From assembly GCA_030684575.1 (NCBI GenBank), contig JAUXVD010000003.1, positions 1 to 64,000 on the forward strand: a stretch of DNA of 64,000 bases, in the 5' to 3' direction. Under the pieces are notes generated by a model. The model worked only from the letters and a program-made list of their open reading frames with translations. It was not told the origin of the DNA and searched no databases. The stretch is from Nitrospirota bacterium. Its GTDB lineage: Bacteria > Nitrospirota > Nitrospiria > Nitrospirales > Nitrospiraceae. The position numbers were made by a program, and so were the translations under genes. Positions 1-64,000 of the stretch are shown piece by piece. Position 1 is the stretch's first letter; each line of letters opens with the position of its first letter.

Positions 1-34
1 TTATCAGTCTCCTCACTTGCCGGTCCGTGACCAT
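1..34 (-). CDS. istA: IS21 transposase IstA, first 11 codons (partial)
   Basis: The minus strand reads MVTDRQVRRLI from an ATG at 34, a beginning typical of IstA transposases of the IS21 family (MVTDxQVRRL). A strong ribosome site (AGGGAGG) sits a few bases upstream of the ATG. IstA carries out DNA cleavage and strand transfer, with IstB as the ATPase partner. The rest is outside the window, so the assignment rests on the N-terminus, the ribosome site and the IS end repeats together. Confidence 0.7.
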   Translation of the reverse strand, partial: MVTDRQVRRLI

Positions 35-90
35 GCGCCCTCCCTTGGTAGAGCGAAGAGGGTACAGGACTGGCGGTTAGGAGGCGCGGC

Positions 91-135
91 ACCCCGCAAT
101 TCTAGTTGTCGTTACCCCGCAATTCTAATTGTCGC
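91..135. repeat. Two tandem 22-23 bp terminal repeats of the IS21 element
   Basis: Units at 91-113 and 114-135 share ACCCCGCAATTCTA(G/A)TTGTCG. Each contains the near-palindrome CAATT-CT-A(A/G)TTG. In IS21 relatives such end repeats are believed to bind the transposase. Phage operators were considered, but the adjoining istA start and the TGT end favour the IS explanation. Confidence 0.7.
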
Positions 136-141
136 TGAACA

Positions 142-429
142 CAGGGGATTAGTGCGAAAGACCCGAAGCGGTTTCTGCGGGACGGTCATGGGCAGGAGCC
201 TTGGAGAGATTGGATTGAACCGGCCAAGCCACCCGCTCAGACCGCGCCTCCACAAGCGCGGTGTGTCTGGGTGAACGGCGGAGGCTGTGAGGAATATGCG
301 GCGCATCCGTCGAGGTATTGCGCAGAGCATCGGTACAAACTGAGGGCGATCCAAGGGAAAATGAATCGGGCGCCGCATGCTGCACCGATAGCTGGTCTGG
401 ATCAGGCAAGTGCAGGGAGTGGTCCATGA
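142..429 (+). pseudogene. Prophage Cys/His-rich protein, 5' part removed by the IS21 insertion
   Basis: An open frame enters directly from the IS end and runs to a TGA at 427-429. It encodes residues such as KDPKRFLRDGHG and then a motif CVWVNGGGCEEYA...RYCAEHR, looking like a small zinc-binding fold. There is no ATG in frame before the motif and an in-frame stop lies within the IS at 136-138, so the start has been lost. The end overlaps the next ATG (ATGA), as expected in a compact phage operon. Function unknown. Confidence 0.55.
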
Positions 430-728
430 CGATGCGAACCATCCTGAATCCATCGACGGGTCTGACGTGGCGACTCTGTCCGTGGGATGGCGTCTGCCAG
501 ATGCCGGTGAGTACGACGCTCGAAGGGAAGGATCACTACTGCCGATGGCATGCCCGCTGTTGCAACTATCCCGCGCAGGCCAGGGATTTTGATTTGTTCA
601 CCCAATGGTTGGAAGGGATGCAGCGCGCCTATCCCTCGTTGGGCTGGTGGGGTTGGGATGCTGAGCTGATCTGGCCCGTTCTGCAAGGCGTCGAGACGAT
701 CGTGGCCGCAGAGGAGAAGGCTGCATGA
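426..728 (+). CDS. Small Cys-rich prophage protein
   Basis: A 100-residue protein starting MTMRTILNPS, overlapping the end of the upstream fragment by four bases (ATGA), which suggests translational coupling. It has cysteines in CPWDGVC and YCRWHARCCNYP, a layout compatible with binding one zinc ion, followed by a Trp-rich tail (GWWGWDAELIW). An alternative start is the second ATG at 432. I do not recognise a family. It sits just before the packaging nuclease and is probably an early/late-junction phage protein. Confidence 0.6.
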   Translation: MTMRTILNPSTGLTWRLCPWDGVCQMPVSTTLEGKDHYCRWHARCCNYPAQARDFDLFTQWLEGMQRAYPSLGWWGWDAELIWPVLQGVETIVAAEEKAA

Positions 729-741
729 TGAGGGAAATGAC

Positions 742-1089
742 ATGCCGAATCTGCCATTAAGACCCTGTTCATTCTCCGGATGTCCCGTGATTGGCCCATG
801 TTCGACGCATCAGCGGAAGGCGAGGCCAACACCAGATGTGAGGCTGTATGACGATCGACGTGGAAGCTCGACGCAGCGCGGCTATGGATACAAGTGGCAG
901 CAGTTCAGGAAGGACTATATCAAGCGTCATCCGTACTGCTGCAAGTGCGCCGCTGCCACCACAGACGTTGATCACAAGATGCCAAGGGCAAATGGTGGGA
1001 CGGATGACGAACGCAACCTACAGCCTTTGTGTAAGCGCTGCCACAATATCAAGACAGGAAGGGAGCGCAGCAATGCTGATAGGGGGTAG
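742..1089 (+). CDS. Phage HNH endonuclease (packaging-associated)
   Basis: A 115-residue HNH nuclease. The N-terminal CSFSGCP..GPCSTH and the core YCCKCAAATTDVDHKMP...GTDDERNLQPLCKRCHNIKT show the two CxxC zinc pairs and the DH and N/H residues of the fold. Such HNH proteins, encoded next to the terminase of many HK97-type phages, are known to work with the terminase in cutting at the packaging site. Position directly upstream of the small terminase fits this job. The ribosome site GAGGG precedes the ATG. Confidence 0.9.
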   Translation: MPNLPLRPCSFSGCPVIGPCSTHQRKARPTPDVRLYDDRRGSSTQRGYGYKWQQFRKDYIKRHPYCCKCAAATTDVDHKMPRANGGTDDERNLQPLCKRCHNIKTGRERSNADRG

Positions 1090-1135
1090 GGGGGTCGAAT
1101 CTCTAGGTGTTTTGACTCTAGACCGACTGTCTTCC
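1075..1135 (+). other. G-rich stretch between HNH nuclease and terminase, possible packaging (cos) region
   Basis: Just after the HNH stop comes GGGGGTAGGGGGGTCGAATC and then an untranslated stretch up to the terminase gene at 1237. In phages with an HNH-terminase pair the cos site often lies here, and I remember similar G-run/TCGAATCTCT segments at this spot. The assignment is by position and resemblance only. Confidence 0.35.
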
Positions 1136-1236
1136 CTCACGCTATGCCGCCGCGAAATTGCAAAACAAAAAGATGCAGGAATGATGATGAATAGCGGTGA
1201 AACGGTTGCGCTATCCAGCGCATTGGGAGGCCTATC

Positions 1237-1719
1237 ATGAAGGGTCGAAAGCCTAAAGATGTCGAGATGAAACTGCTCAGTGGCAACCCCGGCAAGCGAC
1301 CGACTTCGCCCGGATTGCCATCAGGGTCCGCGGCGCCGTTCACTGCGTCGGAGCTAGAGAAGCCCGATTATCTCGACGAATACGCATCGCAAGAATGGGA
1401 TCGACTCGTCTCGACGCTTTCAAAGATTCTATCGCCTGCGTCGGCCGGCATGGTGCTGGTGGCCTGTGACGCCTATAGCGAGATGCGCACCGCGATGGAC
1501 GTATTGAAGGACGGCAAACTGACTTATGAGACCGTGAGTGCAAAAGGTCCATCGATGACTCGCGAGCGGCCAGAGATCGGCATTAAGAACCGGGCCCGCA
1601 CAGCCTATCAGCGCGCTCTGAGCGAGTTAGGCGCCTCTCCGGTCGGGCATACGCGAGTTAAGCAACTTCCTAATGAGAAACAGACGGAACTGCCAGGGAT
1701 TGCCCGGTTGATGGCGTAG
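1237..1719 (+). CDS. Terminase small subunit (P27 family)
   Basis: A 160-residue protein beginning MKGRKPKDVEMKLLSGNPGKRP, the characteristic start of P27-type small terminases, with the conserved helical middle (YASQEWDRLVSTL...AYSEMRTA) and a GIKNRARTAYQRAL segment near the C-terminus. It recognises the packaging site on phage DNA and brings it to the large subunit. GGGAGG lies upstream of the ATG. Length is normal for the family. Confidence 0.92.
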   Translation: MKGRKPKDVEMKLLSGNPGKRPTSPGLPSGSAAPFTASELEKPDYLDEYASQEWDRLVSTLSKILSPASAGMVLVACDAYSEMRTAMDVLKDGKLTYETVSAKGPSMTRERPEIGIKNRARTAYQRALSELGASPVGHTRVKQLPNEKQTELPGIARLMA

Positions 1720-1734
1720 ACAGGGAGGGATCTC

Positions 1735-2091
1735 GTGGGCTGGTCGATCGGCTATGACGACAAGTGGCAGCGTGACATCGGCTACGGCGTGCCGGCGGAG
1801 TGCGATCATCCGGTCTGCAATGAAGAGATTAACCGTGGCCTGAGTTATGTCTGCGGCGGTGAGCCGTATGGCGGGGAGCGCGGTTGCGGATTGTACTTCT
1901 GCGAGGCACACCGAGTTCTCTCGGCTCGATTGCCGATGTTGTGCACGAGGTGTAAGCAGCGCAAGCGGCCGTTTGATGCGAAGCCCGATCTTCCGGAATG
2001 GATCCAATGGAAGTTGACCGATGACAGCTGGGCCGAGTGGCGGCAGGAGCATCCTGAGTTTGTGCGAGATCACAGCAAGGTTGACGTATGA
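1735..2091 (+). CDS. Cys-rich prophage protein between the terminase genes
   Basis: A 118-residue protein from a GTG start with a very strong ribosome site (GGGAGGGAT). Cysteine pairs (AECDHPVC, YVCGG, GCGLYFCEAH, LCTRCKQRKRPF) suggest two zinc sites in a treble-clef-like arrangement. The C-terminal third is acidic and Trp-rich (EWIQWKLTDDSWAEW). No catalytic motif is evident and the function is unknown. Placed inside the packaging operon. Confidence 0.7.
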   Translation: MGWSIGYDDKWQRDIGYGVPAECDHPVCNEEINRGLSYVCGGEPYGGERGCGLYFCEAHRVLSARLPMLCTRCKQRKRPFDAKPDLPEWIQWKLTDDSWAEWRQEHPEFVRDHSKVDV

Positions 2092-2143
2092 GAATTAAGG
2101 GTCCGCAATCATGAGCGCAGACGTCTGCAGAGAGGGAGAGAGG

Positions 2144-2536
2144 ATGACCGACGAACATCGAGCAGCGTGGGAGCCGGAGTCTGGCTGGATCCGGCAGGGC
2201 GAGTGCAACCAGTGCGGGGATTGCTGCCGGCAGGCGACGAATCTCATCACCGTGGGCGTGCCGATCGCCGACGAGGCCTATGGCCGGGTGCGCTATGGCG
2301 AGCCGACTGGGCGCATTGAGCAGCTCGGAGGAATTCCCGTGTTTCAGATTCGCGGGCCGGTGTTGATGCCCTGTCCGAAGCTGGATGGCGATCGCTGCTC
2401 GATCAACGACACGAAGCCGGACTATTGCCGTGACAAGCCGTCTCTGCCGGAGGATATCGACGGCCTGCCGCGCTGCAGCTATTGGTTCGTACATCGCGAG
2501 ACGGGGGAGGTCAAGGGCCATGCGCAGAGCACGTGA
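2144..2536 (+). CDS. YkgJ-type cysteine-cluster protein
   Basis: A 130-residue protein with the CNQCGDCC cluster and the downstream MPCPKLDGDRCSI...KPDYCRDKP pattern of the YkgJ (CxxCxxCC) family, thought to bind iron or zinc. An upstream ATG at 2111 is in frame, but the AGGGAGAGAGG just before 2144 makes this the better start. Members occur in bacterial genomes and phages with no established role. It is part of the packaging-region operon. Confidence 0.75.
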   Translation: MTDEHRAAWEPESGWIRQGECNQCGDCCRQATNLITVGVPIADEAYGRVRYGEPTGRIEQLGGIPVFQIRGPVLMPCPKLDGDRCSINDTKPDYCRDKPSLPEDIDGLPRCSYWFVHRETGEVKGHAQST

Positions 2537-2693
2537 CCTGTTGCTGTACGTGAGATGTCTGATCGGATGGCATCTGCGGGTTCGGATGGAGGTGAATCAT
2601 GAACATTCGAACGGGGATTACTATTGGCGCGTCTGGCTGCGTTGCGCGCATTGCAAACGAGAAATTACCGTGAAAGAAGAGAGCATGTCGTGA
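2520..2693 (+). CDS. Small CxxC protein overlapping the large terminase start
   Basis: A 57-residue protein (starting MRRARDLLLY) with a single CAHC motif near its end. Its ATG overlaps the preceding gene by 17 bases and its TGA overlaps the GTG of the large terminase (GTGA), so it seems to be translated in a coupled chain. Basic and aromatic residues dominate. Function unknown; too short for family assignment. Confidence 0.6.
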   Translation: MRRARDLLLYVRCLIGWHLRVRMEVNHEHSNGDYYWRVWLRCAHCKREITVKEESMS

Positions 2694-4498
2694 CCACCAT
2701 CACCACCGAGACTGCTGTGCCGCGCAGGCGCCGTAAGAGCACTGTGCCACCACCTGCGCCGTTGTCGCCGATTGCGCAGACGGTGCAGCGGTATATGGCT
2801 GGCGTGCTAGATGGGACCATCCCGGCAGGGGAACTGATTCGCCTGGCGGTGCAGCGGCAGGTCGACGATCTGCGCGAGGGCCCTGGCCGCGGCCTGCGGT
2901 TCGATCCGGCGAAGGCCGAAGAGGCGGTCGAGTTCTTTTTCTACCTCAAGCACAGCAAGGGCGAATGGGCCGGTCAGGAATTCAGGCTGGAGCCCTGGCA
3001 GATGTTCACCATCTGGGTACCGTTTGGCTGGATGAACGCCTCCGGGTACCGCCGCTTCCGTACGGTCTACGAAGAGGTCCCCCGGAAGAACGGAAAATCG
3101 ACGAAGGCCGCCGGCGTCGGGCTCAAGCTTGCCTTTGCCGACGGAGAGGACGGGGCCGAAGTTTATTCTGCCGCGACCAAGCACGATCAGGCGCTGATCG
3201 TCTGGAGCGAGGCGATGCGCATGGTCCGGGCCACGCCGGCGCTGTCCGAGCGCATCCAAGTGTTTAAGAACAACCTCAGCCGGCTGGAGAAGTACCAGAA
3301 ATATGAACCGCTCGGCGCCGACGAAGACACCCTCGACGGCTTGAACGTGCATGGGGTCGTCATCGACGAGCTGCACGCGCACAAGACGCGGGGCGTCTTC
3401 GATCTAATGGAGACCGGCACGAGTGCCCGCCGGCAGCCGATGTTGTTTGCCATCACCACCGCCGGGACCGATCAGTCGGCGGCCAGCATCTGCTGGGAGC
3501 AACACGTCTACGCAGAGCAGGTGCTGAGGAAGATCATCACCGACGATACCTATTTCGCCTTCATCGCGTCGATGGACGAGGGCGACGATTGGCAGGACGA
3601 GCGGAACTGGTTCAAAGCCAACCCGAACCTGGGCGTGAGCAAGAAGCTCGATTACATGCAGGACCAGGCCCGCAAGGCCAAGAACATGCCGGCGAAGCTC
3701 AACAGCTTTCTCCGGCTCGATCTCAACAAGTGGACCCAGCAAGTCAGTCGCTGGATCGACATGCTGCTCTGGGACGCCAACGCGGGTCCACCCATCGATG
3801 AGGAGGCGCTGCGCGGGAGACTCTGTTATGGCGGGCTCGACCTCTCCAGCGTCTCGGATCTCACCGCCTGGGTGCTGATGTTTCCAGACCCTGTGGTGAC
3901 TGACCGCATCACGATCGTGCCACGGTTGTGGTGTCCGGAGGCGCGACTGCACGACGAAACGCGCAACCAATACCGCGATCAATATCAGGCCTGGTCCCGC
4001 GATGGTTGGCTCCTGACCACGCCGGGCAACGCCATCGACTACGACACGATCAAAGCGCAGATCCTGGAGGACGCGCAGAATTTTCAGCTGCAGGAAGTCG
4101 CCGTCGACCGGCTGTTTCAGGGCTATCAGCTCTCCATGCAATTGGCCGACGAGGGCCTCACGGTCGCCGCCTGCGGCATGGGCTTCATGAGCATGGCCGG
4201 GCCCTGCAAGGAATTCGAGCGCCGTCTACTTGAAAAGCAGCTGCACCACGGCGGGCATCCGGTACTCAAGTGGATGGCGAACAACGTCGCCGTGCGCGAG
4301 GATCCCGCCGGCAACCTGAAGCCAGATAAGGCGAGCAGTCAAGGGAAGATCGACGGCATCATTGGCATTCTGCTCGCGCTCGATCGCGCCATGCGGCATA
4401 CCACCACCACCTCGGTGTATGAGTCCCGAGGCCTGCTCACACTAGGAGGCTCATCCAATGGCGATACGCCGGACACGGAAGGCCGGACAAATGTATGA
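2690..4498 (+). CDS. Terminase large subunit (packaging ATPase/nuclease)
   Basis: 602 residues from the GTG at 2690; the frame extends further upstream but the ribosome site AAGAGAG and GTGA coupling favour this start. Walker A VPRKNGKS at residues 130-137 and Walker B VVIDE at 223-227 are those of HK97-type terminases (Terminase_1 family); the C-terminal half has the nuclease domain, with Asp-rich segments such as GGLDLSS and AVDRLFQG. It pumps DNA into the procapsid and cuts it to length. Length is normal. Confidence 0.95.
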   Translation: MTTITTETAVPRRRRKSTVPPPAPLSPIAQTVQRYMAGVLDGTIPAGELIRLAVQRQVDDLREGPGRGLRFDPAKAEEAVEFFFYLKHSKGEWAGQEFRLEPWQMFTIWVPFGWMNASGYRRFRTVYEEVPRKNGKSTKAAGVGLKLAFADGEDGAEVYSAATKHDQALIVWSEAMRMVRATPALSERIQVFKNNLSRLEKYQKYEPLGADEDTLDGLNVHGVVIDELHAHKTRGVFDLMETGTSARRQPMLFAITTAGTDQSAASICWEQHVYAEQVLRKIITDDTYFAFIASMDEGDDWQDERNWFKANPNLGVSKKLDYMQDQARKAKNMPAKLNSFLRLDLNKWTQQVSRWIDMLLWDANAGPPIDEEALRGRLCYGGLDLSSVSDLTAWVLMFPDPVVTDRITIVPRLWCPEARLHDETRNQYRDQYQAWSRDGWLLTTPGNAIDYDTIKAQILEDAQNFQLQEVAVDRLFQGYQLSMQLADEGLTVAACGMGFMSMAGPCKEFERRLLEKQLHHGGHPVLKWMANNVAVREDPAGNLKPDKASSQGKIDGIIGILLALDRAMRHTTTTSVYESRGLLTLGGSSNGDTPDTEGRTNV

Positions 4499-4670
4499 CC
4501 CGAACGAATTGTTACGTAAGACGAAGATGCTACGTGAGGAAGCGGCGTTTCTCCTGGAGGTCACGCCGCGCACAATCGATCGGTATATGACCGAGGGGAA
4601 GCTGGAATATAAGTCGACGCCCAGCGGGAGACGGAGGCCGTTGACCGAATCGATTAAGAAGTATCTTTAG
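4458..4670 (+). CDS. Small helix-turn-helix DNA-binding protein (excisionase-like)
   Basis: A 70-residue protein whose second half (LREEAAFLLEVTPRTIDRYMTEGKLEY...GRRRPLTESI) matches the winged HTH of MerR/excisionase-type proteins (HTH_17). It overlaps the terminase end by 41 bases; AGGAGG nine bases upstream supports the ATG at 4458 over the internal one at 4491. Being in the late operon rather than next to an integrase, it could be a late regulator rather than an excisionase. Confidence 0.75.
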   Translation: MAIRRTRKAGQMYDPNELLRKTKMLREEAAFLLEVTPRTIDRYMTEGKLEYKSTPSGRRRPLTESIKKYL

Positions 4671-4690
4671 TGCATATAAGGAGAGAAGGC

Positions 4691-5071
4691 ATGAGAATAA
4701 TCAATCTTGACAGGGTTGACTATCCACCGATTCCGAGGTCGATAGCCTTGAGTGAGCCAGCATCGCCAGTTCCTCTAGCTCTCCCTTCAGATCGGTACAC
4801 GGAAACTGGTCGGCGGTCACGCGACCTGTATTTACGTCGAAACTATGGGATTGGCCTAGATGGGCACGATGCGCTATTGACGGCGCAGGGCGGCGCCTGT
4901 GCCATCTGCAAGCAGGCGCCGTCCGACCGCGGTTCGCTGCATGTCGATCACTGCCATACGACTGGACGTGTGCGTGGACTGCTCTGCACACATTGCAATC
5001 GCGGTGTTGGCGGATTCAGAGATAATCCACAGTGGTGTCAGTTCGCCTCCAAATACCTGCTCGGAGAGTAA
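4691..5071 (+). CDS. Endonuclease VII-like nuclease (HNH/His-Me finger)
   Basis: 126 residues from the ATG after GGAGAGAAGG; an in-frame ATG at 4670 lacks a good ribosome site. The C-terminal half (GGACAICK...SLHVDHCHTTGRVRGLLCTHCNRGVGGFRDNP) is the recombination endonuclease VII motif: two zinc CxxC pairs with the VDHCH catalytic segment. T4 gp49 resolves branched DNA before packaging. Here it lies between terminase and portal, suggesting debranching or a packaging role. Confidence 0.85.
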   Translation: MRIINLDRVDYPPIPRSIALSEPASPVPLALPSDRYTETGRRSRDLYLRRNYGIGLDGHDALLTAQGGACAICKQAPSDRGSLHVDHCHTTGRVRGLLCTHCNRGVGGFRDNPQWCQFASKYLLGE

Positions 5072-5103
5072 ATCATCTCGATTTTGCCATTGAACATTTT
5101 CCG

Positions 5104-5153
5104 AGACATACCCAGACGTTTTGAGACGTTGCGGGACATTACGGGACAAACTG
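5104..5153 (+). repeat. Five tandem imperfect decamers upstream of the portal gene
   Basis: The units are AGACATACCC, AGACGTTTTG, AGACGTTGCG, GGACATTACG and GGACAAACTG, each exactly 10 bp with (A/G)GAC at its start, so the same face of the helix is presented at each turn. They lie in the 120-bp gap between the endonuclease VII gene and the portal gene, the largest spacing in the head module. A protein-binding array or late promoter region is possible; no function is established. Confidence 0.6.
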
Positions 5154-5191
5154 ACGTATCGGACGTTCGTTGATGCTGTTATCACAGCACC

Positions 5192-6514
5192 ATGAACTGG
5201 AAGTTCTGGGAACGATCCAACGCCGTCTCGAACGCCTCGCCTGAAAACCCGAGCACGACCCTGAGCAATCCGGCGTCGTGGCTCGTCGACCTGTTCGGCG
5301 GCACCACCGATGCCGGCGTGCAAGTCAGTGAGCAGAGCAGCATGCGGACCAGCGCGGTCTATGGCTGCGTGATGCTGATCGCGAAAACCATCGGGTCTCT
5401 CCCCTTGAAAGTCTATCGCCGGAAAGCCAACGGCGATTCCGTGGAAGTCCCCGACACGCTGCCCTACTACCTCCTGCACGATGAGCCGAATCCCGCCATG
5501 ACCTCCTGCGCCTGGCGCGAATTCCTCACGGCGAACGTGCTGCTGGGAGGAAATTCCTATGCCGCCATCGGGCGGAATCACGCCAATCAAGTCATGGATC
5601 TATTTCCGATTCATCACACGATGGTCAAGCCCAAGCGAGTTGACGGTCGGAATAAATATGCTGTCGATGTGGGTAACGGACAGACCGAAACGATCGATCA
5701 GTCCGATATGATCCACGTGCCAGGGCTCGGATTCGACGGCGTCAAGGGCCTGTCGGTCATCACGGCGGCCGCTCGTCAAGCGGTCGGTCTTGCGCTCGCC
5801 ACTGAACAGCACGGCTCGAAATTGTTTTCGAATGGCGCGCGGCTCGGCGTGGTGCTGAAGCACCCCAAGACGCTCAGCAAAGATGCGCAGACGCGCCTGA
5901 AGGCACAGTTCGATCAGCAGCAGGGCGGGCTCTCGAACGCCTTCAAGTCGATGGTGCTCGAAGAGGGCCTCGACGTGACGAATATCAGCATGACCAGCGA
6001 AGACGCGCAATTTCTGGAGACGCGCCGATTCCAAGTGGAGGACATCGCCAGATTCTTCGGCGTGCCACCCCACATGATCGGCCACACCGATAAGCAAACC
6101 AGTTGGGGAACCGGCGTCGAGCAGAACACGCTGGGCTTCCTCATCTTCACGTTGCTGCCCTGGCTCACGCGGTTTGAGCAGGAGTTCAATCGGAAATTGT
6201 TCCCGCGCTCGCCGTTCTACGCGCAGTTCAAGGTGCAGGGCCTCATGCGTGGCGACTCTGGCGCGCGATCCGCCTATTACGCCAGCGGCCACCAGAACGG
6301 CTGGCTCACCACGAACGAGATCCGGAAAGCTGAAGATCTGTCGCCTGTTCCGGGTGGTGACACGCTGTTCGTGCAAACCAATCTCGCACCCATGCAGCAG
6401 CTGATCAATACACCGGCTTCGCCAAGCCAGACGCGCAACGCGCTCGACGAACAGACCGATGCCGCAGCCTGGGACGCCGTCGCGCCGAAACTCACCTGGA
6501 GTGACCGATGCTGA
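5192..6514 (+). CDS. Portal protein (HK97 family)
   Basis: 440 residues, normal for HK97-type portals. Recognisable stretches are SLPLKVYRR near the N-terminus, PNPAMTSCAWREFL, NSYAAIGR and VEDIARFFGVPPHMIG followed by FLIFTLLPWLTRFEQEFNRKL. Twelve copies form the vertex channel through which DNA enters and to which the tail joins. The end overlaps the protease gene by seven bases. Confidence 0.95.
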   Translation: MNWKFWERSNAVSNASPENPSTTLSNPASWLVDLFGGTTDAGVQVSEQSSMRTSAVYGCVMLIAKTIGSLPLKVYRRKANGDSVEVPDTLPYYLLHDEPNPAMTSCAWREFLTANVLLGGNSYAAIGRNHANQVMDLFPIHHTMVKPKRVDGRNKYAVDVGNGQTETIDQSDMIHVPGLGFDGVKGLSVITAAARQAVGLALATEQHGSKLFSNGARLGVVLKHPKTLSKDAQTRLKAQFDQQQGGLSNAFKSMVLEEGLDVTNISMTSEDAQFLETRRFQVEDIARFFGVPPHMIGHTDKQTSWGTGVEQNTLGFLIFTLLPWLTRFEQEFNRKLFPRSPFYAQFKVQGLMRGDSGARSAYYASGHQNGWLTTNEIRKAEDLSPVPGGDTLFVQTNLAPMQQLINTPASPSQTRNALDEQTDAAAWDAVAPKLTWSDRC

Positions 6515-7245
6515 AATCATTACAGGCTCGCGCCATCCACGACACAGCCCGCTCCTGGTTTTCTATTCAGAACAAGGTCGCGTCCGATCAAGCCGACGTG
6601 CTGATCTATGACTACATCGGGTGGGGCGGCGTGACGGCTGCTGATTTCGCCAAAGAACTCCAAGCGCTTACCGTCAAGACGATCAACGTCCGGATCAATA
6701 CCCCAGGTGGCGACGTGTTCGACGGTCTCGCTATTTTCAACAGCCTGAAGAGTCACGGGGCCACCATCAACGTACAGATCGACGGCATCGCGGCCAGCAT
6801 CGGCAGCATCATTGCCATGGCTGGCCAGACCGTCACGATGGGCGAGTCGGCTTTCCTGATGATTCATAACCCTTGGGCGCTCGTGATCGGCAATGCTGCC
6901 GATATGCGCGAGATGGCCCTGACGCTCGACAAGATCGGCGGGAGCTTAGCCGGGATTTACGCCACGCGCCAGGGCGTCACGAAAGATCAAGCGCAGGCCT
7001 GGATGGATGCCGAAACCTGGTTTACCGCTGAGGAAGCCAAGGCGGCAGGATTAGCCGATGCCGTAGCTGGCACCACGACCAACGCGCAGTCTCGCAGCGC
7101 ATTCGATCTCTCCGGCTATGCCAAGGTCCCGCAGGCGTTGACGGAGACACCAGCAGAGACCCAACCCGATGCCGAGAACACGCGCCGCGCCGCGCTCATG
7201 CGCCGACGATTGGCGCTCGTGGAGCGGAACGAGCCGTCACAGTAA
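6508..7245 (+). CDS. Head maturation protease (ClpP-type)
   Basis: 245 residues with a ClpP/crotonase fold: the INTPGGDVFDGLAIFNSL segment, the nucleophile Ser97 in DGIAASIGS, and His120 in MIHNP. It should cut scaffold and capsid N-terminal parts during procapsid maturation. Many HK97-type phages use this serine protease class, placed as here between portal and capsid. It overlaps the portal gene by seven bases. The acidic C-terminal tail beyond about residue 190 may be a scaffold or targeting part. Confidence 0.93.
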   Translation: MLKSLQARAIHDTARSWFSIQNKVASDQADVLIYDYIGWGGVTAADFAKELQALTVKTINVRINTPGGDVFDGLAIFNSLKSHGATINVQIDGIAASIGSIIAMAGQTVTMGESAFLMIHNPWALVIGNAADMREMALTLDKIGGSLAGIYATRQGVTKDQAQAWMDAETWFTAEEAKAAGLADAVAGTTTNAQSRSAFDLSGYAKVPQALTETPAETQPDAENTRRAALMRRRLALVERNEPSQ

Positions 7246-7259
7246 CCAAGGAGGATTCC

Positions 7260-8507
7260 ATGTCGTTCGAGAAAATCAAAGCCCTTCGGGAACAGCGCGC
7301 CAAACTCGTCGCCGATGCGCAGGCGATTCTCAAGCACGAGAAGATGAGCAAGGAGGACGAGGCCAAGTTCGATACCATGATGGCCGATTCTGACGCCATC
7401 AAGGCGGAGTTGGACCGGCACGAACGGGCATCGAGCGCCGAGCAGGACCTCAGCCGCCGCATCGAACAACGAGCCGGACGAGAGCATGTCTCGCCGGACC
7501 AGGCCGAGGACGACACGAAAAAGAACAATGCCGCGTACTTGAACTATGTGCGCTTCGGCATTGCCGGGCTGAGCGACGACGATCGCGCCCGCATGTCCGC
7601 TCGCTATGTGGGCGATCCGCGCATGGGCGGTGGACTGAACATTCGTGCGGCCCAGGGAGTGGGGACCGGTGCAGGCGGAGGCTACTCGGTACCCGACGAA
7701 GCGATGCGCCCCATCGTGGAAGCCATGAAGGCGTTCGGCGGGATGCGCGCCGTGTCGACCGTTGTGCCCACGACCAGCGGTGCCGATCTTCCGATCCCCA
7801 CGGATAACGACACGGCCGTCGCCGGCGAGATCATTAACGAAAACACGGTGCACAACGATGGGGATATCACCTTCGGCCAGGTGGTCCTGCAGAGCTTCCT
7901 CTACAGCTCCAAAATCGTCAAGGTCTCGCGGCAATTGCTGCAAGACAGCTCCGTCGATCTGAACGTCTACATCGGCCGCAAGCTCGGCCAGCGCATCGGG
8001 CGTATTCAGAATACGCACTTCACCACGGGTGACGGGTCTGCGAAGCCGCGTGGCGTCGTCACCGCCTCGACCCTTGGCAAGACCGCAGCCGGAGCCGCCG
8101 CGATCACCTACGACGAAATGGTCGATCTCCTGCACAGCGTCGATCCGTCCTACCAGGACGGCGGGCGCTACATGCTGAACTTCACCACACTCGGTCTCGT
8201 GCGTAAGCTCAAAGACTCATCCAATATGCCCGTATGGGCTCCGATGGCGAACGGGATGCCGGACACGATCCTGGGACGTCCCTACATCATCAACCAAGAC
8301 ATGCCAGCGGCCACGACCGGCCTCAAGAGCGTGCTCTTTGGAGATTTCTCGAACTATCACATTCGCGATGCAGGGAACGTGATCCTGCTTCGCCTGGAAG
8401 AGCGCTACGCCGACGCCCTGCAGGTTGGGTTCTTGGCCTTCTTGCGGTCGGACGGTGATCTGGTGGATGCGGGGACCAACCCGGTCAAGCATCTAATCCA
8501 GGCCTAA
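7260..8507 (+). CDS. Major capsid protein (HK97 fold)
   Basis: 415 residues. The first 110 or so are charged and helical (LREQRAKLVADAQAIL...), the delta/scaffold domain usually removed by the protease; the remainder has the HK97 capsid pattern GYSVPDEAMRPIVEAM, VPTTSGADLPIPTDND, DSSVDLNVYIGRKLGQRIGRIQNTHFTTGDGS. AAGGAGGA precedes the ATG. Forms the icosahedral shell. Confidence 0.95.
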   Translation: MSFEKIKALREQRAKLVADAQAILKHEKMSKEDEAKFDTMMADSDAIKAELDRHERASSAEQDLSRRIEQRAGREHVSPDQAEDDTKKNNAAYLNYVRFGIAGLSDDDRARMSARYVGDPRMGGGLNIRAAQGVGTGAGGGYSVPDEAMRPIVEAMKAFGGMRAVSTVVPTTSGADLPIPTDNDTAVAGEIINENTVHNDGDITFGQVVLQSFLYSSKIVKVSRQLLQDSSVDLNVYIGRKLGQRIGRIQNTHFTTGDGSAKPRGVVTASTLGKTAAGAAAITYDEMVDLLHSVDPSYQDGGRYMLNFTTLGLVRKLKDSSNMPVWAPMANGMPDTILGRPYIINQDMPAATTGLKSVLFGDFSNYHIRDAGNVILLRLEERYADALQVGFLAFLRSDGDLVDAGTNPVKHLIQA

Positions 8508-8541
8508 GCCTGACGACGTGAAGACGGCATCCTGATCACGC

Positions 8542-8567
8542 GCTGACCCCTCTTCGGAGGTGCCAGC
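8542..8567 (+). terminator. Hairpin after the capsid gene
   Basis: A stem with a TTCG tetraloop (CCTC-TTCG-GAGG) extended by GCTG/CAGC and two mismatches. It has no T-run, so it may act as an mRNA stabiliser or partial terminator for the heavily expressed capsid gene rather than a full stop. Confidence 0.4.
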
Positions 8568-8599
8568 GACAGGATCAATCTCGGAGATGAGGAGGCACT

Positions 8600-9043
8600 A
8601 TGGGACCGATCGGCAATCTACTCGAAGAAACGAAAATCACCAAACTCAATGACGCCACCGCCGCCGGGACGAGCGCCATTAACTCTGGCATCGTCGATAT
8701 GTCGGGCTATGACGGCGTGGTGTTTCTGACCTCGACCGGTACGGTCCTGGCAACGGGGACCGCGACCATCAAGGCCCAGCAGGGAGCCGTCTCGAATATG
8801 GCGGACGCGGCGGATCTCATCGGCACCAGCCAGGCCTTCATCGATACCGATGACAATAGATCTGTGGCGATCGACATCAAGCGCCCGAACGAACGCTACG
8901 TGCGCTGCGTGATTACACGGGCGGTCGCGAACAGCGACTGGGGCCCAATATGGGCGTTGCAGTATCGGGCCCGCAAGGTGCCGGTGGCGCAAGGACTCGA
9001 TAAATACGAATCGCACACCAACCCGATTGAGGGCACGGCCTAA
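8600..9043 (+). CDS. Head-region structural protein (possible decoration protein)
   Basis: 147 residues, with a Thr/Ala/Gly-rich beta pattern (VDMSGYDGVVFLTSTGTVLATGTATIKAQQG). Proteins of this kind occur after the capsid gene in several siphoviruses and are probably small head decoration or stabilising proteins. No catalytic motif. GAGGAGG before the ATG and the position give support; the exact function is inferred. Confidence 0.65.
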   Translation: MGPIGNLLEETKITKLNDATAAGTSAINSGIVDMSGYDGVVFLTSTGTVLATGTATIKAQQGAVSNMADAADLIGTSQAFIDTDDNRSVAIDIKRPNERYVRCVITRAVANSDWGPIWALQYRARKVPVAQGLDKYESHTNPIEGTA

Positions 9044-9045
9044 CC

Positions 9046-9252
9046 ATGGTCCAGGATTCGCTCGTCACTATCCGGTTCAGCACCTCGCGGGCCACGCTCT
9101 GCGGGGTACATCTCAGTGGTGTGGAGTATGCCGTCTCGCGGGAGTTCGCGAAGCAAGTCGTCGAAGGTGAGGGGGTCGCGGCCTACGTCAATCCAGAGCC
9201 TGAGATGCTTCCTGGCAGCGTCCAGGTGCATGTGTCGAAACGGAAACGATAG
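9046..9252 (+). CDS. Small prophage protein of the joining region
   Basis: 68 residues, two bases after the preceding stop and three before the next start, so it is in the same translational chain. It reads MVQDSLVTIRFSTSRATLCG and has no signal peptide or motif I can assign. Size and position are compatible with a small head or connector accessory protein. Confidence 0.6.
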   Translation: MVQDSLVTIRFSTSRATLCGVHLSGVEYAVSREFAKQVVEGEGVAAYVNPEPEMLPGSVQVHVSKRKR

Positions 9253-9255
9253 CCC

Positions 9256-9840
9256 ATGCCTATCACCACCGTCCCAGCCTGCAAAGCCTTTCGCAGCATC
9301 GATCCTGAGAACCAGGAGCACGATGCCGAGCTGGCGCGCCTGATTACGGCCGTGCAGGAATGGCTGGAGCGGGAATGTCAGCGCAAGTTCGAGCAGGCGA
9401 CGGTGACGGAGTACTACAGCGGCTGTCACTGGCGCGAGCTGATCATGGTCGCGCGTCCGCCGATCGCGAGCATCGCGAATCTCTGGGACGACCTGCTCAG
9501 GGTCTACGCCACACCGATTCCCGTCACATCCTATGTGGTCCCGGCTGTGGATTCCGAGGAGAGCAAGGCAGGGATTGTGCGGCTGGATCGTCTGCGATTT
9601 CAGGATGGCATCCAGAACATCAAGATCACCTACTCTGGCGGCTTCGCCACGATCCCCACGGATCTGGAGCAAGCCGCCATCGAAATGGTCTGGGCGGCGC
9701 GCGAGAAGGGCCTGAACAACCTGGTGGGGGTTCGTTCGCGCTCTGTGGCCGATGGGAATGTGCAGTACATGAATCTCGCCTGGGAGAGTTTGGCGGACGG
9801 CATCCTGGCGAACTACCGCCTGCATCTGGGGGTAGCCTGA
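9256..9840 (+). CDS. Head-tail connector protein (gp6-like)
   Basis: 194 residues. The N-terminal helical part (ELARLITAVQEWLERECQRKFEQATVTEYYSG) and the later KITYSGGFATIPTDLEQAAIEMVWAAREKG segment are the hallmarks of phage gp6-like connectors, which form a ring under the portal. The stop overlaps the next ATG (TGATG). Normal size for the family. Confidence 0.85.
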   Translation: MPITTVPACKAFRSIDPENQEHDAELARLITAVQEWLERECQRKFEQATVTEYYSGCHWRELIMVARPPIASIANLWDDLLRVYATPIPVTSYVVPAVDSEESKAGIVRLDRLRFQDGIQNIKITYSGGFATIPTDLEQAAIEMVWAAREKGLNNLVGVRSRSVADGNVQYMNLAWESLADGILANYRLHLGVA

Positions 9841-10238
9841 TGGCGATCGTGCGGATGAAGGTCAACGGCGCGGGACTCCTCAACTACGCCAAGGCCGGGA
9901 AAGACGCCGTGCAGGACATCAAGAAGGCGATGCGCCGCGTGTTGAACGTGGGCCGCAAAGAGGCCCGGCAGCAGATCACCGCGCAGTTCACTCGGCGCAC
10001 GGGGTTTCTGCAGCGGCAATCCCGCAAGATGCAGACGAAGGTGAGCGTGAAGGCCGCCGAGATCAAGGGGCAGATTACGCCGCTTCCGAGACTGCTGAAC
10101 ATCTTTGAGCATGGGGCCACGCTGGCGCATGGGCGCGGCATCCTGAAGCCTCGCCCGGTGATCGCCCCGGCCGGACAATCCATGGAAGCCATGGCCGAAG
10201 GTGAATTCGGCAAAGTCCTGCAGCAGGTGGGCCGATGA
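9840..10238 (+). CDS. Head-tail joining / HK97 gp10-like protein
   Basis: 132 residues from the ATG that overlaps the previous stop. Strongly basic N-terminal half (KKAMRRVLNVGRKEARQQITAQFTRRTGFLQRQ) and a closing ILKPRPVIAPAGQSMEAMAEGEF segment resemble gp10-type tail completion proteins; LKPRPVIAPA is a common mark of that family. It overlaps the following gene by four bases. Confidence 0.75.
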   Translation: MAIVRMKVNGAGLLNYAKAGKDAVQDIKKAMRRVLNVGRKEARQQITAQFTRRTGFLQRQSRKMQTKVSVKAAEIKGQITPLPRLLNIFEHGATLAHGRGILKPRPVIAPAGQSMEAMAEGEFGKVLQQVGR

Positions 10239-10684
10239 GCGCACCAGCGGTGAGCACGCGAACGATCCTGCGCGACACCGCGATGCAGCAATTGGCGGTG
10301 CGCAAGGGCCAGGCGAGCGTGCGCGTGAAATCGTTTGCCGTGAGCCCACGCTTTCTCACCGAACAAGAGACGAAGCAGGCGAATACCTATTGTGTCGTGG
10401 TCACGGATGAGCAGATGCAGGGATTCACGCAGGCGAAGCGGGATGCGAGCCTGACGCTGAAGCTCGTGCTCTACGCCTACGACACGGCGGATCCACGCGC
10501 GGTGCTGGACGCCATGATCGAAGATGCGCACGACATTGTCATGGGTCTCGCCAGTCATCCGGATCTGCAGGGTCTCGTGTGGAATATCAAGCCGGACAGT
10601 ATCACGACCGACGAGGCGACCACGGCCGCCGGGCCGTGGGCACAAGCCCTCTGCCAATGGACCGTGCAACACAGCCGCGCCTAA
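10235..10684 (+). CDS. Tail terminator/completion protein
   Basis: 149 residues in the position where siphoviruses carry the tail terminator, between the gp10-like joining protein and the tail tube. The sequence (CVVVTDEQMQGFTQAKRDASLTLKLVLYAYDTADPRAVLDAMIEDA) has the alternating beta-helix character of such ring proteins. The family call is inferred from order and size more than from a motif. Confidence 0.6.
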   Translation: MSAPAVSTRTILRDTAMQQLAVRKGQASVRVKSFAVSPRFLTEQETKQANTYCVVVTDEQMQGFTQAKRDASLTLKLVLYAYDTADPRAVLDAMIEDAHDIVMGLASHPDLQGLVWNIKPDSITTDEATTAAGPWAQALCQWTVQHSRA

Positions 10685-10705
10685 CGACGAACAAGGAGGA
10701 CCGCA

Positions 10706-11134
10706 ATGGCCACGCAAGCAATTTCAGGATACGGCACCCTACTCAAGCGCGGAGACGGTGGCGCCCCGGAGACGTTCACGACGGTGGGCGAAGTCCGCTC
10801 CATCAGCGGTCCCTCCATGGAGACCGACGAGGCCGATGTCACCACGCACAGCTCGGCCGCTGCCGGCGCGTTCAAGGAATACATCTTGACCCTCATCGAC
10901 GCCGGGTCGGTGGAGTTTGAAACGAACTATGTGCCCAGCGATCCGACCCATATCGGACTGCGGCAAGACTTCCTCGCGCGCACCAAGCGCAACTGGCAGA
11001 TCGTGCTGCCTGGCGCGATTCAGACCATCAGTTTTGCGGGCTACGTGAAGTCCGCGCCGTTCGAATTTCCGACGGACGATGCGATCACGCAGAAGATCAG
11101 CATTCGCTGCACCGGTGCGCCGACGTTCAGCTAA
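10706..11134 (+). CDS. Major tail tube protein
   Basis: 142 residues starting after AAGGAGG. It has the tail-tube pattern of a short conserved entry (GYGTLLKRGDGGAPETFTTVGEV), then DEADVTTHSSAAAGAFKEYI and VPSDPTHIGLRQDF, with beta strands throughout. Many copies form the tube of the flexible tail. Its order before the G/GT chaperone and tape measure genes fits precisely. Confidence 0.85.
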   Translation: MATQAISGYGTLLKRGDGGAPETFTTVGEVRSISGPSMETDEADVTTHSSAAAGAFKEYILTLIDAGSVEFETNYVPSDPTHIGLRQDFLARTKRNWQIVLPGAIQTISFAGYVKSAPFEFPTDDAITQKISIRCTGAPTFS

Positions 11135-11176
11135 CGACGATATGTGACGACGTTCGACCGATTATAAGGAGGCTCT

Positions 11177-11554
11177 ATGGCACGCACGACGATCCCCGCT
11201 GCATCGATCATCACCCCGCTCGGGCCTTATCCCACGTTGCCGGTGTCCGCCTTGGCGCTGGACCTCGCCTGGCAAGCCGCCGATGCGTCGAACTTGAACC
11301 AGTTCGCGCTCGGGACCGGCAAATACATCGTGCTGGCCCGCAATGTTCATGCGACGACGCCCTTCACCGTCACGTTGACCAGCTCTGCCGATGCCCGGAA
11401 GCGCAGTGGCGACATCACGACCTATTCCATCGCGGCCGGCAAGCAGATCGCCTTCTTGCTCGACCAGCAAGAAGGATGGATTCAGAGCGACGGCATGTTC
11501 TATCTGACCGGCAGCGATGCCAACATTCAGTTCTGCATCATTCGACTGACCTAG
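11177..11554 (+). CDS. Probable tail structural protein, unknown family
   Basis: 125 residues after a good ribosome site (AAGGAGG). Beta-rich, with Thr/Ala/Ser (FTVTLTSSADARKRSGDITTYSI). It sits between tail tube and chaperone genes, where some phages have an extra tube or decoration protein. It lacks a signal peptide and cysteine motif. Function is not determined. Confidence 0.6.
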   Translation: MARTTIPAASIITPLGPYPTLPVSALALDLAWQAADASNLNQFALGTGKYIVLARNVHATTPFTVTLTSSADARKRSGDITTYSIAAGKQIAFLLDQQEGWIQSDGMFYLTGSDANIQFCIIRLT

Positions 11555-11568
11555 CACAGCGTCCGAGA

Positions 11569-11593
11569 TCCTGGCGCGCCGCGCGCGCCAGGA
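11569..11593 (+). other. Perfect 11-bp stem hairpin before the tail chaperone gene
   Basis: TCCTGGCGCGC and its exact complement flank a three-base loop, giving a very stable RNA hairpin 20 bases upstream of the chaperone start. There is no T-run. It could limit transcription or protect the 3' end of the tail tube message. Confidence 0.55.
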
Positions 11594-11613
11594 GCAGGGC
11601 ACGGAAAGGGACC

Positions 11614-12009
11614 ATGGAGTTTCTCTCAAAAGACGACATTCTCAACGCCGACGACATCCTGACGGAAACCGTGTCGGTGCCAGAATGGAAGGGGCACGTC
11701 ATCGTCTGCGGGCTCACGGGCGCCGCGAAGGACGCCTACGACAAGTCGATCATCGAGATCAAGGGGAACAAGCGCACGGTGAACCTGGACCATCTCCGGG
11801 CCAAGCTGTTGGTGCGCACCCTGGTCACGGCCGATCGGCAACCGATCTTCACGGAGTCCGACATCATCAAGTTAGGCACCAAGAGCGCGGCGGTGCTCGA
11901 CCGGCTCTGTGCCATTGCGCAGCGGCTGTCCGGGATGCGGGCGGAGGATGCCGACGAACTAAAAAAAACTTCCGAGACGACCCCGACCGACGCTTCCGCT
12001 TCCGTCTAG
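11614..12009 (+). CDS. Tail assembly chaperone, short form (gpG-like)
   Basis: 131 residues starting MEFLSKDDIL. In lambda-type phages gpG and its frameshifted product gpG-T bind the tape measure protein during tail assembly. Here the short form ends with ELKKTSETTPTDASASV shortly after a run of eight A that supplies the slip site. The ATG follows GGAAAGG. Size and order fit the family. Confidence 0.85.
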   Translation: MEFLSKDDILNADDILTETVSVPEWKGHVIVCGLTGAAKDAYDKSIIEIKGNKRTVNLDHLRAKLLVRTLVTADRQPIFTESDIIKLGTKSAAVLDRLCAIAQRLSGMRAEDADELKKTSETTPTDASASV

Positions 12010-12326
12010 CGCTGGCGTTGGGCTATGCCGATCCGGACCGTCTCGCACAGCAGTTGAGCGCCAGGAAGCTACGCGAGTGGCAGGCCTATGCCGAGTTGGA
12101 GCCCTTCGGCCCACCGGCAGGATTTTGGCGGGCCGGGTTGATCGCCAGCGTCGTGGCGAACGTGAACCGGACCAAGAAGAGTCAGCAGGCCTTCAGCGCC
12201 GAGGATTTTATGCCGCGCACCATGGTGACAGAGGCGGAGAAGGATGATGCGCCGGACGTGGGCGCCTCCGTGCTCCGGGCGTTTCAGGATCTCGCCACGC
12301 TGCAGCAGTCGAAGGGCCGTTCATGA
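11614..12326 (+). CDS. Tail assembly chaperone, frameshifted long form (gpGT-like)
   Basis: Read as G to codon AAA at 11965-11967, then shifting back one base to AAC TTC CGA. The extension has the typical T-domain sequence LALGYADPDRLAQQLSARKL, REWQAYAELEPFGPP and a closing DFMPRTM, giving 237 residues in total. The T part contacts the tail tube subunit in lambda. The end overlaps the tape measure ATG by four bases. Confidence 0.82.
11961..11968 (+). promoter_or_regulatory. Programmed -1 ribosomal frameshift site
   Basis: In the G frame the codons are CTA AAA AAA ACT, so a phased A-AAA-AAA slip site is present in an eight-A run. A step back of one base continues into a frame ending at 12326 that encodes the conserved T domain. 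In-frame phasing, the following domain and gene order together make this a programmed shift. Confidence 0.85.
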
Positions 12327-14764
12327 GCAAGCTCGTCCTCGAACTCATCGCCGACACGAACAATCTGATCAAGAATCTTGATCGCGCGCAGGCGTCCGTC
12401 GACAAGTTCGTCGACAGTTCCGCTACGGCCGGCCAATCGCTCGGGGGCGGCGTGAATCGTGCGCTCGATGCCTTTACGGACCTGGCCAAGGGCGGCGCGG
12501 CGGCCGCCGGGGTCTTGGCGGGTGGATTTGTCGCCGCGGCTACGGCCGCGGTGCTCATGACGACCAGCGCCGGACAGCAGATCGAAGCGATCGACCAGTT
12601 GAGCCAGAAGACCGGCATTGCGCTGCAGAGCCTCCAGCAATGGTCCGTCATCATGGCCGAAAACAGCTTCCAGGCCGAGACTCTCTCTGGAGGTATGCGC
12701 ACGCTGTCGAAACAGATGATCGAGGCGCGCAATCCGGCGAGCCAAGCCGCGACCACGTTCGACGAGCTCGGCATCTCGATCACGGCACTGGGGTCGACAG
12801 AATCGACCATCCGGGCCGTCGCCGATAAGTTCAAGGATTTGCCTGACGGAGCCGACAAAGCGCGGCTGGCGGTCACACTCTTCGGGAAAGCCGGGCTCGA
12901 CATGATTCCGATGCTGAATCGTGGCGCGGCCGCGTTCGATGCCTCGCGTGCCGCCTCTGAACGGTTCGGCGTGGTGCTGTCCACACAACAAGTCTCCGCC
13001 CTCACGGCCGTGGACGACGCCTCAGATCGTCTTGGTGTGTCGCTCCAGGGACTCAAGCTGCAACTGTCGGCCACGTTTGCGTCTTCCGTGGAGGCGGCCA
13101 TTAACGCCACCACCGAGTCGATTGCCAGAATGACCAATTCGCTGGTCACGTCGAGATCTGCGGTGAGTGACTTCTTTGAGGAATTCAAGAAGAACCATCC
13201 GCTCATCTCCTCAGCTCTGCTGGGTCCTGTTGCGGGGCGTGCGGCTCCCACGCCGCTCTTCCCCCCAGCCGTCACAGGCCCACAGCAGGATACCCACGTC
13301 GCAGACTTCGCCCTTTCCAGCGGGCAGCAGCAGGAAGCGCTCGGCCTCAAGATCCGCGATCAGCTCATCGCCAAATACAAGCTGCTGCAGAGCGAAGGCC
13401 ATGCCCAGGAGGCGCTCGGCAAGATCACGACGACCATCTTTCAGCGCGAGACCGCGGAACGCAACGCCAACTTCGCCATGATGGTCGAAGAAGAAGATCG
13501 AGTCCGGATGCTGAACTTGGAGCTCTCGAAGCCTCCGGATAGCGGCCCCTTCGTCGAGGCTATCAAACATAAAGAGGCCGCGCTCCAGAACCTCCTCACC
13601 ATCATGCCGGAACTCACGCGAGACCAAGCGATCCTGCAGACGATGGAGCAGGATGCCGCAGGCCTCGCGATCGTGCAGGCCGGCACGGAGTCCTGGTTGC
13701 ACCGGAACGACGCACTGGACATCGCCGTGCAGGATACGCAATCCCTCGACGCCGCGCAGCATGCGCTCTTCCAGAGCGAAGCGGGCTTGATTGGAGCCTC
13801 CGATGCTGCCAGGCAACAACGCTTCGCGCTGATCGACGCAGAAGCCGAACGAGAGCGAGTCCGTATTGACGAGACAATCTTCAACGAACAGCGCAAAGCG
13901 CAGGCGTTGCAGAGCTTGGACACCGATACCGACACCAAGCGCCGCCAGGCCGTGCAGGCCTTTCCCTCGTTCTTCGAATCGCAAATGCAAGCCATCGTAG
14001 CCTCCAACGCCTTCAGTATGGGCTCCATGGTCTCGACCTGGACCGGTGGCATCGCCCAGATGGCCGTTCATGGCGGCAACCTGCAGGCGGTCTGGGAGCA
14101 AACCCAGGTCGCGCTCGTGCAGGCGGCGTTGAATGCCGGGGTCCAGCAGGTGGCGCAAGCGGCACTCTCAGCCTCGGTGGAGATGGGCATTGTGTCTGCT
14201 GGCGAGGCGGCGAAGCTCGGACTCAAGACGGCGACGAATACGGCCGTGGTGGCGAGCGATGCAGCGGCGGCTGGGGCCAGTGTCGCCATCTGGACCGGTG
14301 CCTCAGCGGCCATACTCGGTGCCTATGCCTCGGTGGCGGCAGGATTTACGGCGATATCGGGCGCGCTTGTGACTGCGCTCACGGCCGTTGGCACATTCGT
14401 CATGGGTGTCTTGAGCGCGATCGCTGAAGCCTTGACCGCCACGGTGTTCGGTATTCCCTATGCCGGGGCCATCCTCGTTGGCGTGGCTGCCATCGCGGTC
14501 GCCTTAGCGGCCACCGGCAATCTTGGATTTAAGGAAGGCGGCATCGGCAATTTCGGCAGCGGGACGCCAGCGACCCTGCATGGGCAGGAAGCCATCATTC
14601 CGCTCAATGGCCGCGGCGCGGCCTTTATGCAACAGGCGTTCGGATCGGGCGGGGGCTCTTCGCAGCGCATTGAAGTGCCCGTGTATCTGAATGGGCGTGA
14701 GATTGCCCGCGCGACGGCCCGGCACATGCCGTCTGCTTGGCGCTCCGAAGGGGCCCCGGCATGA
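12323..14764 (+). CDS. Tail tape measure protein
   Basis: 813 residues, directly after the chaperone pair. The first ~60 residues and much of the middle are helical with heptads (VDKFVDSSATAGQS, NFAMMVEEEDRVRMLNLEL). Hydrophobic stretches lie near residues 50-80 and in the last quarter (AAAGASVAIWTGASAAILGAYASVAAG; GIPYAGAILVGVAAIAVAL), as expected for a protein that sets tail length and may insert in the membrane at DNA entry. The C-terminus has GSGTPATLHGQEAIIPL, common in lambda-type tape measures. Confidence 0.93.
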   Translation: MSKLVLELIADTNNLIKNLDRAQASVDKFVDSSATAGQSLGGGVNRALDAFTDLAKGGAAAAGVLAGGFVAAATAAVLMTTSAGQQIEAIDQLSQKTGIALQSLQQWSVIMAENSFQAETLSGGMRTLSKQMIEARNPASQAATTFDELGISITALGSTESTIRAVADKFKDLPDGADKARLAVTLFGKAGLDMIPMLNRGAAAFDASRAASERFGVVLSTQQVSALTAVDDASDRLGVSLQGLKLQLSATFASSVEAAINATTESIARMTNSLVTSRSAVSDFFEEFKKNHPLISSALLGPVAGRAAPTPLFPPAVTGPQQDTHVADFALSSGQQQEALGLKIRDQLIAKYKLLQSEGHAQEALGKITTTIFQRETAERNANFAMMVEEEDRVRMLNLELSKPPDSGPFVEAIKHKEAALQNLLTIMPELTRDQAILQTMEQDAAGLAIVQAGTESWLHRNDALDIAVQDTQSLDAAQHALFQSEAGLIGASDAARQQRFALIDAEAERERVRIDETIFNEQRKAQALQSLDTDTDTKRRQAVQAFPSFFESQMQAIVASNAFSMGSMVSTWTGGIAQMAVHGGNLQAVWEQTQVALVQAALNAGVQQVAQAALSASVEMGIVSAGEAAKLGLKTATNTAVVASDAAAAGASVAIWTGASAAILGAYASVAAGFTAISGALVTALTAVGTFVMGVLSAIAEALTATVFGIPYAGAILVGVAAIAVALAATGNLGFKEGGIGNFGSGTPATLHGQEAIIPLNGRGAAFMQQAFGSGGGSSQRIEVPVYLNGREIARATARHMPSAWRSEGAPA

Positions 14765-15096
14765 TCAAAGCGCGGGTGAAAGAAACCAGTACGACGACAG
14801 GGACGGGGACGCTGAATCTTGCGGGGCCCGTCGCCGGGTTCCGATCGTTCGTGAATGCGTTCGGTACCGCCCAACCCTGCTACTACGTGATCATCGATGG
14901 GACGGCCTGGGAAGTGGGGATCGGGCTGATCACGAGCGGGTCGCCGGACACCTTGGAGCGCACCACAGTACTCGATTCCAGTGCCGCAGGGGCGAAGCTC
15001 TCGCTCGGGTCTGGCGTGAAATCGGTCTTTAATGATGCCCCGGCACAGATCTATCTGGAAGCGCTCGCGACTGCGCTGCTCTTTGGAGGGAAATAA
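14761..15096 (+). CDS. Tail tip protein of a common phage family
   Basis: 111 residues from the ATG overlapping the tape measure stop. It begins MIKARVKETSTTTGTGTLNL, a motif found in many phage proteins, often repeated or fused in tail fibre genes, with the later GTAWEVGIGLIT and TVLDSS segments. Probably a beta-sandwich of the distal tail. Function at molecular level is unknown. Confidence 0.7.
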   Translation: MIKARVKETSTTTGTGTLNLAGPVAGFRSFVNAFGTAQPCYYVIIDGTAWEVGIGLITSGSPDTLERTTVLDSSAAGAKLSLGSGVKSVFNDAPAQIYLEALATALLFGGK

Positions 15097-15099
15097 ATC

Positions 15100-15558
15100 A
15101 TGGGTGTCAAAATGGTGCGGTCTGGAGATGTGGCGCTCGATGCCGTATCGGATCTGATTCTCCTGTATGGATTCATCGCGACCGATGGCAACGTCACGCA
15201 TCTGCGTGCGCCGTTTTCCACGTCTGGCTATCAAGTCACGGCCGGCAAGACGTTATATGTCGCGCGTGTGAAAGTGCTGGGGACTGGCGCGTCGGGCTGG
15301 TGGAAGTTCGGCTATGCCGACAACGATGTCGGGCTCAATACGGCCACCGCGCGCACGAATGGCGTGATGGCGTTAGGGCTCGACGATACCGGCTCGAACG
15401 GGGCGCTGCTGTTGGAATCGAATCTGGCGACCGTGGCCAATCCCGCGCCGCAGGACAATCTGCTCTGGAAGCTCTCGATTGCACAGAAGTTCCCGTTTAT
15501 TCGGCGCGTGGGCGCGACGCCCAATCAGACAATCATGGTCTGGGCCTTTGAGTTGTAG
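15100..15558 (+). CDS. Probable distal tail protein, unknown family
   Basis: 152 residues three bases after the preceding stop. Beta-rich, with a Gly/Ala/Thr/Asn pattern (GWWKFGYADNDVGLNTATARTNG). Located between tail tip proteins, it is presumably structural. No signal peptide or catalytic motif seen. Confidence 0.6.
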   Translation: MGVKMVRSGDVALDAVSDLILLYGFIATDGNVTHLRAPFSTSGYQVTAGKTLYVARVKVLGTGASGWWKFGYADNDVGLNTATARTNGVMALGLDDTGSNGALLLESNLATVANPAPQDNLLWKLSIAQKFPFIRRVGATPNQTIMVWAFEL

Positions 15559-15567
15559 GAGGGTCGT

Positions 15568-17247
15568 GTGGCCATCGCGGACGCCGCCATCGGGGAAGAG
15601 CCGGTCTTAGGGAGCGAGGTCCTGTCCTGGATTGGATTGGACTACTGGCTGCTGGTCGGCGGCCTGCGCGAAGGCGCGGCTCGCATGGACACCCTCAGCA
15701 TTGAGGAGTCCGGCGATGGGAAGTCCAGATGTCGCTGCGTGGTGATCAATCCGACGGTGCCGATCGTCGACGGAAAGACCTGTGCGGTGATCTGGCGCGG
15801 AGAAACGGTGTTCTCGGGGCTGATTCGCACCCTCACGATCGACGGCGATCAGTCCGAGGCGGTTTTCCTGTACAGCATCGAGGCGGACGGGTGGGATTCG
15901 CTGCTCGCGCGGCATACGATCACAAAAACCTACACCAACGTCATGGCTGGGCAGATCCTCCGCGATGCCATTCCGGCGAGCGGTCTGAGCCTGGACGGCG
16001 TGACGGCAGGCCTGGTGGATGATGGCATTCAGCTGTTGCTGGCAGAGGCGAACCATGTGCGCGTGGCCGACTTTATCCGGGACATCGGCGTGGCGGGCGG
16101 CGGGGTCGCCTTCATTAATCCCTATAAGCAGATCGTGTTTCGTCCGTTGTCGGTGGATGCGGCTGATGTCGTGATTACGAATGCGCGGGCCGAAACGATT
16201 CAGCATATGAGCGATTTAGATAATTATCGGAATCGGCAGATCGTGAAAGTGACCGGCACGGGCGGCGCCACGGTGACGGAAACGCGCGACGATTTGGCGC
16301 AGCAAGCCCTCCGCATCGCCGACGAGGGCGGCAGCGGAATCTATGAAGACTATCAGGAGGTGAAGCATCCCACGTCGAACGTGGTGGGCGAATTGTCCAT
16401 CATGGGGCAGACGGTGGGGTTCGTGCAGTTGCGCACCTATGCCAAGAATGCTCGGCGTGTGACCGTCACGATGCGCGAGCCCGCGCCACGGATCGGACAA
16501 TTGACGACGCTGAACCTGCCAGGATTCGGGCTGTCCGGCACCTTCCTTGCCATGCGCAAGACCTGGCGTGAGTCGTCCGGGGCTTTCCTGTTTGACGTGG
16601 AATTCTGGGAGTCGAGCTTTCAGCAGTTCGCGCTGGAATCGCTCTTGCGCATTGTGGGTGCCGGAAAAGCCGCGGTCTCGATCTCGGCCAACGTGTTTCC
16701 GAACGTGCAACTGTTCAGCACACCAGGGGCATTTACCTGGACGGTGCCGGCCGGTGTCACTACGGCGCAATTTGCGAATATCGGGGGGAGCGCAGGCGGC
16801 GGCGGCGGCCGTCGATTGTGGGGCTTCAGTGGAAGCTGCTTTGTCATTGGATTTGCGACAGGAGGCGATGGAGGGAATAGCGGCAAGGCGATCACCATTC
16901 GAGCGGTATCGCCGGGGCAAGTGTTTGATCTTGTTGTGGGAGATGCAGGGACCGCCGGCATCACCGGAGAGGTGGCCAGTATTTGTACGGGGGGTTCGAC
17001 GATCTCGGATGGTGGAGATGGTGGCCTGTCATCCGTAAAGCTCGGCGCAGTAACTGTCTGCCAGGCCGATGGCGGGACGGCCGGATTAAGCGGGGCAGGC
17101 GGGACGAATGGCGCGGATGGCGTCGCGGGCGGAGGCGTCGGAGATGCCGTCAGTGTGGGCGGTGGGAATCTCGGCGGGCAAGGCGGCAAGAGTTATGACG
17201 TCGATGGCATTGCCGGGATGGGCGGTTTGATCGAGGTACGCTGGTAA
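15568..17247 (+). CDS. Tail hub-like protein with glycine-rich C-terminal domain
   Basis: 559 residues from a GTG start after GTAGGAGG. Residues 1-370 or so look like a baseplate hub or tail tip protein (DTLSIEESGDGKSRCRC, HTITKTYTNVMAGQILRDAIPASGL, DFIRDIGVAGGGVAFINPYKQIVFRPL). The last 150 residues are Gly-rich (GGSAGGGGG, GGDGGNSGK, SGAGGTNGADG), a kind of domain seen in tips and adhesins of tail fibres and thought to bind the receptor. Fusion of hub and Gly-rich tip in one chain is notable. Confidence 0.75.
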   Translation: MAIADAAIGEEPVLGSEVLSWIGLDYWLLVGGLREGAARMDTLSIEESGDGKSRCRCVVINPTVPIVDGKTCAVIWRGETVFSGLIRTLTIDGDQSEAVFLYSIEADGWDSLLARHTITKTYTNVMAGQILRDAIPASGLSLDGVTAGLVDDGIQLLLAEANHVRVADFIRDIGVAGGGVAFINPYKQIVFRPLSVDAADVVITNARAETIQHMSDLDNYRNRQIVKVTGTGGATVTETRDDLAQQALRIADEGGSGIYEDYQEVKHPTSNVVGELSIMGQTVGFVQLRTYAKNARRVTVTMREPAPRIGQLTTLNLPGFGLSGTFLAMRKTWRESSGAFLFDVEFWESSFQQFALESLLRIVGAGKAAVSISANVFPNVQLFSTPGAFTWTVPAGVTTAQFANIGGSAGGGGGRRLWGFSGSCFVIGFATGGDGGNSGKAITIRAVSPGQVFDLVVGDAGTAGITGEVASICTGGSTISDGGDGGLSSVKLGAVTVCQADGGTAGLSGAGGTNGADGVAGGGVGDAVSVGGGNLGGQGGKSYDVDGIAGMGGLIEVRW

Positions 17248-17255
17248 AGGCCGAA

Positions 17256-17327
17256 ATGGATAGTTTGGTCAGCAAGACACCGGCGCCGGTGCGCACTGAA
17301 GTACTGACGATTTATCGGAGTCTGTAG
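17256..17327 (+). CDS. Mini-ORF before the next tail gene
   Basis: A 23-codon frame (MDSLVSKTPAPVRTEVLTIY...) ends inside the GTAGGAGG ribosome site of the following gene. It may be a leader peptide that opens that site or merely a chance frame; the last lysine-rich start lacks a clear own ribosome site (AAAGG, 9 bases upstream, is fair). Confidence 0.3.
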   Translation: MDSLVSKTPAPVRTEVLTIYRSL

Positions 17328-17339
17328 GAGGAGCGACCC

Positions 17340-17840
17340 ATGTCTGATGCGAGCGTACAGGTTCCGGCCGATAGTACGGGAAAGAAGATCGATGCCGAGC
17401 AGCTCACCGTCGGTGGGCAACCGGTGATCCGGCAGCGGGTCAATATCAGCGATCCGGTCACGGACGTCGGGAATGCCCGCGTGAAGAACCAAGTGCCCGC
17501 CGCCACCGATTATGGGCTGACGGTACGGCAGGCTCCATCAGGGATCTTAGAGGCGGTGATCAATGTCGCCACGGCGGCCGATCATGACATCGTCGCGGCC
17601 GTCGCGGGGCAGGTGATTAAGGTCTGGAAGTTGGCGCTTTGGTCGAACGGCGATCAGACCCTCACGATCAAGGACGGCGCGACGGCGCTGGCCGGCGCGA
17701 TGGATTTTGCGCAAGGCGGGAAGCTGGTCTTGCCGAAGGATGCCGACCCCTGGTTTACGCTGTCGGTGAATAGTCCGTTTCGTCTCACCATAACTCAGGC
17801 CGCGCAACTGTCCGGCCGGGTTTATTACACACAGGGGTGA
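17340..17840 (+). CDS. Probable tail tip/fibre protein
   Basis: 166 residues after a strong TAGGAGGAG ribosome site. It starts MSDASVQVPADSTGKKIDAEQLTVGGQPV, a pattern seen in small phage proteins near tail fibre genes, and ends with a beta-rich part that could be a jelly-roll (VAGQVIKVWKLALWSNGDQTLTIKDG). It has no signal peptide, in contrast with the genes that follow. Four-base overlap region with the next frame. Confidence 0.6.
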   Translation: MSDASVQVPADSTGKKIDAEQLTVGGQPVIRQRVNISDPVTDVGNARVKNQVPAATDYGLTVRQAPSGILEAVINVATAADHDIVAAVAGQVIKVWKLALWSNGDQTLTIKDGATALAGAMDFAQGGKLVLPKDADPWFTLSVNSPFRLTITQAAQLSGRVYYTQG

Positions 17841-17842
17841 TC

Positions 17843-19765
17843 ATGACACGATTGAGATTACTTGCGTGCACCTTGGTCCTGCTGCTCTCGCCGGGGCTGG
17901 CCTATAGCCAATCCCAGACCCAAAAAACCAGCTCGGTCGATGGGGCTCATACGACGACCGGGGCGAGGGCGAATACGGCCGTCACCGATTCGACGACGAC
18001 GAACAGCCTGATGAGTTTTCTCAAGGGCCTGGTCAAGATCTTTGCTGACGTCTGGGACGATCCGAACAATCGGCTGAATGTCGCGATTCAGAACACGCCG
18101 ACGGTGACGACGCAACAGTCGAACGTGACGGTCGATGCCGATACCGGCGGCGGGACACAGACGCTAACCCTGTTCGGGATCGCGCTCCCGGCGTCCGGAG
18201 GATCGGTGATTGGCGGCACCTCGACGAATCCCTTCGTCGTGAGCGGCACAATCAACGCGGCGCAGTCCGGCACCTGGACGATGCAGCCCGGCAACACGGC
18301 CAACACGACGCCCTGGCTGTTCTCGATCTCGCAGGGGGGCAATACCGCCGCCGTCAATGCGAGCAGCCAACTCTCAGTCAATTGCGCGAACTGTTCCGGA
18401 TCCGGCGTCTCCCAGCAGGACAATACCGGCTTCACGGCGGGCACGACCAACATGGTGCCGCTGGCCGGATTCGTCGGCTCAACCGCCGTCACCTCCGGCA
18501 ATGCCGGCGCGGTACAAATGACGGCGGATCGGATGCTGTTTACGAATCTCGGCAAAGTCGGGGGCACCGCGATCGCGCTCGGACAGACCAACATGTCGGC
18601 CTCGCTACCGGTGACGCTGGCCTCCAATCAATCGACGCTGCCCGTCAGCCTCGCCTCGGTCCCCTCGCATGCCGTGACGAATGTCGGCACGTTTGCCACA
18701 CAGGAAAGCGGCGCGGCGCTGACGGCGCTGCAGTTGATCGACAATCTCGTGGCCACCATCGGCTCGACGACCAGCGGGCAAAGCGGCGCGCTCAGCATGG
18801 GGGCGGTGACAACGGCCGCCCCGTCGTACACCACCGCGCAGACCAATCCCTTGTCGCTGACGCCGTCCGGCGAGCTCCGTGTGCGCATGGAGAGTACGGC
18901 GGTCGGGAGCACCTCGACCGACGACGACAATGCCCTGCCGAGTGGCACGACGGCCATGTCGGAAGTCATCGATCGGATGTATGCCTATAACAGCGACAGC
19001 GCCTCGACGGTCTATACGCGCTGGTCGCATCAGCCGCTCGATTTCGATAGCGGGGCCGGGACGGAAAATCTGTCGGTAATCGGGATCGGGCTGCCTGCCT
19101 CCGGAGGACCGGTGATCGGCGGCACCTCCAGCAATCCGTTCAATGTGGTGTTTCCGTCTGCGCAAAGTGTGACGCTGCCCGCTGATCCCTTTGGCGCAAA
19201 TGCCGATGCGGCCAGTGCCACCGGCTCGATCAGCGCCAAACTACGATTCATGGCCAGCACAGGTATTCCCATCACAGGGACCGTCACCGTGGGCTCGCAT
19301 GCCGTGACGAATGTCGGGACGTTCGCCACACAGGCCGCGCAGAGCGGCACCTGGACGATGCAGCCCGGCAATACGGCCAACACCACGCCCTGGCTGGTCT
19401 CGCTGGTGCCTCCCACCAGCGGCGGGACCACACCCTGCTACATCACGTCGGCTGCGACGACGAACGCGACGAATTGCAAGGCCTCGGCCGGACAACTCTA
19501 TGGCTATGAGCTGATCAATACGACCGGCACGCTCTACTATCTGCGGCTCTACAATCTCGCGTCGGCGCCCACCTGTTCGTCGGCGACGGGATTCATCCGG
19601 AGCATTCCGATTCCTGCGGCCACGACCGGCGCCGGTGTGACGCGCTCGCTCGCGAACGGCGAAGCCTACGGGACTGGCATCGGATTCTGCCTGACGGCCG
19701 GCGGGGCCTCCACCGATAACACCAATGCGGCCACGGGGGTCTATGTCTCGCTCAATTACAAATAG
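17843..19765 (+). CDS. Secreted repeat-containing protein of the prophage tail region
   Basis: 640 residues from the ATG at 17843 (GGGG upstream); a GTG two codons earlier is in frame. It begins with a clear Sec signal peptide (MTRLRLLACTLVLLLSPGLAYSQ, cleavage after about residue 21-22). The mature part is Thr/Ser/Gly/Asn-rich, with three repeated motifs: LPASGGxVIGGTSxNPF at about 115-131 and again near 420; QSGTWTMQPGNTANTTPWL near 141 and near 500; and SHAVTNVGTFATQ near 275 and 485. The SGTWT motif occurs in various phage tail proteins. A signal peptide on a would-be tail protein is unusual; it could instead be a secreted prophage-encoded adhesin. Confidence 0.7.
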   Translation: MTRLRLLACTLVLLLSPGLAYSQSQTQKTSSVDGAHTTTGARANTAVTDSTTTNSLMSFLKGLVKIFADVWDDPNNRLNVAIQNTPTVTTQQSNVTVDADTGGGTQTLTLFGIALPASGGSVIGGTSTNPFVVSGTINAAQSGTWTMQPGNTANTTPWLFSISQGGNTAAVNASSQLSVNCANCSGSGVSQQDNTGFTAGTTNMVPLAGFVGSTAVTSGNAGAVQMTADRMLFTNLGKVGGTAIALGQTNMSASLPVTLASNQSTLPVSLASVPSHAVTNVGTFATQESGAALTALQLIDNLVATIGSTTSGQSGALSMGAVTTAAPSYTTAQTNPLSLTPSGELRVRMESTAVGSTSTDDDNALPSGTTAMSEVIDRMYAYNSDSASTVYTRWSHQPLDFDSGAGTENLSVIGIGLPASGGPVIGGTSSNPFNVVFPSAQSVTLPADPFGANADAASATGSISAKLRFMASTGIPITGTVTVGSHAVTNVGTFATQAAQSGTWTMQPGNTANTTPWLVSLVPPTSGGTTPCYITSAATTNATNCKASAGQLYGYELINTTGTLYYLRLYNLASAPTCSSATGFIRSIPIPAATTGAGVTRSLANGEAYGTGIGFCLTAGGASTDNTNAATGVYVSLNYK

Positions 19766-20519
19766 GCCGACCTCGCAGTGTCGAGCGCTCGCGGCTGTTC
19801 TTGCACTCCTCCTGCCGGTCCACGGCTGGGCCGACATGACCGTGGTGCAATTCGGCTGCCAGTCCGGGAATATCTACACTGAGACCGTCAACAGTAATCC
19901 CAATACCGGCTACACCTACACGTACCCTTCAGCAGTCGGGTCCGGGCACCTGGTGGTGTTTGGGGGGATCAACGAGACTCGGTCCATTATCGGTGTCACC
20001 GGCACGAACATCTCATTTTCTCTCAATGGCGCGAATACCAATAATGCCACCGCCGGGTGGAATGCGAGCCAATGGAAAGGAGTCGCAACGGGATCGGTCG
20101 CGAGTTCGCAGCTGGAACTCTCAGGCGCATCGACGGTCAATAACGGAATCTGCTTTATCGAGTTGGCGAACAACGAGAGCGATCAATCAGGCTCTGTGGC
20201 CAACGGGGCCTCGGCTGATGCAACGACAACCCACATCAGTGGCAGCGTCACGCCCCCCAGCGCCGTCAATGCCGTTGTGGCCACGTCCTATGTCAGTGGC
20301 GGGACCGTCACACCAGATGCCGGGCTCACCTCGATCACGACCGGCTATGCCTCGATGTTTTTCGCGTACCGGCTACAAACCGCCGCGACGGCACAGCAAA
20401 ACGACCTGGCCACGGATACGAGTCGCTATTCCGCCATGCGGATCGGCGCGTTTGCTGGCACAGCTAGTGGAGCGACCTGTGCACGATCATTAATGCTCAT
20501 GGGGGTTGGCGGGTGTTGA
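19743..20519 (+). CDS. Secreted prophage protein of unknown function
   Basis: 258 residues from an ATG that overlaps the end of the previous gene by 23 bases, with GGGGG upstream. A signal peptide (CRALAAVLALLLPVHGWA, cleaved before DMT) follows a short basic N-terminus. The mature part is Asn/Thr/Ser/Gly-rich beta sequence (YTYTYPSAVGSGHLVVFGGINETRS), ending in a C-terminal CARSLMLMGVGGC. I do not recognise a family. Overlapping arrangement suggests it is made together with its neighbours. Confidence 0.65.
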   Translation: MSRSITNRPTSQCRALAAVLALLLPVHGWADMTVVQFGCQSGNIYTETVNSNPNTGYTYTYPSAVGSGHLVVFGGINETRSIIGVTGTNISFSLNGANTNNATAGWNASQWKGVATGSVASSQLELSGASTVNNGICFIELANNESDQSGSVANGASADATTTHISGSVTPPSAVNAVVATSYVSGGTVTPDAGLTSITTGYASMFFAYRLQTAATAQQNDLATDTSRYSAMRIGAFAGTASGATCARSLMLMGVGGC

Positions 20520-22057
20520 TTCGCCCATTCATCACGATCCTGCGCGCGCTGCTCATTGTCTGGCAGCTCGGTCTGCTCCCACTGGTGGCCTACGCCTTCG
20601 ACAACTCCCAGTACCGCGTGAATACCTACGGGTCGTCGTCGCTCTACTGCGATTTGACCCTCCCGATCGTCACGCCTTCGGGAACTGGGACGTTTGCCGA
20701 TCCGTGGAATGCCACCAACTGCCTCTCACAACCTGTCGCCGGCAATGTGGTGCGGGTGAAGGCCGGCGTCAGTCAGCCCATTCTCACGACTGACAATGAC
20801 AACATCCCCGTGTTTCAACCGGCCAACTCAGGCACGGTCGGCAATTCGATTGTCTACGTGACCGAGTGGGCCTCGGTCGGGCTCTCCAGCGTGGCCACGA
20901 ATGCGAATCGCACAGAGCTCCGTCACTCTGGCGTCGCCCCGACGATTTCGATTCCTGGTGGCGTTGGGGTGGGGGATGGCGCTGCCATACTCGGCGGTAA
21001 CGGGAAGAATTACGTGGTCTACGATGGGTTCTACATCGACGTGACGCACGCTTACCCGAAAGAAGACTCAGGTATCATCCGCGATGAAAACACCATCGGC
21101 CTACAGTTCAAGAACATCTACATCAAGGGGGCCACGCTCACGCTCGCCAGTAACGCCGTCGTGTGGCGAGCCGCCAACTCGCTCGACACGGTGCTCTACA
21201 ATATCAAGACGGTCGATTACATCAACGATGGCACGGGGTCGGCGACCCCTCAACCGAGCGGATGGGCGGACGCCTACGGCGCGAAGAACTTCAGTCTTCG
21301 GCACTTTGAAATCTCCAACTGCGGACTGGGTGTATTCCTCAAGGGGTCAGCGGATAGCGGGGCCGCGTTGAACTACGGCCTCATTGAATATGGGTACGTC
21401 GACGGGGGACTCGGGGGCATTCAGCTTCATGCCCTGCACGGGACCAATCTGACGACCGTGCGCTACGTGCGCGTGTCGAACTACGTCAGGCAAGCGTTTT
21501 TTCTGAGCAACGAAGTGGTGGAGTCGCAAAACATCCTGCTCGATCATGTGACGGCGGCCAACGGGGCGACGGACTTGGGTGGGGCGGACGGGGGTGCCCT
21601 CTACAGCGTGCGCGGGGGAGGTGCGAACGATATCGGCTTCGCCAGCAACATCACGTTCACCAACTCGATCTTCGATTCGCCCGTCACCGCCGCCAGCAAG
21701 ACCGTCAATTTCGATGAGTTGATCGTCGCGCAAGACACCTTCACCTCGAACTATAACGGCTATATGCGCGGGGCGAATGCCGCCAGTTTTGGCATGGAGT
21801 CCACGACGGACACGACGATGGCGGCCTGGCGGACTCGGATCGGGCAAGACGCGAACAGTTTGATTCTCGTCACGGAGCCCTTTGTGAACCGTGCAGGGGG
21901 AGACTTCAGGACCTCACCGGGTCACGCCGTGAAAACGGCCTCCTCAACGGGTAGTGAGATTGGGGCCTATGCGGGGAGTGAGACGGTAGGGCTGGATCTC
22001 AGCGAGGCTCCGGCGGCCAGCGCGGGCCGGTTCGGACCATTCACGCTGAGGAAATAA
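20513..22057 (+). CDS. Secreted right-handed beta-helix protein
   Basis: 514 residues from a GTG (or the TTG one codon later) overlapping the previous stop. N-terminal signal peptide (ITILRALLIVWQLGLLPLVAYA, cleavage before FDNSQ). Then SGTGTFADPWNATNCL, a common entry into pectate-lyase-like folds, and many short beta repeats (YVVYDGFYIDVT, GLQFKNIYIKGATL, VLYNIKTVDYI, FSLRHFEISNCGL, ILLDHVTAANG, NITFTNSIFD) of a parallel beta-helix. Such folds occur in polysaccharide lyases and phage tailspikes. No catalytic residues can be assigned from sequence alone. Confidence 0.72.
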   Translation: MLIRPFITILRALLIVWQLGLLPLVAYAFDNSQYRVNTYGSSSLYCDLTLPIVTPSGTGTFADPWNATNCLSQPVAGNVVRVKAGVSQPILTTDNDNIPVFQPANSGTVGNSIVYVTEWASVGLSSVATNANRTELRHSGVAPTISIPGGVGVGDGAAILGGNGKNYVVYDGFYIDVTHAYPKEDSGIIRDENTIGLQFKNIYIKGATLTLASNAVVWRAANSLDTVLYNIKTVDYINDGTGSATPQPSGWADAYGAKNFSLRHFEISNCGLGVFLKGSADSGAALNYGLIEYGYVDGGLGGIQLHALHGTNLTTVRYVRVSNYVRQAFFLSNEVVESQNILLDHVTAANGATDLGGADGGALYSVRGGGANDIGFASNITFTNSIFDSPVTAASKTVNFDELIVAQDTFTSNYNGYMRGANAASFGMESTTDTTMAAWRTRIGQDANSLILVTEPFVNRAGGDFRTSPGHAVKTASSTGSEIGAYAGSETVGLDLSEAPAASAGRFGPFTLRK

Positions 22058-22075
22058 TAATTGAGGAGGGACGCG

Positions 22076-22444
22076 ATGGTACATCAACGGCTGATGCTAG
22101 TAGGGCTTATAGGATTCGTGGTGTTGAGTGGAGTCGTCGGGTCGGCTGACGCCGCCACGGTGGAGTGGGATCGCAATAGCGAATCCGATCTGCAGGACTA
22201 TCAGGTCTGGGCCTGCTTCGCGCCGAACTGCATCGTGGTGAAATCGCCAGCGACGTTGCAGCCTGGCACCGTCGCGCAACCCGCGGCCGGCGTCAAGCCG
22301 TCCTATGTGATCAACATTACGGGCCGCGAAGGGGCGGTCGCCATCAGTGCGCGTGATCGCTCCCTGAACGAGTCAGGGCTGAGTGTGTCCGTCCCTTTCG
22401 ATCTGGTGGCCCCATCGATCCCTGTCAACCTGATTTTTCGGTGA
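22076..22444 (+). CDS. Secreted fibronectin type III-like protein
   Basis: 122 residues from the ATG behind GAGGAGG. A signal peptide (LMLVGLIGFVVLSGVVGSADA) is followed by one FN3-like domain: ATVEWDRNSESDLQDYQVWA at the start, then PSYVINITGREGAVAISARDRSLNESGLS and a PFDLVAPSIPVNL linker end. FN3 domains are known on phage surfaces as carbohydrate-binding accessories. Here the domain is exported on its own, next to the beta-helix protein. Confidence 0.7.
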   Translation: MVHQRLMLVGLIGFVVLSGVVGSADAATVEWDRNSESDLQDYQVWACFAPNCIVVKSPATLQPGTVAQPAAGVKPSYVINITGREGAVAISARDRSLNESGLSVSVPFDLVAPSIPVNLIFR

Positions 22445-22519
22445 GCCGTATGGATCTGATGCGGTGCCTGCAGTCGATCAAAGCGTTGTTGCAATAGCGT
22501 CGAGAGGAAGGGAGTCTCC

Positions 22520-22804
22520 ATGGTTGCAGTACAAGTGTGGTGTCTCGTGCCGCTGCTGCTGGTTGCCGCGTGCGGACCGGCGATGGCGGAAGATAGTGGG
22601 CCGTCGTGCCAGGAGCAGCTCCTAGTGAAGCTCACGCACGATCAATTGGTCGTGCAGAAACGGGCCGAAGTCGAAGACCAGCTCGCGCTCGTGGCCGCGC
22701 AGGCTCAGGTGCTCGAACGTAAAGTGCAACTGCTGACGAAAGAGAATGCCGACCTGAGGGTCAAGCTGGAGAAAACGGCTGGGCCTGAGAAGTCGAAGGA
22801 GTAG
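22520..22804 (+). CDS. Exported coiled-coil protein, possible lipoprotein
   Basis: 94 residues with a hydrophobic start MVAVQVWCLVPLLLVAACGPAMAEDS. Both a lipobox (VAAC) and a signal peptidase I site (AMA before EDS) are possible. The mature part is a charged coiled coil (RAEVEDQLALVAAQAQVLERKVQLLTKENADLRVKLEK). It could be an outer-membrane-anchored spanin-like protein or a partner of the preceding exported proteins; the position between fibre and lysis genes allows either. Confidence 0.6.
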   Translation: MVAVQVWCLVPLLLVAACGPAMAEDSGPSCQEQLLVKLTHDQLVVQKRAEVEDQLALVAAQAQVLERKVQLLTKENADLRVKLEKTAGPEKSKE

Positions 22805-22807
22805 CCC

Positions 22808-22921
22808 ATGCTCGCGACACGGCTCTTTTTTTGGTGGGACTCATTGTTTGCACCGCCGATCAATGTAGTGGAGGTCGACGTATATTTTTCCACCGTGGTC
22901 TCGCGCGAGGCCCAGTTTTAA
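22808..22921 (+). CDS. 37-residue prophage protein
   Basis: Starts three bases after the previous stop. Sequence MLATRLFFWWDSLFAPPINV then VEVDVYFSTVVSREAQF. The PPINVVEVDVYFS part resembles very small proteins found among distal tail genes of other phages. No function can be given. The next gene's ribosome site follows its stop. Confidence 0.5.
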   Translation: MLATRLFFWWDSLFAPPINVVEVDVYFSTVVSREAQF

Positions 22922-22941
22922 CGTGTGATGCGGAGGTGCTC

Positions 22942-23253
22942 ATGGGTGCAGATCTGGTTGCTGGCGATCGCGGGTCTCTGCTGCGGGTCACTTGTCGCGA
23001 CAATGCCACCAAACAGGTTATCGATCTCGCAGGAAAAACCGTCACGTTGCGCTATGCGATCAATGAGGCGGCGCCGGTCGATAAAGTGATGGCGGTGCTG
23101 GAGCCTGCGACGAATGGGAAGGCGACGTACCAATTCGCCGCGGCTGATCTGACGCCGGGGGCGTTTACCGGTGAGATCCTGCTGCAGTCCGGAGCCGCCG
23201 ATCAGGTCACCAGTGTCGGCCTCTTTTATCTCACGGTCCGAGCCGCGCTGTAG
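22942..23253 (+). CDS. BppU-like baseplate/fibre N-terminal domain protein
   Basis: 103 residues from the ATG behind GGAGGTG. The layout GDRGSLLRVTCRDNATKQVIDLAGKTVTLRYAINEA and KATYQFAAADLTPGAFTGEILLQSG is that of the small beta domain found at the start of BppU-type baseplate upper proteins. Here it stands alone. Longer upstream starts in the frame are unlikely, because they would include the neighbouring gene's region and lack ribosome sites. Confidence 0.65.
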   Translation: MGADLVAGDRGSLLRVTCRDNATKQVIDLAGKTVTLRYAINEAAPVDKVMAVLEPATNGKATYQFAAADLTPGAFTGEILLQSGAADQVTSVGLFYLTVRAAL

Positions 23254-23264
23254 GAGGCGATAGC

Positions 23265-23783
23265 ATGAATCAACATCTCGAACGCCTGGACGGCCTCGCG
23301 CCCTTTCTGGGCCCAGTCGTCCTTGAGCTGATCAACCGCTGCGAGCGGGATCTCAAAAGAAAGCTCCTGGTGGTGCGCGGCTGGTCGTCCTACGCGGAGC
23401 AGCTGCTGAAATATCAGCAGGGCCGCACGCTCGATCGGGCGACGGGCCAATGGGACGTCACGGCGCCGACGCTGGTGGTGACGGATGCGCCGCCCGGCCT
23501 GAGCGCCCACAACGTGGTGGTGCAGGGCACGATGGCGAAGGCGGCTGTGGGGGTCGATCTGATTCCGTTGCTGCCTGATGGGACGCCGGACTGGAACGTC
23601 GGGATGGCGTTCTGGGACCGACTCTATCCCATTGCCTGGAAGTGTGGGCTGGATCCGCTCGGGGATATCGTCGGGGCCTACCTCAAGGGCGATCTGGGGC
23701 ATCTCGAAGAGCCCGCGTGGCCACTCAAATTGTCGGGCCTTGGGCTGATGCGGCCGACGATCGGCGATCCGGTCGGCGTGTGA
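23265..23783 (+). CDS. Endolysin, M15-type peptidase
   Basis: 172 residues. The GLSAHN...VGVDL segment is the SxHxxGxAxD-like zinc site of D-Ala-D-Ala carboxypeptidase/L-Ala-D-Glu endopeptidase (M15) enzymes, with the later GDLGHLE giving the third ligand. Cleaves peptidoglycan cross-links or stems at lysis. GTAGGAGG is upstream. The lack of a signal peptide means that a holin is needed for release. The end overlaps the next GTG. Confidence 0.85.
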   Translation: MNQHLERLDGLAPFLGPVVLELINRCERDLKRKLLVVRGWSSYAEQLLKYQQGRTLDRATGQWDVTAPTLVVTDAPPGLSAHNVVVQGTMAKAAVGVDLIPLLPDGTPDWNVGMAFWDRLYPIAWKCGLDPLGDIVGAYLKGDLGHLEEPAWPLKLSGLGLMRPTIGDPVGV

Positions 23784-23950
23784 CGGCGCAGGGATCGGCC
23801 ACGATCGAACGACGGCCGGGAGAGCCGTTTCGGTGCGAACAGTGCGGCGCCGAATATCCGCACGATGGCGGCTATCGGCATGAATGTTTCGAATGTCCGA
23901 CGCGAACAGGAGCGACGCATGGTCGAGGGCACGGCGGAAGAATCAATTGA
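23780..23950 (+). CDS. Small zinc-ribbon protein
   Basis: 56 residues from the GTG overlapping the endolysin stop (GTGTGA). Sequence CEQCGAEYPHDGGYRHECFEC has two CxxC pairs, a zinc ribbon. The gene overlaps the start of the following membrane protein gene by 32 bases. Unknown role; the window has several such small Cys proteins in prophage positions. Confidence 0.5.
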   Translation: MTAQGSATIERRPGEPFRCEQCGAEYPHDGGYRHECFECPTRTGATHGRGHGGRIN

Positions 23951-24263
23951 GGTCAAGCTGGCCGGGGTGCCGATCAAGATTCGTGGCCGCGAGGTCATCC
24001 TCATTCTGATCATCCTCATCTTGTTGGCCTCCATCGCCTGGTTGGTCAATCACGGCCTGACGAGTTGGGGTAAGCCGTTCAACGTCCAGGAACATTTCGA
24101 CCAACATCAGACCGAGATGAATACCCAGCATACGAACTACGTCAACGGGGTGAATGAACTCACCTACGTGATGTCGGTCTGTCTCAATAAGGCCAGGCAG
24201 GCGGAGTGCGAGCGGTTGCGGTTTACCATGCCGGATTCGCTGTACAGGAAACTGAAAGATTAA
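23919..24263 (+). CDS. Single-pass membrane protein in the lysis region
   Basis: 114 residues from the ATG after GGAGCG. A short cytoplasmic part is followed by one strongly hydrophobic segment at residues 25-43 (EVILILIILILLASIAWLV) and a helical C-terminal part with two Cys. Position after the endolysin and size could fit a pinholin-like or inner membrane spanin-like function; the sequence alone does not decide. Confidence 0.6.
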   Translation: MVEGTAEESIEVKLAGVPIKIRGREVILILIILILLASIAWLVNHGLTSWGKPFNVQEHFDQHQTEMNTQHTNYVNGVNELTYVMSVCLNKARQAECERLRFTMPDSLYRKLKD

Positions 24264-24276
24264 CCAAGGAGGGGCC

Positions 24277-24837
24277 ATGGGAACGATTCTAGGGTTTCTG
24301 CACAATCTGTTCGGCGGATCTAGTCCGATCACGGGCTATCTGGGAAGTCTCGGGATTCTCAGTAGCGGGGCCGATCTGCTTCGCGAGGCCGTGGAGACCA
24401 ATGGCCTGCCGGCGAATCGGGCCGAATGGCTGATTCTGCTGCTCTCGATCGGCGTCCGCATGGCGAAAGACGCCAACCGTTCGAACGCGGTCAATCCTGT
24501 GGCTGTCGCGCACACCGTGCAGGCTCTGCTGCTGCCGATCCTTCTCCTCGGCCTGGTTGGATGTAGCGGTACGCAACTCCAACAAACCCAGGCGGTACTC
24601 GTCAAGCTGAAAGCCGATGCGCAGACCGTCGCGATCGCCGGTTGTGCAAATGCGCCGCTGGCCGAGCTGCTCCTCTCGACGGCGTTGGAGCTGTTGCCGC
24701 CGGGCACGACGATTGACCAGATCCATGCGGGGATGACGCTGGCCCAGCCGCAGATCGCGGCGTTCTGTGCCAGGCTGCAACAACTCCACGCGCCAGCGGT
24801 ACCGGTTGTGCCGGCAGGGACGCCGGGCGTCTCATGA
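24277..24837 (+). CDS. Membrane protein: phage SPITGYLG family fused to a lipoprotein-like tail
   Basis: 186 residues. The first ~70 (ILGFLHNLFGGSSPITGYLG...RMAKDANRSN) resemble a short phage protein common in lysis regions. Then comes a hydrophobic stretch ending in a lipobox (LLPILLLGLVGC, Cys96), and a soluble C-terminal part with Cys residues. An internal Met62 could start a separate lipoprotein, but there is no clear ribosome site. I would take it as either a fusion or two overlapping products. Confidence 0.55.
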   Translation: MGTILGFLHNLFGGSSPITGYLGSLGILSSGADLLREAVETNGLPANRAEWLILLLSIGVRMAKDANRSNAVNPVAVAHTVQALLLPILLLGLVGCSGTQLQQTQAVLVKLKADAQTVAIAGCANAPLAELLLSTALELLPPGTTIDQIHAGMTLAQPQIAAFCARLQQLHAPAVPVVPAGTPGVS

Positions 24838-25100
24838 TTGCGATTCTGATTTCCTTTGGCCTCTCGTGGCTCTCGAAGCTCGTGCTTCGAGAGCTGGAGA
24901 AGCATCAGAAAGGGACCGATGCCGAAACAATCTTTCGTCTCACGGCGACGAATCAGCAACTACGGGGGGCTGTCCATGCGTGGAAATACAAGGCCGGGGC
25001 TGCTCGCGATCCTGGTACTGGGGACCTTCGGGTGCGCGACGGCGCCGCCACCGTCCCACTACCAGGTGGAGATACCGCTCCTCCAGGCCCGTCCCACTGA
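24834..25100 (+). CDS. Inner-membrane spanin-like protein
   Basis: 88 residues starting four bases within the end of the previous gene. A hydrophobic N-terminus (MIAILISFGLSWLSKLVL) is followed by a charged helix (RELEKHQKGTDAETIFRLTATNQQLRG) and a Gly/Pro-rich tail. A second gene in another frame (24976-25248) overlaps it, coding for a lipoprotein: the Rz/Rz1 arrangement. The C-terminal part beyond residue 55 may be mostly dictated by the overlap. Confidence 0.55.
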   Translation: MIAILISFGLSWLSKLVLRELEKHQKGTDAETIFRLTATNQQLRGAVHAWKYKAGAARDPGTGDLRVRDGAATVPLPGGDTAPPGPSH

Positions 25101-25248
25101 CTATCAGGCGGGCGAGGGGATCTGGTACCGGTGCTATCGGCGCGAGGATGCCATCGCGATCGTGACGGAGTTCAAGGCGGCCTGCCTCGCGCTGGGAGGC
25201 TCGCCGGAGCAATGCCAAGCCATCCTGCCGCCGGGAGATCCGCTGTGA
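24976..25248 (+). CDS. Outer-membrane spanin-like lipoprotein, overlapping the inner one
   Basis: 90 residues in a different frame, with GGGGGG upstream of the ATG. MRGNTRPGLLAILVLGTFGC gives a basic start, hydrophobic core and a lipobox-like TFGC, then ATAPPPSHY. Outer spanins are Pro-rich lipoproteins encoded inside or out of phase with the inner spanin, which is what is seen. At 70 mature residues with three Cys it is larger than lambda Rz1. Role in outer membrane disruption is inferred. Confidence 0.55.
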   Translation: MRGNTRPGLLAILVLGTFGCATAPPPSHYQVEIPLLQARPTDYQAGEGIWYRCYRREDAIAIVTEFKAACLALGGSPEQCQAILPPGDPL

Positions 25249-25276
25249 TGGAGTGCAGACGTCTGCAAGCCACGCG

Positions 25277-25510
25277 ATGACCTGTGATCGCTGCGCGGGC
25301 TGTCTCGTGCGGGACGACATCTACCCTGGTGCCCGCTGGTGGTGGAAATGCCTGAACTGCGGCGAGCGGGTCGACGGCGCGATTCTGCTGAATCGGGCCG
25401 AGCAGGAGCTGGCAGAAGCGCGGCAGCGGGAATCCATGGAGCGGGATCTCAAGGAATGGTCCGAATGGATGGCGAAAGTGCCCCTTGCGCCACTGGTCTC
25501 AATTCCGTAG
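25277..25510 (+). CDS. Zinc-ribbon protein at the prophage right end
   Basis: 77 residues. MTCDRCAGCLVRDDIYPGARWWWKCLNCGERVD is a zinc ribbon, then LLNRAEQELAEARQRESMERDLKEW is helical. A GTG at 25253 could add eight residues. A ten-codon frame from the ATG at 25248 ends over this ATG (ATGA), so coupling is possible. I remember similar MTCxRC...CxxCG proteins as common in this kind of genome. Function unknown. Confidence 0.6.
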   Translation: MTCDRCAGCLVRDDIYPGARWWWKCLNCGERVDGAILLNRAEQELAEARQRESMERDLKEWSEWMAKVPLAPLVSIP

Positions 25511-25645
25511 AGTACTGCCATGCGCGGCCTGAAAAAGTTTGCAGTTCGTTCGCAGTTACCCGGTCTGTTTTGGGCATTTCCTGTCCGTCTATGGCCGCGT
25601 GAATCGTGTCTTTTCAATGAGTTCCGCGTAGAACATCCATCCGGC
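25511..25645 (+). other. Prophage right-end region next to the attachment site
   Basis: No gene is seen. The stretch holds a near-direct repeat GCAGTTCG / CGCAGTTAC around 25540-25559, the sort of short repeat that integrase arm sites show. It is placed immediately inside the tRNA fragment. Assignment as integrase or IHF binding region is only by position. Confidence 0.3.
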
Positions 25646-25695
25646 GCAGCCTTCTAAGCTGAGGGTCGTTGGTTCGATCCCAACCGGGCGCACCA
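25646..25695 (+). other. attR-type remnant: 3' part of a tRNA-Arg(TCT) gene
   Basis: The sequence holds the anticodon arm CAGC-CTTCTAA-GCTG (anticodon TCT), variable region, T arm GTTGG-TTCGATC-CCAAC, acceptor 3' strand CGGGCGC, discriminator A and CCA. The 5' half (acceptor GCGCCCG, D arm) is missing just upstream, so this is not a functional tRNA but the copy of the att core left on the far side after prophage integration into a tRNA gene. The intact tRNA should lie at the left prophage end. Confidence 0.88.
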
Positions 25696-25710
25696 TAGGG
25701 TTTCCTATTC

Positions 25711-28665
25711 ATGCGTTGGCTGTTTCGTCCTTCCCGTCTTGCGATCCTTGCCCTGGGCTCGGTACTTTGCTACACGCTGGTTGGATTTTTCCTCCTTCCG
25801 TACCTCATCAAGGCCTACGCGATCCCGGCTGTTGCCGAGAAGCTCCATCGTCCTGTGTTGGTGAAAGAGGTGGAGCTGAATCCCTTTGCGCTCTCGATTC
25901 GGGTGACGGGCTTCGAAATCCGGGAATCAGACCAATCTGCGTTGCTCGGCTTCGACGAGTTCTTCGTGAATTTTCAAGCGGTCTCCCTCATTCGCCAGGC
26001 CTATGTGTTTGATGCGATCCGTATTGCGATGCCGTTTGTTTCTATCAAAGTGGCCGGAGACGGTCGGCTGAATCTCAAGTATCTTCTGCCACCTGCCGAT
26101 ATGTCCGCCGCGCCAGTGCCTGAGAAGGCTGAACCATCTGCCGGAATCCCTGCTGTGGAAATCGAGCATTTCGAGATTGCGCGAGGCATTGTCGAGTTTC
26201 TGGACAAATCGAAACCCACGCCGGTCTCCGTCGATATTGTTCCGATCAGCATCGTGGTAAGAAATTTCCATACCAAGCCAGGCGGAGATAACACCTATGC
26301 CTTTACGGCCGAATTGGAAAAAGGGGAAAGGCTGGATTGGAAGGGGACTATCCAGCTTGAGCCTCTTCGCTCGGAAGGCACGCTCTCACTCGCCGGCGTG
26401 AATATCCCGACGTTGTGGCCGTATGTACAGGACCGGTTCAACTTCGAGATCCCGGGCGGTACGATTGATGCGAAGGGCAAGTATCGGTTCGATGCGGGGA
26501 CTTCTCCGATCGGGTTGGTGGTCTCCGATACCTCGCTGCACCTTGCGGACGTTCGCTTGGTCGGGAAGGGCGATTCGGAGCCTGTGATTGCCATTCCTTC
26601 GCTGAACATCGACGGAATTGATCTCGATCTCCGAGAGCGGAAGGTATCGATCTCGTCTATTGCAATGGCCGATGCAACCGATCGTGTCTGGCGCAATTCC
26701 GATGGGTCGATCAATCTGCAATCGCTCTTTACTCCGATCAATCAGGATTTGTCCGCAGCACCCGCCGCCATAGCTCCGCCAGAACCTGCCTCGCCTCAAG
26801 CCGTTGAGGAGGCACCTTGGTCCCTCTCTATCAAAGAGGTGGGGGTAACCAACCATTCCATTCATTTTGAGGATCGCTCGCTCGCGCTGCCGGTGCGCGT
26901 GAACGTGACTGGTCTGTCGGCTAAGACCCATGACTTTGCGTTTCCGATCACGAAGCCCATTCCTCTGACCGTGGAGCACCTGCTCAATGAAACGGGTAAA
27001 GTGGCGGTCGATGGACAGATCACGGTGAAGCCGTTCCAGCTCGATCTATCACTGGCCCTCAAGAATATTGAACTCCAGCCCTTTCAGCCCTATGTTGAGC
27101 GGTTCGCGCGCATCGCGGTGGATTCCGGGGCGATCGATCTGGACGGACAGATTCATCTGGCCGTGGTGCATCCGAAGGCCCCCTTGATGACGTTCCGCGG
27201 GAACCTCGGTGTGAAAGCGCTCGCCATCGCCGACCGCAACCAGGGTTTGCCAGTTGTATCCTGGAAGCAGTTCCACCTGAGAGAGCTTGTGCTCGCGGTT
27301 GATCCCACCGTGGTCAGCATCGAGGAAGTAGGACTCGAGCAGCCGATCATTCATCTGGCCGTTCTGTCCGATGGGCAGCTCAATCTGAAGACCTTGCTTC
27401 CGCAGGTCGATGCGGCGACTCCCCCATCTGCGCCGGAGGCTGCGCCAGCGACGATGAAGAAAGGTCCCTCGCCATCGATTGCCATCAAGACGGTGAAGCT
27501 GTTGAAGGGGATCGTCACCTTTCGGGACGCATCGATGACGCCGACGGTCCAAACCGGGCTGTACGACCTCACGGGCACGATCAAAGGCTTATCGTCGAAA
27601 CAGCTCGCCAAAGCCGATGTGGAATTGGCCGCCAACGTGGACAGGGTTGCTCCGCTGAAGATCGTTGGGACCATCAACCCATTGATCGAGAACGCCATGA
27701 CAGATCTCACGGTGACGCTTGGGGGGATGGACTTGACCGCGGAGAGTCCCTACAGCGGTAAGTATGTGGGGTATGGATTGTCCAAGGGGAAGCTCTCACT
27801 CGATTTGAAATATAAGGTCTCGCAACAACAACTTGAAGCCGAGAACAAAGTCTTGATCGATCAACTGACATTCGGGGAGAAGGTCGAGAGTCCCGATGCT
27901 ACCTCGCTGCCTGTGCCCTTCGCGGTGGCCCTGCTCAAAGATCGCAAGGGGCGGATCGAGATCGATCTGCCGATTCGCGGCGACCTCAAGGACCCCGACT
28001 TCAAGTATGGAAAAGTGGTGGTTTCAACGTTGCTGAATATCCTGGGCAAGTTGGTGGCCTCTCCCTTTGCGCTCATGGGAAAATTGATTCCAGGCGGTGG
28101 CGACGCTGAAGAACTGCAATACCTCGAGTTTGGTCCTGGCGCTGCCGTGCCGCTTCCAACTGAACTCAAGAAAGTCGAAGCCATCACGAAGGGGCTTGAG
28201 GAACGGCCTGGTTTGCGTCTGGAGATCACCGGCACGGCCGATCCGGTTCGAGATCGACAAGAGCTCGGTCTTCAGAAACTCAAGGCGCAGCTGCTCGCGA
28301 GATGGCGGCAGGAGAAGGGCGCCTCACAGGAGGCGAGCCTGCCGATGCGTGACGAGGAACGACTGATCAGGGACCTGTACGACCAGCAGCGCAGCCGGCA
28401 GCCGGTGCCTGCGCCGGCTATGGCCACTGGCCCTGCGCCGAAGCCGCCGACAGTCGATGACATGCGTCAGCAGCTTGTTGCGGCCATCGCAGTTTCTGAC
28501 TCGGATCTTCGAGCCTTGGCGCAACAACGGGCGGATCAGGTGCGTGGACAGTTTACCGGTGAAGGGAAGCTTGCCATCGAACGTGTGTTCTTGACGGAAG
28601 TCGATCTGGCGGCCTCGGATCACGACAGGGTCAGAAGCCGATTGAATATCACCGCTGGGCAGTAA
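25711..28665 (+). CDS. DUF748 (AsmA-like) envelope protein
   Basis: 984 residues. An N-terminal transmembrane helix (LAILALGSVLCYTLVGFFLLPYLI) anchors a large periplasmic beta part. The DUF748 signature EVELNPFALSIRVTGFEI is near residue 50 and similar repeats continue. AsmA/YhdP-type proteins are thought to move phospholipids between membranes. C-terminal ~150 residues (DRQELGLQKLKAQLLARW) are helical. It is the first chromosomal gene after the prophage and is intact. Confidence 0.88.
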   Translation: MRWLFRPSRLAILALGSVLCYTLVGFFLLPYLIKAYAIPAVAEKLHRPVLVKEVELNPFALSIRVTGFEIRESDQSALLGFDEFFVNFQAVSLIRQAYVFDAIRIAMPFVSIKVAGDGRLNLKYLLPPADMSAAPVPEKAEPSAGIPAVEIEHFEIARGIVEFLDKSKPTPVSVDIVPISIVVRNFHTKPGGDNTYAFTAELEKGERLDWKGTIQLEPLRSEGTLSLAGVNIPTLWPYVQDRFNFEIPGGTIDAKGKYRFDAGTSPIGLVVSDTSLHLADVRLVGKGDSEPVIAIPSLNIDGIDLDLRERKVSISSIAMADATDRVWRNSDGSINLQSLFTPINQDLSAAPAAIAPPEPASPQAVEEAPWSLSIKEVGVTNHSIHFEDRSLALPVRVNVTGLSAKTHDFAFPITKPIPLTVEHLLNETGKVAVDGQITVKPFQLDLSLALKNIELQPFQPYVERFARIAVDSGAIDLDGQIHLAVVHPKAPLMTFRGNLGVKALAIADRNQGLPVVSWKQFHLRELVLAVDPTVVSIEEVGLEQPIIHLAVLSDGQLNLKTLLPQVDAATPPSAPEAAPATMKKGPSPSIAIKTVKLLKGIVTFRDASMTPTVQTGLYDLTGTIKGLSSKQLAKADVELAANVDRVAPLKIVGTINPLIENAMTDLTVTLGGMDLTAESPYSGKYVGYGLSKGKLSLDLKYKVSQQQLEAENKVLIDQLTFGEKVESPDATSLPVPFAVALLKDRKGRIEIDLPIRGDLKDPDFKYGKVVVSTLLNILGKLVASPFALMGKLIPGGGDAEELQYLEFGPGAAVPLPTELKKVEAITKGLEERPGLRLEITGTADPVRDRQELGLQKLKAQLLARWRQEKGASQEASLPMRDEERLIRDLYDQQRSRQPVPAPAMATGPAPKPPTVDDMRQQLVAAIAVSDSDLRALAQQRADQVRGQFTGEGKLAIERVFLTEVDLAASDHDRVRSRLNITAGQ

Positions 28666-28758
28666 GCGGTTCTCCCCCTTGCACTTGATCTTAGAGAGAC
28701 AGTATCGTAGTGCTGTTCTGTGAGTAGGCCGATGTTTTGTGTAACCACGGAGGATATC

Positions 28759-29394
28759 ATGGCAATTCGATTAGGCGATGAGGCACCGAATTTTACGGCA
28801 GAGACGACCGAAGGAACCATTAACTTTCATGAGTGGCTGGGCGGCGGGTGGGGGATTCTCTTCTCGCATCCAAAGGACTATACCCCGGTCTGTACCACCG
28901 AGTTGGGAACCGTGGCCAAGATTACGCCCGAGTTCAAGAAGCGTGGCGTGAAAGTCATCGCGGTGAGCGTCGATCCTCTGGACTCGCACAAGGGCTGGAT
29001 CAACGATATCAATGAGACGCAGCACACGACGATGAACTATCCTATCATTGCAGATCCCGAGAAGAAGGTCGCGACGCTGTACGACATGATCCACCCCAAT
29101 GCGCTGGACAACATGACCGTTCGTTCAGTTTTCATCGTTGGGCCGGACAAAAAGGTCAAGTTGACCTTGACCTATCCAGCCTCATGTGGCCGGAACTTCG
29201 ATGAGTTGCTGCGAGTCATCGATTCGCTCCAGTTGACCTCGAAGTTCAAAGTCGCCACGCCAGCCAACTGGAAGGACGGCGAAGATTGCATCATCACTCC
29301 AGCCGTGAACGATGCTGAAGCGAAGACCCTCTTCCCCAAGGGTTTCAAGACCGTGAAGCCATACCTGCGCATTACGCCACAGCCAAATAAGTAA
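28759..29394 (+). CDS. 1-Cys peroxiredoxin (Prx6-type)
   Basis: 211 residues from the ATG after CGGAGGA. Peroxidatic Cys45 lies in FSHPKDYTPVCTTEL; the C-terminal extension (FPKGFKTVKPYLRITPQP) is typical of Prx6-type enzymes, which reduce peroxides and peroxynitrite. An upstream in-frame ATG at about 28732 and the GTG at 28720 are less likely as they lack ribosome sites. A second Cys in YPASCGRNFDELLRV is in the usual non-resolving place. Confidence 0.93.
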   Translation: MAIRLGDEAPNFTAETTEGTINFHEWLGGGWGILFSHPKDYTPVCTTELGTVAKITPEFKKRGVKVIAVSVDPLDSHKGWINDINETQHTTMNYPIIADPEKKVATLYDMIHPNALDNMTVRSVFIVGPDKKVKLTLTYPASCGRNFDELLRVIDSLQLTSKFKVATPANWKDGEDCIITPAVNDAEAKTLFPKGFKTVKPYLRITPQPNK

Positions 29395-29415
29395 CGAAGG
29401 GTATGACCTGTATCG

Positions 29416-29457
29416 AGGGCGGGAGATGCTTTGGGCGCCTCCCGCCCTTCGTGTTTT
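29416..29457 (+). terminator. Rho-independent terminator of the peroxiredoxin gene
   Basis: AGGGCGGGAG and CTCCCGCCCT form a 10-bp stem with a 13-base loop, followed by TCGTGTTTTC. It lies 20 bases after the stop codon. Confidence 0.75.
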
Positions 29458-29554
29458 CTGAGCCGGCCTCCATTCGATTCGACCGTCTTGCAGTGGGTGG
29501 GGAAGGGGTCGGTTGATTGCTGGGTCTGGATAACTGTGCTAGGGTAAATGCTCA

Positions 29555-30034
29555 ATGCGACAGATCTGTGGCAAGCCATCCTGTTCTCGCGTGCTGGTCC
29601 TCATGTGGGCATCGCTCTGGATGCTCATGGTTCCATTTTTCCACGTGCATCCCGAGGCGGATCATCATCATGGAGATGCGAGTCATGTCCATGGTGGTAC
29701 TGTTCATTCCGTGTTCTCACAGGACCTTGAGTGCGAGTACACGGATGACATCCATGATCCGGCCTGTCCTGAAGCAGCGCAGCAACACCTGCACGCTCTG
29801 GCGCATTCCGGTCATGCGTTCAATCACCCAGAGATTGAATTCTCACTGCTGACTGTTCCGATCGATCGTCCCTTGCCGAAACCGGGGGTGACGGGCTTGG
29901 AATTAGGAGCGATCGCAAGTACTACGGTTCAACGAGGCGTGGCCGTTGCTTCGTTCCCGCCCGGTACCTCTCACACCATTCTGTTTCTCTCCACCGCACT
30001 TCCGCTGCGCGCTCCTCCCTCTCAATCGCTCTAA
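29555..30034 (+). CDS. Exported histidine-rich protein before the metal efflux operon
   Basis: 159 residues with an N-terminal hydrophobic segment (RVLVLMWASLWMLMVPFFHV) and His-rich patches (HVHPEADHHHGDASHVHGG and HLHALAHSGHAFNHPE). It is on the same strand and immediately upstream of the RND efflux genes. A metal-binding periplasmic role, buffering or sensing, is plausible, but no family is recognised. Start could be the ATG at 29555 or later. Cys residues at 10 and near 60 are also present. Confidence 0.65.
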   Translation: MRQICGKPSCSRVLVLMWASLWMLMVPFFHVHPEADHHHGDASHVHGGTVHSVFSQDLECEYTDDIHDPACPEAAQQHLHALAHSGHAFNHPEIEFSLLTVPIDRPLPKPGVTGLELGAIASTTVQRGVAVASFPPGTSHTILFLSTALPLRAPPSQSL

Positions 30035-30220
30035 TTCATTTTCTCGTATCCAATTGGTCGAGTCATGCAGGCGTATGCCGTCAGATGTCGGTGGAGGGCG
30101 GTGCCCTTCCTGTTTTCTGACTGCGGGTCTTTCCGGAGATCGCGACCGCTTCCGCCTTGAGCTGTTTGGCTTATGGGGGATGGTTGGACCATGCCGTTTG
30201 TGAAAGGGAGGAGACAATCG

Positions 30221-31480
30221 ATGACACGTCAACGAATAGTCTGGCTTGCGGTCGTAGCGTCTGGGCTCGCGAGCCTTGGCCTGAGCACCTATGAGGCTGT
30301 AGCTGCCGACGAAAACACCAACACCCATACAATAGATTCAGTGCTTGAATTGGCACTCGCGCACAATCCAACCATGGCAAGAGCTCAGGGGGACATGCGG
30401 CAACGTCGAGGCCAACAGGTCGCTGCCGGGGCCTATCTCAATCCTTCGATATCCGGTGCAGCCGGGCGAGGAAACATTCGAGATCCGAGCACGGGGGTGA
30501 AGGTCACTGAGCGAACGGTGACGGTCGAACAGCCCTTGGAGTGGCAAGGGAAACGTCGCGCGAGGCAGCAGGCAGCGGATGCAGGGGCGGCAGGGGCCAG
30601 TGCGGCAATGGAAGAAACCCGTTTGAACGTGATTGCTGAGGCGAAGGTGGCATTTTATCAGGTGTTATTCGCTCAGCGAGATGCCGAGTTGACCGGCCAA
30701 AACTTGACGATGGTCGAAGAGGTCCTGCGAACCGTGAAGGCGCGGGCGGCGGCGGGCGAGGCCACGCTTTTTGAATCGATGAAGGCCACCGTCGAGGTGC
30801 AGAAGGCAAAAAAAGAAGTGTCACGCGCCCAGAATGCCTCGGTGGTCGTAAGGGCCAAGCTTGATATGGTAACTGCCGGCATGTTGGGCAAGCAGTTCTC
30901 AATCCAGGGGGACTTCGACTCACTCCAACAGGAGCTTGACCTTGACCTGTTGGCTACCCGCGCGATGGAACAACACCCGACTCTCCGGCGGCTCGGCAAG
31001 CTCGTCGAGCAGGCGCAGTTCAGCGCGACGCTCGAACGTGAATCCAGGATTCCGAACGTCACTGTGCTGGGCAGCTATCATCGTGAGGCAGGGGATGAGT
31101 CCGTCGTTGCAGGGCTTAGCGTTCCCCTTCCGCTCTGGTACCAGCGTCAGGGGGAAATCGAGAGCGCGCTTGGGGCCAGATATCGCGCCGAAGCCGAGCG
31201 GCTACGGGTGCAGAACGAAATTACTCAAACCATCACGCAATATGTGCAGGATGTCCGCACTGCGAACGAGCAGTTGCAGGTATTCGAGACCGGACTGCTG
31301 AAACAAGCGGAGCAGACGCTCCGGGTCGCACGCATCAGTTTCCAGCAGGGTGCCGCCAGTCTCTTGGACCTGCTCGATTCCCAACGGGTGTACAGGCAAA
31401 CGCTGCTCGAGTATGTCCATGCGCGCGCAGACCTTTCCATCGCCCTCGCGCAGTTGGAACGTGCCGTTGGTGGAATCTGA
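30221..31480 (+). CDS. czcC: Outer membrane efflux protein (CzcC/TolC family)
   Basis: 419 residues from the ATG after GGGAGGAG. Signal peptide MTRQRIVWLAVVASGLASLG to about AVAADEN. Two outer membrane efflux repeats: LALAHNPTMARAQGDM...YLNPSISGAAG and the later SYHREAGDESVVAGLSVPLPLW with LLDLLDSQRVYRQTLLEYVHARADL. Forms the outer exit channel for the RND pump encoded next. Operon order C-B-A. Confidence 0.9.
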   Translation: MTRQRIVWLAVVASGLASLGLSTYEAVAADENTNTHTIDSVLELALAHNPTMARAQGDMRQRRGQQVAAGAYLNPSISGAAGRGNIRDPSTGVKVTERTVTVEQPLEWQGKRRARQQAADAGAAGASAAMEETRLNVIAEAKVAFYQVLFAQRDAELTGQNLTMVEEVLRTVKARAAAGEATLFESMKATVEVQKAKKEVSRAQNASVVVRAKLDMVTAGMLGKQFSIQGDFDSLQQELDLDLLATRAMEQHPTLRRLGKLVEQAQFSATLERESRIPNVTVLGSYHREAGDESVVAGLSVPLPLWYQRQGEIESALGARYRAEAERLRVQNEITQTITQYVQDVRTANEQLQVFETGLLKQAEQTLRVARISFQQGAASLLDLLDSQRVYRQTLLEYVHARADLSIALAQLERAVGGI

Positions 31481-31501
31481 CTATTCAGAAGGAGGCTGAC
31501 C

Positions 31502-32686
31502 ATGAGAATCAGATGGACAACGCTGACCGGGACCTCTGTGTTTGCGCTGTGTCTGTTCGTCACGGCCTGTGGAGACCGCGGAAATGAAGAGCCGGCTCAG
31601 CCGCCGAAAGCGAGCACACAGTCAAGGGTGCCCCGCACCAGTACCATTCAGGCTCCGGCATCCGTGCGGAATCGACTCCGTACCGACAGGGTCGCAGCAC
31701 ATGTGGTTCCAGAAGTGGTGACGGCTCCTGGCGAAGTCGCGCTCGATCTGAAGCAGGTCGCCAAGATTGCGTCACGGATTGAAGGGCAAGTCCAATCCAT
31801 CCATGTCCAGTTGGGTGATCGTGTCCGTCGCGACCAGCCATTGTTGGCGATTGAGAGTCTGCGCTTGGACGAGTTGGTGCAGGAATACCTTGTGACGAAG
31901 GCCCAGGCGGATGTGGCCGAGAGTGGGTACCGGCGGACGAATAAGTTATGGGCCGAGCGGATCGTGACAGAGCGTCGACTGGTCGAAGAACGGGGCCGTA
32001 ACCTTGAAGCACAAGCTCGCCATCAGCATGTCCGTGAAAAGCTGTTGAATATGGGTATGACGACAGGGGAGCTACGCGAGTTGGAGCATGGAAGCCACCA
32101 GGAGGGCCATCGCTATACCCTCACCTCGCCGATCGCTGGGACGGTGGTCGCGCAAAATGTCGTGCGAGGGCAGGGCGTCGCTCCCGGCAATGAATTGTTT
32201 GAGGTTGTCGACACGAGCCGGGTCTGGGTCTTTGCAAGTTTGCCGATCGAACAAGCCAGAAAGTTCAAGGAAGGCGATGTGGGCACGATTCTGCCAAAGG
32301 GCGGTGAACCGGTTACGGCTCCGCTCACCTATCTTGCGCCGATTGCGGATGAGACTACGCGCACAATACGGGTTCGTTTTGAAGTCACGAATGAACAACA
32401 GAGGCTGAAGCCACGAGAATATGTGGACGTTCAACTGGCCGTCGCGAGTCCGCCGACCTTAGCGGTCCCCGTCTCTGCCCTGACGATGGTAGACAACGTG
32501 CGTGGAGTCTTCGTGCAACGGGAGAACGGCTATACGTTCGTCCCGATCGAAGGCGGCCGTGAAGGCGGGGGTTGGGTGGAAGTGAAGAAAGGACTGAGCG
32601 AGGGCGAGGTTGTGGTGATCGATGGCGTTTTCGATTTGAAGAACGTGCTGCTCAAAGAGCATATCGAGTCCGGCGAGGAAGGGTAA
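31502..32686 (+). CDS. czcB: RND periplasmic adaptor (CzcB family)
   Basis: 394 residues after AAGGAGG. It starts as a lipoprotein (FALCLFVTACGDRG, Cys near 22). Adaptor parts: PGEVALDLKQVAKIASRIEGQVQSIHVQLGDRV (biotinyl-lipoyl-like), helical hairpin around 120-190, TLTSPIAGTVVAQNVVRGQGV and beta-barrel IADETTRTIRVRFEVTNEQQ. The adaptor couples the inner pump to the outer channel. Confidence 0.92.
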   Translation: MRIRWTTLTGTSVFALCLFVTACGDRGNEEPAQPPKASTQSRVPRTSTIQAPASVRNRLRTDRVAAHVVPEVVTAPGEVALDLKQVAKIASRIEGQVQSIHVQLGDRVRRDQPLLAIESLRLDELVQEYLVTKAQADVAESGYRRTNKLWAERIVTERRLVEERGRNLEAQARHQHVREKLLNMGMTTGELRELEHGSHQEGHRYTLTSPIAGTVVAQNVVRGQGVAPGNELFEVVDTSRVWVFASLPIEQARKFKEGDVGTILPKGGEPVTAPLTYLAPIADETTRTIRVRFEVTNEQQRLKPREYVDVQLAVASPPTLAVPVSALTMVDNVRGVFVQRENGYTFVPIEGGREGGGWVEVKKGLSEGEVVVIDGVFDLKNVLLKEHIESGEEG

Positions 32687-32687
32687 G

Positions 32688-35600
32688 ATGGAACGGCTGT
32701 TTATCCTTTCGCTGCGCTACCGTTTTTTCACCCTGGTCGCGATGAGTCTTGTCATCGTCGTCGGCCTCTGGTCTTTCAATCACCTTACCATTGATGCCAT
32801 GCCGGATCTGACGCCGGTCCAGGTTCAAATCCTGACACGATCACCGGCGCTTGGCCCGGTTGAAGTGGAGCAGTTCATCACGTTCCCCATTGAAGCTTCG
32901 TTGAGCGGATTGCCCGCCCTGCGCGAACTTCGATCGGTGTCTCGCTATGGGCTCTCGGCCGTCACTGCGATTTTCGAAGATCGGATGGATGTCTACCGCG
33001 CGCGGCAGTTGGTGACCGAGCGGCTGACCCGCGCGATGGAACGTATCCCGGTCGAGTATGGCAGGCCTGTTATGGGACCCCTGACGACAGGATTGGGCGA
33101 GGTCTATCAATTTACCTTGAGAGGAAAGGGCTACAGTCCCATGGCCCTCCGAACGCTTCTTGAGTGGGATATTGGAATGAGGCTGCGGACCGTACCGGGG
33201 GTCGTCGAAGTGAACATTTGGGGGGGAGAACCTCAACAGTTCCAGGTTGCGGTGGATCCAGCGAAGCTCCAGTCCTTCAATCTTTCGCTTCGGCAGGTGT
33301 TCGAGGCGCTTGAACGCAACAACGCCATCGCCGGCGGCGGCTATATCGAGCATCAACGCGAACAATTGCTCATTCGCGGAGAAGCCCTGGCAACGCAGGT
33401 GGCCGATCTTGCGAGGATTGTCGTGGCGCATGGCCCAGGGGGAGTTCCGATCTTCATCTCGGACCTCGCGGAGGCGAAGGAGGCGTCGGCGCTCCGCATC
33501 GGCGCAGCGACCGCAATGGGAGAGGGTGAAACCGTCATCGGCATGGTCCAGATGTTGGCGGGCGAGAATGCGCAAATGGTCGTCGAGCTGGTCAAAGCCA
33601 GGGTGAGAGAGATTGAAGCGACCCTCCCTCCGGGAGTGACCATCGAACCCTACTACGATCGAACAATATTAGTGTCGAAGGTGATCCAGACCGTGCGCAA
33701 CAACCTGCTCGAAGGTGGACTCCTCGTCATTGCCGTGTTGTTCCTCTTTCTTGGCGATCTCCGCGCAGGGGTCATCGTGGCGTCCGCCATTCCCTTGTCA
33801 ATGCTAATTGCGTTCAGCGGGATGATGCAGGCCGGGATCTCAGGCAACCTCATGAGTCTCGGTGCCATCGACTTCGGCTTGCTCGTGGATGGCTCAGTCG
33901 TGATGGTGGACAATATTCTCCGACGATTGGCGAAGAAAGGCGTCATGAGCCGAGAAGAGCGGCTGAGTGAGATTTTGGCAGCCGGCCGCGAGGTCCTCTG
34001 GCCTATGACCCTTGCCGTCGGTATCATCATTCTCGTGTACGTGCCGATCCTCGCGCTGACCGGGATCGAGGGAAAGATGTTCCGTCCGATGGCGCTGACC
34101 GTTATCCTGGCGCTGGCCGGCTCTCTGCTCCTCGCGGTGACGGTCACTCCGCTGTTCGCTTTCTGGTTTGTGCGGGCTACCGCAGGGCATGAGGACACCC
34201 GTGTGATTGGAATGCTGCGTCGCCTCTACGAACCCTGTCTCAGGTGGGCAGTGGCGCGCCCGGCCTGGGTGGTCACGCCGGCCGTCGGGCTGTTTGTCGT
34301 GAGCCTCGGGATCGGCACATGGCTGGGCATTGAGTTTGTGCCTCGACTCGACGAAGGAGATATGGCGATTCAAGTGTGGCGACTGCCCAGCGTGTCGCTG
34401 AGTGAATCGGTCCGGAATGCCGTAGATGTCGAAAAGGTGCTGCTCACATTTCCAGAAGTCCTGCAGGTGGTGACCAGGACCGGGAGTCCCGAGGTGGCAA
34501 CCGACGTGATGGGAGTGGAGCTGTCCGATGTGTTTGTCATCCTCAAGCCGCGGCAAGAATGGACGACTGCCGGCAGTCGCGAGGACCTGATCGCCAGGAT
34601 GAGGCCTGCCATTCTTGACGCGGTGCCAGGCGTAGGCCTCGGTTTTACGCAACCGATTGAGATGCGGTTCAATGAATTGATCGCGGGGACACGCTCCGAT
34701 CTTGCTGTCAAGATTTTCGGGCCTGACCTGGACGTGCTCAGGCAGCAGGCCGAGTCCGTCGCGCGTGTCTTGGAAACTGTGCGCGGCGCCGCAGACGTCA
34801 AAGTCGAACAGGTCGCGGGACTTCCACTGCTACGAGTCATTGTGGATCGGGCTCAGATCGCACGGTACGGACTCACGGCAGATGAGGTGCTCACCCTTGT
34901 CCAGGCCACACGCGTGGGACATGTCGTCGGCACTGTCGTGCAGGGGCCACGACGTTTTGACCTCGTCGTCCGCTTAGCCGATAGCGTCTCTGCCGATCCT
35001 GCTGCATTGGGCAATCTGCTCATCCCAACGAGTCATGGGGAACTCGTCCCTCTCTCCCGGGTGGCGGCCATTCGGGTGGACACGGGACCGGCTCAAATCA
35101 GCAGGGAGCATGTGCAGCGACGTATCGTGGTGGAGAACAACATCAGGGGAAGGGACTTAGGGAGTTTCGTGACGGAGGCACAGCATGCGGTGGCACGCGA
35201 GGTCTCGCTCCCGACAGGGTACGAATTGACCTGGGGTGGACAGTTTCAACATCTTCAAGAAGCCACGAGCCGGTTGGCGGTGATCGTGCCCATCACTCTT
35301 CTCATGATTCTGGGTGTGCTGTCGGTCATCTTCGGGGCCATGCGACCAGCGCTGCTGATTTTTCTCAATGTGCCATTGTCCTTATCCGGCGGGATTCTGG
35401 CCCTCTGGCTCCGCGGGCTGCCACTCAGTATTTCAGCGATCATCGGATTCATTGCCCTGTTTGGCATTGCGGTGCTCAATGGTGTGGTGCTGGTCAGCCA
35501 CATCCGGCAACTCGAAGGAGAAGGGCTTCCGACCGATCAGGCAATCGTGCAGGGTGCGATGGACCGGCTCAGGCCCGTATTGATGACGGCACTCGTCGCG

Positions 35601-35774
35601 AGCCTCGGCTTTCTCCCCATGGCGTTGGCCACCAGCATGGGAGCCGAAGTCCAACGGCCCCTTGCCACGGTGGTCATCGGAGGCCTGGTCACAGCGACGA
35701 TGTTAACCCTGTTAGTCATCCCGGCGCTCTACGGACGGATCGGCGGCCGGCGGTTGGTCCCACTCACACCATAA
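32688..35774 (+). CDS. czcA: Heavy metal efflux RND pump (CzcA/CusA type)
   Basis: 1028 residues, two bases after the adaptor. The transmembrane segment around residue 400 has the metal-pump signature [17 protein letters not shown] with the proton-relay aspartates. Other RND marks are [28 protein letters not shown], and [18 protein letters not shown]-like [20 protein letters not shown] near the end. Exports divalent or monovalent metal cations; the exact metal cannot be read. The upstream His-rich protein fits. Confidence 0.93.
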
Positions 35775-35785
35775 GGAAGGCGCAG

Positions 35786-36115
35786 ATGTCTATCGTGTCA
35801 TCAATGGGGCTCTATATATTCGCCGGTCTATGCGAGATCGGTGGCGGATATCTTGTGTGGCTCTGGCTCCGCGAAGGGCGACCGGTCTGGTACGGGATCG
35901 CGGGAGCGGCCGTTCTGATTCTGTACGGCATCGTCCCGACATTCCAAACGGCCCATTTTGGCCGAGTCTATGCGGCCTATGGTGGCATGTTCATTGTTCT
36001 GTCGCTTCTTTGGGGTTGGGCGATGGATGGCACGAGACCGGACCGGTTCGACAGCATGGGAGCTGCGCTGTGTCTGCTCGGGATGGGATTGATCATGTAT
36101 GCACCCCGCGACTAG
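35786..36115 (+). CDS. YnfA family (UPF0060) small membrane protein
   Basis: 109 residues with four hydrophobic segments. [20 protein letters not shown] and [20 protein letters not shown] with the DRFD loop are the UPF0060 hallmarks. Members are small transporters related to the SMR efflux family. It is at the end of the efflux operon (11 bases after czcA), so is likely co-transcribed. Confidence 0.9.
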
Positions 36116-36122
36116 TTCTCTG

Positions 36123-36207
36123 CGTATCAGCAGCCCTAGTGCAGAGATCTGTCAGGAGACGGATTTTTTCTAGCAGGCAAGGTTGAGTATTCCGGAAGGC
36201 TGATACG
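36123..36207. terminator. Inverted repeat between convergent genes
   Basis: CGTATCAGC at 36123-36131 pairs with GCTGATACG at 36199-36207, enclosing a T-rich stretch (GGATTTTTTCTAGC). The genes on both sides point toward it. The long loop makes it a weak bidirectional terminator candidate. Confidence 0.35.
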
Positions 36208-36215
36208 ATTCAGGT

Positions 36216-38414
36216 CTACACGAGCAGGAGGCCTGCAGCCCGCACCTGCTTCCAGGCTGTCGTTTTGAGAAAGGAATCGAACTCCCGGGCCGTGCCTGGA
36301 AAGGCCGGCTTCGAGTCCCGGAGCAGCGGGTAGGGACGGGAAGGATTGTGGTGCGGAGTGGATTGCAGGATCAGATCGTTCAGCCACTCAGCCTGTGGGG
36401 TGGGGAGGGTAACTGCGCGATCGCTCATCCGTCCAGGCAGAATCAATCTTGTTCTTCTTCCAACCGGCTCACAGACTGGTTGCCCACCTAGCCACACAAA
36501 CCGCCGTTCTGCCCCTGGATCATCTTCAACCACTCGGCCCTTGAGGAGACGCGGCACCCAGGTAGAGGAGACGCGGGGCTTGGGAGTGGCATGGTCGAAC
36601 CATTGGCGGACGTCCAGAGTCAGTCCCTTTCCTTCCAGATAATTGAGCATCGATCGCCGCAGTCCTTCACCGAGCCAGTCAGGCGTCTCGCCCTCCCGGT
36701 CCTCATGCTGAAGGTCATTTTCCGCGAACCCCTGAAACGTCGGTCCGAGGATACGCAGCCCATGCGCGGCCGGTTTGAGGCCGATCGGGCTGTGAGCCGT
36801 CGCGGTGAACCGATGCCAGAAGGCGGATTGCATGAGGTCTGCCGCGACCAATTGACGGACCCGCTCCAGCGAGTCTACGGTTTCTTGGACGGTCTCGGAG
36901 GGACAGCCGTACATAAGATAGGCATGGATCAGGATACCTGCATCTTTGAAGGCCGCCGCCACAAGTGCCGTCTGATCGACGGTAATCCCTTTCTTGATCT
37001 TCTCCAGCAACCGGTCGGAGGCGGCTTCGAGTCCTGCCGTCACCGCAATGCAACCGGAGGCAGCCAGCAGGCGGCAGAGGTCCGGTGAAAATGCTTCTTC
37101 AAAACGGATATTGCCCCACCAGGAAATGGTGATGCCCCGTTCAAGCAAGGCCAAGGCGAGGGCCTTCAGCGCAGCGGGAGGCGCCGCTTCGTCGACAAAA
37201 TGGAACCCCCGGCGGCCTGTTTCGGCAATCAGTTGCTCGATCTGCTGGATGAGCCGATCGGTCGGCGTCATCTCGTAGCGACTGATATAGTTGAGCCCGA
37301 CATCGCAGAAGGTACATTGCTTCCAGTAACAGCCGTGGGCGACCGTCAGTTTATTCCAATGACCTTCCGACCAGAGGCGATGCATGGGATTGGTGCTGTC
37401 TAAGATGGTGAGATAGCGACCCAGGTTTAGCCCGCTATACGTCGGGCAACCGACCTCACCCATACTGAATTCTCGATCGGACATCTCGTTTGCAAAGACG
37501 ACTCGATCCTTCTCTCGGTAGAACGTCCGGCAGAGCGTGGTCCGCGACCTGGTTCCTGCCAGATGTTCGATCAACGACAGCAGGGGCCGTTCCCCGTCGT
37601 CGAGCGTGACGAAATCGACATAGTCGAACACGCGTGGATCGGACAGACGCCGAAGCTCTGTGTTGGCATACCCGCCGCCAAGAGCAACGGTGATGTCGGG
37701 CCGTCGTTGCTTGATCGAGTGGGCGATACGAAAGGCGCCGTAGAGGTTTCCAGGAAAGGGCACGGTGACCGCTACGAGAGTGGGTGTGTGGCGGTCGAGA
37801 TGCTGCCACAGGGACTCGAGCATGAATTGATCCGTCAAGGTCGGAGGGACCGCGACGGCCTCAATGATGGTCTCAAACGACGAGGCGGCTCTGGCGATAT
37901 GTTCGGCATAGCGGCTCAGGGAAAAATGGGGCGAGACCGTCGCCTGGATCAAATCGGCCAGGTCTTCAAGATAGAGGGTGGCGAATCGTTTGGCGCGATC
38001 CTGCTCCGATAGGGCATGGACTGACGAGGATCGTCCTCGATGGCCGGCAAAGCGGGGGCCTTGAGGCAGGTATCCTGGACGGGCGAGGAGCAGGGCTAAT
38101 GAGGGATTGCGTCCCTGGAGAAACTCGATGACCGGTTCGATGGTATGCAGATAGGCCGGCTCGACCGCGAGCATCTGCCTGGCTTCACCGGGCAACTCAT
38201 CTTCGCGTTCGCGCACCTGCTCGAACACCGCCTGGAGCCCCGATCGGCTGAAGATCTTGAGCACCATTTCGATGCCGAGATCGGCCTGGGAGGTTTCAAT
38301 CCCACGACCACGGAGAAAGCCGGTGAGATAGGCCGTGGAGGGATAGGGTGTATTCAGTTGCGTGAGCGGAGGGATGAGGAGCAAGAGTCGCGGTGTCGGC
38401 ATGGCCGTTGACAT
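36216..38414 (-). CDS. Radical SAM protein with B12-binding-like N-terminus
   Basis: 732 residues. The first 250 or so are like a cobalamin-binding fold (LLLIPPLTQLNTPYPSTAYLTGFLRGRG; VALGGGYANTELRRLSDPRVFDYVDFVTLDDGE). The radical SAM core has AHGCYWKQCTFCDV; the cysteine spacing is CX4CX2C instead of the usual CX3CX2C. Later parts (GLEAASDRLLEKIKKGIT, YLMYGCPSETVQETVDSL) fit the core. C-terminal ~200 residues are of unknown type. The substrate is unknown. Confidence 0.85.
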   Translation of the reverse strand: MSTAMPTPRLLLLIPPLTQLNTPYPSTAYLTGFLRGRGIETSQADLGIEMVLKIFSRSGLQAVFEQVREREDELPGEARQMLAVEPAYLHTIEPVIEFLQGRNPSLALLLARPGYLPQGPRFAGHRGRSSSVHALSEQDRAKRFATLYLEDLADLIQATVSPHFSLSRYAEHIARAASSFETIIEAVAVPPTLTDQFMLESLWQHLDRHTPTLVAVTVPFPGNLYGAFRIAHSIKQRRPDITVALGGGYANTELRRLSDPRVFDYVDFVTLDDGERPLLSLIEHLAGTRSRTTLCRTFYREKDRVVFANEMSDREFSMGEVGCPTYSGLNLGRYLTILDSTNPMHRLWSEGHWNKLTVAHGCYWKQCTFCDVGLNYISRYEMTPTDRLIQQIEQLIAETGRRGFHFVDEAAPPAALKALALALLERGITISWWGNIRFEEAFSPDLCRLLAASGCIAVTAGLEAASDRLLEKIKKGITVDQTALVAAAFKDAGILIHAYLMYGCPSETVQETVDSLERVRQLVAADLMQSAFWHRFTATAHSPIGLKPAAHGLRILGPTFQGFAENDLQHEDREGETPDWLGEGLRRSMLNYLEGKGLTLDVRQWFDHATPKPRVSSTWVPRLLKGRVVEDDPGAERRFVWLGGQPVCEPVGRRTRLILPGRMSDRAVTLPTPQAEWLNDLILQSTPHHNPSRPYPLLRDSKPAFPGTAREFDSFLKTTAWKQVRAAGLLLV

Positions 38415-38448
38415 AACACAGGAGCGGTTTACAACGCCAGATGACGCG

Positions 38449-39828
38449 TTATGCCGCCTGTTCTTCCTGCAGGGCCTCCAGGGAGGAGTTGATGAAGTAG
38501 CCTGTCCACCGGCTCAGGCTGAGATAGTCTGATACCTTGTGGGACAGCTCACTTCTCGGGATACTCCGTGCGATCGATCTGGTGTTGTCGTGGCTGAGAT
38601 TGGCAATATTCGGGTTGGTTTGATCGACCGTTGGGTCGTACATGATGATCAGCGGGCGCATGCGGGCATGCAGGTTGATGCTGATGACCAGCCCGATAGA
38701 TTTGTCGGAGAGTTCGACGACCGTCCCCGGCGGGTAGACGCTCAAGACTTGAATCAGTGCGACGATCACCTCTTCGGAAAATGTCGTTTTGCCGCTCAGA
38801 TACAACTTCGAGAGCGCCTCAGTCGGGGACAGGTTCTTGCACACATCCGGCGCATTGATGAGGCTTTCATATTCATCGACGGCCATGAGAATTCTGGAGT
38901 GCAATGACAATTGCTCACCTTTCAATTGAGCAGGATAGCCGGATCCATCGATCCGTTCATGGTGCTGCCTGATCATGGTGGCGACGGCATCGGGGATTCC
39001 GGGAAACTGTGTCAGCATCGTGAGCCCGAGATCGACATGTTGCTGAAAGGCCTTCCGGTTGTCGGCAGTCAGGCTGCCGCCTCCATTGTGGAGGTGTGAG
39101 GGGAGTTTTTGTTCGCCGATATCGTGCAGGAGACCGGCAATGCCCAGCATCTGCGTGTCTTCATGGCTCAGGTCAAATTGCCGCCCGACCATCATCGAGA
39201 GCACGGCGACGTTCATGGCATGGAGGACCCCAACATCGTCGAGATCCTGGGCGCCCAATAAACTCCCCATGGCACCAGAGGTGGTGTCGTCTACGATGAG
39301 ATCGGCCAGACTGCTGATCATGTCCTTTGCCGTAGAGAGACCCTCACTTGAGCCGCTCCTGATATCGTGAAGTGCTTTCGAACTCTGGGTAAGAGTCTGT
39401 TTGTAGACCGCGTCAGCCTGCTGCAGGCTCTCGGTGTATCGGGTGATGGTCTGCTGTGGGCTGGCATTCTCAGAGGAGGACTTGGCCTGTACCGGGATGT
39501 CGATAGGAACGGTCGCTCCATCTGCTCCGTTCACGGAATCCTCTGTTGGTAACTGATCTGACCCTTCTCGATCGGACAAGGCGGGGTCGACAAGCACGAT
39601 GCCTAACTTCAGGCCGCGGATGATCGCCAATTCATTTTCTGACGTTATTTTGAACGTTTTGCTGGCAAAGGGATGCTTAAACCAGGAACAGTTCAGGTCG
39701 ACATACATGCCGACTTTGAGTTCATCCGGTTTGGTCTGAATGAGCTGTGCTTGTGGTGTGTTGGACGGGGGAGGCGCGTGTTTTGCCATCTTGGGCAGAT
39801 GTCCTTTGGTGAAGAGGTCATTGCGCAT
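38449..39828 (-). CDS. HD-GYP domain c-di-GMP phosphodiesterase
   Basis: 459 residues from the ATG at 39828; MAKHAPPP at 39789 is an alternative. An N-terminal DUF3391-type domain (KVGMYVDLNCSWFKHPF) is followed by HD-GYP motifs: GLLHDIGEQKLPSHL, HHERIDGSGYPAQLKGEQ. Hydrolyses the second messenger c-di-GMP. Located close to a c-di-GMP riboswitch (40460-40562), as part of the same signalling theme. Confidence 0.92.
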   Translation of the reverse strand: MRNDLFTKGHLPKMAKHAPPPSNTPQAQLIQTKPDELKVGMYVDLNCSWFKHPFASKTFKITSENELAIIRGLKLGIVLVDPALSDREGSDQLPTEDSVNGADGATVPIDIPVQAKSSSENASPQQTITRYTESLQQADAVYKQTLTQSSKALHDIRSGSSEGLSTAKDMISSLADLIVDDTTSGAMGSLLGAQDLDDVGVLHAMNVAVLSMMVGRQFDLSHEDTQMLGIAGLLHDIGEQKLPSHLHNGGGSLTADNRKAFQQHVDLGLTMLTQFPGIPDAVATMIRQHHERIDGSGYPAQLKGEQLSLHSRILMAVDEYESLINAPDVCKNLSPTEALSKLYLSGKTTFSEEVIVALIQVLSVYPPGTVVELSDKSIGLVISINLHARMRPLIIMYDPTVDQTNPNIANLSHDNTRSIARSIPRSELSHKVSDYLSLSRWTGYFINSSLEALQEEQAA

Positions 39829-39942
39829 CAATGCGATGAGTTCATATCGGTCGGTTCAGGATTATCTTAAATCTGGGAGCGTTCGTTGAGGCGAATGGGT
39901 CGGCGCTGTCAGGTCAATGGTAGTGGTAGAGAAGAATGTCGT

Positions 39943-39980
39943 GGGGCTCAGCCGGGATATGGTCTCGCCGGCTGGGCCCC
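39943..39980 (-). terminator. Hairpin downstream of the flagellar-rod-type gene
   Basis: GGGGCTCAGCCGG and CCGGCTGGGCCCC form a 13-bp stem with one G-U-type mismatch pair and a 12-base loop. It lies just after the stop of the minus-strand gene at 40000. The following sequence on the minus strand is T/C-rich without a perfect T-run. Confidence 0.65.
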
Positions 39981-39999
39981 TATTTGAGGCAGGGGCTGA

Positions 40000-40353
40000 C
40001 TATTTTTTCATATCCAAAATGGTTCCCAACATCCCGTCCGCTGTATGGAGGGTGCGGAGATTCGCTTCAAATCCACGCTGTGCAAGGATCTGGTTGACGG
40101 TTTCTTCCCCGAGATCGACATTCGATAACTCGACGAGGGCAGGATTATAGCCGGTGTTGTTCAAGACCGTAGGACCGGCGGAGTTGTCCTTTTGCACGAC
40201 TGGAAGGACCCCGCCGGAGGCCACTGCCACAAATTCTGTCCGGGACTTCTTAAACCCATTCGTATTGACGTTGGCCACATTATGAGCCGTGACCTCAATC
40301 TCTTTCTCAAAGGCCGCGAGTCCGGAGAGGGCTGAGTGCATGGCGGATAACAT
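40000..40353 (-). CDS. Small flagellar basal-body rod-type protein (FlgC-like)
   Basis: 117 residues after GGAGGTG. N-terminal SAMHSALSGLAAFEKEIEVTAHNVANVNTNGFKKSRTEF is the rod/hook N-domain; C-terminal NVDLGEETVNQILAQRGFEANLRTLHTADGMLGTILDMK is the matching C-domain. The middle is short, making it smaller than FlgC (about 140). No other flagellar gene is in the window. A c-di-GMP riboswitch lies ~100 bases upstream on the same strand. Confidence 0.85.
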   Translation of the reverse strand: MLSAMHSALSGLAAFEKEIEVTAHNVANVNTNGFKKSRTEFVAVASGGVLPVVQKDNSAGPTVLNNTGYNPALVELSNVDLGEETVNQILAQRGFEANLRTLHTADGMLGTILDMKK

Positions 40354-40459
40354 CGGGCACCTCCATTTGAGCCGGTTAGAGCTTCAGGTTCGCGCCGTGG
40401 GAGAGAGACGTAGCAGGGGGGGGATAGCCGTTATCGATCGTGCAACCTCGATCGGTCAT

Positions 40460-40562
40460 GTGGCGGCTAGGCTGACCCTGGAACATGCTTCGTCCCTGCT
40501 TAGGTCCCTTGGCTTTGCGTCCCATCCTCTCGGATGGTATGCCTTTGTCACCTGGCGAGTGT
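40460..40562 (-). promoter_or_regulatory. c-di-GMP-I (GEMM) riboswitch
   Basis: The minus strand reads, in order, GGTGACAAAGGCATACC, then the hairpin CATCC-GAGA-GGATG (GNRA loop) and GGGACGCAAAGCCAAGG, then GACCTAAGCAGGGACGAAG and CAGGGTCAGCCTAGCCGCC. AAAGGC-A-ACC, GNRA-capped P2 and GACGCAAAGCC are hallmarks of the GEMM class. It is oriented toward the flagellar-rod-type gene. No clear terminator is seen between them, so control may be on translation. Confidence 0.9.
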
Positions 40563-40818
40563 CGTGCAACAGCTCAGATTTACTCGACGCTCGACTAGCA
40601 GAAGTATAGCATCAATCGCGGGTGAGCAGGCTCTTAGAACCAGGCAGAACAGGCACTAACGAGAAGTAACCGATGGGTGGCCGATCACGTTCTTGGCGCC
40701 TGACACGTGGAGATCTCTGCCGGTTTTACCCTGTGAACGATGCGAAAAGATTGTTGGATTGAGGCGAATGGACTTCGCTACGATCACGCCATTGCTGTTT
40801 TTCTGGTAAAGAGTCTCT
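40563..40818. other. Intergenic region between riboswitch and DsbA-family gene
   Basis: About 250 bases without a supported gene. It should contain the promoter of the riboswitch transcript (minus) and that of the DsbA-family gene (plus). I see no convincing sigma70-type hexamer pair. Confidence 0.4.
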
Positions 40819-41382
40819 ATGGATAATGTCGGCATCCTCTATAGCGATTTCAATTGTCCGTTCTGTTATGCGATGCATGAGCGGCTCTATGAGATGAGCC
40901 TGCTCGATCGTTGTGACTGGCGGGGTGTGCAGCATGCGCCGTATCTGCCGAAGCCGATGGCGCGTTGGAGCGGTACGGCGGGAGCGGAGCTGGCGCACGA
41001 AGTGCAGATGGTTCAACGATTGGCGCCTGGGCTGGTGATCTCCCTGCCGCTGGGCAAGCCGAATACCAGATTGGCCATCGAATGGGCTGCGTCGCTGCTC
41101 AGGCAGGATGTCGCTCGGGGCATGGAATTCGTACGCCAGGCCTATCGGGCCTTCTGGTGTGAAGGGCGCGACCTGTCAGACCCGTCGATCTTGCAGCAAT
41201 TGGCGGGGGAGTCGGCCATCGATGGCGAGGCTGAAGAGAGTCACCGCATCGTTCAGGCATGGGAGACGGCCTGGCACGAGACTGGCCAGGCCGGCGTTCC
41301 CTTGCTGATTTCGCCGGAGGGAAACCAGCTTGTCGGCTGTGTATCCGTTGAGGAGATTCGACGTTTCATGCATACGGATTAA
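40819..41382 (+). CDS. DsbA-family (FrnE-type) thioredoxin-fold protein
   Basis: 187 residues with the active site FNCPFC at the N-terminus and a helical insertion, ending TGQAGVPLLISPEGNQLVGCVSVEEI with the cis-Pro (VP). There is no signal peptide, so it is cytoplasmic, like FrnE/2-hydroxychromene isomerase-type members. A thiol-disulfide role is inferred. It stands alone between minus-strand genes. Confidence 0.85.
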   Translation: MDNVGILYSDFNCPFCYAMHERLYEMSLLDRCDWRGVQHAPYLPKPMARWSGTAGAELAHEVQMVQRLAPGLVISLPLGKPNTRLAIEWAASLLRQDVARGMEFVRQAYRAFWCEGRDLSDPSILQQLAGESAIDGEAEESHRIVQAWETAWHETGQAGVPLLISPEGNQLVGCVSVEEIRRFMHTD

Positions 41383-41408
41383 AGGTATTGGACCCCTACG
41401 GCATCGCG

Positions 41409-43457
41409 TTACGCCACATCGAGATTCATCACATAATGCTGGAGTTCCCGCCGCTGATCCTCTTCCGTGACCTTGAGGGCTTCGATGTCTTTTCGGAGTT
41501 TCTCCAGCTCGCTCTCTTGTAGATCCAATTTTTTCACATATCGATTATAGAGATCGGAATTCTGCTGGAGCCGCTGCATGTTCTCGCGAATGCGGCTATG
41601 TTCCGTGGTGATCTCGCCGATACGCTGTTCGAGCCTCGTTCGTTGTGCGCGGGTGTCGTCGAGTTTGCTCCTGAGCTGAACCACCCGTTGCAGGGCCGCT
41701 TTGACCTGTTGGCTGATTTCTTTTGCCTGCTGGTAGTAGGCGATCTGGTCGATCCCGCTTTCCATCAAGAGGATAGATTCCTGGATCGGTAACGTTTCCT
41801 TTACATGCAATGTCGCACGTTTTCCCGGATCGACTGCCACGCTGAATCGATACATATCCCTGGTGCGTTCGGTCGGCTCTTTCGGCTCGACCAGTTTCCA
41901 ATCGGCACGGTAGGCCTGTTCGATCAAGAGGGTCTTGGCCTTCTGGTCACGATTCTTGATGAGATAGGTCCGGTCCTCAACCAGGCGGCGAGACACCAGC
42001 ATCGTGCCTTTCTTCAGGGAGACCGTCGCCAGTTCCTGTGTGCCTCCTACGAAGGTCGCTTCCACTTCGGTCTTGAGGTCGAGCGCATAGCTGATCAGCC
42101 GGTCTTGCCCTGGAGGAAGGTCCTCAATGCGCGCATCGCCCGCGTAGCTGCCGCTATCGAAGAGCGTGATTGGCCCCTGCATCAGATGAAGGGATGACGT
42201 GTTGGTCAGCCGATACCCGTTCAAGGGATGTTTGGCGTTGACGGTCTGATTGTAGACGGAGACTTTCTGTCCCTTCAGGCTCTGGCCGACGATCGGCAGC
42301 ATCGCGCTGGTATGTTTCGCGAGCGTGACAGGCTGGTCGATGCGATATTCGAAGAGCTCGCCCTTATCCTCGCCCATCGCCATAGAAGCGATTCCTTGAT
42401 CGAGACGACCCATGTCCATCTCAGATGCCTTAAGGGACTGCTCCGGTGCATTCGCTCGTGCACTGGCGAGGCCTTGCGCCATTTTCCCGAGTAACCGCTC
42501 CTTCTTCATCTCACTCCTGGCAGGAGACGCAGGCGACAGTGATTTCGGTTCGTCCATCGTGTCGCCATATGTCTGGGGAAGGAGATTGGCATAGAGCTCC
42601 GGCTGGACGACTGGCCGTGGATTGTAGAGGGGCTGATAGAGATCCATGGTAAAGGATATAGGCCGTCCAGAGACGAGCGAGAGCGCGACGTGTTTCCAGT
42701 CCTGCTCGGTGGTGTTCTCCACAATGGCCCAGCCTTGCAGATAGGGGGCCTTCTCTTCATCCAACACCAGTCGATAGGTGGTCTTCCAGACGGGTGTTTC
42801 CGTCACATAGGCCACACGTGCTTGGCGGCTGCCGGTGCCGTCGAACAGAATCGAGACGGTCTTTTTCTGGGCATCATGATTTGACGCCAGCGCAGCCAAG
42901 GCCTGGTGCAGTTCGGCGTTCAAGGCCTGGTCCAGCAGCTTGACCCGTTGGATTTGTGTGAAGGGAAGGGAGCGAAAGCCCTCGTCGGTGAGGAGGTTGA
43001 GATATTCTTGCTCGATGACACGACGGGCTTGGCCATCGGACATCGACTCGGTCTTCTTTTCAACCCCAAGAATGGTGCCCAGCAGAGGATTGGGAGCGGC
43101 CACCTCAACCCGTTCGCCACGCACTTGGGTCAAGATTTGGCCCAACGTGGGATTGCCGTTCAGGTTCACGCCGAAGCTACCGAGCATTTTGGTCACGGGG
43201 TCTCGAGATCCATAGGTGACCATCGAGATTGTGTCTCCGCCGAGATCTTGAACCACCAGGCTCTTGAGGATGTCGTTGATTTGGGTGACGTTGAAGCGCA
43301 GATCGAGTTGCGTCCGGTTTTGTATCGTCCCGTCATGTTGCATGTAGCCCACGCCGCTGGAATAGAGGACGATTTTCGAGAGGGGAAGAAGGGCAGGCTC
43401 CTCAGCCATGACGGGCCAGGGTAACAGTACACAGGAAAGGAGGATCAGACGCCTCAT
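41409..43457 (-). CDS. Exported DUF4139 protein
   Basis: 682 residues from the ATG at 43457, which begins a signal peptide MRRLILLSCVLLPWPVMAEE; upstream ATGs in the same frame would put ~16 residues in front of it. The middle carries the DUF4139 domain (ARVAYVTETPVWKTTYRLVLDEEKAPYLQGWAIVENTTEQDW); the C-terminal ~150 residues form a coiled coil (VKAALQRVVQLRSKLDDTRAQRTRLEQRIGE). Role unknown; envelope location likely. Confidence 0.85.
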   Translation of the reverse strand: MRRLILLSCVLLPWPVMAEEPALLPLSKIVLYSSGVGYMQHDGTIQNRTQLDLRFNVTQINDILKSLVVQDLGGDTISMVTYGSRDPVTKMLGSFGVNLNGNPTLGQILTQVRGERVEVAAPNPLLGTILGVEKKTESMSDGQARRVIEQEYLNLLTDEGFRSLPFTQIQRVKLLDQALNAELHQALAALASNHDAQKKTVSILFDGTGSRQARVAYVTETPVWKTTYRLVLDEEKAPYLQGWAIVENTTEQDWKHVALSLVSGRPISFTMDLYQPLYNPRPVVQPELYANLLPQTYGDTMDEPKSLSPASPARSEMKKERLLGKMAQGLASARANAPEQSLKASEMDMGRLDQGIASMAMGEDKGELFEYRIDQPVTLAKHTSAMLPIVGQSLKGQKVSVYNQTVNAKHPLNGYRLTNTSSLHLMQGPITLFDSGSYAGDARIEDLPPGQDRLISYALDLKTEVEATFVGGTQELATVSLKKGTMLVSRRLVEDRTYLIKNRDQKAKTLLIEQAYRADWKLVEPKEPTERTRDMYRFSVAVDPGKRATLHVKETLPIQESILLMESGIDQIAYYQQAKEISQQVKAALQRVVQLRSKLDDTRAQRTRLEQRIGEITTEHSRIRENMQRLQQNSDLYNRYVKKLDLQESELEKLRKDIEALKVTEEDQRRELQHYVMNLDVA

Positions 43458-43612
43458 CAATCTGTGACAAACGTGACGTGACAATGCGCACATACAGGCC
43501 TCCATCGTAGTTGTTCCCCTGTGATCTATCCTGTCCCCGTTATGTCGTCAATAGGGCGATCCTTTCACCAGACTCTATCCTGTCGGATTCACTCATGGTA
43601 CTGTTCATTCCC

Positions 43613-44029
43613 ATGAACTACACCGACGAGAAGACGATCACCAATGTTCTCAGTGACTGCCGCACCATCGCAGTGGTGGGTCTGTCCTCGAATCCGGCGC
43701 GGCCTTCCTTTGGGGTGGCGAGCTACATGCAGGTGCAAGGGTATCGCGTAGTTCCCGTGAACCCGAACGAAACAATAGTCCTCGGCGAGCCGGCGTCTCC
43801 ATCACTCGCCGCTGTGTCACAGGCCATCGATCTGGTGAATATCTTCAGGAAGTCGGAAGAAGTCCTTCCAATCGTCGACGAAGCGATTGCGTGTGGCGCC
43901 AAAGCCATTTGGATGCAAGAAGGGGTGGTGAATGAAGCTGCAGCGCACCGGGCAGCGCAAGCGGGTCTTCTCGTCGTGATGGACCGTTGTTGGCTCAAAG
44001 AACATGCTGCACGGTCGCACCGTGGCTGA
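43613..44029 (+). CDS. CoA-binding (YccU-type) protein
   Basis: 138 residues; Met at 43595 is an alternative start. TIAVVGLSSNPARPSFGVASYMQVQGYRVVPVNPNE is the Rossmann-like CoA-binding fold, with KAIWMQEGVVNEAAAHRAAQAGLLVVMDRCWLKEH at the end, as in YccU. Its exact role in cells is unknown. It overlaps the following gene by 26 bases. Confidence 0.9.
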   Translation: MNYTDEKTITNVLSDCRTIAVVGLSSNPARPSFGVASYMQVQGYRVVPVNPNETIVLGEPASPSLAAVSQAIDLVNIFRKSEEVLPIVDEAIACGAKAIWMQEGVVNEAAAHRAAQAGLLVVMDRCWLKEHAARSHRG

Positions 44030-44534
44030 GCCAACCTCACCGCTGACTCCGGAGGCACCTGTTCTCGATCCGCAACGAGACGCTATGCTGGCGATGGCCG
44101 ACCTCTTGGCCAAGATCCTGGATACCACCGTTAAAATCCCCGGCACACCCTTCTATCTCGGCCTCGATCCCTTGCTCGGGCTCATTCCTGGAATCGGCGA
44201 CTTGCTGGCCAATCTGATGGGGACCATCATCCTGGGGTTGGCTGCGCGGCTACAAGTTCCGCAGATCGTCATCGCCCGCATGAGCTTGAATCTCCTCATC
44301 AATGGAACGGTCGGGGCGATTCCCGTTGTCGGCGATCTTTTCTCCGTCTGGTTCAGGAGTCACGCCAGAAACGCCGAACTCCTGCGCCGCGCTGCGACAG
44401 AGCCCTATCGAGAAACCAGGCAGGCCAGGCTCTATGTGGTCGGTATCATCGCCGGGACCGCCATGTTGTTGCTACTCGCCATTGCACTCGTCCTTTGGAT
44501 CGTCGTGAGGCTCTGGGCCGCAATCGCGCTGTAA
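44004..44534 (+). CDS. DUF4112 membrane protein
   Basis: 176 residues. LDTTVKIPGTPFYLGLDPLLGLIPGIGDLLANLMGTIILGLAARLQVP and NLLINGTVGAIPVVGDLFSVWFRSHARNAELL are the DUF4112 signature; one C-terminal transmembrane segment (LYVVGIIAGTAMLLLLAIALVLWIVV). Starts inside the CoA-binding gene, so is co-translated. Function unknown. Confidence 0.88.
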   Translation: MLHGRTVAEPTSPLTPEAPVLDPQRDAMLAMADLLAKILDTTVKIPGTPFYLGLDPLLGLIPGIGDLLANLMGTIILGLAARLQVPQIVIARMSLNLLINGTVGAIPVVGDLFSVWFRSHARNAELLRRAATEPYRETRQARLYVVGIIAGTAMLLLLAIALVLWIVVRLWAAIAL

Positions 44535-44641
44535 CCAGACGTGGTCGCTTTCTCAGCACTCAGCACCTCCTCTCCCTCCTCAAGACGGAGTGCTTTCCAG
44601 GCGAGAAACGGGTATTCTTCCGCAGCCCACAAGAGATCGTG

Positions 44642-45994
44642 ATGCAAGCCACTCCACGCTGGTTTTCTCTCCCGCTCTATACGCAAGTGCTCATTGCCGT
44701 GACGTGCGGCGGGCTGCTGGGTGTCGTCTTTGGTCAAGAACCCTATCTGGGTGGTGTGCGCAACGAGCAACTGGGCCGGCTCGGGCTGTTCGTCGTCACG
44801 CTCCTCAAGATGCTCGCCATTCCTCTGATCTTCTTTGCGATCCTCGACGCACTGATCCGCACGAGCCTTCCGATGCGTCAGGGGCTCAAGTTGCTGGTCA
44901 TTTGCCTCGTCAATGTCTCCGTGGCCATGACGATCGGTCTCCTGTTGATGAATACCTGGCAGCCGGGTCTGACCTGGTATGGCCACGTCGACGAGTTACT
45001 GCACCTCGTGCCTGGTTCCCCGCCGTCAGCAGTCAGCCTTGCGGCGGTGCAAACCGGGTCGCAGAGTCCAATCGAGTACCTCGCGTCCTATATTCCCCGC
45101 ACGATCATGTCGCCGTTTTCCAGCAACAATATCATCGGCATCGTCTTCCTTGCCTTGGCGATCGGGGCTCTGCTTCGCCGTTTGCTGGGTACTGCCGGGC
45201 AGGAAAGCGGGGCAATCCATACTCTGGCGCGGGCGATTGAGCGCATCTATGGCTGGCTGGTACAGGTATTGGGGTGGATCATCCTTGCCGTGCCGCTCGC
45301 GGTCTTCGGGGTTGTGGCGCAGGTCGTCGGTAAGGCCGGCATCGGCGTCTTCACCGTCCTCTGGATTTTTCTCGCGGCCATGCTCCTGGGGCTCGCCATC
45401 CACGCGCTCCTGTACTATCCGCTCGTGGCTTGGCTGGTGGGTAAAAAGTCGCCGAAGGTCTACCTGGGGCAGGGAGCCGATGCGATTATGACCGCCATGT
45501 CCTGTAACAGCAGCCTCGCCACCGTGCCGGTCACGCTCCGGTGTCTCGATCGTATGCAGATCTCGCCTCAATCGGCGCGCCTCGCGGCCTGTGTCGGTAC
45601 GAACCTCAATAACGACGGCATTACCCTCTATGAAGCGATGGCGGCCCTCTTCCTCGCCCAAGCGCTGGGCTTTGATCTGCCGCTGGCGAATCAGGTCTTG
45701 ATCGTCATGGCGTCGATCATCGCGGGGGCCGGCGTGGCAGGCATTCCTGAAGCCGGTCTAATCGTCTTGCCGCTTGTCCTCTCAGCGGCAGGTTTGCCGC
45801 CAGAGGTCATCGTCGCGGCCATTCCACTCATCATGACGGTGGATTGGATCATTGCCCGAGCCCGGTCTGGTGTGAATGTGATGAGCGATATGCTGGTCGC
45901 CATCCTCCTCGATGTAGGGCATGTCCCACCCGCTATCGAGCCAGGCGTGGCTCCATCTCAAACCGAAAGCTCTTCCGCACCGCAGCCGTCCTAA
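44642..45994 (+). CDS. Dicarboxylate/amino acid:cation symporter (DAACS family)
   Basis: 450 residues, with GAGATC and an alternative GTG at 44639. Eight or more membrane segments; key stretches are LKMLAIPLIFFAILDALIRTS, GADAIMTAMSCNSSLATVPVTLRCLDRM, CVGTNLNNDGITLYEAMAALFLAQALG and the helix GAGVAGIPEAGLIVLPLVL. These match the GltP/DctA core (hairpin, NxxD-type sites). Takes up acidic substrates with Na+ or H+. It follows DUF4112 by about 110 bases. Confidence 0.9.
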   Translation: MQATPRWFSLPLYTQVLIAVTCGGLLGVVFGQEPYLGGVRNEQLGRLGLFVVTLLKMLAIPLIFFAILDALIRTSLPMRQGLKLLVICLVNVSVAMTIGLLLMNTWQPGLTWYGHVDELLHLVPGSPPSAVSLAAVQTGSQSPIEYLASYIPRTIMSPFSSNNIIGIVFLALAIGALLRRLLGTAGQESGAIHTLARAIERIYGWLVQVLGWIILAVPLAVFGVVAQVVGKAGIGVFTVLWIFLAAMLLGLAIHALLYYPLVAWLVGKKSPKVYLGQGADAIMTAMSCNSSLATVPVTLRCLDRMQISPQSARLAACVGTNLNNDGITLYEAMAALFLAQALGFDLPLANQVLIVMASIIAGAGVAGIPEAGLIVLPLVLSAAGLPPEVIVAAIPLIMTVDWIIARARSGVNVMSDMLVAILLDVGHVPPAIEPGVAPSQTESSSAPQPS

Positions 45995-45999
45995 ACGGC

Positions 46000-46300
46000 T
46001 AGCCGGCAACCAAGAGATGGGTTTGATGGCTCAAGGTTCTCCTCACCTAAGCATTCAACGAGGAGGCTGGAGGGTTCTTCCTATTATCCAACAGAGTGAG
46101 CTTGCGACTGCTGTTCCGTGATCCAGGGGAGTCCTCGGGCGTAATCTGCCATCTCCCGATACCAAAATCCCATGGTTTAGGGTGCGTAAGAGGCCTGTTG
46201 TCCCTCCTCCAGAAAAGGGCATCCTGACAAGATTATTTTTCAAGTTATTGATTATATTGAAATAATTTTTCTTCTTCCTTGGGAATGTTCATGGTATGAT
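46000..46300. other. Intergenic region after the symporter
   Basis: About 300 bases without a supported gene. The last 60 bases are very AT-rich (46238-46290) and lead into the candidate small RNA promoter. Confidence 0.4.
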
Positions 46301-46301
46301 C
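46296..46301 (+). promoter_or_regulatory. Candidate -10 element
   Basis: TATGAT lies behind a long AT-rich stretch, about ten bases before the candidate small RNA. A -35 at the proper distance is weak (TTCTTC-like), so this is only suggestive. Confidence 0.35.
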
Positions 46302-46304
46302 TGC

Positions 46305-46389
46305 GTGCTGCTTTCTTGGACGCCATGGCTCTCCCCTGGTGTAAAGAAAGTCGGGGAGGTGATGTGGCCATCACCTCCCCATTTTTTTG
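46305..46389 (+). ncRNA. Candidate small RNA or leader with strong terminator
   Basis: About 85 bases without a gene end in a perfect 12-bp stem (GGGGAGGTGATG / CATCACCTCCCC, loop TGGC, 46353-46380) followed by ATTTTTTT. Upstream are TATGAT and AT-rich DNA. CTCTCCCC at 46330 could pair with the first half of the terminator stem as an antiterminator. No downstream gene on this strand explains it as an attenuator. Confidence 0.5.
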
Positions 46390-46531
46390 CCTCTTGCCTG
46401 TTCAGTCGGTGATCCCTGCCCACGAACCTCGGTTCTCTCCCTATCAGACTTCTTCTTTCAGATTATGTTGTGGCGGTTGCATCGATCTCGTTATTTCTGA
46501 TCCAGTATTCAGATGGTGAGGGGGTGACCCC

Positions 46532-46553
46532 ATCGTGACGATTCCGTCACGAT
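46532..46553. promoter_or_regulatory. Perfect 9-bp inverted repeat
   Basis: ATCGTGACG-ATTC-CGTCACGAT is a dyad with a four-base spacer in a gene-free stretch. It has the size of a regulator's operator (TGACG...CGTCA type). No target gene is apparent within 200 bases on either strand. Confidence 0.4.
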
Positions 46554-46744
46554 TGAAGTGAACCTATCCGGTTGTATCCAGACATGCTCGTCCGTTTCAA
46601 TTCGAAATCGGATAGGTCATGCCGATGTGATGTAACGGTACCCGGGTGATCGAAGGGTTGGAAACTTCTGCTGGGGAATGTTTGGTTGAGAATGTTGCCG
46701 ATGAGCGGCGGTTTGGATCTGAGGGATATCGAGGGAGCAAGAAG

Positions 46745-46774
46745 TGAGGGGGCGACGTGGCCGCCGCCCCCTCA
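46745..46774 (-). terminator. Hairpin after the Lys/Ala peptide gene
   Basis: GAGGGGGCG and CGCCCCCTC form a 9-bp GC stem with a 10-base loop containing ACGTGGCCGC; it lies 6 bases beyond the stop of the minus-strand peptide gene. T-run is absent on that side; A-run AAAAAA (T on minus) precedes the hairpin. Likely a terminator or 3' stabiliser. Confidence 0.55.
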
Positions 46775-46779
46775 AAAAA

Positions 46780-46842
46780 CTACTTCTTCTTCTTTGCCGC
46801 CTTCTTGACGGGCTTCTTTGCTGCTGCTTTCTTCGTCGCCAT
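46780..46842 (-). CDS. 20-residue Lys/Ala-rich peptide (histone H1-like tail)
   Basis: MATKKAAAKKPVKKAAKKKK: ten lysines and seven alanines, like the tails of histone H1 and HC-type bacterial nucleoid proteins. A ribosome site GGAG seven bases upstream of the ATG and a hairpin right after the stop make a compact, self-contained gene. It is too short for any database call. It might bind DNA or RNA, or be a fragment of a longer protein destroyed by the IS next to it. Confidence 0.55.
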   Translation of the reverse strand: MATKKAAAKKPVKKAAKKKK

Positions 46843-46962
46843 GTGATCTCCACCCCCCTTCGATGTAAAAATGTTGAACAGTGTGTGAGAGGTATATCAG
46901 AGTTTGAGCGCGGAGTAAAATTTTCTCTTCAGAATTCTTTCGGTCGGACAGAGCGAGGGAGA

Positions 46963-47326
46963 TGTCCGGGTTGTCTGAAATCGGCTTGTGACGGTCCGGG
47001 TGACTCTGATTTTCTCCCACTTCGGTGGATACTCGGCGCATTCGGCGATAGAAGACGGTGAGATATTCAACGATGCCCTGTGTCCCCTGATCCCGCGTCA
47101 GGAGCGGGCGACGATAGATGAGCTCACGCGTGACTGTCCCGAAGAAGCGCTCTACGCAGGCGCTGTCCCAGCAGTTTCCCCGCCTGGATACGCTCGTGGT
47201 TAGGCCGTGCGCGGTGAGCAGGTGATGGTATCCGGTAGCGGCATACTGGCTCCTGCGATCCGGCAGCGCAGCAACTATGTCGATGCCCTTCCATGTTGTC
47301 CTGTCCCTGCTTGCGTCATTTGTCAT
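46963..47326 (-). pseudogene. IS3-family transposase (OrfB) remnant
   Basis: The minus strand retains the C-terminal integrase-core part: SQYAATGYHHLLTAHGLTTS, RRGNCWDSACVERFFGTVTR, then RDQGTQGIVEYLTVFYRRMRR. These are the YAS..Y and E (of DDE) segments of IS3 OrfB. Upstream parts are missing and the end is run into other sequence. TGTCCGGGTTGTCTGAAATC at 46963 could be the terminal repeat. Confidence 0.75.
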
Positions 47327-47358
47327 GCGACTGGGGTTTGGGGTACCGTATTCGTGTC

Positions 47359-47535
47359 ATGGAACATTCCTTCACTTGTCCTTTTTGCGGCGAAGAGATT
47401 TCAATGGTCCTGGATCCTTCGGTTCGCCGTCACACCTACGTCGAAGACTGTGAGGTCTGCTGTAACCCCATCGAGATCAGCTACACCGTCGAAGACGAGG
47501 TCCTGACTTCCTTCGAGGCCAAGAGTTCAGAATAA
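47359..47535 (+). CDS. CPXCG-motif cysteine-rich protein
   Basis: 58 residues: MEHSFTCPFCGEEISMVLDPSVRRHTYVEDCEVCCNPIEIS. The CPFCG and DCEVCCNP pairs with acidic surroundings are the CPXCG family, a small zinc-binding protein common in Proteobacteria and Nitrospirota with unknown function. The ATG lies after the IS3 remnant, with no clear ribosome site. Confidence 0.85.
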   Translation: MEHSFTCPFCGEEISMVLDPSVRRHTYVEDCEVCCNPIEISYTVEDEVLTSFEAKSSE

Positions 47536-47581
47536 GCGCGTCCCAAGGAGCGGGAGTTTGGTCTCAGCGCACCCAACGGGG

Positions 47582-47662
47582 GCTGTACTCCGGGACATGC
47601 GCAGCTAGCCAAATCCGGCTGGCAAGCCGGTGAGATTGAACGGCCTGCGCCTTGCTCCCCTT
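47582..47662 (+). other. Structured intergenic segment upstream of a small lipoprotein gene
   Basis: TGCGCAG and CTGCGCC enclose a hairpin CCGGCT-GGCA-AGCCGG; the folded unit spans about 47600-47652. It could be a leader RNA, but it does not match a riboswitch class that I know. About 45 bases before the ATG of the next gene. Confidence 0.3.
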
Positions 47663-47697
47663 CGGTATACCAATCTACTCAGGATCAAGGAGGTCTC

Positions 47698-47883
47698 ATG
47701 TCCACTGTGCCGACATTCGCCCTCTCCGTATTCTTGCTCACCATGACCGGCTGCGTAGCCTCCAGCCCTCCTCCCGCTGCACAGCAAGAGCCGGGTAAGA
47801 AAACTTCCACGCTGAAACCGGCCAAACATGATGAGGAGAAGTCGATGAATGAGGATAGTCACAACGCCGTGATGGATCGGTAG
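47698..47883 (+). CDS. Small lipoprotein
   Basis: 61 residues after the strong AAGGAGG. Signal with lipobox (LSVFLLTMTGC, Cys19), then a Pro/Gln linker and a charged tail rich in Lys, Glu, Asp and His. No known family. Likely anchored to the outer membrane. A 47901-47924 hairpin follows the stop. Confidence 0.7.
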   Translation: MSTVPTFALSVFLLTMTGCVASSPPPAAQQEPGKKTSTLKPAKHDEEKSMNEDSHNAVMDR

Positions 47884-47900
47884 ACCCTGGAATCAGCCTT

Positions 47901-47924
47901 CTTTCTTAACGGAGCATAAGAAAG
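47901..47924 (+). terminator. Hairpin after the small lipoprotein gene
   Basis: CTTTCTTA and TAAGAAAG form a perfect 8-bp stem with an 8-base loop, 17 bases after the stop. No T-run follows (GGGGAGGGG), so a role as terminator is uncertain. Confidence 0.4.
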
Positions 47925-47976
47925 GGGAGGGGTGTGTAGAATGTCTTATCCGCAGATCTGAAAAGGAGTAGCTCTT

Positions 47977-48948
47977 ATGCAATACGTTCATCTCGGTCGG
48001 TCAGGCGTCAAAGTTAGCCGACTCTGTCTCGGCACGATGAACTTCGGCCCGGAGACGAGCGAGGCGGACAGTTTCGCCATCATGGATCGAGCGCTGGAAC
48101 TGGGCCTCAACTTTTTCGACACGGCCGACGTCTATGGGTGGAAGGTGGGCGAGGGGTGGACTGAGCAGATCGTGGGGCGCTGGTTCGCTCAGGGTGGGGG
48201 GAGGCGTGAGAAAGTCGTGTTGGCGACGAAAGTGTTCGGTCGGATGGGCGAGTGGCCGAATCAATCCCGCCTGTCGGCCCTCCACATCAAGCGGGCCTGC
48301 GAGGACAGCCTGCGGCGCTTGCAGACGGATTGTATCGATCTGTATCAAATGCATCATGTCGATCGGGAGACGCCGTGGGAGGAAATCTGGCAGGCGATGG
48401 AGCAGTTGGTCCGAGAAGGCAAGGTCCTCTATGTCGGCAGCAGCAATTTCGCCGGGTGGCACCTGGCGCAGGCGCAGGAAATGGCGCGCAGCCGGCACTT
48501 CTTTGGCCTCGTGTCGGAGCAGAGTCTCTATAATTTGACCGAGCGGACGATCGAGTTGGAAGTGATTCCCGCCTGCGAAGCCTATGGGATAGGCCTGATG
48601 CCCTGGAGCCCGCTTGCGCGCGGACTGTTGGCCGGGGCATTGGAACCGACGAAGGTCGGACGACGTGCTGACGAGGATTTGAAAAAAGCAATCGAGACAC
48701 ATCGCCCCAGGCTGGAGGCGTATGGTGCACTCTGCACCCAGCTAGGAGAATGCCAGGCCGATGTGGCGCTGGCCTGGCTGCTGCACCAAAAGGCCGTCAC
48801 GGCTCCGATAATCGGGCCGCGCACGATGGAGCAATTGAACGGCACGATGCGCGTCCTGAATCTGACGTTGAGCCATGAAACGCTGAAACGGCTCGACGAT
48901 ATTTTCCCCGGACCTGGCGGGCCCGCACCGGAATCCTATGCCTGGTGA
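47977..48948 (+). CDS. Aldo/keto reductase
   Basis: 323 residues after AAAAGGAG. The TIM-barrel residues are seen: Asp/Tyr in FFDTADVYGWKVG, Lys in VLATKVFG, His in LYQMHHVDRETPW. Further on GSSNFAGWHLAQ and IPIIGPRT-type APIIGPRTMEQL bind NADPH. Reduces aldehydes or ketones; specific substrate unknown. Confidence 0.92.
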   Translation: MQYVHLGRSGVKVSRLCLGTMNFGPETSEADSFAIMDRALELGLNFFDTADVYGWKVGEGWTEQIVGRWFAQGGGRREKVVLATKVFGRMGEWPNQSRLSALHIKRACEDSLRRLQTDCIDLYQMHHVDRETPWEEIWQAMEQLVREGKVLYVGSSNFAGWHLAQAQEMARSRHFFGLVSEQSLYNLTERTIELEVIPACEAYGIGLMPWSPLARGLLAGALEPTKVGRRADEDLKKAIETHRPRLEAYGALCTQLGECQADVALAWLLHQKAVTAPIIGPRTMEQLNGTMRVLNLTLSHETLKRLDDIFPGPGGPAPESYAW

Positions 48949-49084
48949 CAAGGGCCAGGCCTGGACGAGCGGTGCATCGTAAACGAGCAGAGGACATCAC
49001 AGGCTCCCTGCGACAGACTTGCATCCGTTTGCTGGCGTGGCGCAGGCTCGTATCATACTGAAGTTTCTTCTACGGGAGGTCGGC

Positions 49085-49438
49085 ATGTGGCTTTTGGTGC
49101 TGCCCTTCGTACTGTGGTCCGCTGCCTCCAGCTTCGCCGAATCCGGCTTCCCTGGGAAATCCGAACGCCGCTCCAACTTCTTTAATCCTTCCACGCTGGT
49201 AGCGCCGGACAATCCGCTGAACCCGGCAGAGAAGTATCCCGCGCCAGCGAATACCCCCAATCCCAGGTATCGCTCCGATCCAAGTAACCCCACCAATCCG
49301 GCGAATCGCTTCATTCCCAGCAACCCGTTCAATCCCGCGAATGAATACAAGCCTCAGCGTCCCTTGAACCCAGCCGATGGCTACCGCCCAGGCCGGCCCT
49401 TCTCGCCGCTCGATCGCCCCTCTGGGTCTGATCGCTAG
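49085..49438 (+). CDS. Exported Asn-Pro repeat protein
   Basis: 117 residues from the ATG after GGGAGG; a longer upstream frame has no ribosome site. Signal peptide WLLVLPFVLWSAASSFAESG. Mature part is a low-complexity array with NP at short spacing: FFNPST, DNPLNPAEKY, NTPNPRY, SNPTNPANR, SNPFNPANEY, RPLNPADGY, RPFSPLDRP. Possibly extended cell wall or envelope spacer. No known family. Confidence 0.6.
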   Translation: MWLLVLPFVLWSAASSFAESGFPGKSERRSNFFNPSTLVAPDNPLNPAEKYPAPANTPNPRYRSDPSNPTNPANRFIPSNPFNPANEYKPQRPLNPADGYRPGRPFSPLDRPSGSDR

Positions 49439-49483
49439 CCGGCAGGGAGGACACGTACCGGAAGTATCGTTTCGCCGCTCAGC

Positions 49484-49606
49484 TCACAGCTCCTCTATCT
49501 TCTTTTTTTTCTGCTCTTTGCCGTACATGAGGACGTGGCCGCCCGTCAGCGCTTCACCGGCGTAGGAAGGTGAAACGAATATTACCGCCACTGCCATGAT
49601 CGCCAT
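49484..49606 (-). CDS. 40-residue exported peptide
   Basis: MAIMAVAVIFVSPSYAGEA then LTGGHVLMYGKEQKKKKIEEL: a short signal peptide (cleavage after SYA) and a 24-residue basic tail with four consecutive Lys. No clear ribosome site, and TTG one codon upstream could be used. Plausible small gene, antiparallel to its neighbours. Confidence 0.4.
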   Translation of the reverse strand: MAIMAVAVIFVSPSYAGEALTGGHVLMYGKEQKKKKIEEL

Positions 49607-49995
49607 CAATATGTTTTTCGTCGTCTGTGATCCCTTTGGAATGTGTGAGGATTGTGTCGTTCAGCAGCGCTCGCCGAGAGTATACGGAAAGCGTGGCGCG
49701 AGGCCATTCCTTTGTGTTTTCCAGAAGTAGCCTGTTTCACCCTGTTCCTCTAGCCCGGAGCTAAGCCCTAAAAGTGAGCAATAGTGAACAGAAATGCATC
49801 GACTTCCTAGGTAGTGTTATGTACATTTAGGGTACCTGATCGGTGGTTGCATAATCTGCGCGCGTACCTTGTCGGTATGGAGACTTGGGTTTTGGCTATC
49901 TTCAGCCCCGGGCTGCAACCATTGGCGGTGGCTGGGGCTATGTGTGACCGGTATCAGTGCGCCTCCCTGTCCCTCGGGCCCATACGAAAGGAAGG
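49607..49995. other. Intergenic region before the hybrid kinase
   Basis: About 390 bases without a supported gene. It should hold the promoters of the kinase (plus) and the small exported peptide (minus). A few AT-rich stretches occur, near 49770-49850, but I cannot name a promoter. Confidence 0.4.
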
Positions 49996-51927
49996 ATGAT
50001 GGCTGCCAGTAAAATTCTCGTGCTTGAAGATGAAGCCTGTGCCGCAACAGACATTCAGCAGCGGCTGGAGAAATTGGGCTATGCCGTCTGCGAGGTGGTC
50101 CATTCCGGTGAGACCCTTCTCGCCCGTGTCGAGGCTCTTCGCCCGGATCTCGTGATCATGAGTACGTCGGTGCAAACCGAGCTGGCTCGGCACGAATCCA
50201 CTCAGCACCTCATCGAGCAATTGCAGATTCCTATTCTATATTCCACGACGCATGCCGACCCGGTCGCAGTGCAATCCCTGGCACGCAAGGAACCGTTCGG
50301 CTATGTGCGGACGCCGTTGGACGATCGGGACCTGCACCACACGATTGCGATGGCCCTCTATCGGCAGCAGACGGAAACCAAATTGCGAAAGATGGAGCGG
50401 TGGCTTGCGGCGACGCTGAATAGTGTGGGGGATGCCGTGTTAGCCACCGATATCGAAGGACGTGTCACCTACCTCAACCCCAGCGCGGAATTGCTAACGG
50501 GGTGGACCCTTTCCGAAGCCACAGACCGGCCCGTGTCTGAGATATTTCAGACCATGCGTGGCGACGCACATACTCCCGTCGACAGTCCTGTCACGCGGGT
50601 GATTCAGGAAGGAGTCGTACTGGAGCTGGCCGAGGGGACGTTGCTTCAACGAAAAGATGGAACCATGCTTCCGATCGATGATAGCGCCGCTCCGATTCGT
50701 AACGAAGAGGGGCAGATCATCGGCGTGGTGATCATTTTTCGCGATGTCTCGGTCCATCGGCGTCTCGAGGAGCGATTGCGTGAGGCCCAGAAGCTCGATG
50801 GCGTCGGTCAATTGGCCGGCGGCATTGCGCACGATTTCAACAACCTCTTAACGGTCATCAATGGCTGTTGCTTCATGCTCCTCAGAACGATGGCTTCGGA
50901 CGATCCGCAAAAGGCCAAGGTCGAGATGATCAAGGAAGCCGGAGATCGCGCCGCCGTACTGACCCATCAGCTCCTCGCCTTCGGCCGCCGACAGGTACTG
51001 GCTCCCAAGGTCCTCAATCTTAACGATGTCGTGGCGACGATGGAGCGGCTGCTACGAGGGCTGATCGGCGAGGACATTGAATTGCTGACGATCCTCGACC
51101 CCACTGCGGGCTCTGTGAAAGTCGATCCCGGACAGGTCGAACAAGTGATCATGAATCTTGCCGTCAATTCCAGGGATGCCATGCCCTGCGGGGGCACACT
51201 GACCATTACGACCAAGAACATCGACATCCATGATCAGGAAGTCCGCGACGACTATGACGGCATAGACAGTCCTTCCGTGATGCTTGCGGTATCGGACACG
51301 GGGGAGGGCATGGACGTCGACACGCAACGGCATATCTATGACCCATTTTTTACGACCAAGGCGATCGGAAAAGGCACAGGCCTCGGGTTGTCCATGATTT
51401 ACGGAATCGTGAAGCAGAGCGGCGGCCGTATCGCATTCTCGAGTGCGGTCGGGAAGGGCACCTCCTTCCGTATCTATTTTCCGCGGGTCGCACAGGACGC
51501 CGCCATGTCTCCGGCTCTCCCGGCCAACACCGAAGCCGCGCACGGCTCGGAGACGGTTCTGGTTGTGGAAGATGAGGGTCTCGTCAGGAAACTGGTGCGG
51601 ACTATTCTGGAATCTCGCGGGTACGCTGTGCTGGATGCCCAGAGCGGCGACGAAGCCTTCCAGGTTTGCAAGAATCATCAGGGGCCCATTCACCTGCTGA
51701 TCACCGATGTGGTGATGCCCAGGATGAACGGCAAAGAGGTCGCTGAGCGACTGCTGCCCCTCTATCCGGAGATGAGGGTGCTCTATATGTCAGGATACAC
51801 GGCTGATGCGATCGATCAGCATGGGGTCTTAGAGACGGGCATTCAGTTTCTTCAGAAACCCTTCACACCAATCGTTCTGGCCAATCGGGTACGGGAACTG
51901 CTGGATAGTCGACCGGCGGTCTCCTAG
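49996..51927 (+). CDS. Hybrid histidine kinase with degenerate N-terminal receiver
   Basis: 643 residues (start at 49999 is equally possible). Order: receiver-like domain 5-120, PAS 140-250, HisKA with AGGIAHDFNNLLTV (His279), HATPase with LAVNSRDAMP, GEGMD and GLGLSMIYGIVKQ, then a C-terminal receiver with HLLITDVVMPRMNG (phospho-Asp) and the Lys of LQKPF. In the first receiver the phospho-acceptor place is Ser56 (PDLVIMST), so it cannot be phosphorylated normally. The signal and target are unknown. Confidence 0.88.
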   Translation: MMAASKILVLEDEACAATDIQQRLEKLGYAVCEVVHSGETLLARVEALRPDLVIMSTSVQTELARHESTQHLIEQLQIPILYSTTHADPVAVQSLARKEPFGYVRTPLDDRDLHHTIAMALYRQQTETKLRKMERWLAATLNSVGDAVLATDIEGRVTYLNPSAELLTGWTLSEATDRPVSEIFQTMRGDAHTPVDSPVTRVIQEGVVLELAEGTLLQRKDGTMLPIDDSAAPIRNEEGQIIGVVIIFRDVSVHRRLEERLREAQKLDGVGQLAGGIAHDFNNLLTVINGCCFMLLRTMASDDPQKAKVEMIKEAGDRAAVLTHQLLAFGRRQVLAPKVLNLNDVVATMERLLRGLIGEDIELLTILDPTAGSVKVDPGQVEQVIMNLAVNSRDAMPCGGTLTITTKNIDIHDQEVRDDYDGIDSPSVMLAVSDTGEGMDVDTQRHIYDPFFTTKAIGKGTGLGLSMIYGIVKQSGGRIAFSSAVGKGTSFRIYFPRVAQDAAMSPALPANTEAAHGSETVLVVEDEGLVRKLVRTILESRGYAVLDAQSGDEAFQVCKNHQGPIHLLITDVVMPRMNGKEVAERLLPLYPEMRVLYMSGYTADAIDQHGVLETGIQFLQKPFTPIVLANRVRELLDSRPAVS

Positions 51928-52077
51928 GCGCTGTCTTTACAGGATAAAGAATCTCCCGGTTCATGCCGGCGGGTGACAGGGACCGGGCCGGACTCTGTGC
52001 ACGAAGCACATGCCGGATCAGGATGCGCCATCCACCCGCTGTTACTTGCAGCCGCGGCCTATTCTCCTGCCTGCAAA

Positions 52078-52497
52078 TTAAGCCGGAACAAACTTGAGCG
52101 AGACGCCGTTGATGCAGTAACGGAGTCCGGTCGGCTGAGGGCCGTCATCGAATATATGTCCCTGGTGGCCGCCGCAGCGAGCGCAATGTACTTCGGTGCG
52201 GGTCATGAAGAATTTCGAATCGGTGCGCGCCTCCACCACCTTCGGATCGATCGGCTGCCAGAAGCTGGGCCAGCCGGTGCCGCTGTCGAACTTGTGCTCA
52301 GACGAATAGGCGGGCAGGTCGCAGCCCGCGCAGTAGTAGATGCCGGATGCATGATTCTCATGGAGCGGACTCGAAAACGCCCTCTCCGTGTCTTCATGAC
52401 GCAACACCTGATAGGCCGCAGGAGATAGCTGCTTCTTCCATTCGTCGTCGGCCTTCGTCACTTTCACAATGGCAGGGACCTCAATCTTTGGTGGCAT
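52078..52497 (-). CDS. msrB: Methionine sulfoxide reductase B
   Basis: 139 residues from the ATG after GGGAGAT. Zinc ligands Cys56/Cys59 (CAGC) and Cys105/Cys108 (CARC), FDSGTGWPSFW, and catalytic Cys128 in GLRYCINGVSL. Reduces methionine-R-sulfoxide using thioredoxin. No signal peptide: cytoplasmic. Length is normal. Confidence 0.95.
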   Translation of the reverse strand: MPPKIEVPAIVKVTKADDEWKKQLSPAAYQVLRHEDTERAFSSPLHENHASGIYYCAGCDLPAYSSEHKFDSGTGWPSFWQPIDPKVVEARTDSKFFMTRTEVHCARCGGHQGHIFDDGPQPTGLRYCINGVSLKFVPA

Positions 52498-52597
52498 GGG
52501 TGATCTCCCTTTCTTGTAGGGGGGTATGGCCAATCAGTCGAATCACAATGGCAATCCTTACATAGAGACTTACGGAAGGGCAAGGTGAGTGGATGCG

Positions 52598-52764
52598 GGC
52601 TGGGGCTCAACTGCTCTCGCACCTCCCGGAGCGACCCAATCGGGCTCCGCTGAGTGGCAGCCTTCGGAAATTCCCTCGCGGACTCGGTCAGTTTCCGCTT
52701 TCCTTCTCAGCGGAGCCTCGATGGGGCCCCGCTGCTACGGTAACGTTCGCGCTGAGCCCCAGCC
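52598..52764. repeat. Nested palindromic element, 167 bp
   Basis: Two perfect 12-bp inverted repeats are nested: GGCTGGGGCTCA (52598) with TGAGCCCCAGCC (52753-52764), and inside them GGCTCCGCTGAG (about 52643) with CTCAGCGGAGCC (about 52708). The spacing between outer and inner arms is similar on both sides (33 and 35 bases), so the whole can fold as a long hairpin. It may be a MITE-like repeat or a structured RNA. Confidence 0.65.
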
Positions 52765-52934
52765 CCACCATTATTTTTACGCAAGAGGAAAAGAAGGGGA
52801 GAAATGCGGTGGAGAAGTGGCGAACAACGACCGACGGTTCACAAATGACGAATGGCGACACGCCACGTGGAGTGAATGGTTCCTGACATCGTTTCCTTTT
52901 TCATTTTCTTGACCTCGACCCCTTTCTTGTTCCA
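52765..52934. other. Gap between palindrome and the AT-rich gene
   Basis: 170 bases rich in A and T with no supported gene. The T-rich ATTATTTTTACG directly follows the palindrome and may stop transcription. The gene on the right ends here. Confidence 0.35.
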
Positions 52935-55058
52935 TCAAAAGCCGTGGCACTTTTTGTATTTCTTCCCACTGCCACAATAACAGGGTTCATTTCTTCCTAA
53001 CTTCTGCATCTGGCTATCCAAGGCAACACCTGGATTTTTGATAACAACCTTTGATAGCTCGGCGAGCTTCGAATCTTCAATCCAAGGTTTTGCACTGTAA
53101 ACGACTGCATCACCCAAGCCCTCGCTTCCAATCACGCTGCCCAGTCCAAGCCACTCATCAGCTTTCATCTCGTGCTTCTTTAGCATTGCAGACATGAGGG
53201 TCGATTCCTCAATGTTTGTCGTGTTATTGGGGGCGGCAAGATAGGAGAGTCCCCTTTTCCCTTCGCTAAGCATCATTGTAAACATTTGCTGTTTGCCCCT
53301 TGCCCGAGCCCTAGACCGAGTTTTTTCAATTGCGTTCATCAATGAGTCGGCACCGCTGCCGGATAGGTCGAGCAGGAGGAAGACACTATCGGTGACTCTT
53401 GGGTGGCAGGACCACTTTATTTGAGTCAAGAGCTTTTGGAAGCCTGTGTTTCTCCATTTATGTTGGAGCTTTTCATATGCCTCTGTTTTCTTCTGAAATC
53501 CACGGGCTGCTGGATAATTGGCATCAATGAGTTGAGCGAATTGCTGATCAACCATTACGAAGTTTGCCCCTTCTCGCGGGTATAACTTCTGATTAAGATG
53601 ATATCCAAGCAAGGCCATTTCCTCGCCGTGAAAGTAGGAAGCTAATTTGGTCCGTTGACGCAAATAGTAAAAGAGGTCGAATGGATCGCTGAGGTAGAAT
53701 GTCAGAATTTGTAGGTCAAAAACGCTTATGACTATTGGAAAAGGATCATTTGTTGTTTTCGAGAGATATGCATCGACTTGATGCATGACCGCCGGATACT
53801 CGTCCGATGTGACGCATACAATATAAACATCGTTGATGGCCTCACCGATCTGTATCTTTTGCCCTGTGAGAGAGGTGAGCTCAGTGTTACGATCTGAAAT
53901 GGAATTTCTGCAAACTAGTCCTTGCTCATAGGCTTTCTGGATCCCTTCTTTGAAATCCGACCGCAGCTGTTCTTCATCCCCTTGCTTTGCTAATTCGGTC
54001 AGCTTTTTCGACTTGGCCTGGACAACAATAGCTTTGCTCCCAAGCAATGCTAGGACATCAATATCTGATATTGTTTCCCCCTTATTTCGAGAGATTTTTA
54101 CATTCCTGAAAACCTTGTCCTGTCCACAGATGGCCGCTAGCATCTCGTAACAGATTTCTTCTGTCACATCGCCTCTGTGCTTGAAAGAGGTTTCTCGATA
54201 CTGGCTATCCTTGAGCATCCAATAGAACGGACTTTCATAGATTGATTGAGCGAGATTGAACCAAATGGGCAAGAAGTATTCGTTAGGGCCTAAAGCGATA
54301 AGGGGGTGAGATTCGACCTGGTTGTAGCTACCAGGGGCAGCAAATTTTTGGTTTGCAGTGCCAGGAGTCAGAGAGAAATGCTTTAAGAATGACTTGCGAG
54401 CCTTTCTGCTGACAGAAATCAGTTCGTCCTCGTGCAAAGATAGAATTGCAATGGCTGTATGGCAGGCATCTTCATGGTTTGTAGTGGCAGGTCGTTCTCT
54501 CGCTTTTCTTTCTTGAAGCGCTTTGATTTCCTGTGCTAGCGCCGCCATTTCTTCGGCGCTAATCTGATTTTTTTCGGCAAGCCACTGTACATCAAGCTGA
54601 TACCGTTTTCTTGCTAGCTCAAGAAATTGGAAGCCGTAAGCACCTGAACCGCCGTAGAAAATAGGTTCAGTCATCCATTCGCCACTTCCGATTAGTTTCT
54701 TAAAGTCTTTTTCGAGTTCTGTTTCAGTCTTGTGCTCTTTTCCTGCTAGGAGTTCAGGCATCTTATCTTTGATAAAGAGCATGTGGCATTCATGGAGCTG
54801 GTGCAGCAACTTGTAGGTAGTATCAATATGCCTCTGAATATCCTCCGAACTTGGGAGTTCTCTGTTGATTGGCTGCTTCACCAGTAAACCGAAGAGGAAG
54901 GAAAATTCACGAAAAGAGATCCTGGCATGCCAGTCAATTTCCAATATTTCTAGAACGTTTACAGAGAGGTCACGCATCACCATGAGCGCTAGAGAGTAGA
55001 GGTAGCCTCGTTCTCTACTCAGACTTTCTAACGTATCAAGAATATCAGTCTTGGTCAT
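52935..55058 (-). CDS. Putative nuclease with SEC-C zinc tail, AT-rich
   Basis: 707 residues from the ATG at 55058 (AAGG upstream). The N-terminal half is helical and unassigned. At about 295-355 is a PD-(D/E)xK-like pattern: TEEICYEMLAA, SDIDVLALLGSKAIVVQAKSKKL, with Glu300/301, Asp332/334 and a Gln347-x-Lys349 in place of the usual E-x-K. The C-terminus is a SEC-C motif, RNEPCYCGSGKKYKKCHGF. The codon use and base composition are more AT-rich than all neighbours, so the gene is probably acquired. A nuclease for defence is possible but not shown. Confidence 0.6.
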   Translation of the reverse strand: MTKTDILDTLESLSRERGYLYSLALMVMRDLSVNVLEILEIDWHARISFREFSFLFGLLVKQPINRELPSSEDIQRHIDTTYKLLHQLHECHMLFIKDKMPELLAGKEHKTETELEKDFKKLIGSGEWMTEPIFYGGSGAYGFQFLELARKRYQLDVQWLAEKNQISAEEMAALAQEIKALQERKARERPATTNHEDACHTAIAILSLHEDELISVSRKARKSFLKHFSLTPGTANQKFAAPGSYNQVESHPLIALGPNEYFLPIWFNLAQSIYESPFYWMLKDSQYRETSFKHRGDVTEEICYEMLAAICGQDKVFRNVKISRNKGETISDIDVLALLGSKAIVVQAKSKKLTELAKQGDEEQLRSDFKEGIQKAYEQGLVCRNSISDRNTELTSLTGQKIQIGEAINDVYIVCVTSDEYPAVMHQVDAYLSKTTNDPFPIVISVFDLQILTFYLSDPFDLFYYLRQRTKLASYFHGEEMALLGYHLNQKLYPREGANFVMVDQQFAQLIDANYPAARGFQKKTEAYEKLQHKWRNTGFQKLLTQIKWSCHPRVTDSVFLLLDLSGSGADSLMNAIEKTRSRARARGKQQMFTMMLSEGKRGLSYLAAPNNTTNIEESTLMSAMLKKHEMKADEWLGLGSVIGSEGLGDAVVYSAKPWIEDSKLAELSKVVIKNPGVALDSQMQKLGRNEPCYCGSGKKYKKCHGF

Positions 55059-55200
55059 GATTGGCCTTAACGACAAGGAGCGTGTGGTTGAGGCACAATA
55101 TCAAGGATCCCGTGGTTATTCAAAAATGCTTGCGAAGATTCGAAATGAACATTGCTGGAGTGGTTCGTCGGCCAATCTTGCTTTTTCCTTTCAATCCTTA
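55059..55200. other. AT-rich margin of the island
   Basis: No supported gene. It should contain the promoter for the minus-strand nuclease-like gene. The composition changes back to GC-rich at about 55205. Confidence 0.35.
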
Positions 55201-55485
55201 GTGTTATAGGGGAATGCCCTCGACTTGAGCGAGCATGACTGGCGGACCGAGGCATTCGTTGTTGCCAACCTCCTCCCAGTATTGGAGGGGCGGCCTGGCT
55301 GGTTCCCATCGTGCGCGCGTCCAACGAGGGCCTTCTGAGGCCGCGCGTTGCGCGAGCACAGAAGATCATCAGGCTCCATTCCGTCCTCTGTTCTGCGAGC
55401 AAGGAGGGCACCTGGCCGCTCCCCACCATTGCTTAAGTTGAGCGAGGAATACCGAAGGAAAGTTGGAGGGGCTTGAGCCAATGGG
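55200..55485. other. Structured, gene-free GC-rich region
   Basis: Several local inverted repeats are present: CCTCC...GGAGG around 55268-55288, and GGGCCT-TCTG-AGGCC around 55326. Long open frames on the minus strand here have no ribosome sites, and I take them as non-coding. It might be the remains of a mobile element on the edge of the AT-rich island, or a repeat. Confidence 0.35.
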
Positions 55486-55487
55486 TA

Positions 55488-55513
55488 AGGCCCCGGCGTT
55501 GCGCCGGGGCCTC
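55488..55513 (-). terminator. Terminator of lon
   Basis: GGCCCCGGCG-TTG-CGCCGGGGCC is a perfect 10-bp GC stem located directly after the lon stop. T-run is short (CCTTACCC on the minus strand). Confidence 0.65.
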
Positions 55514-55519
55514 TAGAGT

Positions 55520-57916
55520 TTACGAAGCGGTCGAGGTCGCGAGCGGTTCGTCACGTTCTGCTGTCTCGGATGATGTTGCATCCTGATTGAATGCCGCCGG
55601 GAGCACTTCTTCAATCCGCTCGGCGAGGATGAAGGTCAGCTCGTTCCGCACTTCCTGCGGCACTTCCTTGAGGTCCTTCTCGTTCGCCTTGGGCAGGATG
55701 ATGCGTCGGATACCGGCGCGATGGGCTGCCAGCACCTTTTCTTTGATTCCTCCGACCGGTAATACCAATCCGCTCAGGCTGATTTCGCCGGTCATGGCGG
55801 TGTCGCTCCGCACCGCTTTCCCGCTATAGGTTGATGCGAGCGCGGTAGCCATGGTGATACCGGCCGATGGTCCGTCTTTCGGGATGGCACCGGATGGCAC
55901 ATGGATATGTAACCCGTTCCGTTTGAAGCGTGAGATATCCAACCCCATGCTCTCGGCATGTGACCAGAGATAACTTCGCGCTGCGCGGGCAGATTCCTGC
56001 ATGACGTCTCCCAACTGACCGGTAATCGTCAGTTCATGACTACCGGGGAGCAAGGTGGTTTCGATATAGAGGACATCTCCACCGCTCGGAGTCCAGGCTA
56101 GTCCCGTGGCGACTCCAGGAGGCAAGACCTTGCGTGCCTCCTCCGGCATGAAACGCTCGGAGCCGAGCCAGTCCTCGAGAACCTCGGATTTGATGGTCAC
56201 GGGCTGTCGCTCCTGGCCATCCGGCAGTTCCGCGAATGTCAGCGCGACTTTTCTGGTCAGGCGACCGAGCATCTGCTCGAGTTGGCGCACACCAGCTTCC
56301 CTCGTGTATCGGCTGATGACGAGATTCAACACCTCATCCGACAGCAGGGCTTGGGTGGCATCCAGGCCTGCCTCCTTGAGCCGTCGCGGCCAGAGGTAGC
56401 GAATGGCGATCTCCGCCTTCTCCCGTTCGCTATAGCCTTGCAGGCGAATGATCTCCATGCGATCCAACAGCGGCTGGCTGATGGTATCCAGCGTATTGGC
56501 GGTCGTGATGAAGAACACCTTGGACAGATCGAACGGAAGATCCAGGTAATGGTCGCGGAATGTATGATTCTGCGCCGGGTCCAGGACCTCCAGTAAGGCT
56601 GCAGCCGGATCGCCGCGGAAGTCGCGGCCCATCTTGTCGACCTCGTCCAACATCAGCACAGGATTATTCACGCCTGCCCGTCGCATGGACTGAATGATTC
56701 GTCCTGGCAGGGCACCGACGTAGGTCCGGCGATGGCCGCGCAATTCCGCTTCATCATGCACGCCACCCAGGCTGAGACGTTCGAACGTGCGTCCCATCGA
56801 CCGGGCGATGGACTGGCCCAGGCTGGTTTTGCCCACGCCGGGAGGTCCGACGAGGCAGAGGATGGGTGCTTTGGCTGTGGGATTGAGTTTCAGCACGGCC
56901 AAATGCTCGACGATCCGTTCCTTCACTTCTTTGATGCCGTAGTGATCCTCTTCCAGGACCTGACGCACCTTGCTCAATTCTAAACGGTCCTCCGAGGATT
57001 TCTTCCAGGGAAGCTCCAGCACCAGTTCGAGATAGGTCCTGAGGACCTGATGGTCCGGCGAGGAGGGGGGGACCTTGGCCAGTTTGGCGAGTTCTCGGGC
57101 CACTTCCTTTTGTATGGCATCAGGAAGATCGGCTTCCTCGATTTTCTTCTTGAGTTCGGTGATTTCGCTCTCTTCTCCCTCGCCTTCGCCGAGTTCCTGT
57201 TGAATGGCCTTTAGTTGTTCGCGCAGGACATATTCTCGTTGAGTCTTCCCAATCTTGGCTGACGCCTCGTTGGTGATCTTGTCCCGCAATTGCAAAATCT
57301 GGATTTCTTTCGAGAGCGCTCCATAGAGCGAGCGCAATAGCTCGGTGGTCGACGAACTTTCGAGCAGCTTTTGTTCCTGCTGCACCGTGAGGTTGAGGAG
57401 TGAGGCCACGCGATAGGCCAAGGAGATGGGATTGTCCTCGTTGCTGAAGGCCACCGCAGCTTCCTGAATGCCTGGAGCCTGAATCAATCGAGGCAGGTCT
57501 GTGACCAAGTCCTGGATGGCCCGATGCAGGGCTTGAACTTCGGTGCCTTCATCGGTTGGGCGATCGATCTGCCGGGCCTGGACGAGCAGAAATGGTGTCG
57601 CCTGCTCGACCTTGATCAAGGCGACACGCTCCAGGCCCTGCACGATGGCATGGATGGTGCCGTTTTCAGACCGGCCGACTTGTTTCACGATGGCTTTGGT
57701 GCCGATGGTATAGAGGTCTTCGAGCCCCGGCTCTTCTGTCAGGGGATCGCGCTGTGCGACCACGAGGATCGTTTTCTCTTCTGTCTTCATCGCCGCTTCG
57801 ACGGCAGCCATGGATCGTTCGCGCCCGACGGTCAGGGGCATCATGATCCCGGGGAATAACACGGTGCGCTTAATGGGGAGGACGGGTAGTTGTACCGCCA
57901 ATGCGTCGTTATTCAT
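55520..57916 (-). CDS. lon: Lon protease
   Basis: 798 residues. N-terminal LON substrate domain ([19 protein letters not shown]), Walker A GPPGVGKT at 357-364, Walker B-like [13 protein letters not shown], and the catalytic Ser near residue 680 in [15 protein letters not shown] with Lys in [17 protein letters not shown]-dependent degradation of misfolded and regulatory proteins. Full length; a promoter is visible upstream. Confidence 0.96.
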
Positions 57917-57973
57917 GTAGATGTATCCCTTCCTCTGGGTCGGTGAAAGGAAATGAAATGAATATATGAGTGA

Positions 57974-58001
57974 GAGATAGCGCCCGTCGAGATGAAGTCA
58001 A
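57974..58001 (-). promoter_or_regulatory. Candidate sigma70-type promoter for lon
   Basis: On the minus strand TTGACT (57996-58001) and TATCTC (57974-57979) are separated by 16 bases, about 60 bases before the lon ATG. A heat-shock (sigma32) version, CTTGA with CCCxAT, is not clearly seen. Confidence 0.45.
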
Positions 58002-58067
58002 GAGGAGGGATGAGGAAGTCTCGATAACTCGTCGAAATCGTGAAGTTAGATTAGGATCCGTTCATCT

Positions 58068-60089
58068 TCAGCGATCGACGAAGACGCTACCCTCGGGATA
58101 GAAGAACAGTTTTCCGTCACCGGGACGAGTCTCGACCGATAGTGATGGATCGGACAGCGTATAGCTGTCGGTGCCCTCAAGGTCAAAAAATGCTGCCACA
58201 CTCTTCTCCGAGGAGTTTCCTAACCCGGATTTGGCCTGGTATTGGTCGGCGCCGCCCTCGTCGATGAAGAGCCCCCAGCTTGTATAGTCGGCTCGGCCAA
58301 GACCGGTTGAGCGGTCGAAGGCATAGGTGTCGTGGCCTGTGCCGGCATCGATCATGACGCTCACGCTGCTATCCCACGCGACTCCGCCGTTGTAGAAGGG
58401 GCCGGAGGAGCCATAACGATCGTCTCCATGATGGTCGATGAAGAGACCGACTCCGAAGTGCGCGGACGCGCCATGCCCATACCGAGCGGCCCGATGTTCG
58501 TCGTCACCCGCTAAGTCCAACTTCATGCCGATGCCGAAAAAGTAGCCGTGCCCTTGCGAGAAATTGGCGCTGTCGTAATGATCCTGGCCTTGGATATCCA
58601 AGAGGAATCCCCAGCCACCGGCGAGGTTGTACGGTTGCCACTCCACGTTCTTTGTCAGAATCCGTTGTCCCGCTCCGGTGCCTAGTCCGAAGCAGTCGTA
58701 CTGATAGAGGGGATCGCCGGGCTTTCCCGTGGGTGCGTCTTGGGCATTGTAGGCGCTGGGATAGAAGCCGCCGCATTGATAATGGTCGTCGCCGGTGATG
58801 TCGATGACGGCGCCGACACCCAGAGGACCACCGAACCCGATGGCGAAGCCATGGCTGGTATACCGGTCGTTCCCTTCGGCATCGAGCAAGAGACCGAGCC
58901 CCCCAATGGCTGCACCCTGGGTCAGTCGATTGCCCATATAGACATCGTTGCCCTTCGCGTCGAACAAGATTCCGAGACCTCCGAAGCCTGTGCCTCCCGA
59001 TCCCATGTCGAGCTGGTAGACATCGTCGCCGTCATGATCGATCAACAGGCCCACCCCCAGCCTGCCGGTGGCCAGTCCGAGCGGAGCCCCGTCGTAGGTA
59101 TCGTCTCCACTGAGGTCGATGACGACGGCATTGCCCTGATCTTCGTCTGTCGATGAGGCAATCATGCCTCGATAGAGATCGTTGCCACCTACATCGATAA
59201 TCAGGCCGATGCCCTTGCCCAACTCGTAGGTATTCGGTCCGGGACCACCGATGATAATCAGTCCGTAGGATGTTTCTTGAACGAACAGCACGTCGCCTGT
59301 GACGCCGTGCGGAGGGGAGGACGCGTGGATGGGCGTCGTCCAGGCTGCGGCGACCTGGTGCAGCCAGCGCTCATTAGCAAGGCGAGCGAGTACCTGGGCT
59401 GCCGCAATGAGGCTGGCATAATCCACCTGTTCCTCAAGCAGTTCGGTAAACCGGAGATCGGCTTTGATTCGAGCGCCCGTTGGCTCAGACAGATTCGAAA
59501 TCTGCGGGAGGTAATGTTTCGCCATCGACTCGGCATGCAGAAATAGGAAGCGCCGTTCTGCTTCGGTGAGATTCCTCAGCGCTTTCTCTCGATGGAGTGA
59601 GGCCTGTTCCAAACTTTCGACCATGAAGGCCAAGAGGTCCCGGCGCGCGGAGCTGATCGGCAGATGGACGGGCTTGTAGAACGTGGAGGTGCGATCCATG
59701 CCGGCTTCTAGCAGGTCGAGGAGGGCTGGAAGATTGACGGACCCGCCTTCAGCCATTTTCGCTAATAAGAGCCCTTGATGTTCCAGGTCGGTGAGACCGT
59801 CCCAGGGTTGTTGCAACGCCTTGAGCGCCAGCCGACGTTTGAATTGCGCCGGGGTCTTTTCGACTGTGTCATGCGCGGCGATCAGGTCTCGATGCTGGGA
59901 TCCTGTCAGTTGCTCGAAGTCCTTGCGTACGGTGGGAGCCAGTCGATCGAGCGCCGAGTCTCGTATGTGGCTGGTGGGCATGGCTGCGGAAGGTCCTAGC
60001 AGCCCGAAGAATCCTTGCACTGCGCTGCAACCAGGCAGCCAGATGAGGAGAGGCAGGCTTATGAGCAGTCGCAGGTATCGTGTCATCAT
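58068..60089 (-). CDS. Lipoprotein with tandem Gly-Asp-x-Tyr beta repeats
   Basis: 673 residues from the ATG at 60089. A lipobox follows a signal (LRLLISLPLLIWLPGCSAV). The first ~280 mature residues are helical. From about residue 290 to the end come ten or more repeats of ~30-40 residues with the kernel G-x-x-x-D-x-x-G-x-D-x-Y: IIDVGGNDLYRG, VIDLSGDDTYDG, LIDHDGDDVYQL, LFDAKGNDVYMG, LLDAEGNDRYTS, VIDITGDDHYQC, FIDHHGDDRYGS and FIDEGGADQYQA. Possibly a Ca-binding beta-solenoid on the outer membrane. No family recognised. Confidence 0.7.
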   Translation of the reverse strand: MMTRYLRLLISLPLLIWLPGCSAVQGFFGLLGPSAAMPTSHIRDSALDRLAPTVRKDFEQLTGSQHRDLIAAHDTVEKTPAQFKRRLALKALQQPWDGLTDLEHQGLLLAKMAEGGSVNLPALLDLLEAGMDRTSTFYKPVHLPISSARRDLLAFMVESLEQASLHREKALRNLTEAERRFLFLHAESMAKHYLPQISNLSEPTGARIKADLRFTELLEEQVDYASLIAAAQVLARLANERWLHQVAAAWTTPIHASSPPHGVTGDVLFVQETSYGLIIIGGPGPNTYELGKGIGLIIDVGGNDLYRGMIASSTDEDQGNAVVIDLSGDDTYDGAPLGLATGRLGVGLLIDHDGDDVYQLDMGSGGTGFGGLGILFDAKGNDVYMGNRLTQGAAIGGLGLLLDAEGNDRYTSHGFAIGFGGPLGVGAVIDITGDDHYQCGGFYPSAYNAQDAPTGKPGDPLYQYDCFGLGTGAGQRILTKNVEWQPYNLAGGWGFLLDIQGQDHYDSANFSQGHGYFFGIGMKLDLAGDDEHRAARYGHGASAHFGVGLFIDHHGDDRYGSSGPFYNGGVAWDSSVSVMIDAGTGHDTYAFDRSTGLGRADYTSWGLFIDEGGADQYQAKSGLGNSSEKSVAAFFDLEGTDSYTLSDPSLSVETRPGDGKLFFYPEGSVFVDR

Positions 60090-60114
60090 TTCTGTCTTTA
60101 GCAGGGGTGAGGAA

Positions 60115-61293
60115 TCATGCGTGATGATCGGGTAATGGGCTCGTTTTGCGCATCGATCCCGACACAATCTGAAACTCATAGAGACGACATTCGAGCGGAC
60201 CATTGAAGAGCGGAATGCGTTTCGACGGTGCGAGGCCGATTAATTTCGGGACTCTTAAATCGCCGGTAAAGATATAGGCGCGCCATCCATTGAAGCGTTG
60301 TTTCAACCAGTCTCCCAGCTTGGGATAGAACGCATCAAGTTCTTCTGGTCGGCTGAGGCGGACTCCATAGGGGGGATTGATCAGGATCACGCCCTGTTCA
60401 GCCGGTGCCTCGAGGGCAAGGACGTCGCTTTCTCGCAGGCGGATATCGAATGCGACCCCCGCACCCTGAAAGGTCCGCTGGGCGATCTTCACCGCAGCGG
60501 GGTCCTGGTCGGACGCATAGATGGCCGCCGGCACCTCTGCCAGTTGTTTCACCCGTGAGGCTTCGCGCAGATGGCCCCACCGTTTGGGGTCGTGGACGAT
60601 CAAGTGCTCAAACGCGAAGGTTCGCGACTGCCCCGGTGCGATCCGGCGTGCCATCATCGCCGCTTCGAGCGGGATCGTTCCGCCGCCGCACATGGGGTCG
60701 AGTAACACCTCTTTGGGCGTCCAGCCAGCGAGTCGCAGCAAGCCCGCCGCCAGGTTCTCTCGCAACGGGGCCTCGACGGACACCACTCGATGGCCTCGTT
60801 TAAAGAGCGGGTCACCGGAGGTGTCCAGATAGAAGGTCACCGTGGACTCGTCGAGAAACGCGTCGATCCGGAGGTTCGGGTTATGGGTATCGACATTCGG
60901 TCTCTTATGCCGCACCGCCATGAACTTATCGCAGACGGCGTCTTTGATCCGCAATGTGATGAAGTCCAGGCTGGTGAGTGGACAACGGCGCGCACTCACT
61001 TTCACCTTGATGGTTTGTGACGAGGTGAACCAGTCCGGCCAGGCCAGACTATAGGCGGCGCGGTAGACATCGTCTTCCGAGAGATAGGGGGCCTGTCCGA
61101 CTTCCCAGAGCACGCGGCTGGCAATGTGACTCTTGAGATTGACCCAGTACATCGTGGCCCAGGGCGCCAGGAACGCGATGCCTCCGTCCGTCTTTGTGGT
61201 CATCGGCACGCCCAGGTCGTGGAGTTCCTGTTCGAGGACGCCCTCCAGCCCACTCGGGCAGGGTGCAAAGAACCGTAGTTTTGTGCTATCCAT
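60115..61293 (-). CDS. THUMP-domain RNA methyltransferase
   Basis: 392 residues. N-terminal THUMP/ferredoxin-like part (FFAPCPSGLEGVLEQELHDLGVP) and a Rossmann methyltransferase: LLDPMCGGGTIPLEAAMMARRIAPG, then ILINPPYGVRLSRPEELDAFY with the NPPY catalytic motif of N2-guanine or N6-adenine methylation. Similar to the N-terminal module of RlmL. Modifies rRNA or tRNA; precise target unknown. Confidence 0.9.
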   Translation of the reverse strand: MDSTKLRFFAPCPSGLEGVLEQELHDLGVPMTTKTDGGIAFLAPWATMYWVNLKSHIASRVLWEVGQAPYLSEDDVYRAAYSLAWPDWFTSSQTIKVKVSARRCPLTSLDFITLRIKDAVCDKFMAVRHKRPNVDTHNPNLRIDAFLDESTVTFYLDTSGDPLFKRGHRVVSVEAPLRENLAAGLLRLAGWTPKEVLLDPMCGGGTIPLEAAMMARRIAPGQSRTFAFEHLIVHDPKRWGHLREASRVKQLAEVPAAIYASDQDPAAVKIAQRTFQGAGVAFDIRLRESDVLALEAPAEQGVILINPPYGVRLSRPEELDAFYPKLGDWLKQRFNGWRAYIFTGDLRVPKLIGLAPSKRIPLFNGPLECRLYEFQIVSGSMRKTSPLPDHHA

Positions 61294-61322
61294 TCGAGAT
61301 CACCATCCCACTGAGCTTCGCG

Positions 61323-61862
61323 ATGAACTATTGCAGCGCCTGCGGCACGTCTGTGACGAAGAAAATTCCAGCCGGAGACAATCGTCTGCGGTTTGTGTGC
61401 GATTCATGCCAGACTATTCATTACCATAATCCGAAAATCGTCGCAGGCTGTATTCCGGAGTGGGAAGATAAAATCCTTCTCTGCCGACGCGGGATCGAAC
61501 CCAAATCAGGCCTCTGGACCTTTCCCGCTGGCTTTATGGAAATTGGCGAGAGCATCGAACAGGCGGCCGCTCGGGAGACCCTCGAAGAAGCGCAAGCTCT
61601 GGTGGAGGGGATTTCTCTCTTTGCGGTCCTGAGTCTCCCGCACATCGGCCAGGCATACCTGGTCTTTCGAGGGCCGATGGGTTCACCTGAATTCGGGGTC
61701 GGTGAGGAAAGCCTTGAGGTCCAATTGTTCACGCTCTCCGCCATTCCCTGGGATGAGATCGCCTTCCCTGTGGTGAAGGAAGCTCTTCGCCGTTACGTCG
61801 ACGATGTCACGCGGGGCACGTTCCAGGTCCATGTGGCGAGTCTGCCAGACCGACTCAGTTAG
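61323..61862 (+). CDS. Nudix hydrolase with zinc ribbon
   Basis: 179 residues. An N-terminal zinc ribbon (CSACG and CDSCQ), then the Nudix box GFMEIGESIEQAAARETLEEAQ. Similar architecture to NudC-type NADH pyrophosphatases; substrate not shown. Starts 30 bases after the methyltransferase start on the other strand, so the promoters overlap. Confidence 0.9.
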   Translation: MNYCSACGTSVTKKIPAGDNRLRFVCDSCQTIHYHNPKIVAGCIPEWEDKILLCRRGIEPKSGLWTFPAGFMEIGESIEQAAARETLEEAQALVEGISLFAVLSLPHIGQAYLVFRGPMGSPEFGVGEESLEVQLFTLSAIPWDEIAFPVVKEALRRYVDDVTRGTFQVHVASLPDRLS

Positions 61863-61868
61863 CCGTTC

Positions 61869-61993
61869 GCAGGATGCTGAAACAGGCTTCCAGCTTCGTT
61901 CTCGCATCGTTCAGACCCTCCACGTACCACAAGGGTACGCGTCGGTCCTTCACTCGCTGCGGCCTTGCTGGATGGCCTGTTTGAGCATCCTGC
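61869..61993. repeat. 125-bp nested palindrome (REP/MITE-like, Nitrospira type)
   Basis: Outer arms GCAGGATGCTGAAACAGGC (61869-61887) and GCCTGTTTGAGCATCCTGC (61975-61993) match over 19 bp with one mismatch. A central hairpin is CGTACC-ACAAG-GGTACG (61923-61939). I remember many copies of related sequences (…GAGCATCCTGC ends) in Nitrospira genomes. It sits between two genes' ends, 7 bases after the Nudix stop. Confidence 0.75.
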
Positions 61994-62058
61994 AGGCTTG
62001 TGCCATGTGGCCGTTGATATGCTTCAAGAGCTATTCCGCAGCCGACCAGCATTCTTCA

Positions 62059-62373
62059 TTAGTTTAGTGTGGGAATCGTGAGGAGTGGCCGGCTGTGGCC
62101 CTCGCCGTCGTGGAGAAAACGAAACCCGCCGGCTTCGGTATAGTCGACTGTCACCCCTTCCATCCGCGGTGCACTGCGCCGATCCACTGCTATCGTGAGA
62201 CCGTCGACTTCCTGCACGTCATCGTCTGGCTGGGTTGTGGCTTCCAACGTAATATTGAAGCTTAAGCGCGACTCGTCCAGGTCGCGCACGGACACCCGGA
62301 CGATCGGATCCTCGGGATGGTTGACTTGGATCGATTTCAACTGTGCGATGGCGGCAACCGTGATAGCAATCAT
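62059..62373 (-). CDS. Cysteine-less HesB/IscA-like protein
   Basis: 104 residues from the ATG after GAGGGAG. The plan matches IscA-type carriers: VRVSVRDLDESRLSFNITLEAT where CSG would be, DGLTIAVDRRSAPRMEGVTVDY and GGFRFLHDG near the end. No Cys remains, so Fe-S binding in the usual way is not possible. It overlaps the toxin gene by four bases (ATGA), thus the third gene of the toxin-antitoxin operon. Confidence 0.6.
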   Translation of the reverse strand: MIAITVAAIAQLKSIQVNHPEDPIVRVSVRDLDESRLSFNITLEATTQPDDDVQEVDGLTIAVDRRSAPRMEGVTVDYTEAGGFRFLHDGEGHSRPLLTIPTLN

Positions 62374-62633
62374 GCACGAAGCTCCCTCTGGCGAACGATG
62401 CGGTGTATGTCGACCAGGTGATCGTCCCGGTCGATGGAGTAAAAAATTCGCCATTCCTCGACCGCATATTTGGAAAGGCCTGGCAGGTCCGGCGTGATCG
62501 GTTCGTGCCTCAAGTTATCGACGTTGGAGGCAATCCATTTGGTTTTGTCCAGGAGTCGCTGTGCCATGGCCGGATCCAGGTTGGTAAGATCGTGGAGCAC
62601 CGCTGGTCGATAGGCGAGTCGGTACCAGGCCAT
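62370..62633 (-). CDS. RelE/ParE-family toxin
   Basis: 87 residues. YRLAYRPAVLHDLTNLDPAMAQRLLDKTKWI and YAVEEWRIFYSIDRDDHLVDIHRIVRQRELRA are the RelE/ParE fold, with the closing strand and the C-terminal basic residues. Likely an mRNA interferase or gyrase poison, held by the upstream antitoxin. Seven bases separate it from the antitoxin stop. Confidence 0.88.
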   Translation of the reverse strand: MAWYRLAYRPAVLHDLTNLDPAMAQRLLDKTKWIASNVDNLRHEPITPDLPGLSKYAVEEWRIFYSIDRDDHLVDIHRIVRQRELRA

Positions 62634-62640
62634 GATGTGT

Positions 62641-62844
62641 TTACCAGCGGAGCCCGAGCTGATCCGCGAGGTCTTCGCCTGAGAGTCTTTCCGTGCTGGA
62701 GAGGGATTCTTTCAGGCGGGCACGCAGCTCCTCGCTCAGCTGGAGTCCAAGGTCAGGATCGCCCAGTAGCTCACGTAGGCGATCGTCGACAATTCCGCGT
62801 ACGAGTTCTTTGAGTTGTGCCGGGGAAAGTTGAGCGAGGTCCAT
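62641..62844 (-). CDS. Antitoxin of the RelE/ParE-type pair
   Basis: 67 residues, acidic and helical (LSPAQLKELVRGIVDDRLRELLGDPDLGL). No typical ribbon-helix-helix motif is obvious. Its place before the toxin and size support the call. The family is not certain. Confidence 0.75.
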   Translation of the reverse strand: MDLAQLSPAQLKELVRGIVDDRLRELLGDPDLGLQLSEELRARLKESLSSTERLSGEDLADQLGLRW

Positions 62845-62961
62845 AGAGACGGAGGATACGGAGGCTGATGCCTAAAATGCAACAGTCGGCGACTTTTCTG
62901 GCATGCTCATTCCCGCAGTGGCCTGGTCCTGTATCGAGAATCTTGCCAGGGAGAGGGTGCT

Positions 62962-63288
62962 CTACTGAAGGCCGGCTTTGGGTTGGAGCTGCTTGATCAT
63001 GAGGCTCAAGCGGTCTTGTTGTGGGGCGGCTATGGTCAGAAACTCTATCCCGATGCCGGCGGATCCGGACCAGCGCACGGTGGCATTGTCGATCAGAATC
63101 GGTTGAGGTTCGCCTGGAACATGTAATTGCATGGCGATCTGCATGCCGGTAAAGGGGCTGATCAGACTCTCCACGCGACATCCCTTGGCCGAAAGGTCTC
63201 GGATTGACCCTGTATGGCGGAAATGATTCTGGTGCACTAAGGTGCTGGAGAGCGACACGGGAAACCTGGGGTGCTTTCTTGTGACCAT
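62962..63288 (-). CDS. PilZ domain c-di-GMP receptor
   Basis: 108 residues: RKHPRFPV (the RxxxR motif) and DLSAKGCRVES (D/NxSxxG) are the two c-di-GMP-binding motifs of PilZ. A single domain without output; it may act by protein contact. Together with the HD-GYP gene and the riboswitch it shows active c-di-GMP signalling. Confidence 0.92.
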   Translation of the reverse strand: MVTRKHPRFPVSLSSTLVHQNHFRHTGSIRDLSAKGCRVESLISPFTGMQIAMQLHVPGEPQPILIDNATVRWSGSAGIGIEFLTIAAPQQDRLSLMIKQLQPKAGLQ

Positions 63289-63622
63289 AACGGTGCTCTG
63301 AGCCGGCTGCTAATAGGCGATGATCGCCCGGAAATGTAGCAGGGAATCCCTCCAGATAGCGAGGGGGCGCCGTTGTTTCATTCAAACAATTATTATCAGG
63401 CGCCTAGGAATTCCTGCACAAACTATGGAGAAGGGGTGGTTGTCACATCCCTGTCGTGTTCTGATGGTTCAGACTTGGCGCTGAGTGGAAAGCGAGCGAG
63501 GGCTATGATAAAAATCCTGGTCGCGAATCATAGATGAAGCCGGCCGGCATGCAGGAGCGTTCTATCTGTGGCAGGTTTTGGCTGTTCCTATTCTCAAGCG
63601 AACCATATGGAGGATTCGAGTG
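63289..63622. other. Intergenic region before the FKBP gene
   Basis: 334 bases with no supported gene. A TATGAT at about 63504-63509 is followed by AAAA, and could be a -10 of the isomerase promoter. A palindrome GCCGGCCGGC is at 63541-63550. Confidence 0.35.
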
Positions 63623-64000
63623 ATGGCACGATTGGCATTCCTACGAGGTGTCTGTTCTGTTTGTGTGTTCTCTTTGGGCATGATGAGCTCTCAGGCCTGG
63701 GCCGAGGCGTCCAAGCCTGATACCGGGGCGACGGTTGCTGCCGGGAACATCGTGTCGTTGGAATACACGTTGACGCTCGACGATCAGTCCGTGCTTGAAT
63801 CCAACGTCGGCAAGGAGCCGATGACGTATACGCAGGGTGCGCATGAGATTGTTCCAGGATTAGAAACTGCCATGGTAGGTATGAAAAAAGGGGAACGCAA
63901 ACATGTCATTGTCGCTCCCGCTGATGGCTACGGACCGATTGACCCGCAAGCTCTTCGAGAGGTGAAGAAGGACCTCATCCCGGCTGCAGCGCAGAAAGTG
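63623..64000 (+). CDS. Exported FKBP-type peptidyl-prolyl isomerase (partial)
   Basis: 126 codons to the window end. Signal peptide (RLAFLRGVCSVCVFSLGMMSSQAWAEAS), then an FKBP beginning GNIVSLEYTLTLDDQSVLESNVGKEPMTYTQGAHEIVPGLETAMVGMKKGERKHVIVAPADGYG. VP-G-LE and the AYG-like GYG site are present. GGAGG is upstream of the ATG. Periplasmic folding helper; the C-terminus is beyond the window. Confidence 0.9.
   Translation, partial: MARLAFLRGVCSVCVFSLGMMSSQAWAEASKPDTGATVAAGNIVSLEYTLTLDDQSVLESNVGKEPMTYTQGAHEIVPGLETAMVGMKKGERKHVIVAPADGYGPIDPQALREVKKDLIPAAAQKV

Follow-up and report, generated by a model that had tools for sequence, protein, structure and literature searches.

Predicted Export of a Fibre-Type Gene Cassette in a Nitrospiraceae Prophage, with Related Cassettes in Other Tailed Phages

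Five consecutive genes in a Nitrospiraceae prophage (positions 17843-22804, + strand) are predicted to encode Sec-exported proteins, and cassettes of two to six signal-peptide genes recur in a second Nitrospiraceae siphophage, in podophages and in a cultured Synechococcus phage. The five genes are probably, though far from certainly, an exported and oxidatively folded version of a phage fibre or adhesin accessory module, which would lie in the late tail operon, be co-expressed with it and act extracytoplasmically. We read them in this way because all five carry predicted signals, diverged relatives keep both the signal and the paired cysteines, signal genes co-occur, and the domain content is typical of tail fibres, tailspikes and glycan-active proteins. 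In the textbook view, tail parts assemble in the cytoplasm. The premise of the initial annotation, that exported tail parts would be unexpected, is sound, and relatives do have tail-collar fibres that carry signals.

The prophage locus and its five signal-bearing genes

The window, by which we mean the whole 64,000-nucleotide stretch analysed, starts within a siphophage-type prophage in which PHROGs matches identify terminase small and large subunits, portal, head protease, major head protein, major tail protein and tape measure. The tape measure gene (12323..14764, +; phrog_8462, 6.6e-25) marks the siphophage tail module. A tail hub with a glycine-rich C-terminus (15568..17247, +; phrog_4474, with PF21722 below cutoff) has a homologue beside a tape measure in a Nitrospiraceae prophage and is a candidate receptor-binding part of the virion. 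Between the hub and the cassette lies a signal-less, Cys-free beta protein of 166 aa (17340..17840, +), which by eye resembles the jelly-roll heads described below and could be their cytoplasmic relative. The five genes follow, and then an endolysin-like gene (23265..23783, +; phrog_2649, E = 3.5e-4) at which the lysis module starts. That region holds two lipobox-type genes (24460-24837 and 24976-25248), the second of which overlaps 24834-25100 out of frame in an Rz/Rz1 spanin-like arrangement. Flanking genes had been described as free of signals, which is incorrect on the lysis side, where the lipobox proteins lie; on the tail side the hub and the 166-aa protein both score -5.6.

All five open reading frames were recovered at the coordinates first assigned to them, as were the overlaps (19765/19743 and 20519/20513) and the gaps of 18 and 75 bases upstream of 22076 and 22520, with ribosome sites of AGGAGG and AGGA type. 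We scored signal peptides with a home-made measure, distinct from SignalP, that combines cleavage-site preferences, hydrophobic core and N-terminal charge. In gene order the five scores on this measure were 10.2, 9.8, 8.5, 10.9 and 9.0, in agreement with the earlier claim of five consecutive Sec signals. All other phage genes in the table scored 4.0 or less, and among shuffled N-termini (n = 706) the 95% and 99% levels were 4.5 and 7.0. The known exported tail-region protein Lom of lambda scored 10.8. Around signal-less family members, about 3% of genes (8/247) passed the threshold. The chance of five random positions among 28 genes being consecutive is about 2e-4. By the same home-made score, each protein has N-region charge, an h-region and an AxA-type cleavage site, the predicted sites being AYS/QS, GWA/DM, AYA/FD, ADA/AT and AMA/ED (slash, cut). 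Sec export of the five proteins is thus supported, at the level of prediction.

The first gene (17843..19765, +) encodes a 640-aa repeat-stalk protein with a predicted cut after AYS (22) and 6 Cys in its mature part. It had been called a repeat protein, which captures the stalk and misses the jelly-roll head (CTD-A) that follows the QSGTWTMQPGNTANTTPWL linker repeats at the C-terminus and is found in other phages. The linker QSGTWTMQPGNTANTTPWL is nearly invariant in otherwise diverged repeat proteins, occurring twice here and also in contigs L006 and L008. AlphaFold2 modelled the head as all-beta (pLDDT 84.8), and phage proteins were matched in BFVD; against PDB folds, jelly-roll-like matches were weak, with 0 below 1e-3. 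A relation to phage fibre-type proteins in sequence or fold was found for this head, through its phage homologues and BFVD, and for cassette relatives, through fibre and tailspike PHROGs.

The second gene (19743..20519, +; 258 aa, predicted cut after GWA (30), 4 mature Cys) encodes a beta protein ending in ...SLMLMGVGGC. It aligns weakly to genes in L002 and L006, with the terminal GVG invariant. No homologue was found among annotated phages, and its structure model (pLDDT 39.6) was too poor for use.

The third product (20513..22057, +; 514 aa, predicted cut after AYA (28), 3 mature Cys) is of parallel beta-helix type. It shares 44-45% identity with exported proteins encoded on the chromosomes of two genomes of the same genus, which suggests that it was taken from the host. 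Those chromosomal genes adjoin an Ig/FN3 protein gene and genes that, read by eye, belong to nucleotide-sugar or polysaccharide metabolism. No homologue was found in viral contigs. Searches for a polysaccharide lyase or GH28 assignment returned Pfam DUF5123 alone, below cutoff (E = 0.025), and PDB sequence searches with this beta-helix, the 17843 head and the 22076 FN3 domain gave 0 matches.

The fourth gene (22076..22444, +; 122 aa, predicted cut after ADA (26)) encodes a single FN3-type domain with a Cys pair, C47/C52. Four homologues in viral contigs are 56-62% identical, and all have a signal peptide and the same two Cys; their signal peptides are unrelated in sequence. Two further homologues lie in prophage-like contigs of other Nitrospiraceae, and none was found among annotated phages. 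The last product (22520..22804, +; 94 aa) is a small coiled coil for which no family match rose above chance. Its signal class, SPase I or lipoprotein, is ambiguous because a possible lipobox, VAAC/G, precedes the SPase I site AMA/ED; the automatic lipobox rule did not accept it.

Scanning 14.7-25.8 kb for sigma-70 consensus sites revealed nothing promoter-like, and the frequency of terminator-like sites did not exceed that in shuffled sequence. The first three cassette genes overlap, and 17843 begins directly after 17340-17840. From this packing and the lack of a promoter-like site we infer that the cassette would be expressed late, together with the tail genes. The suggestion that the lysogen displays these as surface proteins gains no support here, given that the scan found no such site between tail genes and cassette, the packed and overlapping arrangement with the late operon, and the similar cassettes in podophages, which may not be temperate.

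Signal-bearing and signal-less forms of the same families

Phages often carry homologues of the C-terminal 17843 head that have no signal: Caulobacter S2B, KSC and Cr30, Synechococcus S-SRP01, MW202601 and Microcystis Mwe-JY08. When the heads are aligned, Cys at APTC and GIGFC are common to the signal-bearing members and absent from the signal-less ones. We scanned for CTD-A with peptide patterns that do not demand Cys and counted non-redundant full-length members. At least two domain Cys were present in 13/13 signal-bearing and 0/11 signal-less members (Fisher 4e-7), and the mature Cys total was even in 13/13 of the former; such family counts share ancestry, which binomial p-values ignore, and the CTD-A tree needs about four signal switches, with a single origin compatible. 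Within 2.5 kb, signals were found on 23/61 neighbours of signal-bearing members versus 0/50 neighbours of signal-less ones. Whole modules therefore seem to switch compartment, and chance co-occurrence of signal genes was rejected on the same counts.

In the CTD-C family the Cys total was even in 47/47 signal-bearing full-length members (range 2-16), one of the two scan patterns containing Cys and so enriching for Cys-bearing members, with parity unaffected. At the CTD-C loci, signal-bearing neighbours had 64 even and 8 odd counts versus 230 and 174 for the genes there that have no signal. In MW202554.1 (L023), the two Cys of one pair have been lost jointly. Even counts imply disulphide pairing and hence an oxidising compartment. 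Export from the cytoplasm, as first proposed, thereby gains support from signals kept in diverged homologues and from paired, even Cys that signal-less homologues lack. This signature of periplasmic folding holds at family level. In the window the mature counts are 6, 4 and 2 for the repeat-stalk, beta and FN3 proteins; the odd counts of the 20513 beta-helix (3) and the 22520 coiled coil (1) are a counterpoint to our reading.

Most CTD-B members are signal-less, with one clear exception (L029/L002) that has four domain Cys. Four apparent signals in the signal-poor CTD-B loci L051, L059, L062 and L069 were set aside, since they are probably false positives that arose because many starts were tested. 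The diversity of alignment A3 made it unsuitable as a scan seed.

Signal-less members of the second-gene family start with MAIAFVQS or similar, matching the mature start A/AIALVQS of the exported form; judging from this match, the signal is an addition to an existing N-terminus. The gene after the repeat protein ends in the tag [LM][LM]GVG in signal-bearing and signal-less forms (positions 20499-20519 of the window; L002, L006, L023, L077, L078, L080, L113 and others). Since both forms have the tag, its partner probably lies in the module itself. A further C-terminal tag, KGLGLF or KGIGLF, ends proteins of L023, L100 and L243.

Related cassettes in other phages

Terminases, portals and major head proteins adjoin the cassette loci, which we therefore take to be phage. 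In L243, a second Nitrospiraceae siphophage whose tape measure and hub are related to those of the window, a run of signal genes lies at the same position. Four capsid-similar sister prophages (G318, G042, G365 and G119) were uninformative, as they end or are degraded before the cassette position. The complete Nitrospiraceae genome G042 contains two degraded remnants of a related prophage (L227 and L228), in which the terminase small subunit gene directly adjoins capsid genes.

Podophage-type contig L002 has four consecutive signal genes between capsid and tail-tube genes, and in L006, L008 and L009, also podophage-type, signal-gene cassettes lie near portal and scaffold. By eye, an O-antigen-ligase-like membrane protein (8116-9237) sits between portal and exported cassette in L009. 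Inside the phage structural module of L008 is a 1017-aa exported protein (12045-15098) with the look of a GH74/sortilin-type beta-propeller. The complete podophage-type genome MW202554.1 has signal genes for repeat, 195-aa, LamG and GH28-type proteins downstream of its portal. The deposited start of its GH28-type gene (10810-12408, 'endopygalactorunase') is 13 codons late and so removes the signal, and an earlier ATG restores a start that resembles a signal peptide (score 6.4). Signal-bearing genes also occur in two MAGs, one from Acidobacteriaceae and one from Nitrospiraceae, in the latter on a prophage-like contig. In the cultured Synechococcus phage Yong-M4-211 (OM868079.1) two such genes, at 32411-34771 and 34782-35198 of the record, lie side by side. 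In MW202554.1 and the Nitrospiraceae prophage L168, signal-bearing tail-collar fibres adjoin tail hub proteins. Several phages have the FN3 gene of 22076 type but lack the other cassette genes.

Pfam assigned exported cassette members elsewhere to beta-helix, pectate-lyase-like, GH28, Laminin_G_3 and Peptidase_S74 families, and PHROGs to tail spike and fibre families. The predicted products of the cassettes are of fibre type and comprise jelly-roll heads on repeat stalks, LamG, FN3, beta-helix/GH28, S74-chaperone and even tail-collar fibres.

Possible roles and relation to known systems

We favour a role as envelope- or glycan-acting adhesins and depolymerases that would be made late and released at lysis. 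The proteins would be translated alongside tail genes during late infection or induction, pass through Sec and be cleaved by signal peptidase I, with disulphides formed in the periplasm by DsbA-type oxidation. Outside the cytoplasm they may work as adhesins, or as glycan-binding or glycan-cutting proteins, on the envelope or on extracellular polysaccharide. They might stay periplasmic until lysis or exit via a host type II-like system, and would be released with progeny. The pre-lysis envelope system mentioned in the initial annotation is possible.

The strongest rival, in view of the signal-bearing tail-collar fibres that lie beside tail hubs in MW202554.1 and L168, is that the products are virion fibres matured in the periplasm: fibre-less particles would assemble in the cytoplasm and gain oxidised fibres once lysis opens the inner membrane. 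We treat this as a tentative possibility, although the signal-bearing collar fibres fit it at least as well as they fit adhesins and depolymerases. It would also account for cassettes inside structural modules (portal-scaffold, capsid-tail tube), for heads and a C-terminal GVG tag shared with signal-less homologues, and for S74 chaperone and tailspike or fibre families on exported proteins. However, we know of no tailed phage that assembles its fibres via the periplasm, the window retains a signal-less glycine-rich hub and a signal-less fibre-like gene, and the 20513 beta-helix looks host-derived. An equally tentative, wider version has a widespread group of tailed phages making part of their virion fibres in the host periplasm, from modules that gained Sec signals and disulphides as a unit.

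That beta-helix, being related to host surface-type proteins, counts in favour of cargo for lysogenic conversion or superinfection exclusion, i.e., exported surface proteins that alter the lysogen envelope or block receptors. Lambda Lom, exported and similarly placed between J and side fibre genes, is the precedent for such a moron, and the FN3 gene that occurs alone looks mobile in the same way. We nonetheless consider cargo of this kind unlikely. The case is weakened by the absence of independent expression signals: the sigma-70 consensus scan found no promoter of its own, and the overlapping genes are linked to the late tail genes. Podophage genomes, which may not be those of temperate phages, carry similar cassettes as well. 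It is very improbable that the signals are fortuitous hydrophobic N-termini on ordinary tail parts that stay cytoplasmic. The predictor is home-made and has its background rate around signal-less members, but five hits in a row, cleavage motifs, signals kept despite divergent sequence and the association of signals with paired Cys all argue against an accident.

The wider picture is of fibre-type modules in two forms, cytoplasmic and Cys-poor or, by prediction, exported and of disulphide type, with neighbouring genes tending to switch together. This raises the question of whether the periplasm is a delivery route for fibres, adhesins or depolymerases in some tailed phages, and what such a route would serve. 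Phage genes named tail fibre, polygalacturonase or glycoprotein repeat may encode exported proteins, and caution is warranted in their annotation. Phage Yong-M4-211, being cultured and having such a pair, may allow testing.

Single exported phage genes are already known. In the open-access literature, with subscription journals and preprints outside our scope, we found no description of such cassettes, and fibre-type modules that recur in exported form appear not to have been described before. Lambda Lom is likewise a prophage-encoded exported protein between tail-tip and side-fibre genes; it is a single outer-membrane barrel gene, whereas the present cassettes are packed sets of three to six fibre-like, often disulphide-type proteins that also have signal-less counterparts. 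The domain families (collar domain, S74 chaperone, pectate-lyase-like, GH28, LamG) and the structural-module position are shared with phage tail fibres and tailspikes, but in their known form these families are virion parts that stay in the cytoplasm and have no Sec signal, whereas cassette members have signals and usually even Cys. The 'glycoprotein repeat' jelly-roll proteins of the Caulobacter, Synechococcus and Microcystis phages and MW202601 have homologous C-terminal heads and, in the CTD-A set, no signal, Cys pair or signal-bearing neighbours. Sec-exported or SAR endolysins and spanins, also late products of phages, likewise make use of Sec and of disulphides in the periplasm (PMC6116005), but they belong to lysis, whereas the cassette encodes fibre- or adhesin-type proteins outside the lysis module. 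A single-gene parallel is the signal-bearing esterase gp40 of Xanthomonas phage PBR31 (PMC10975493).
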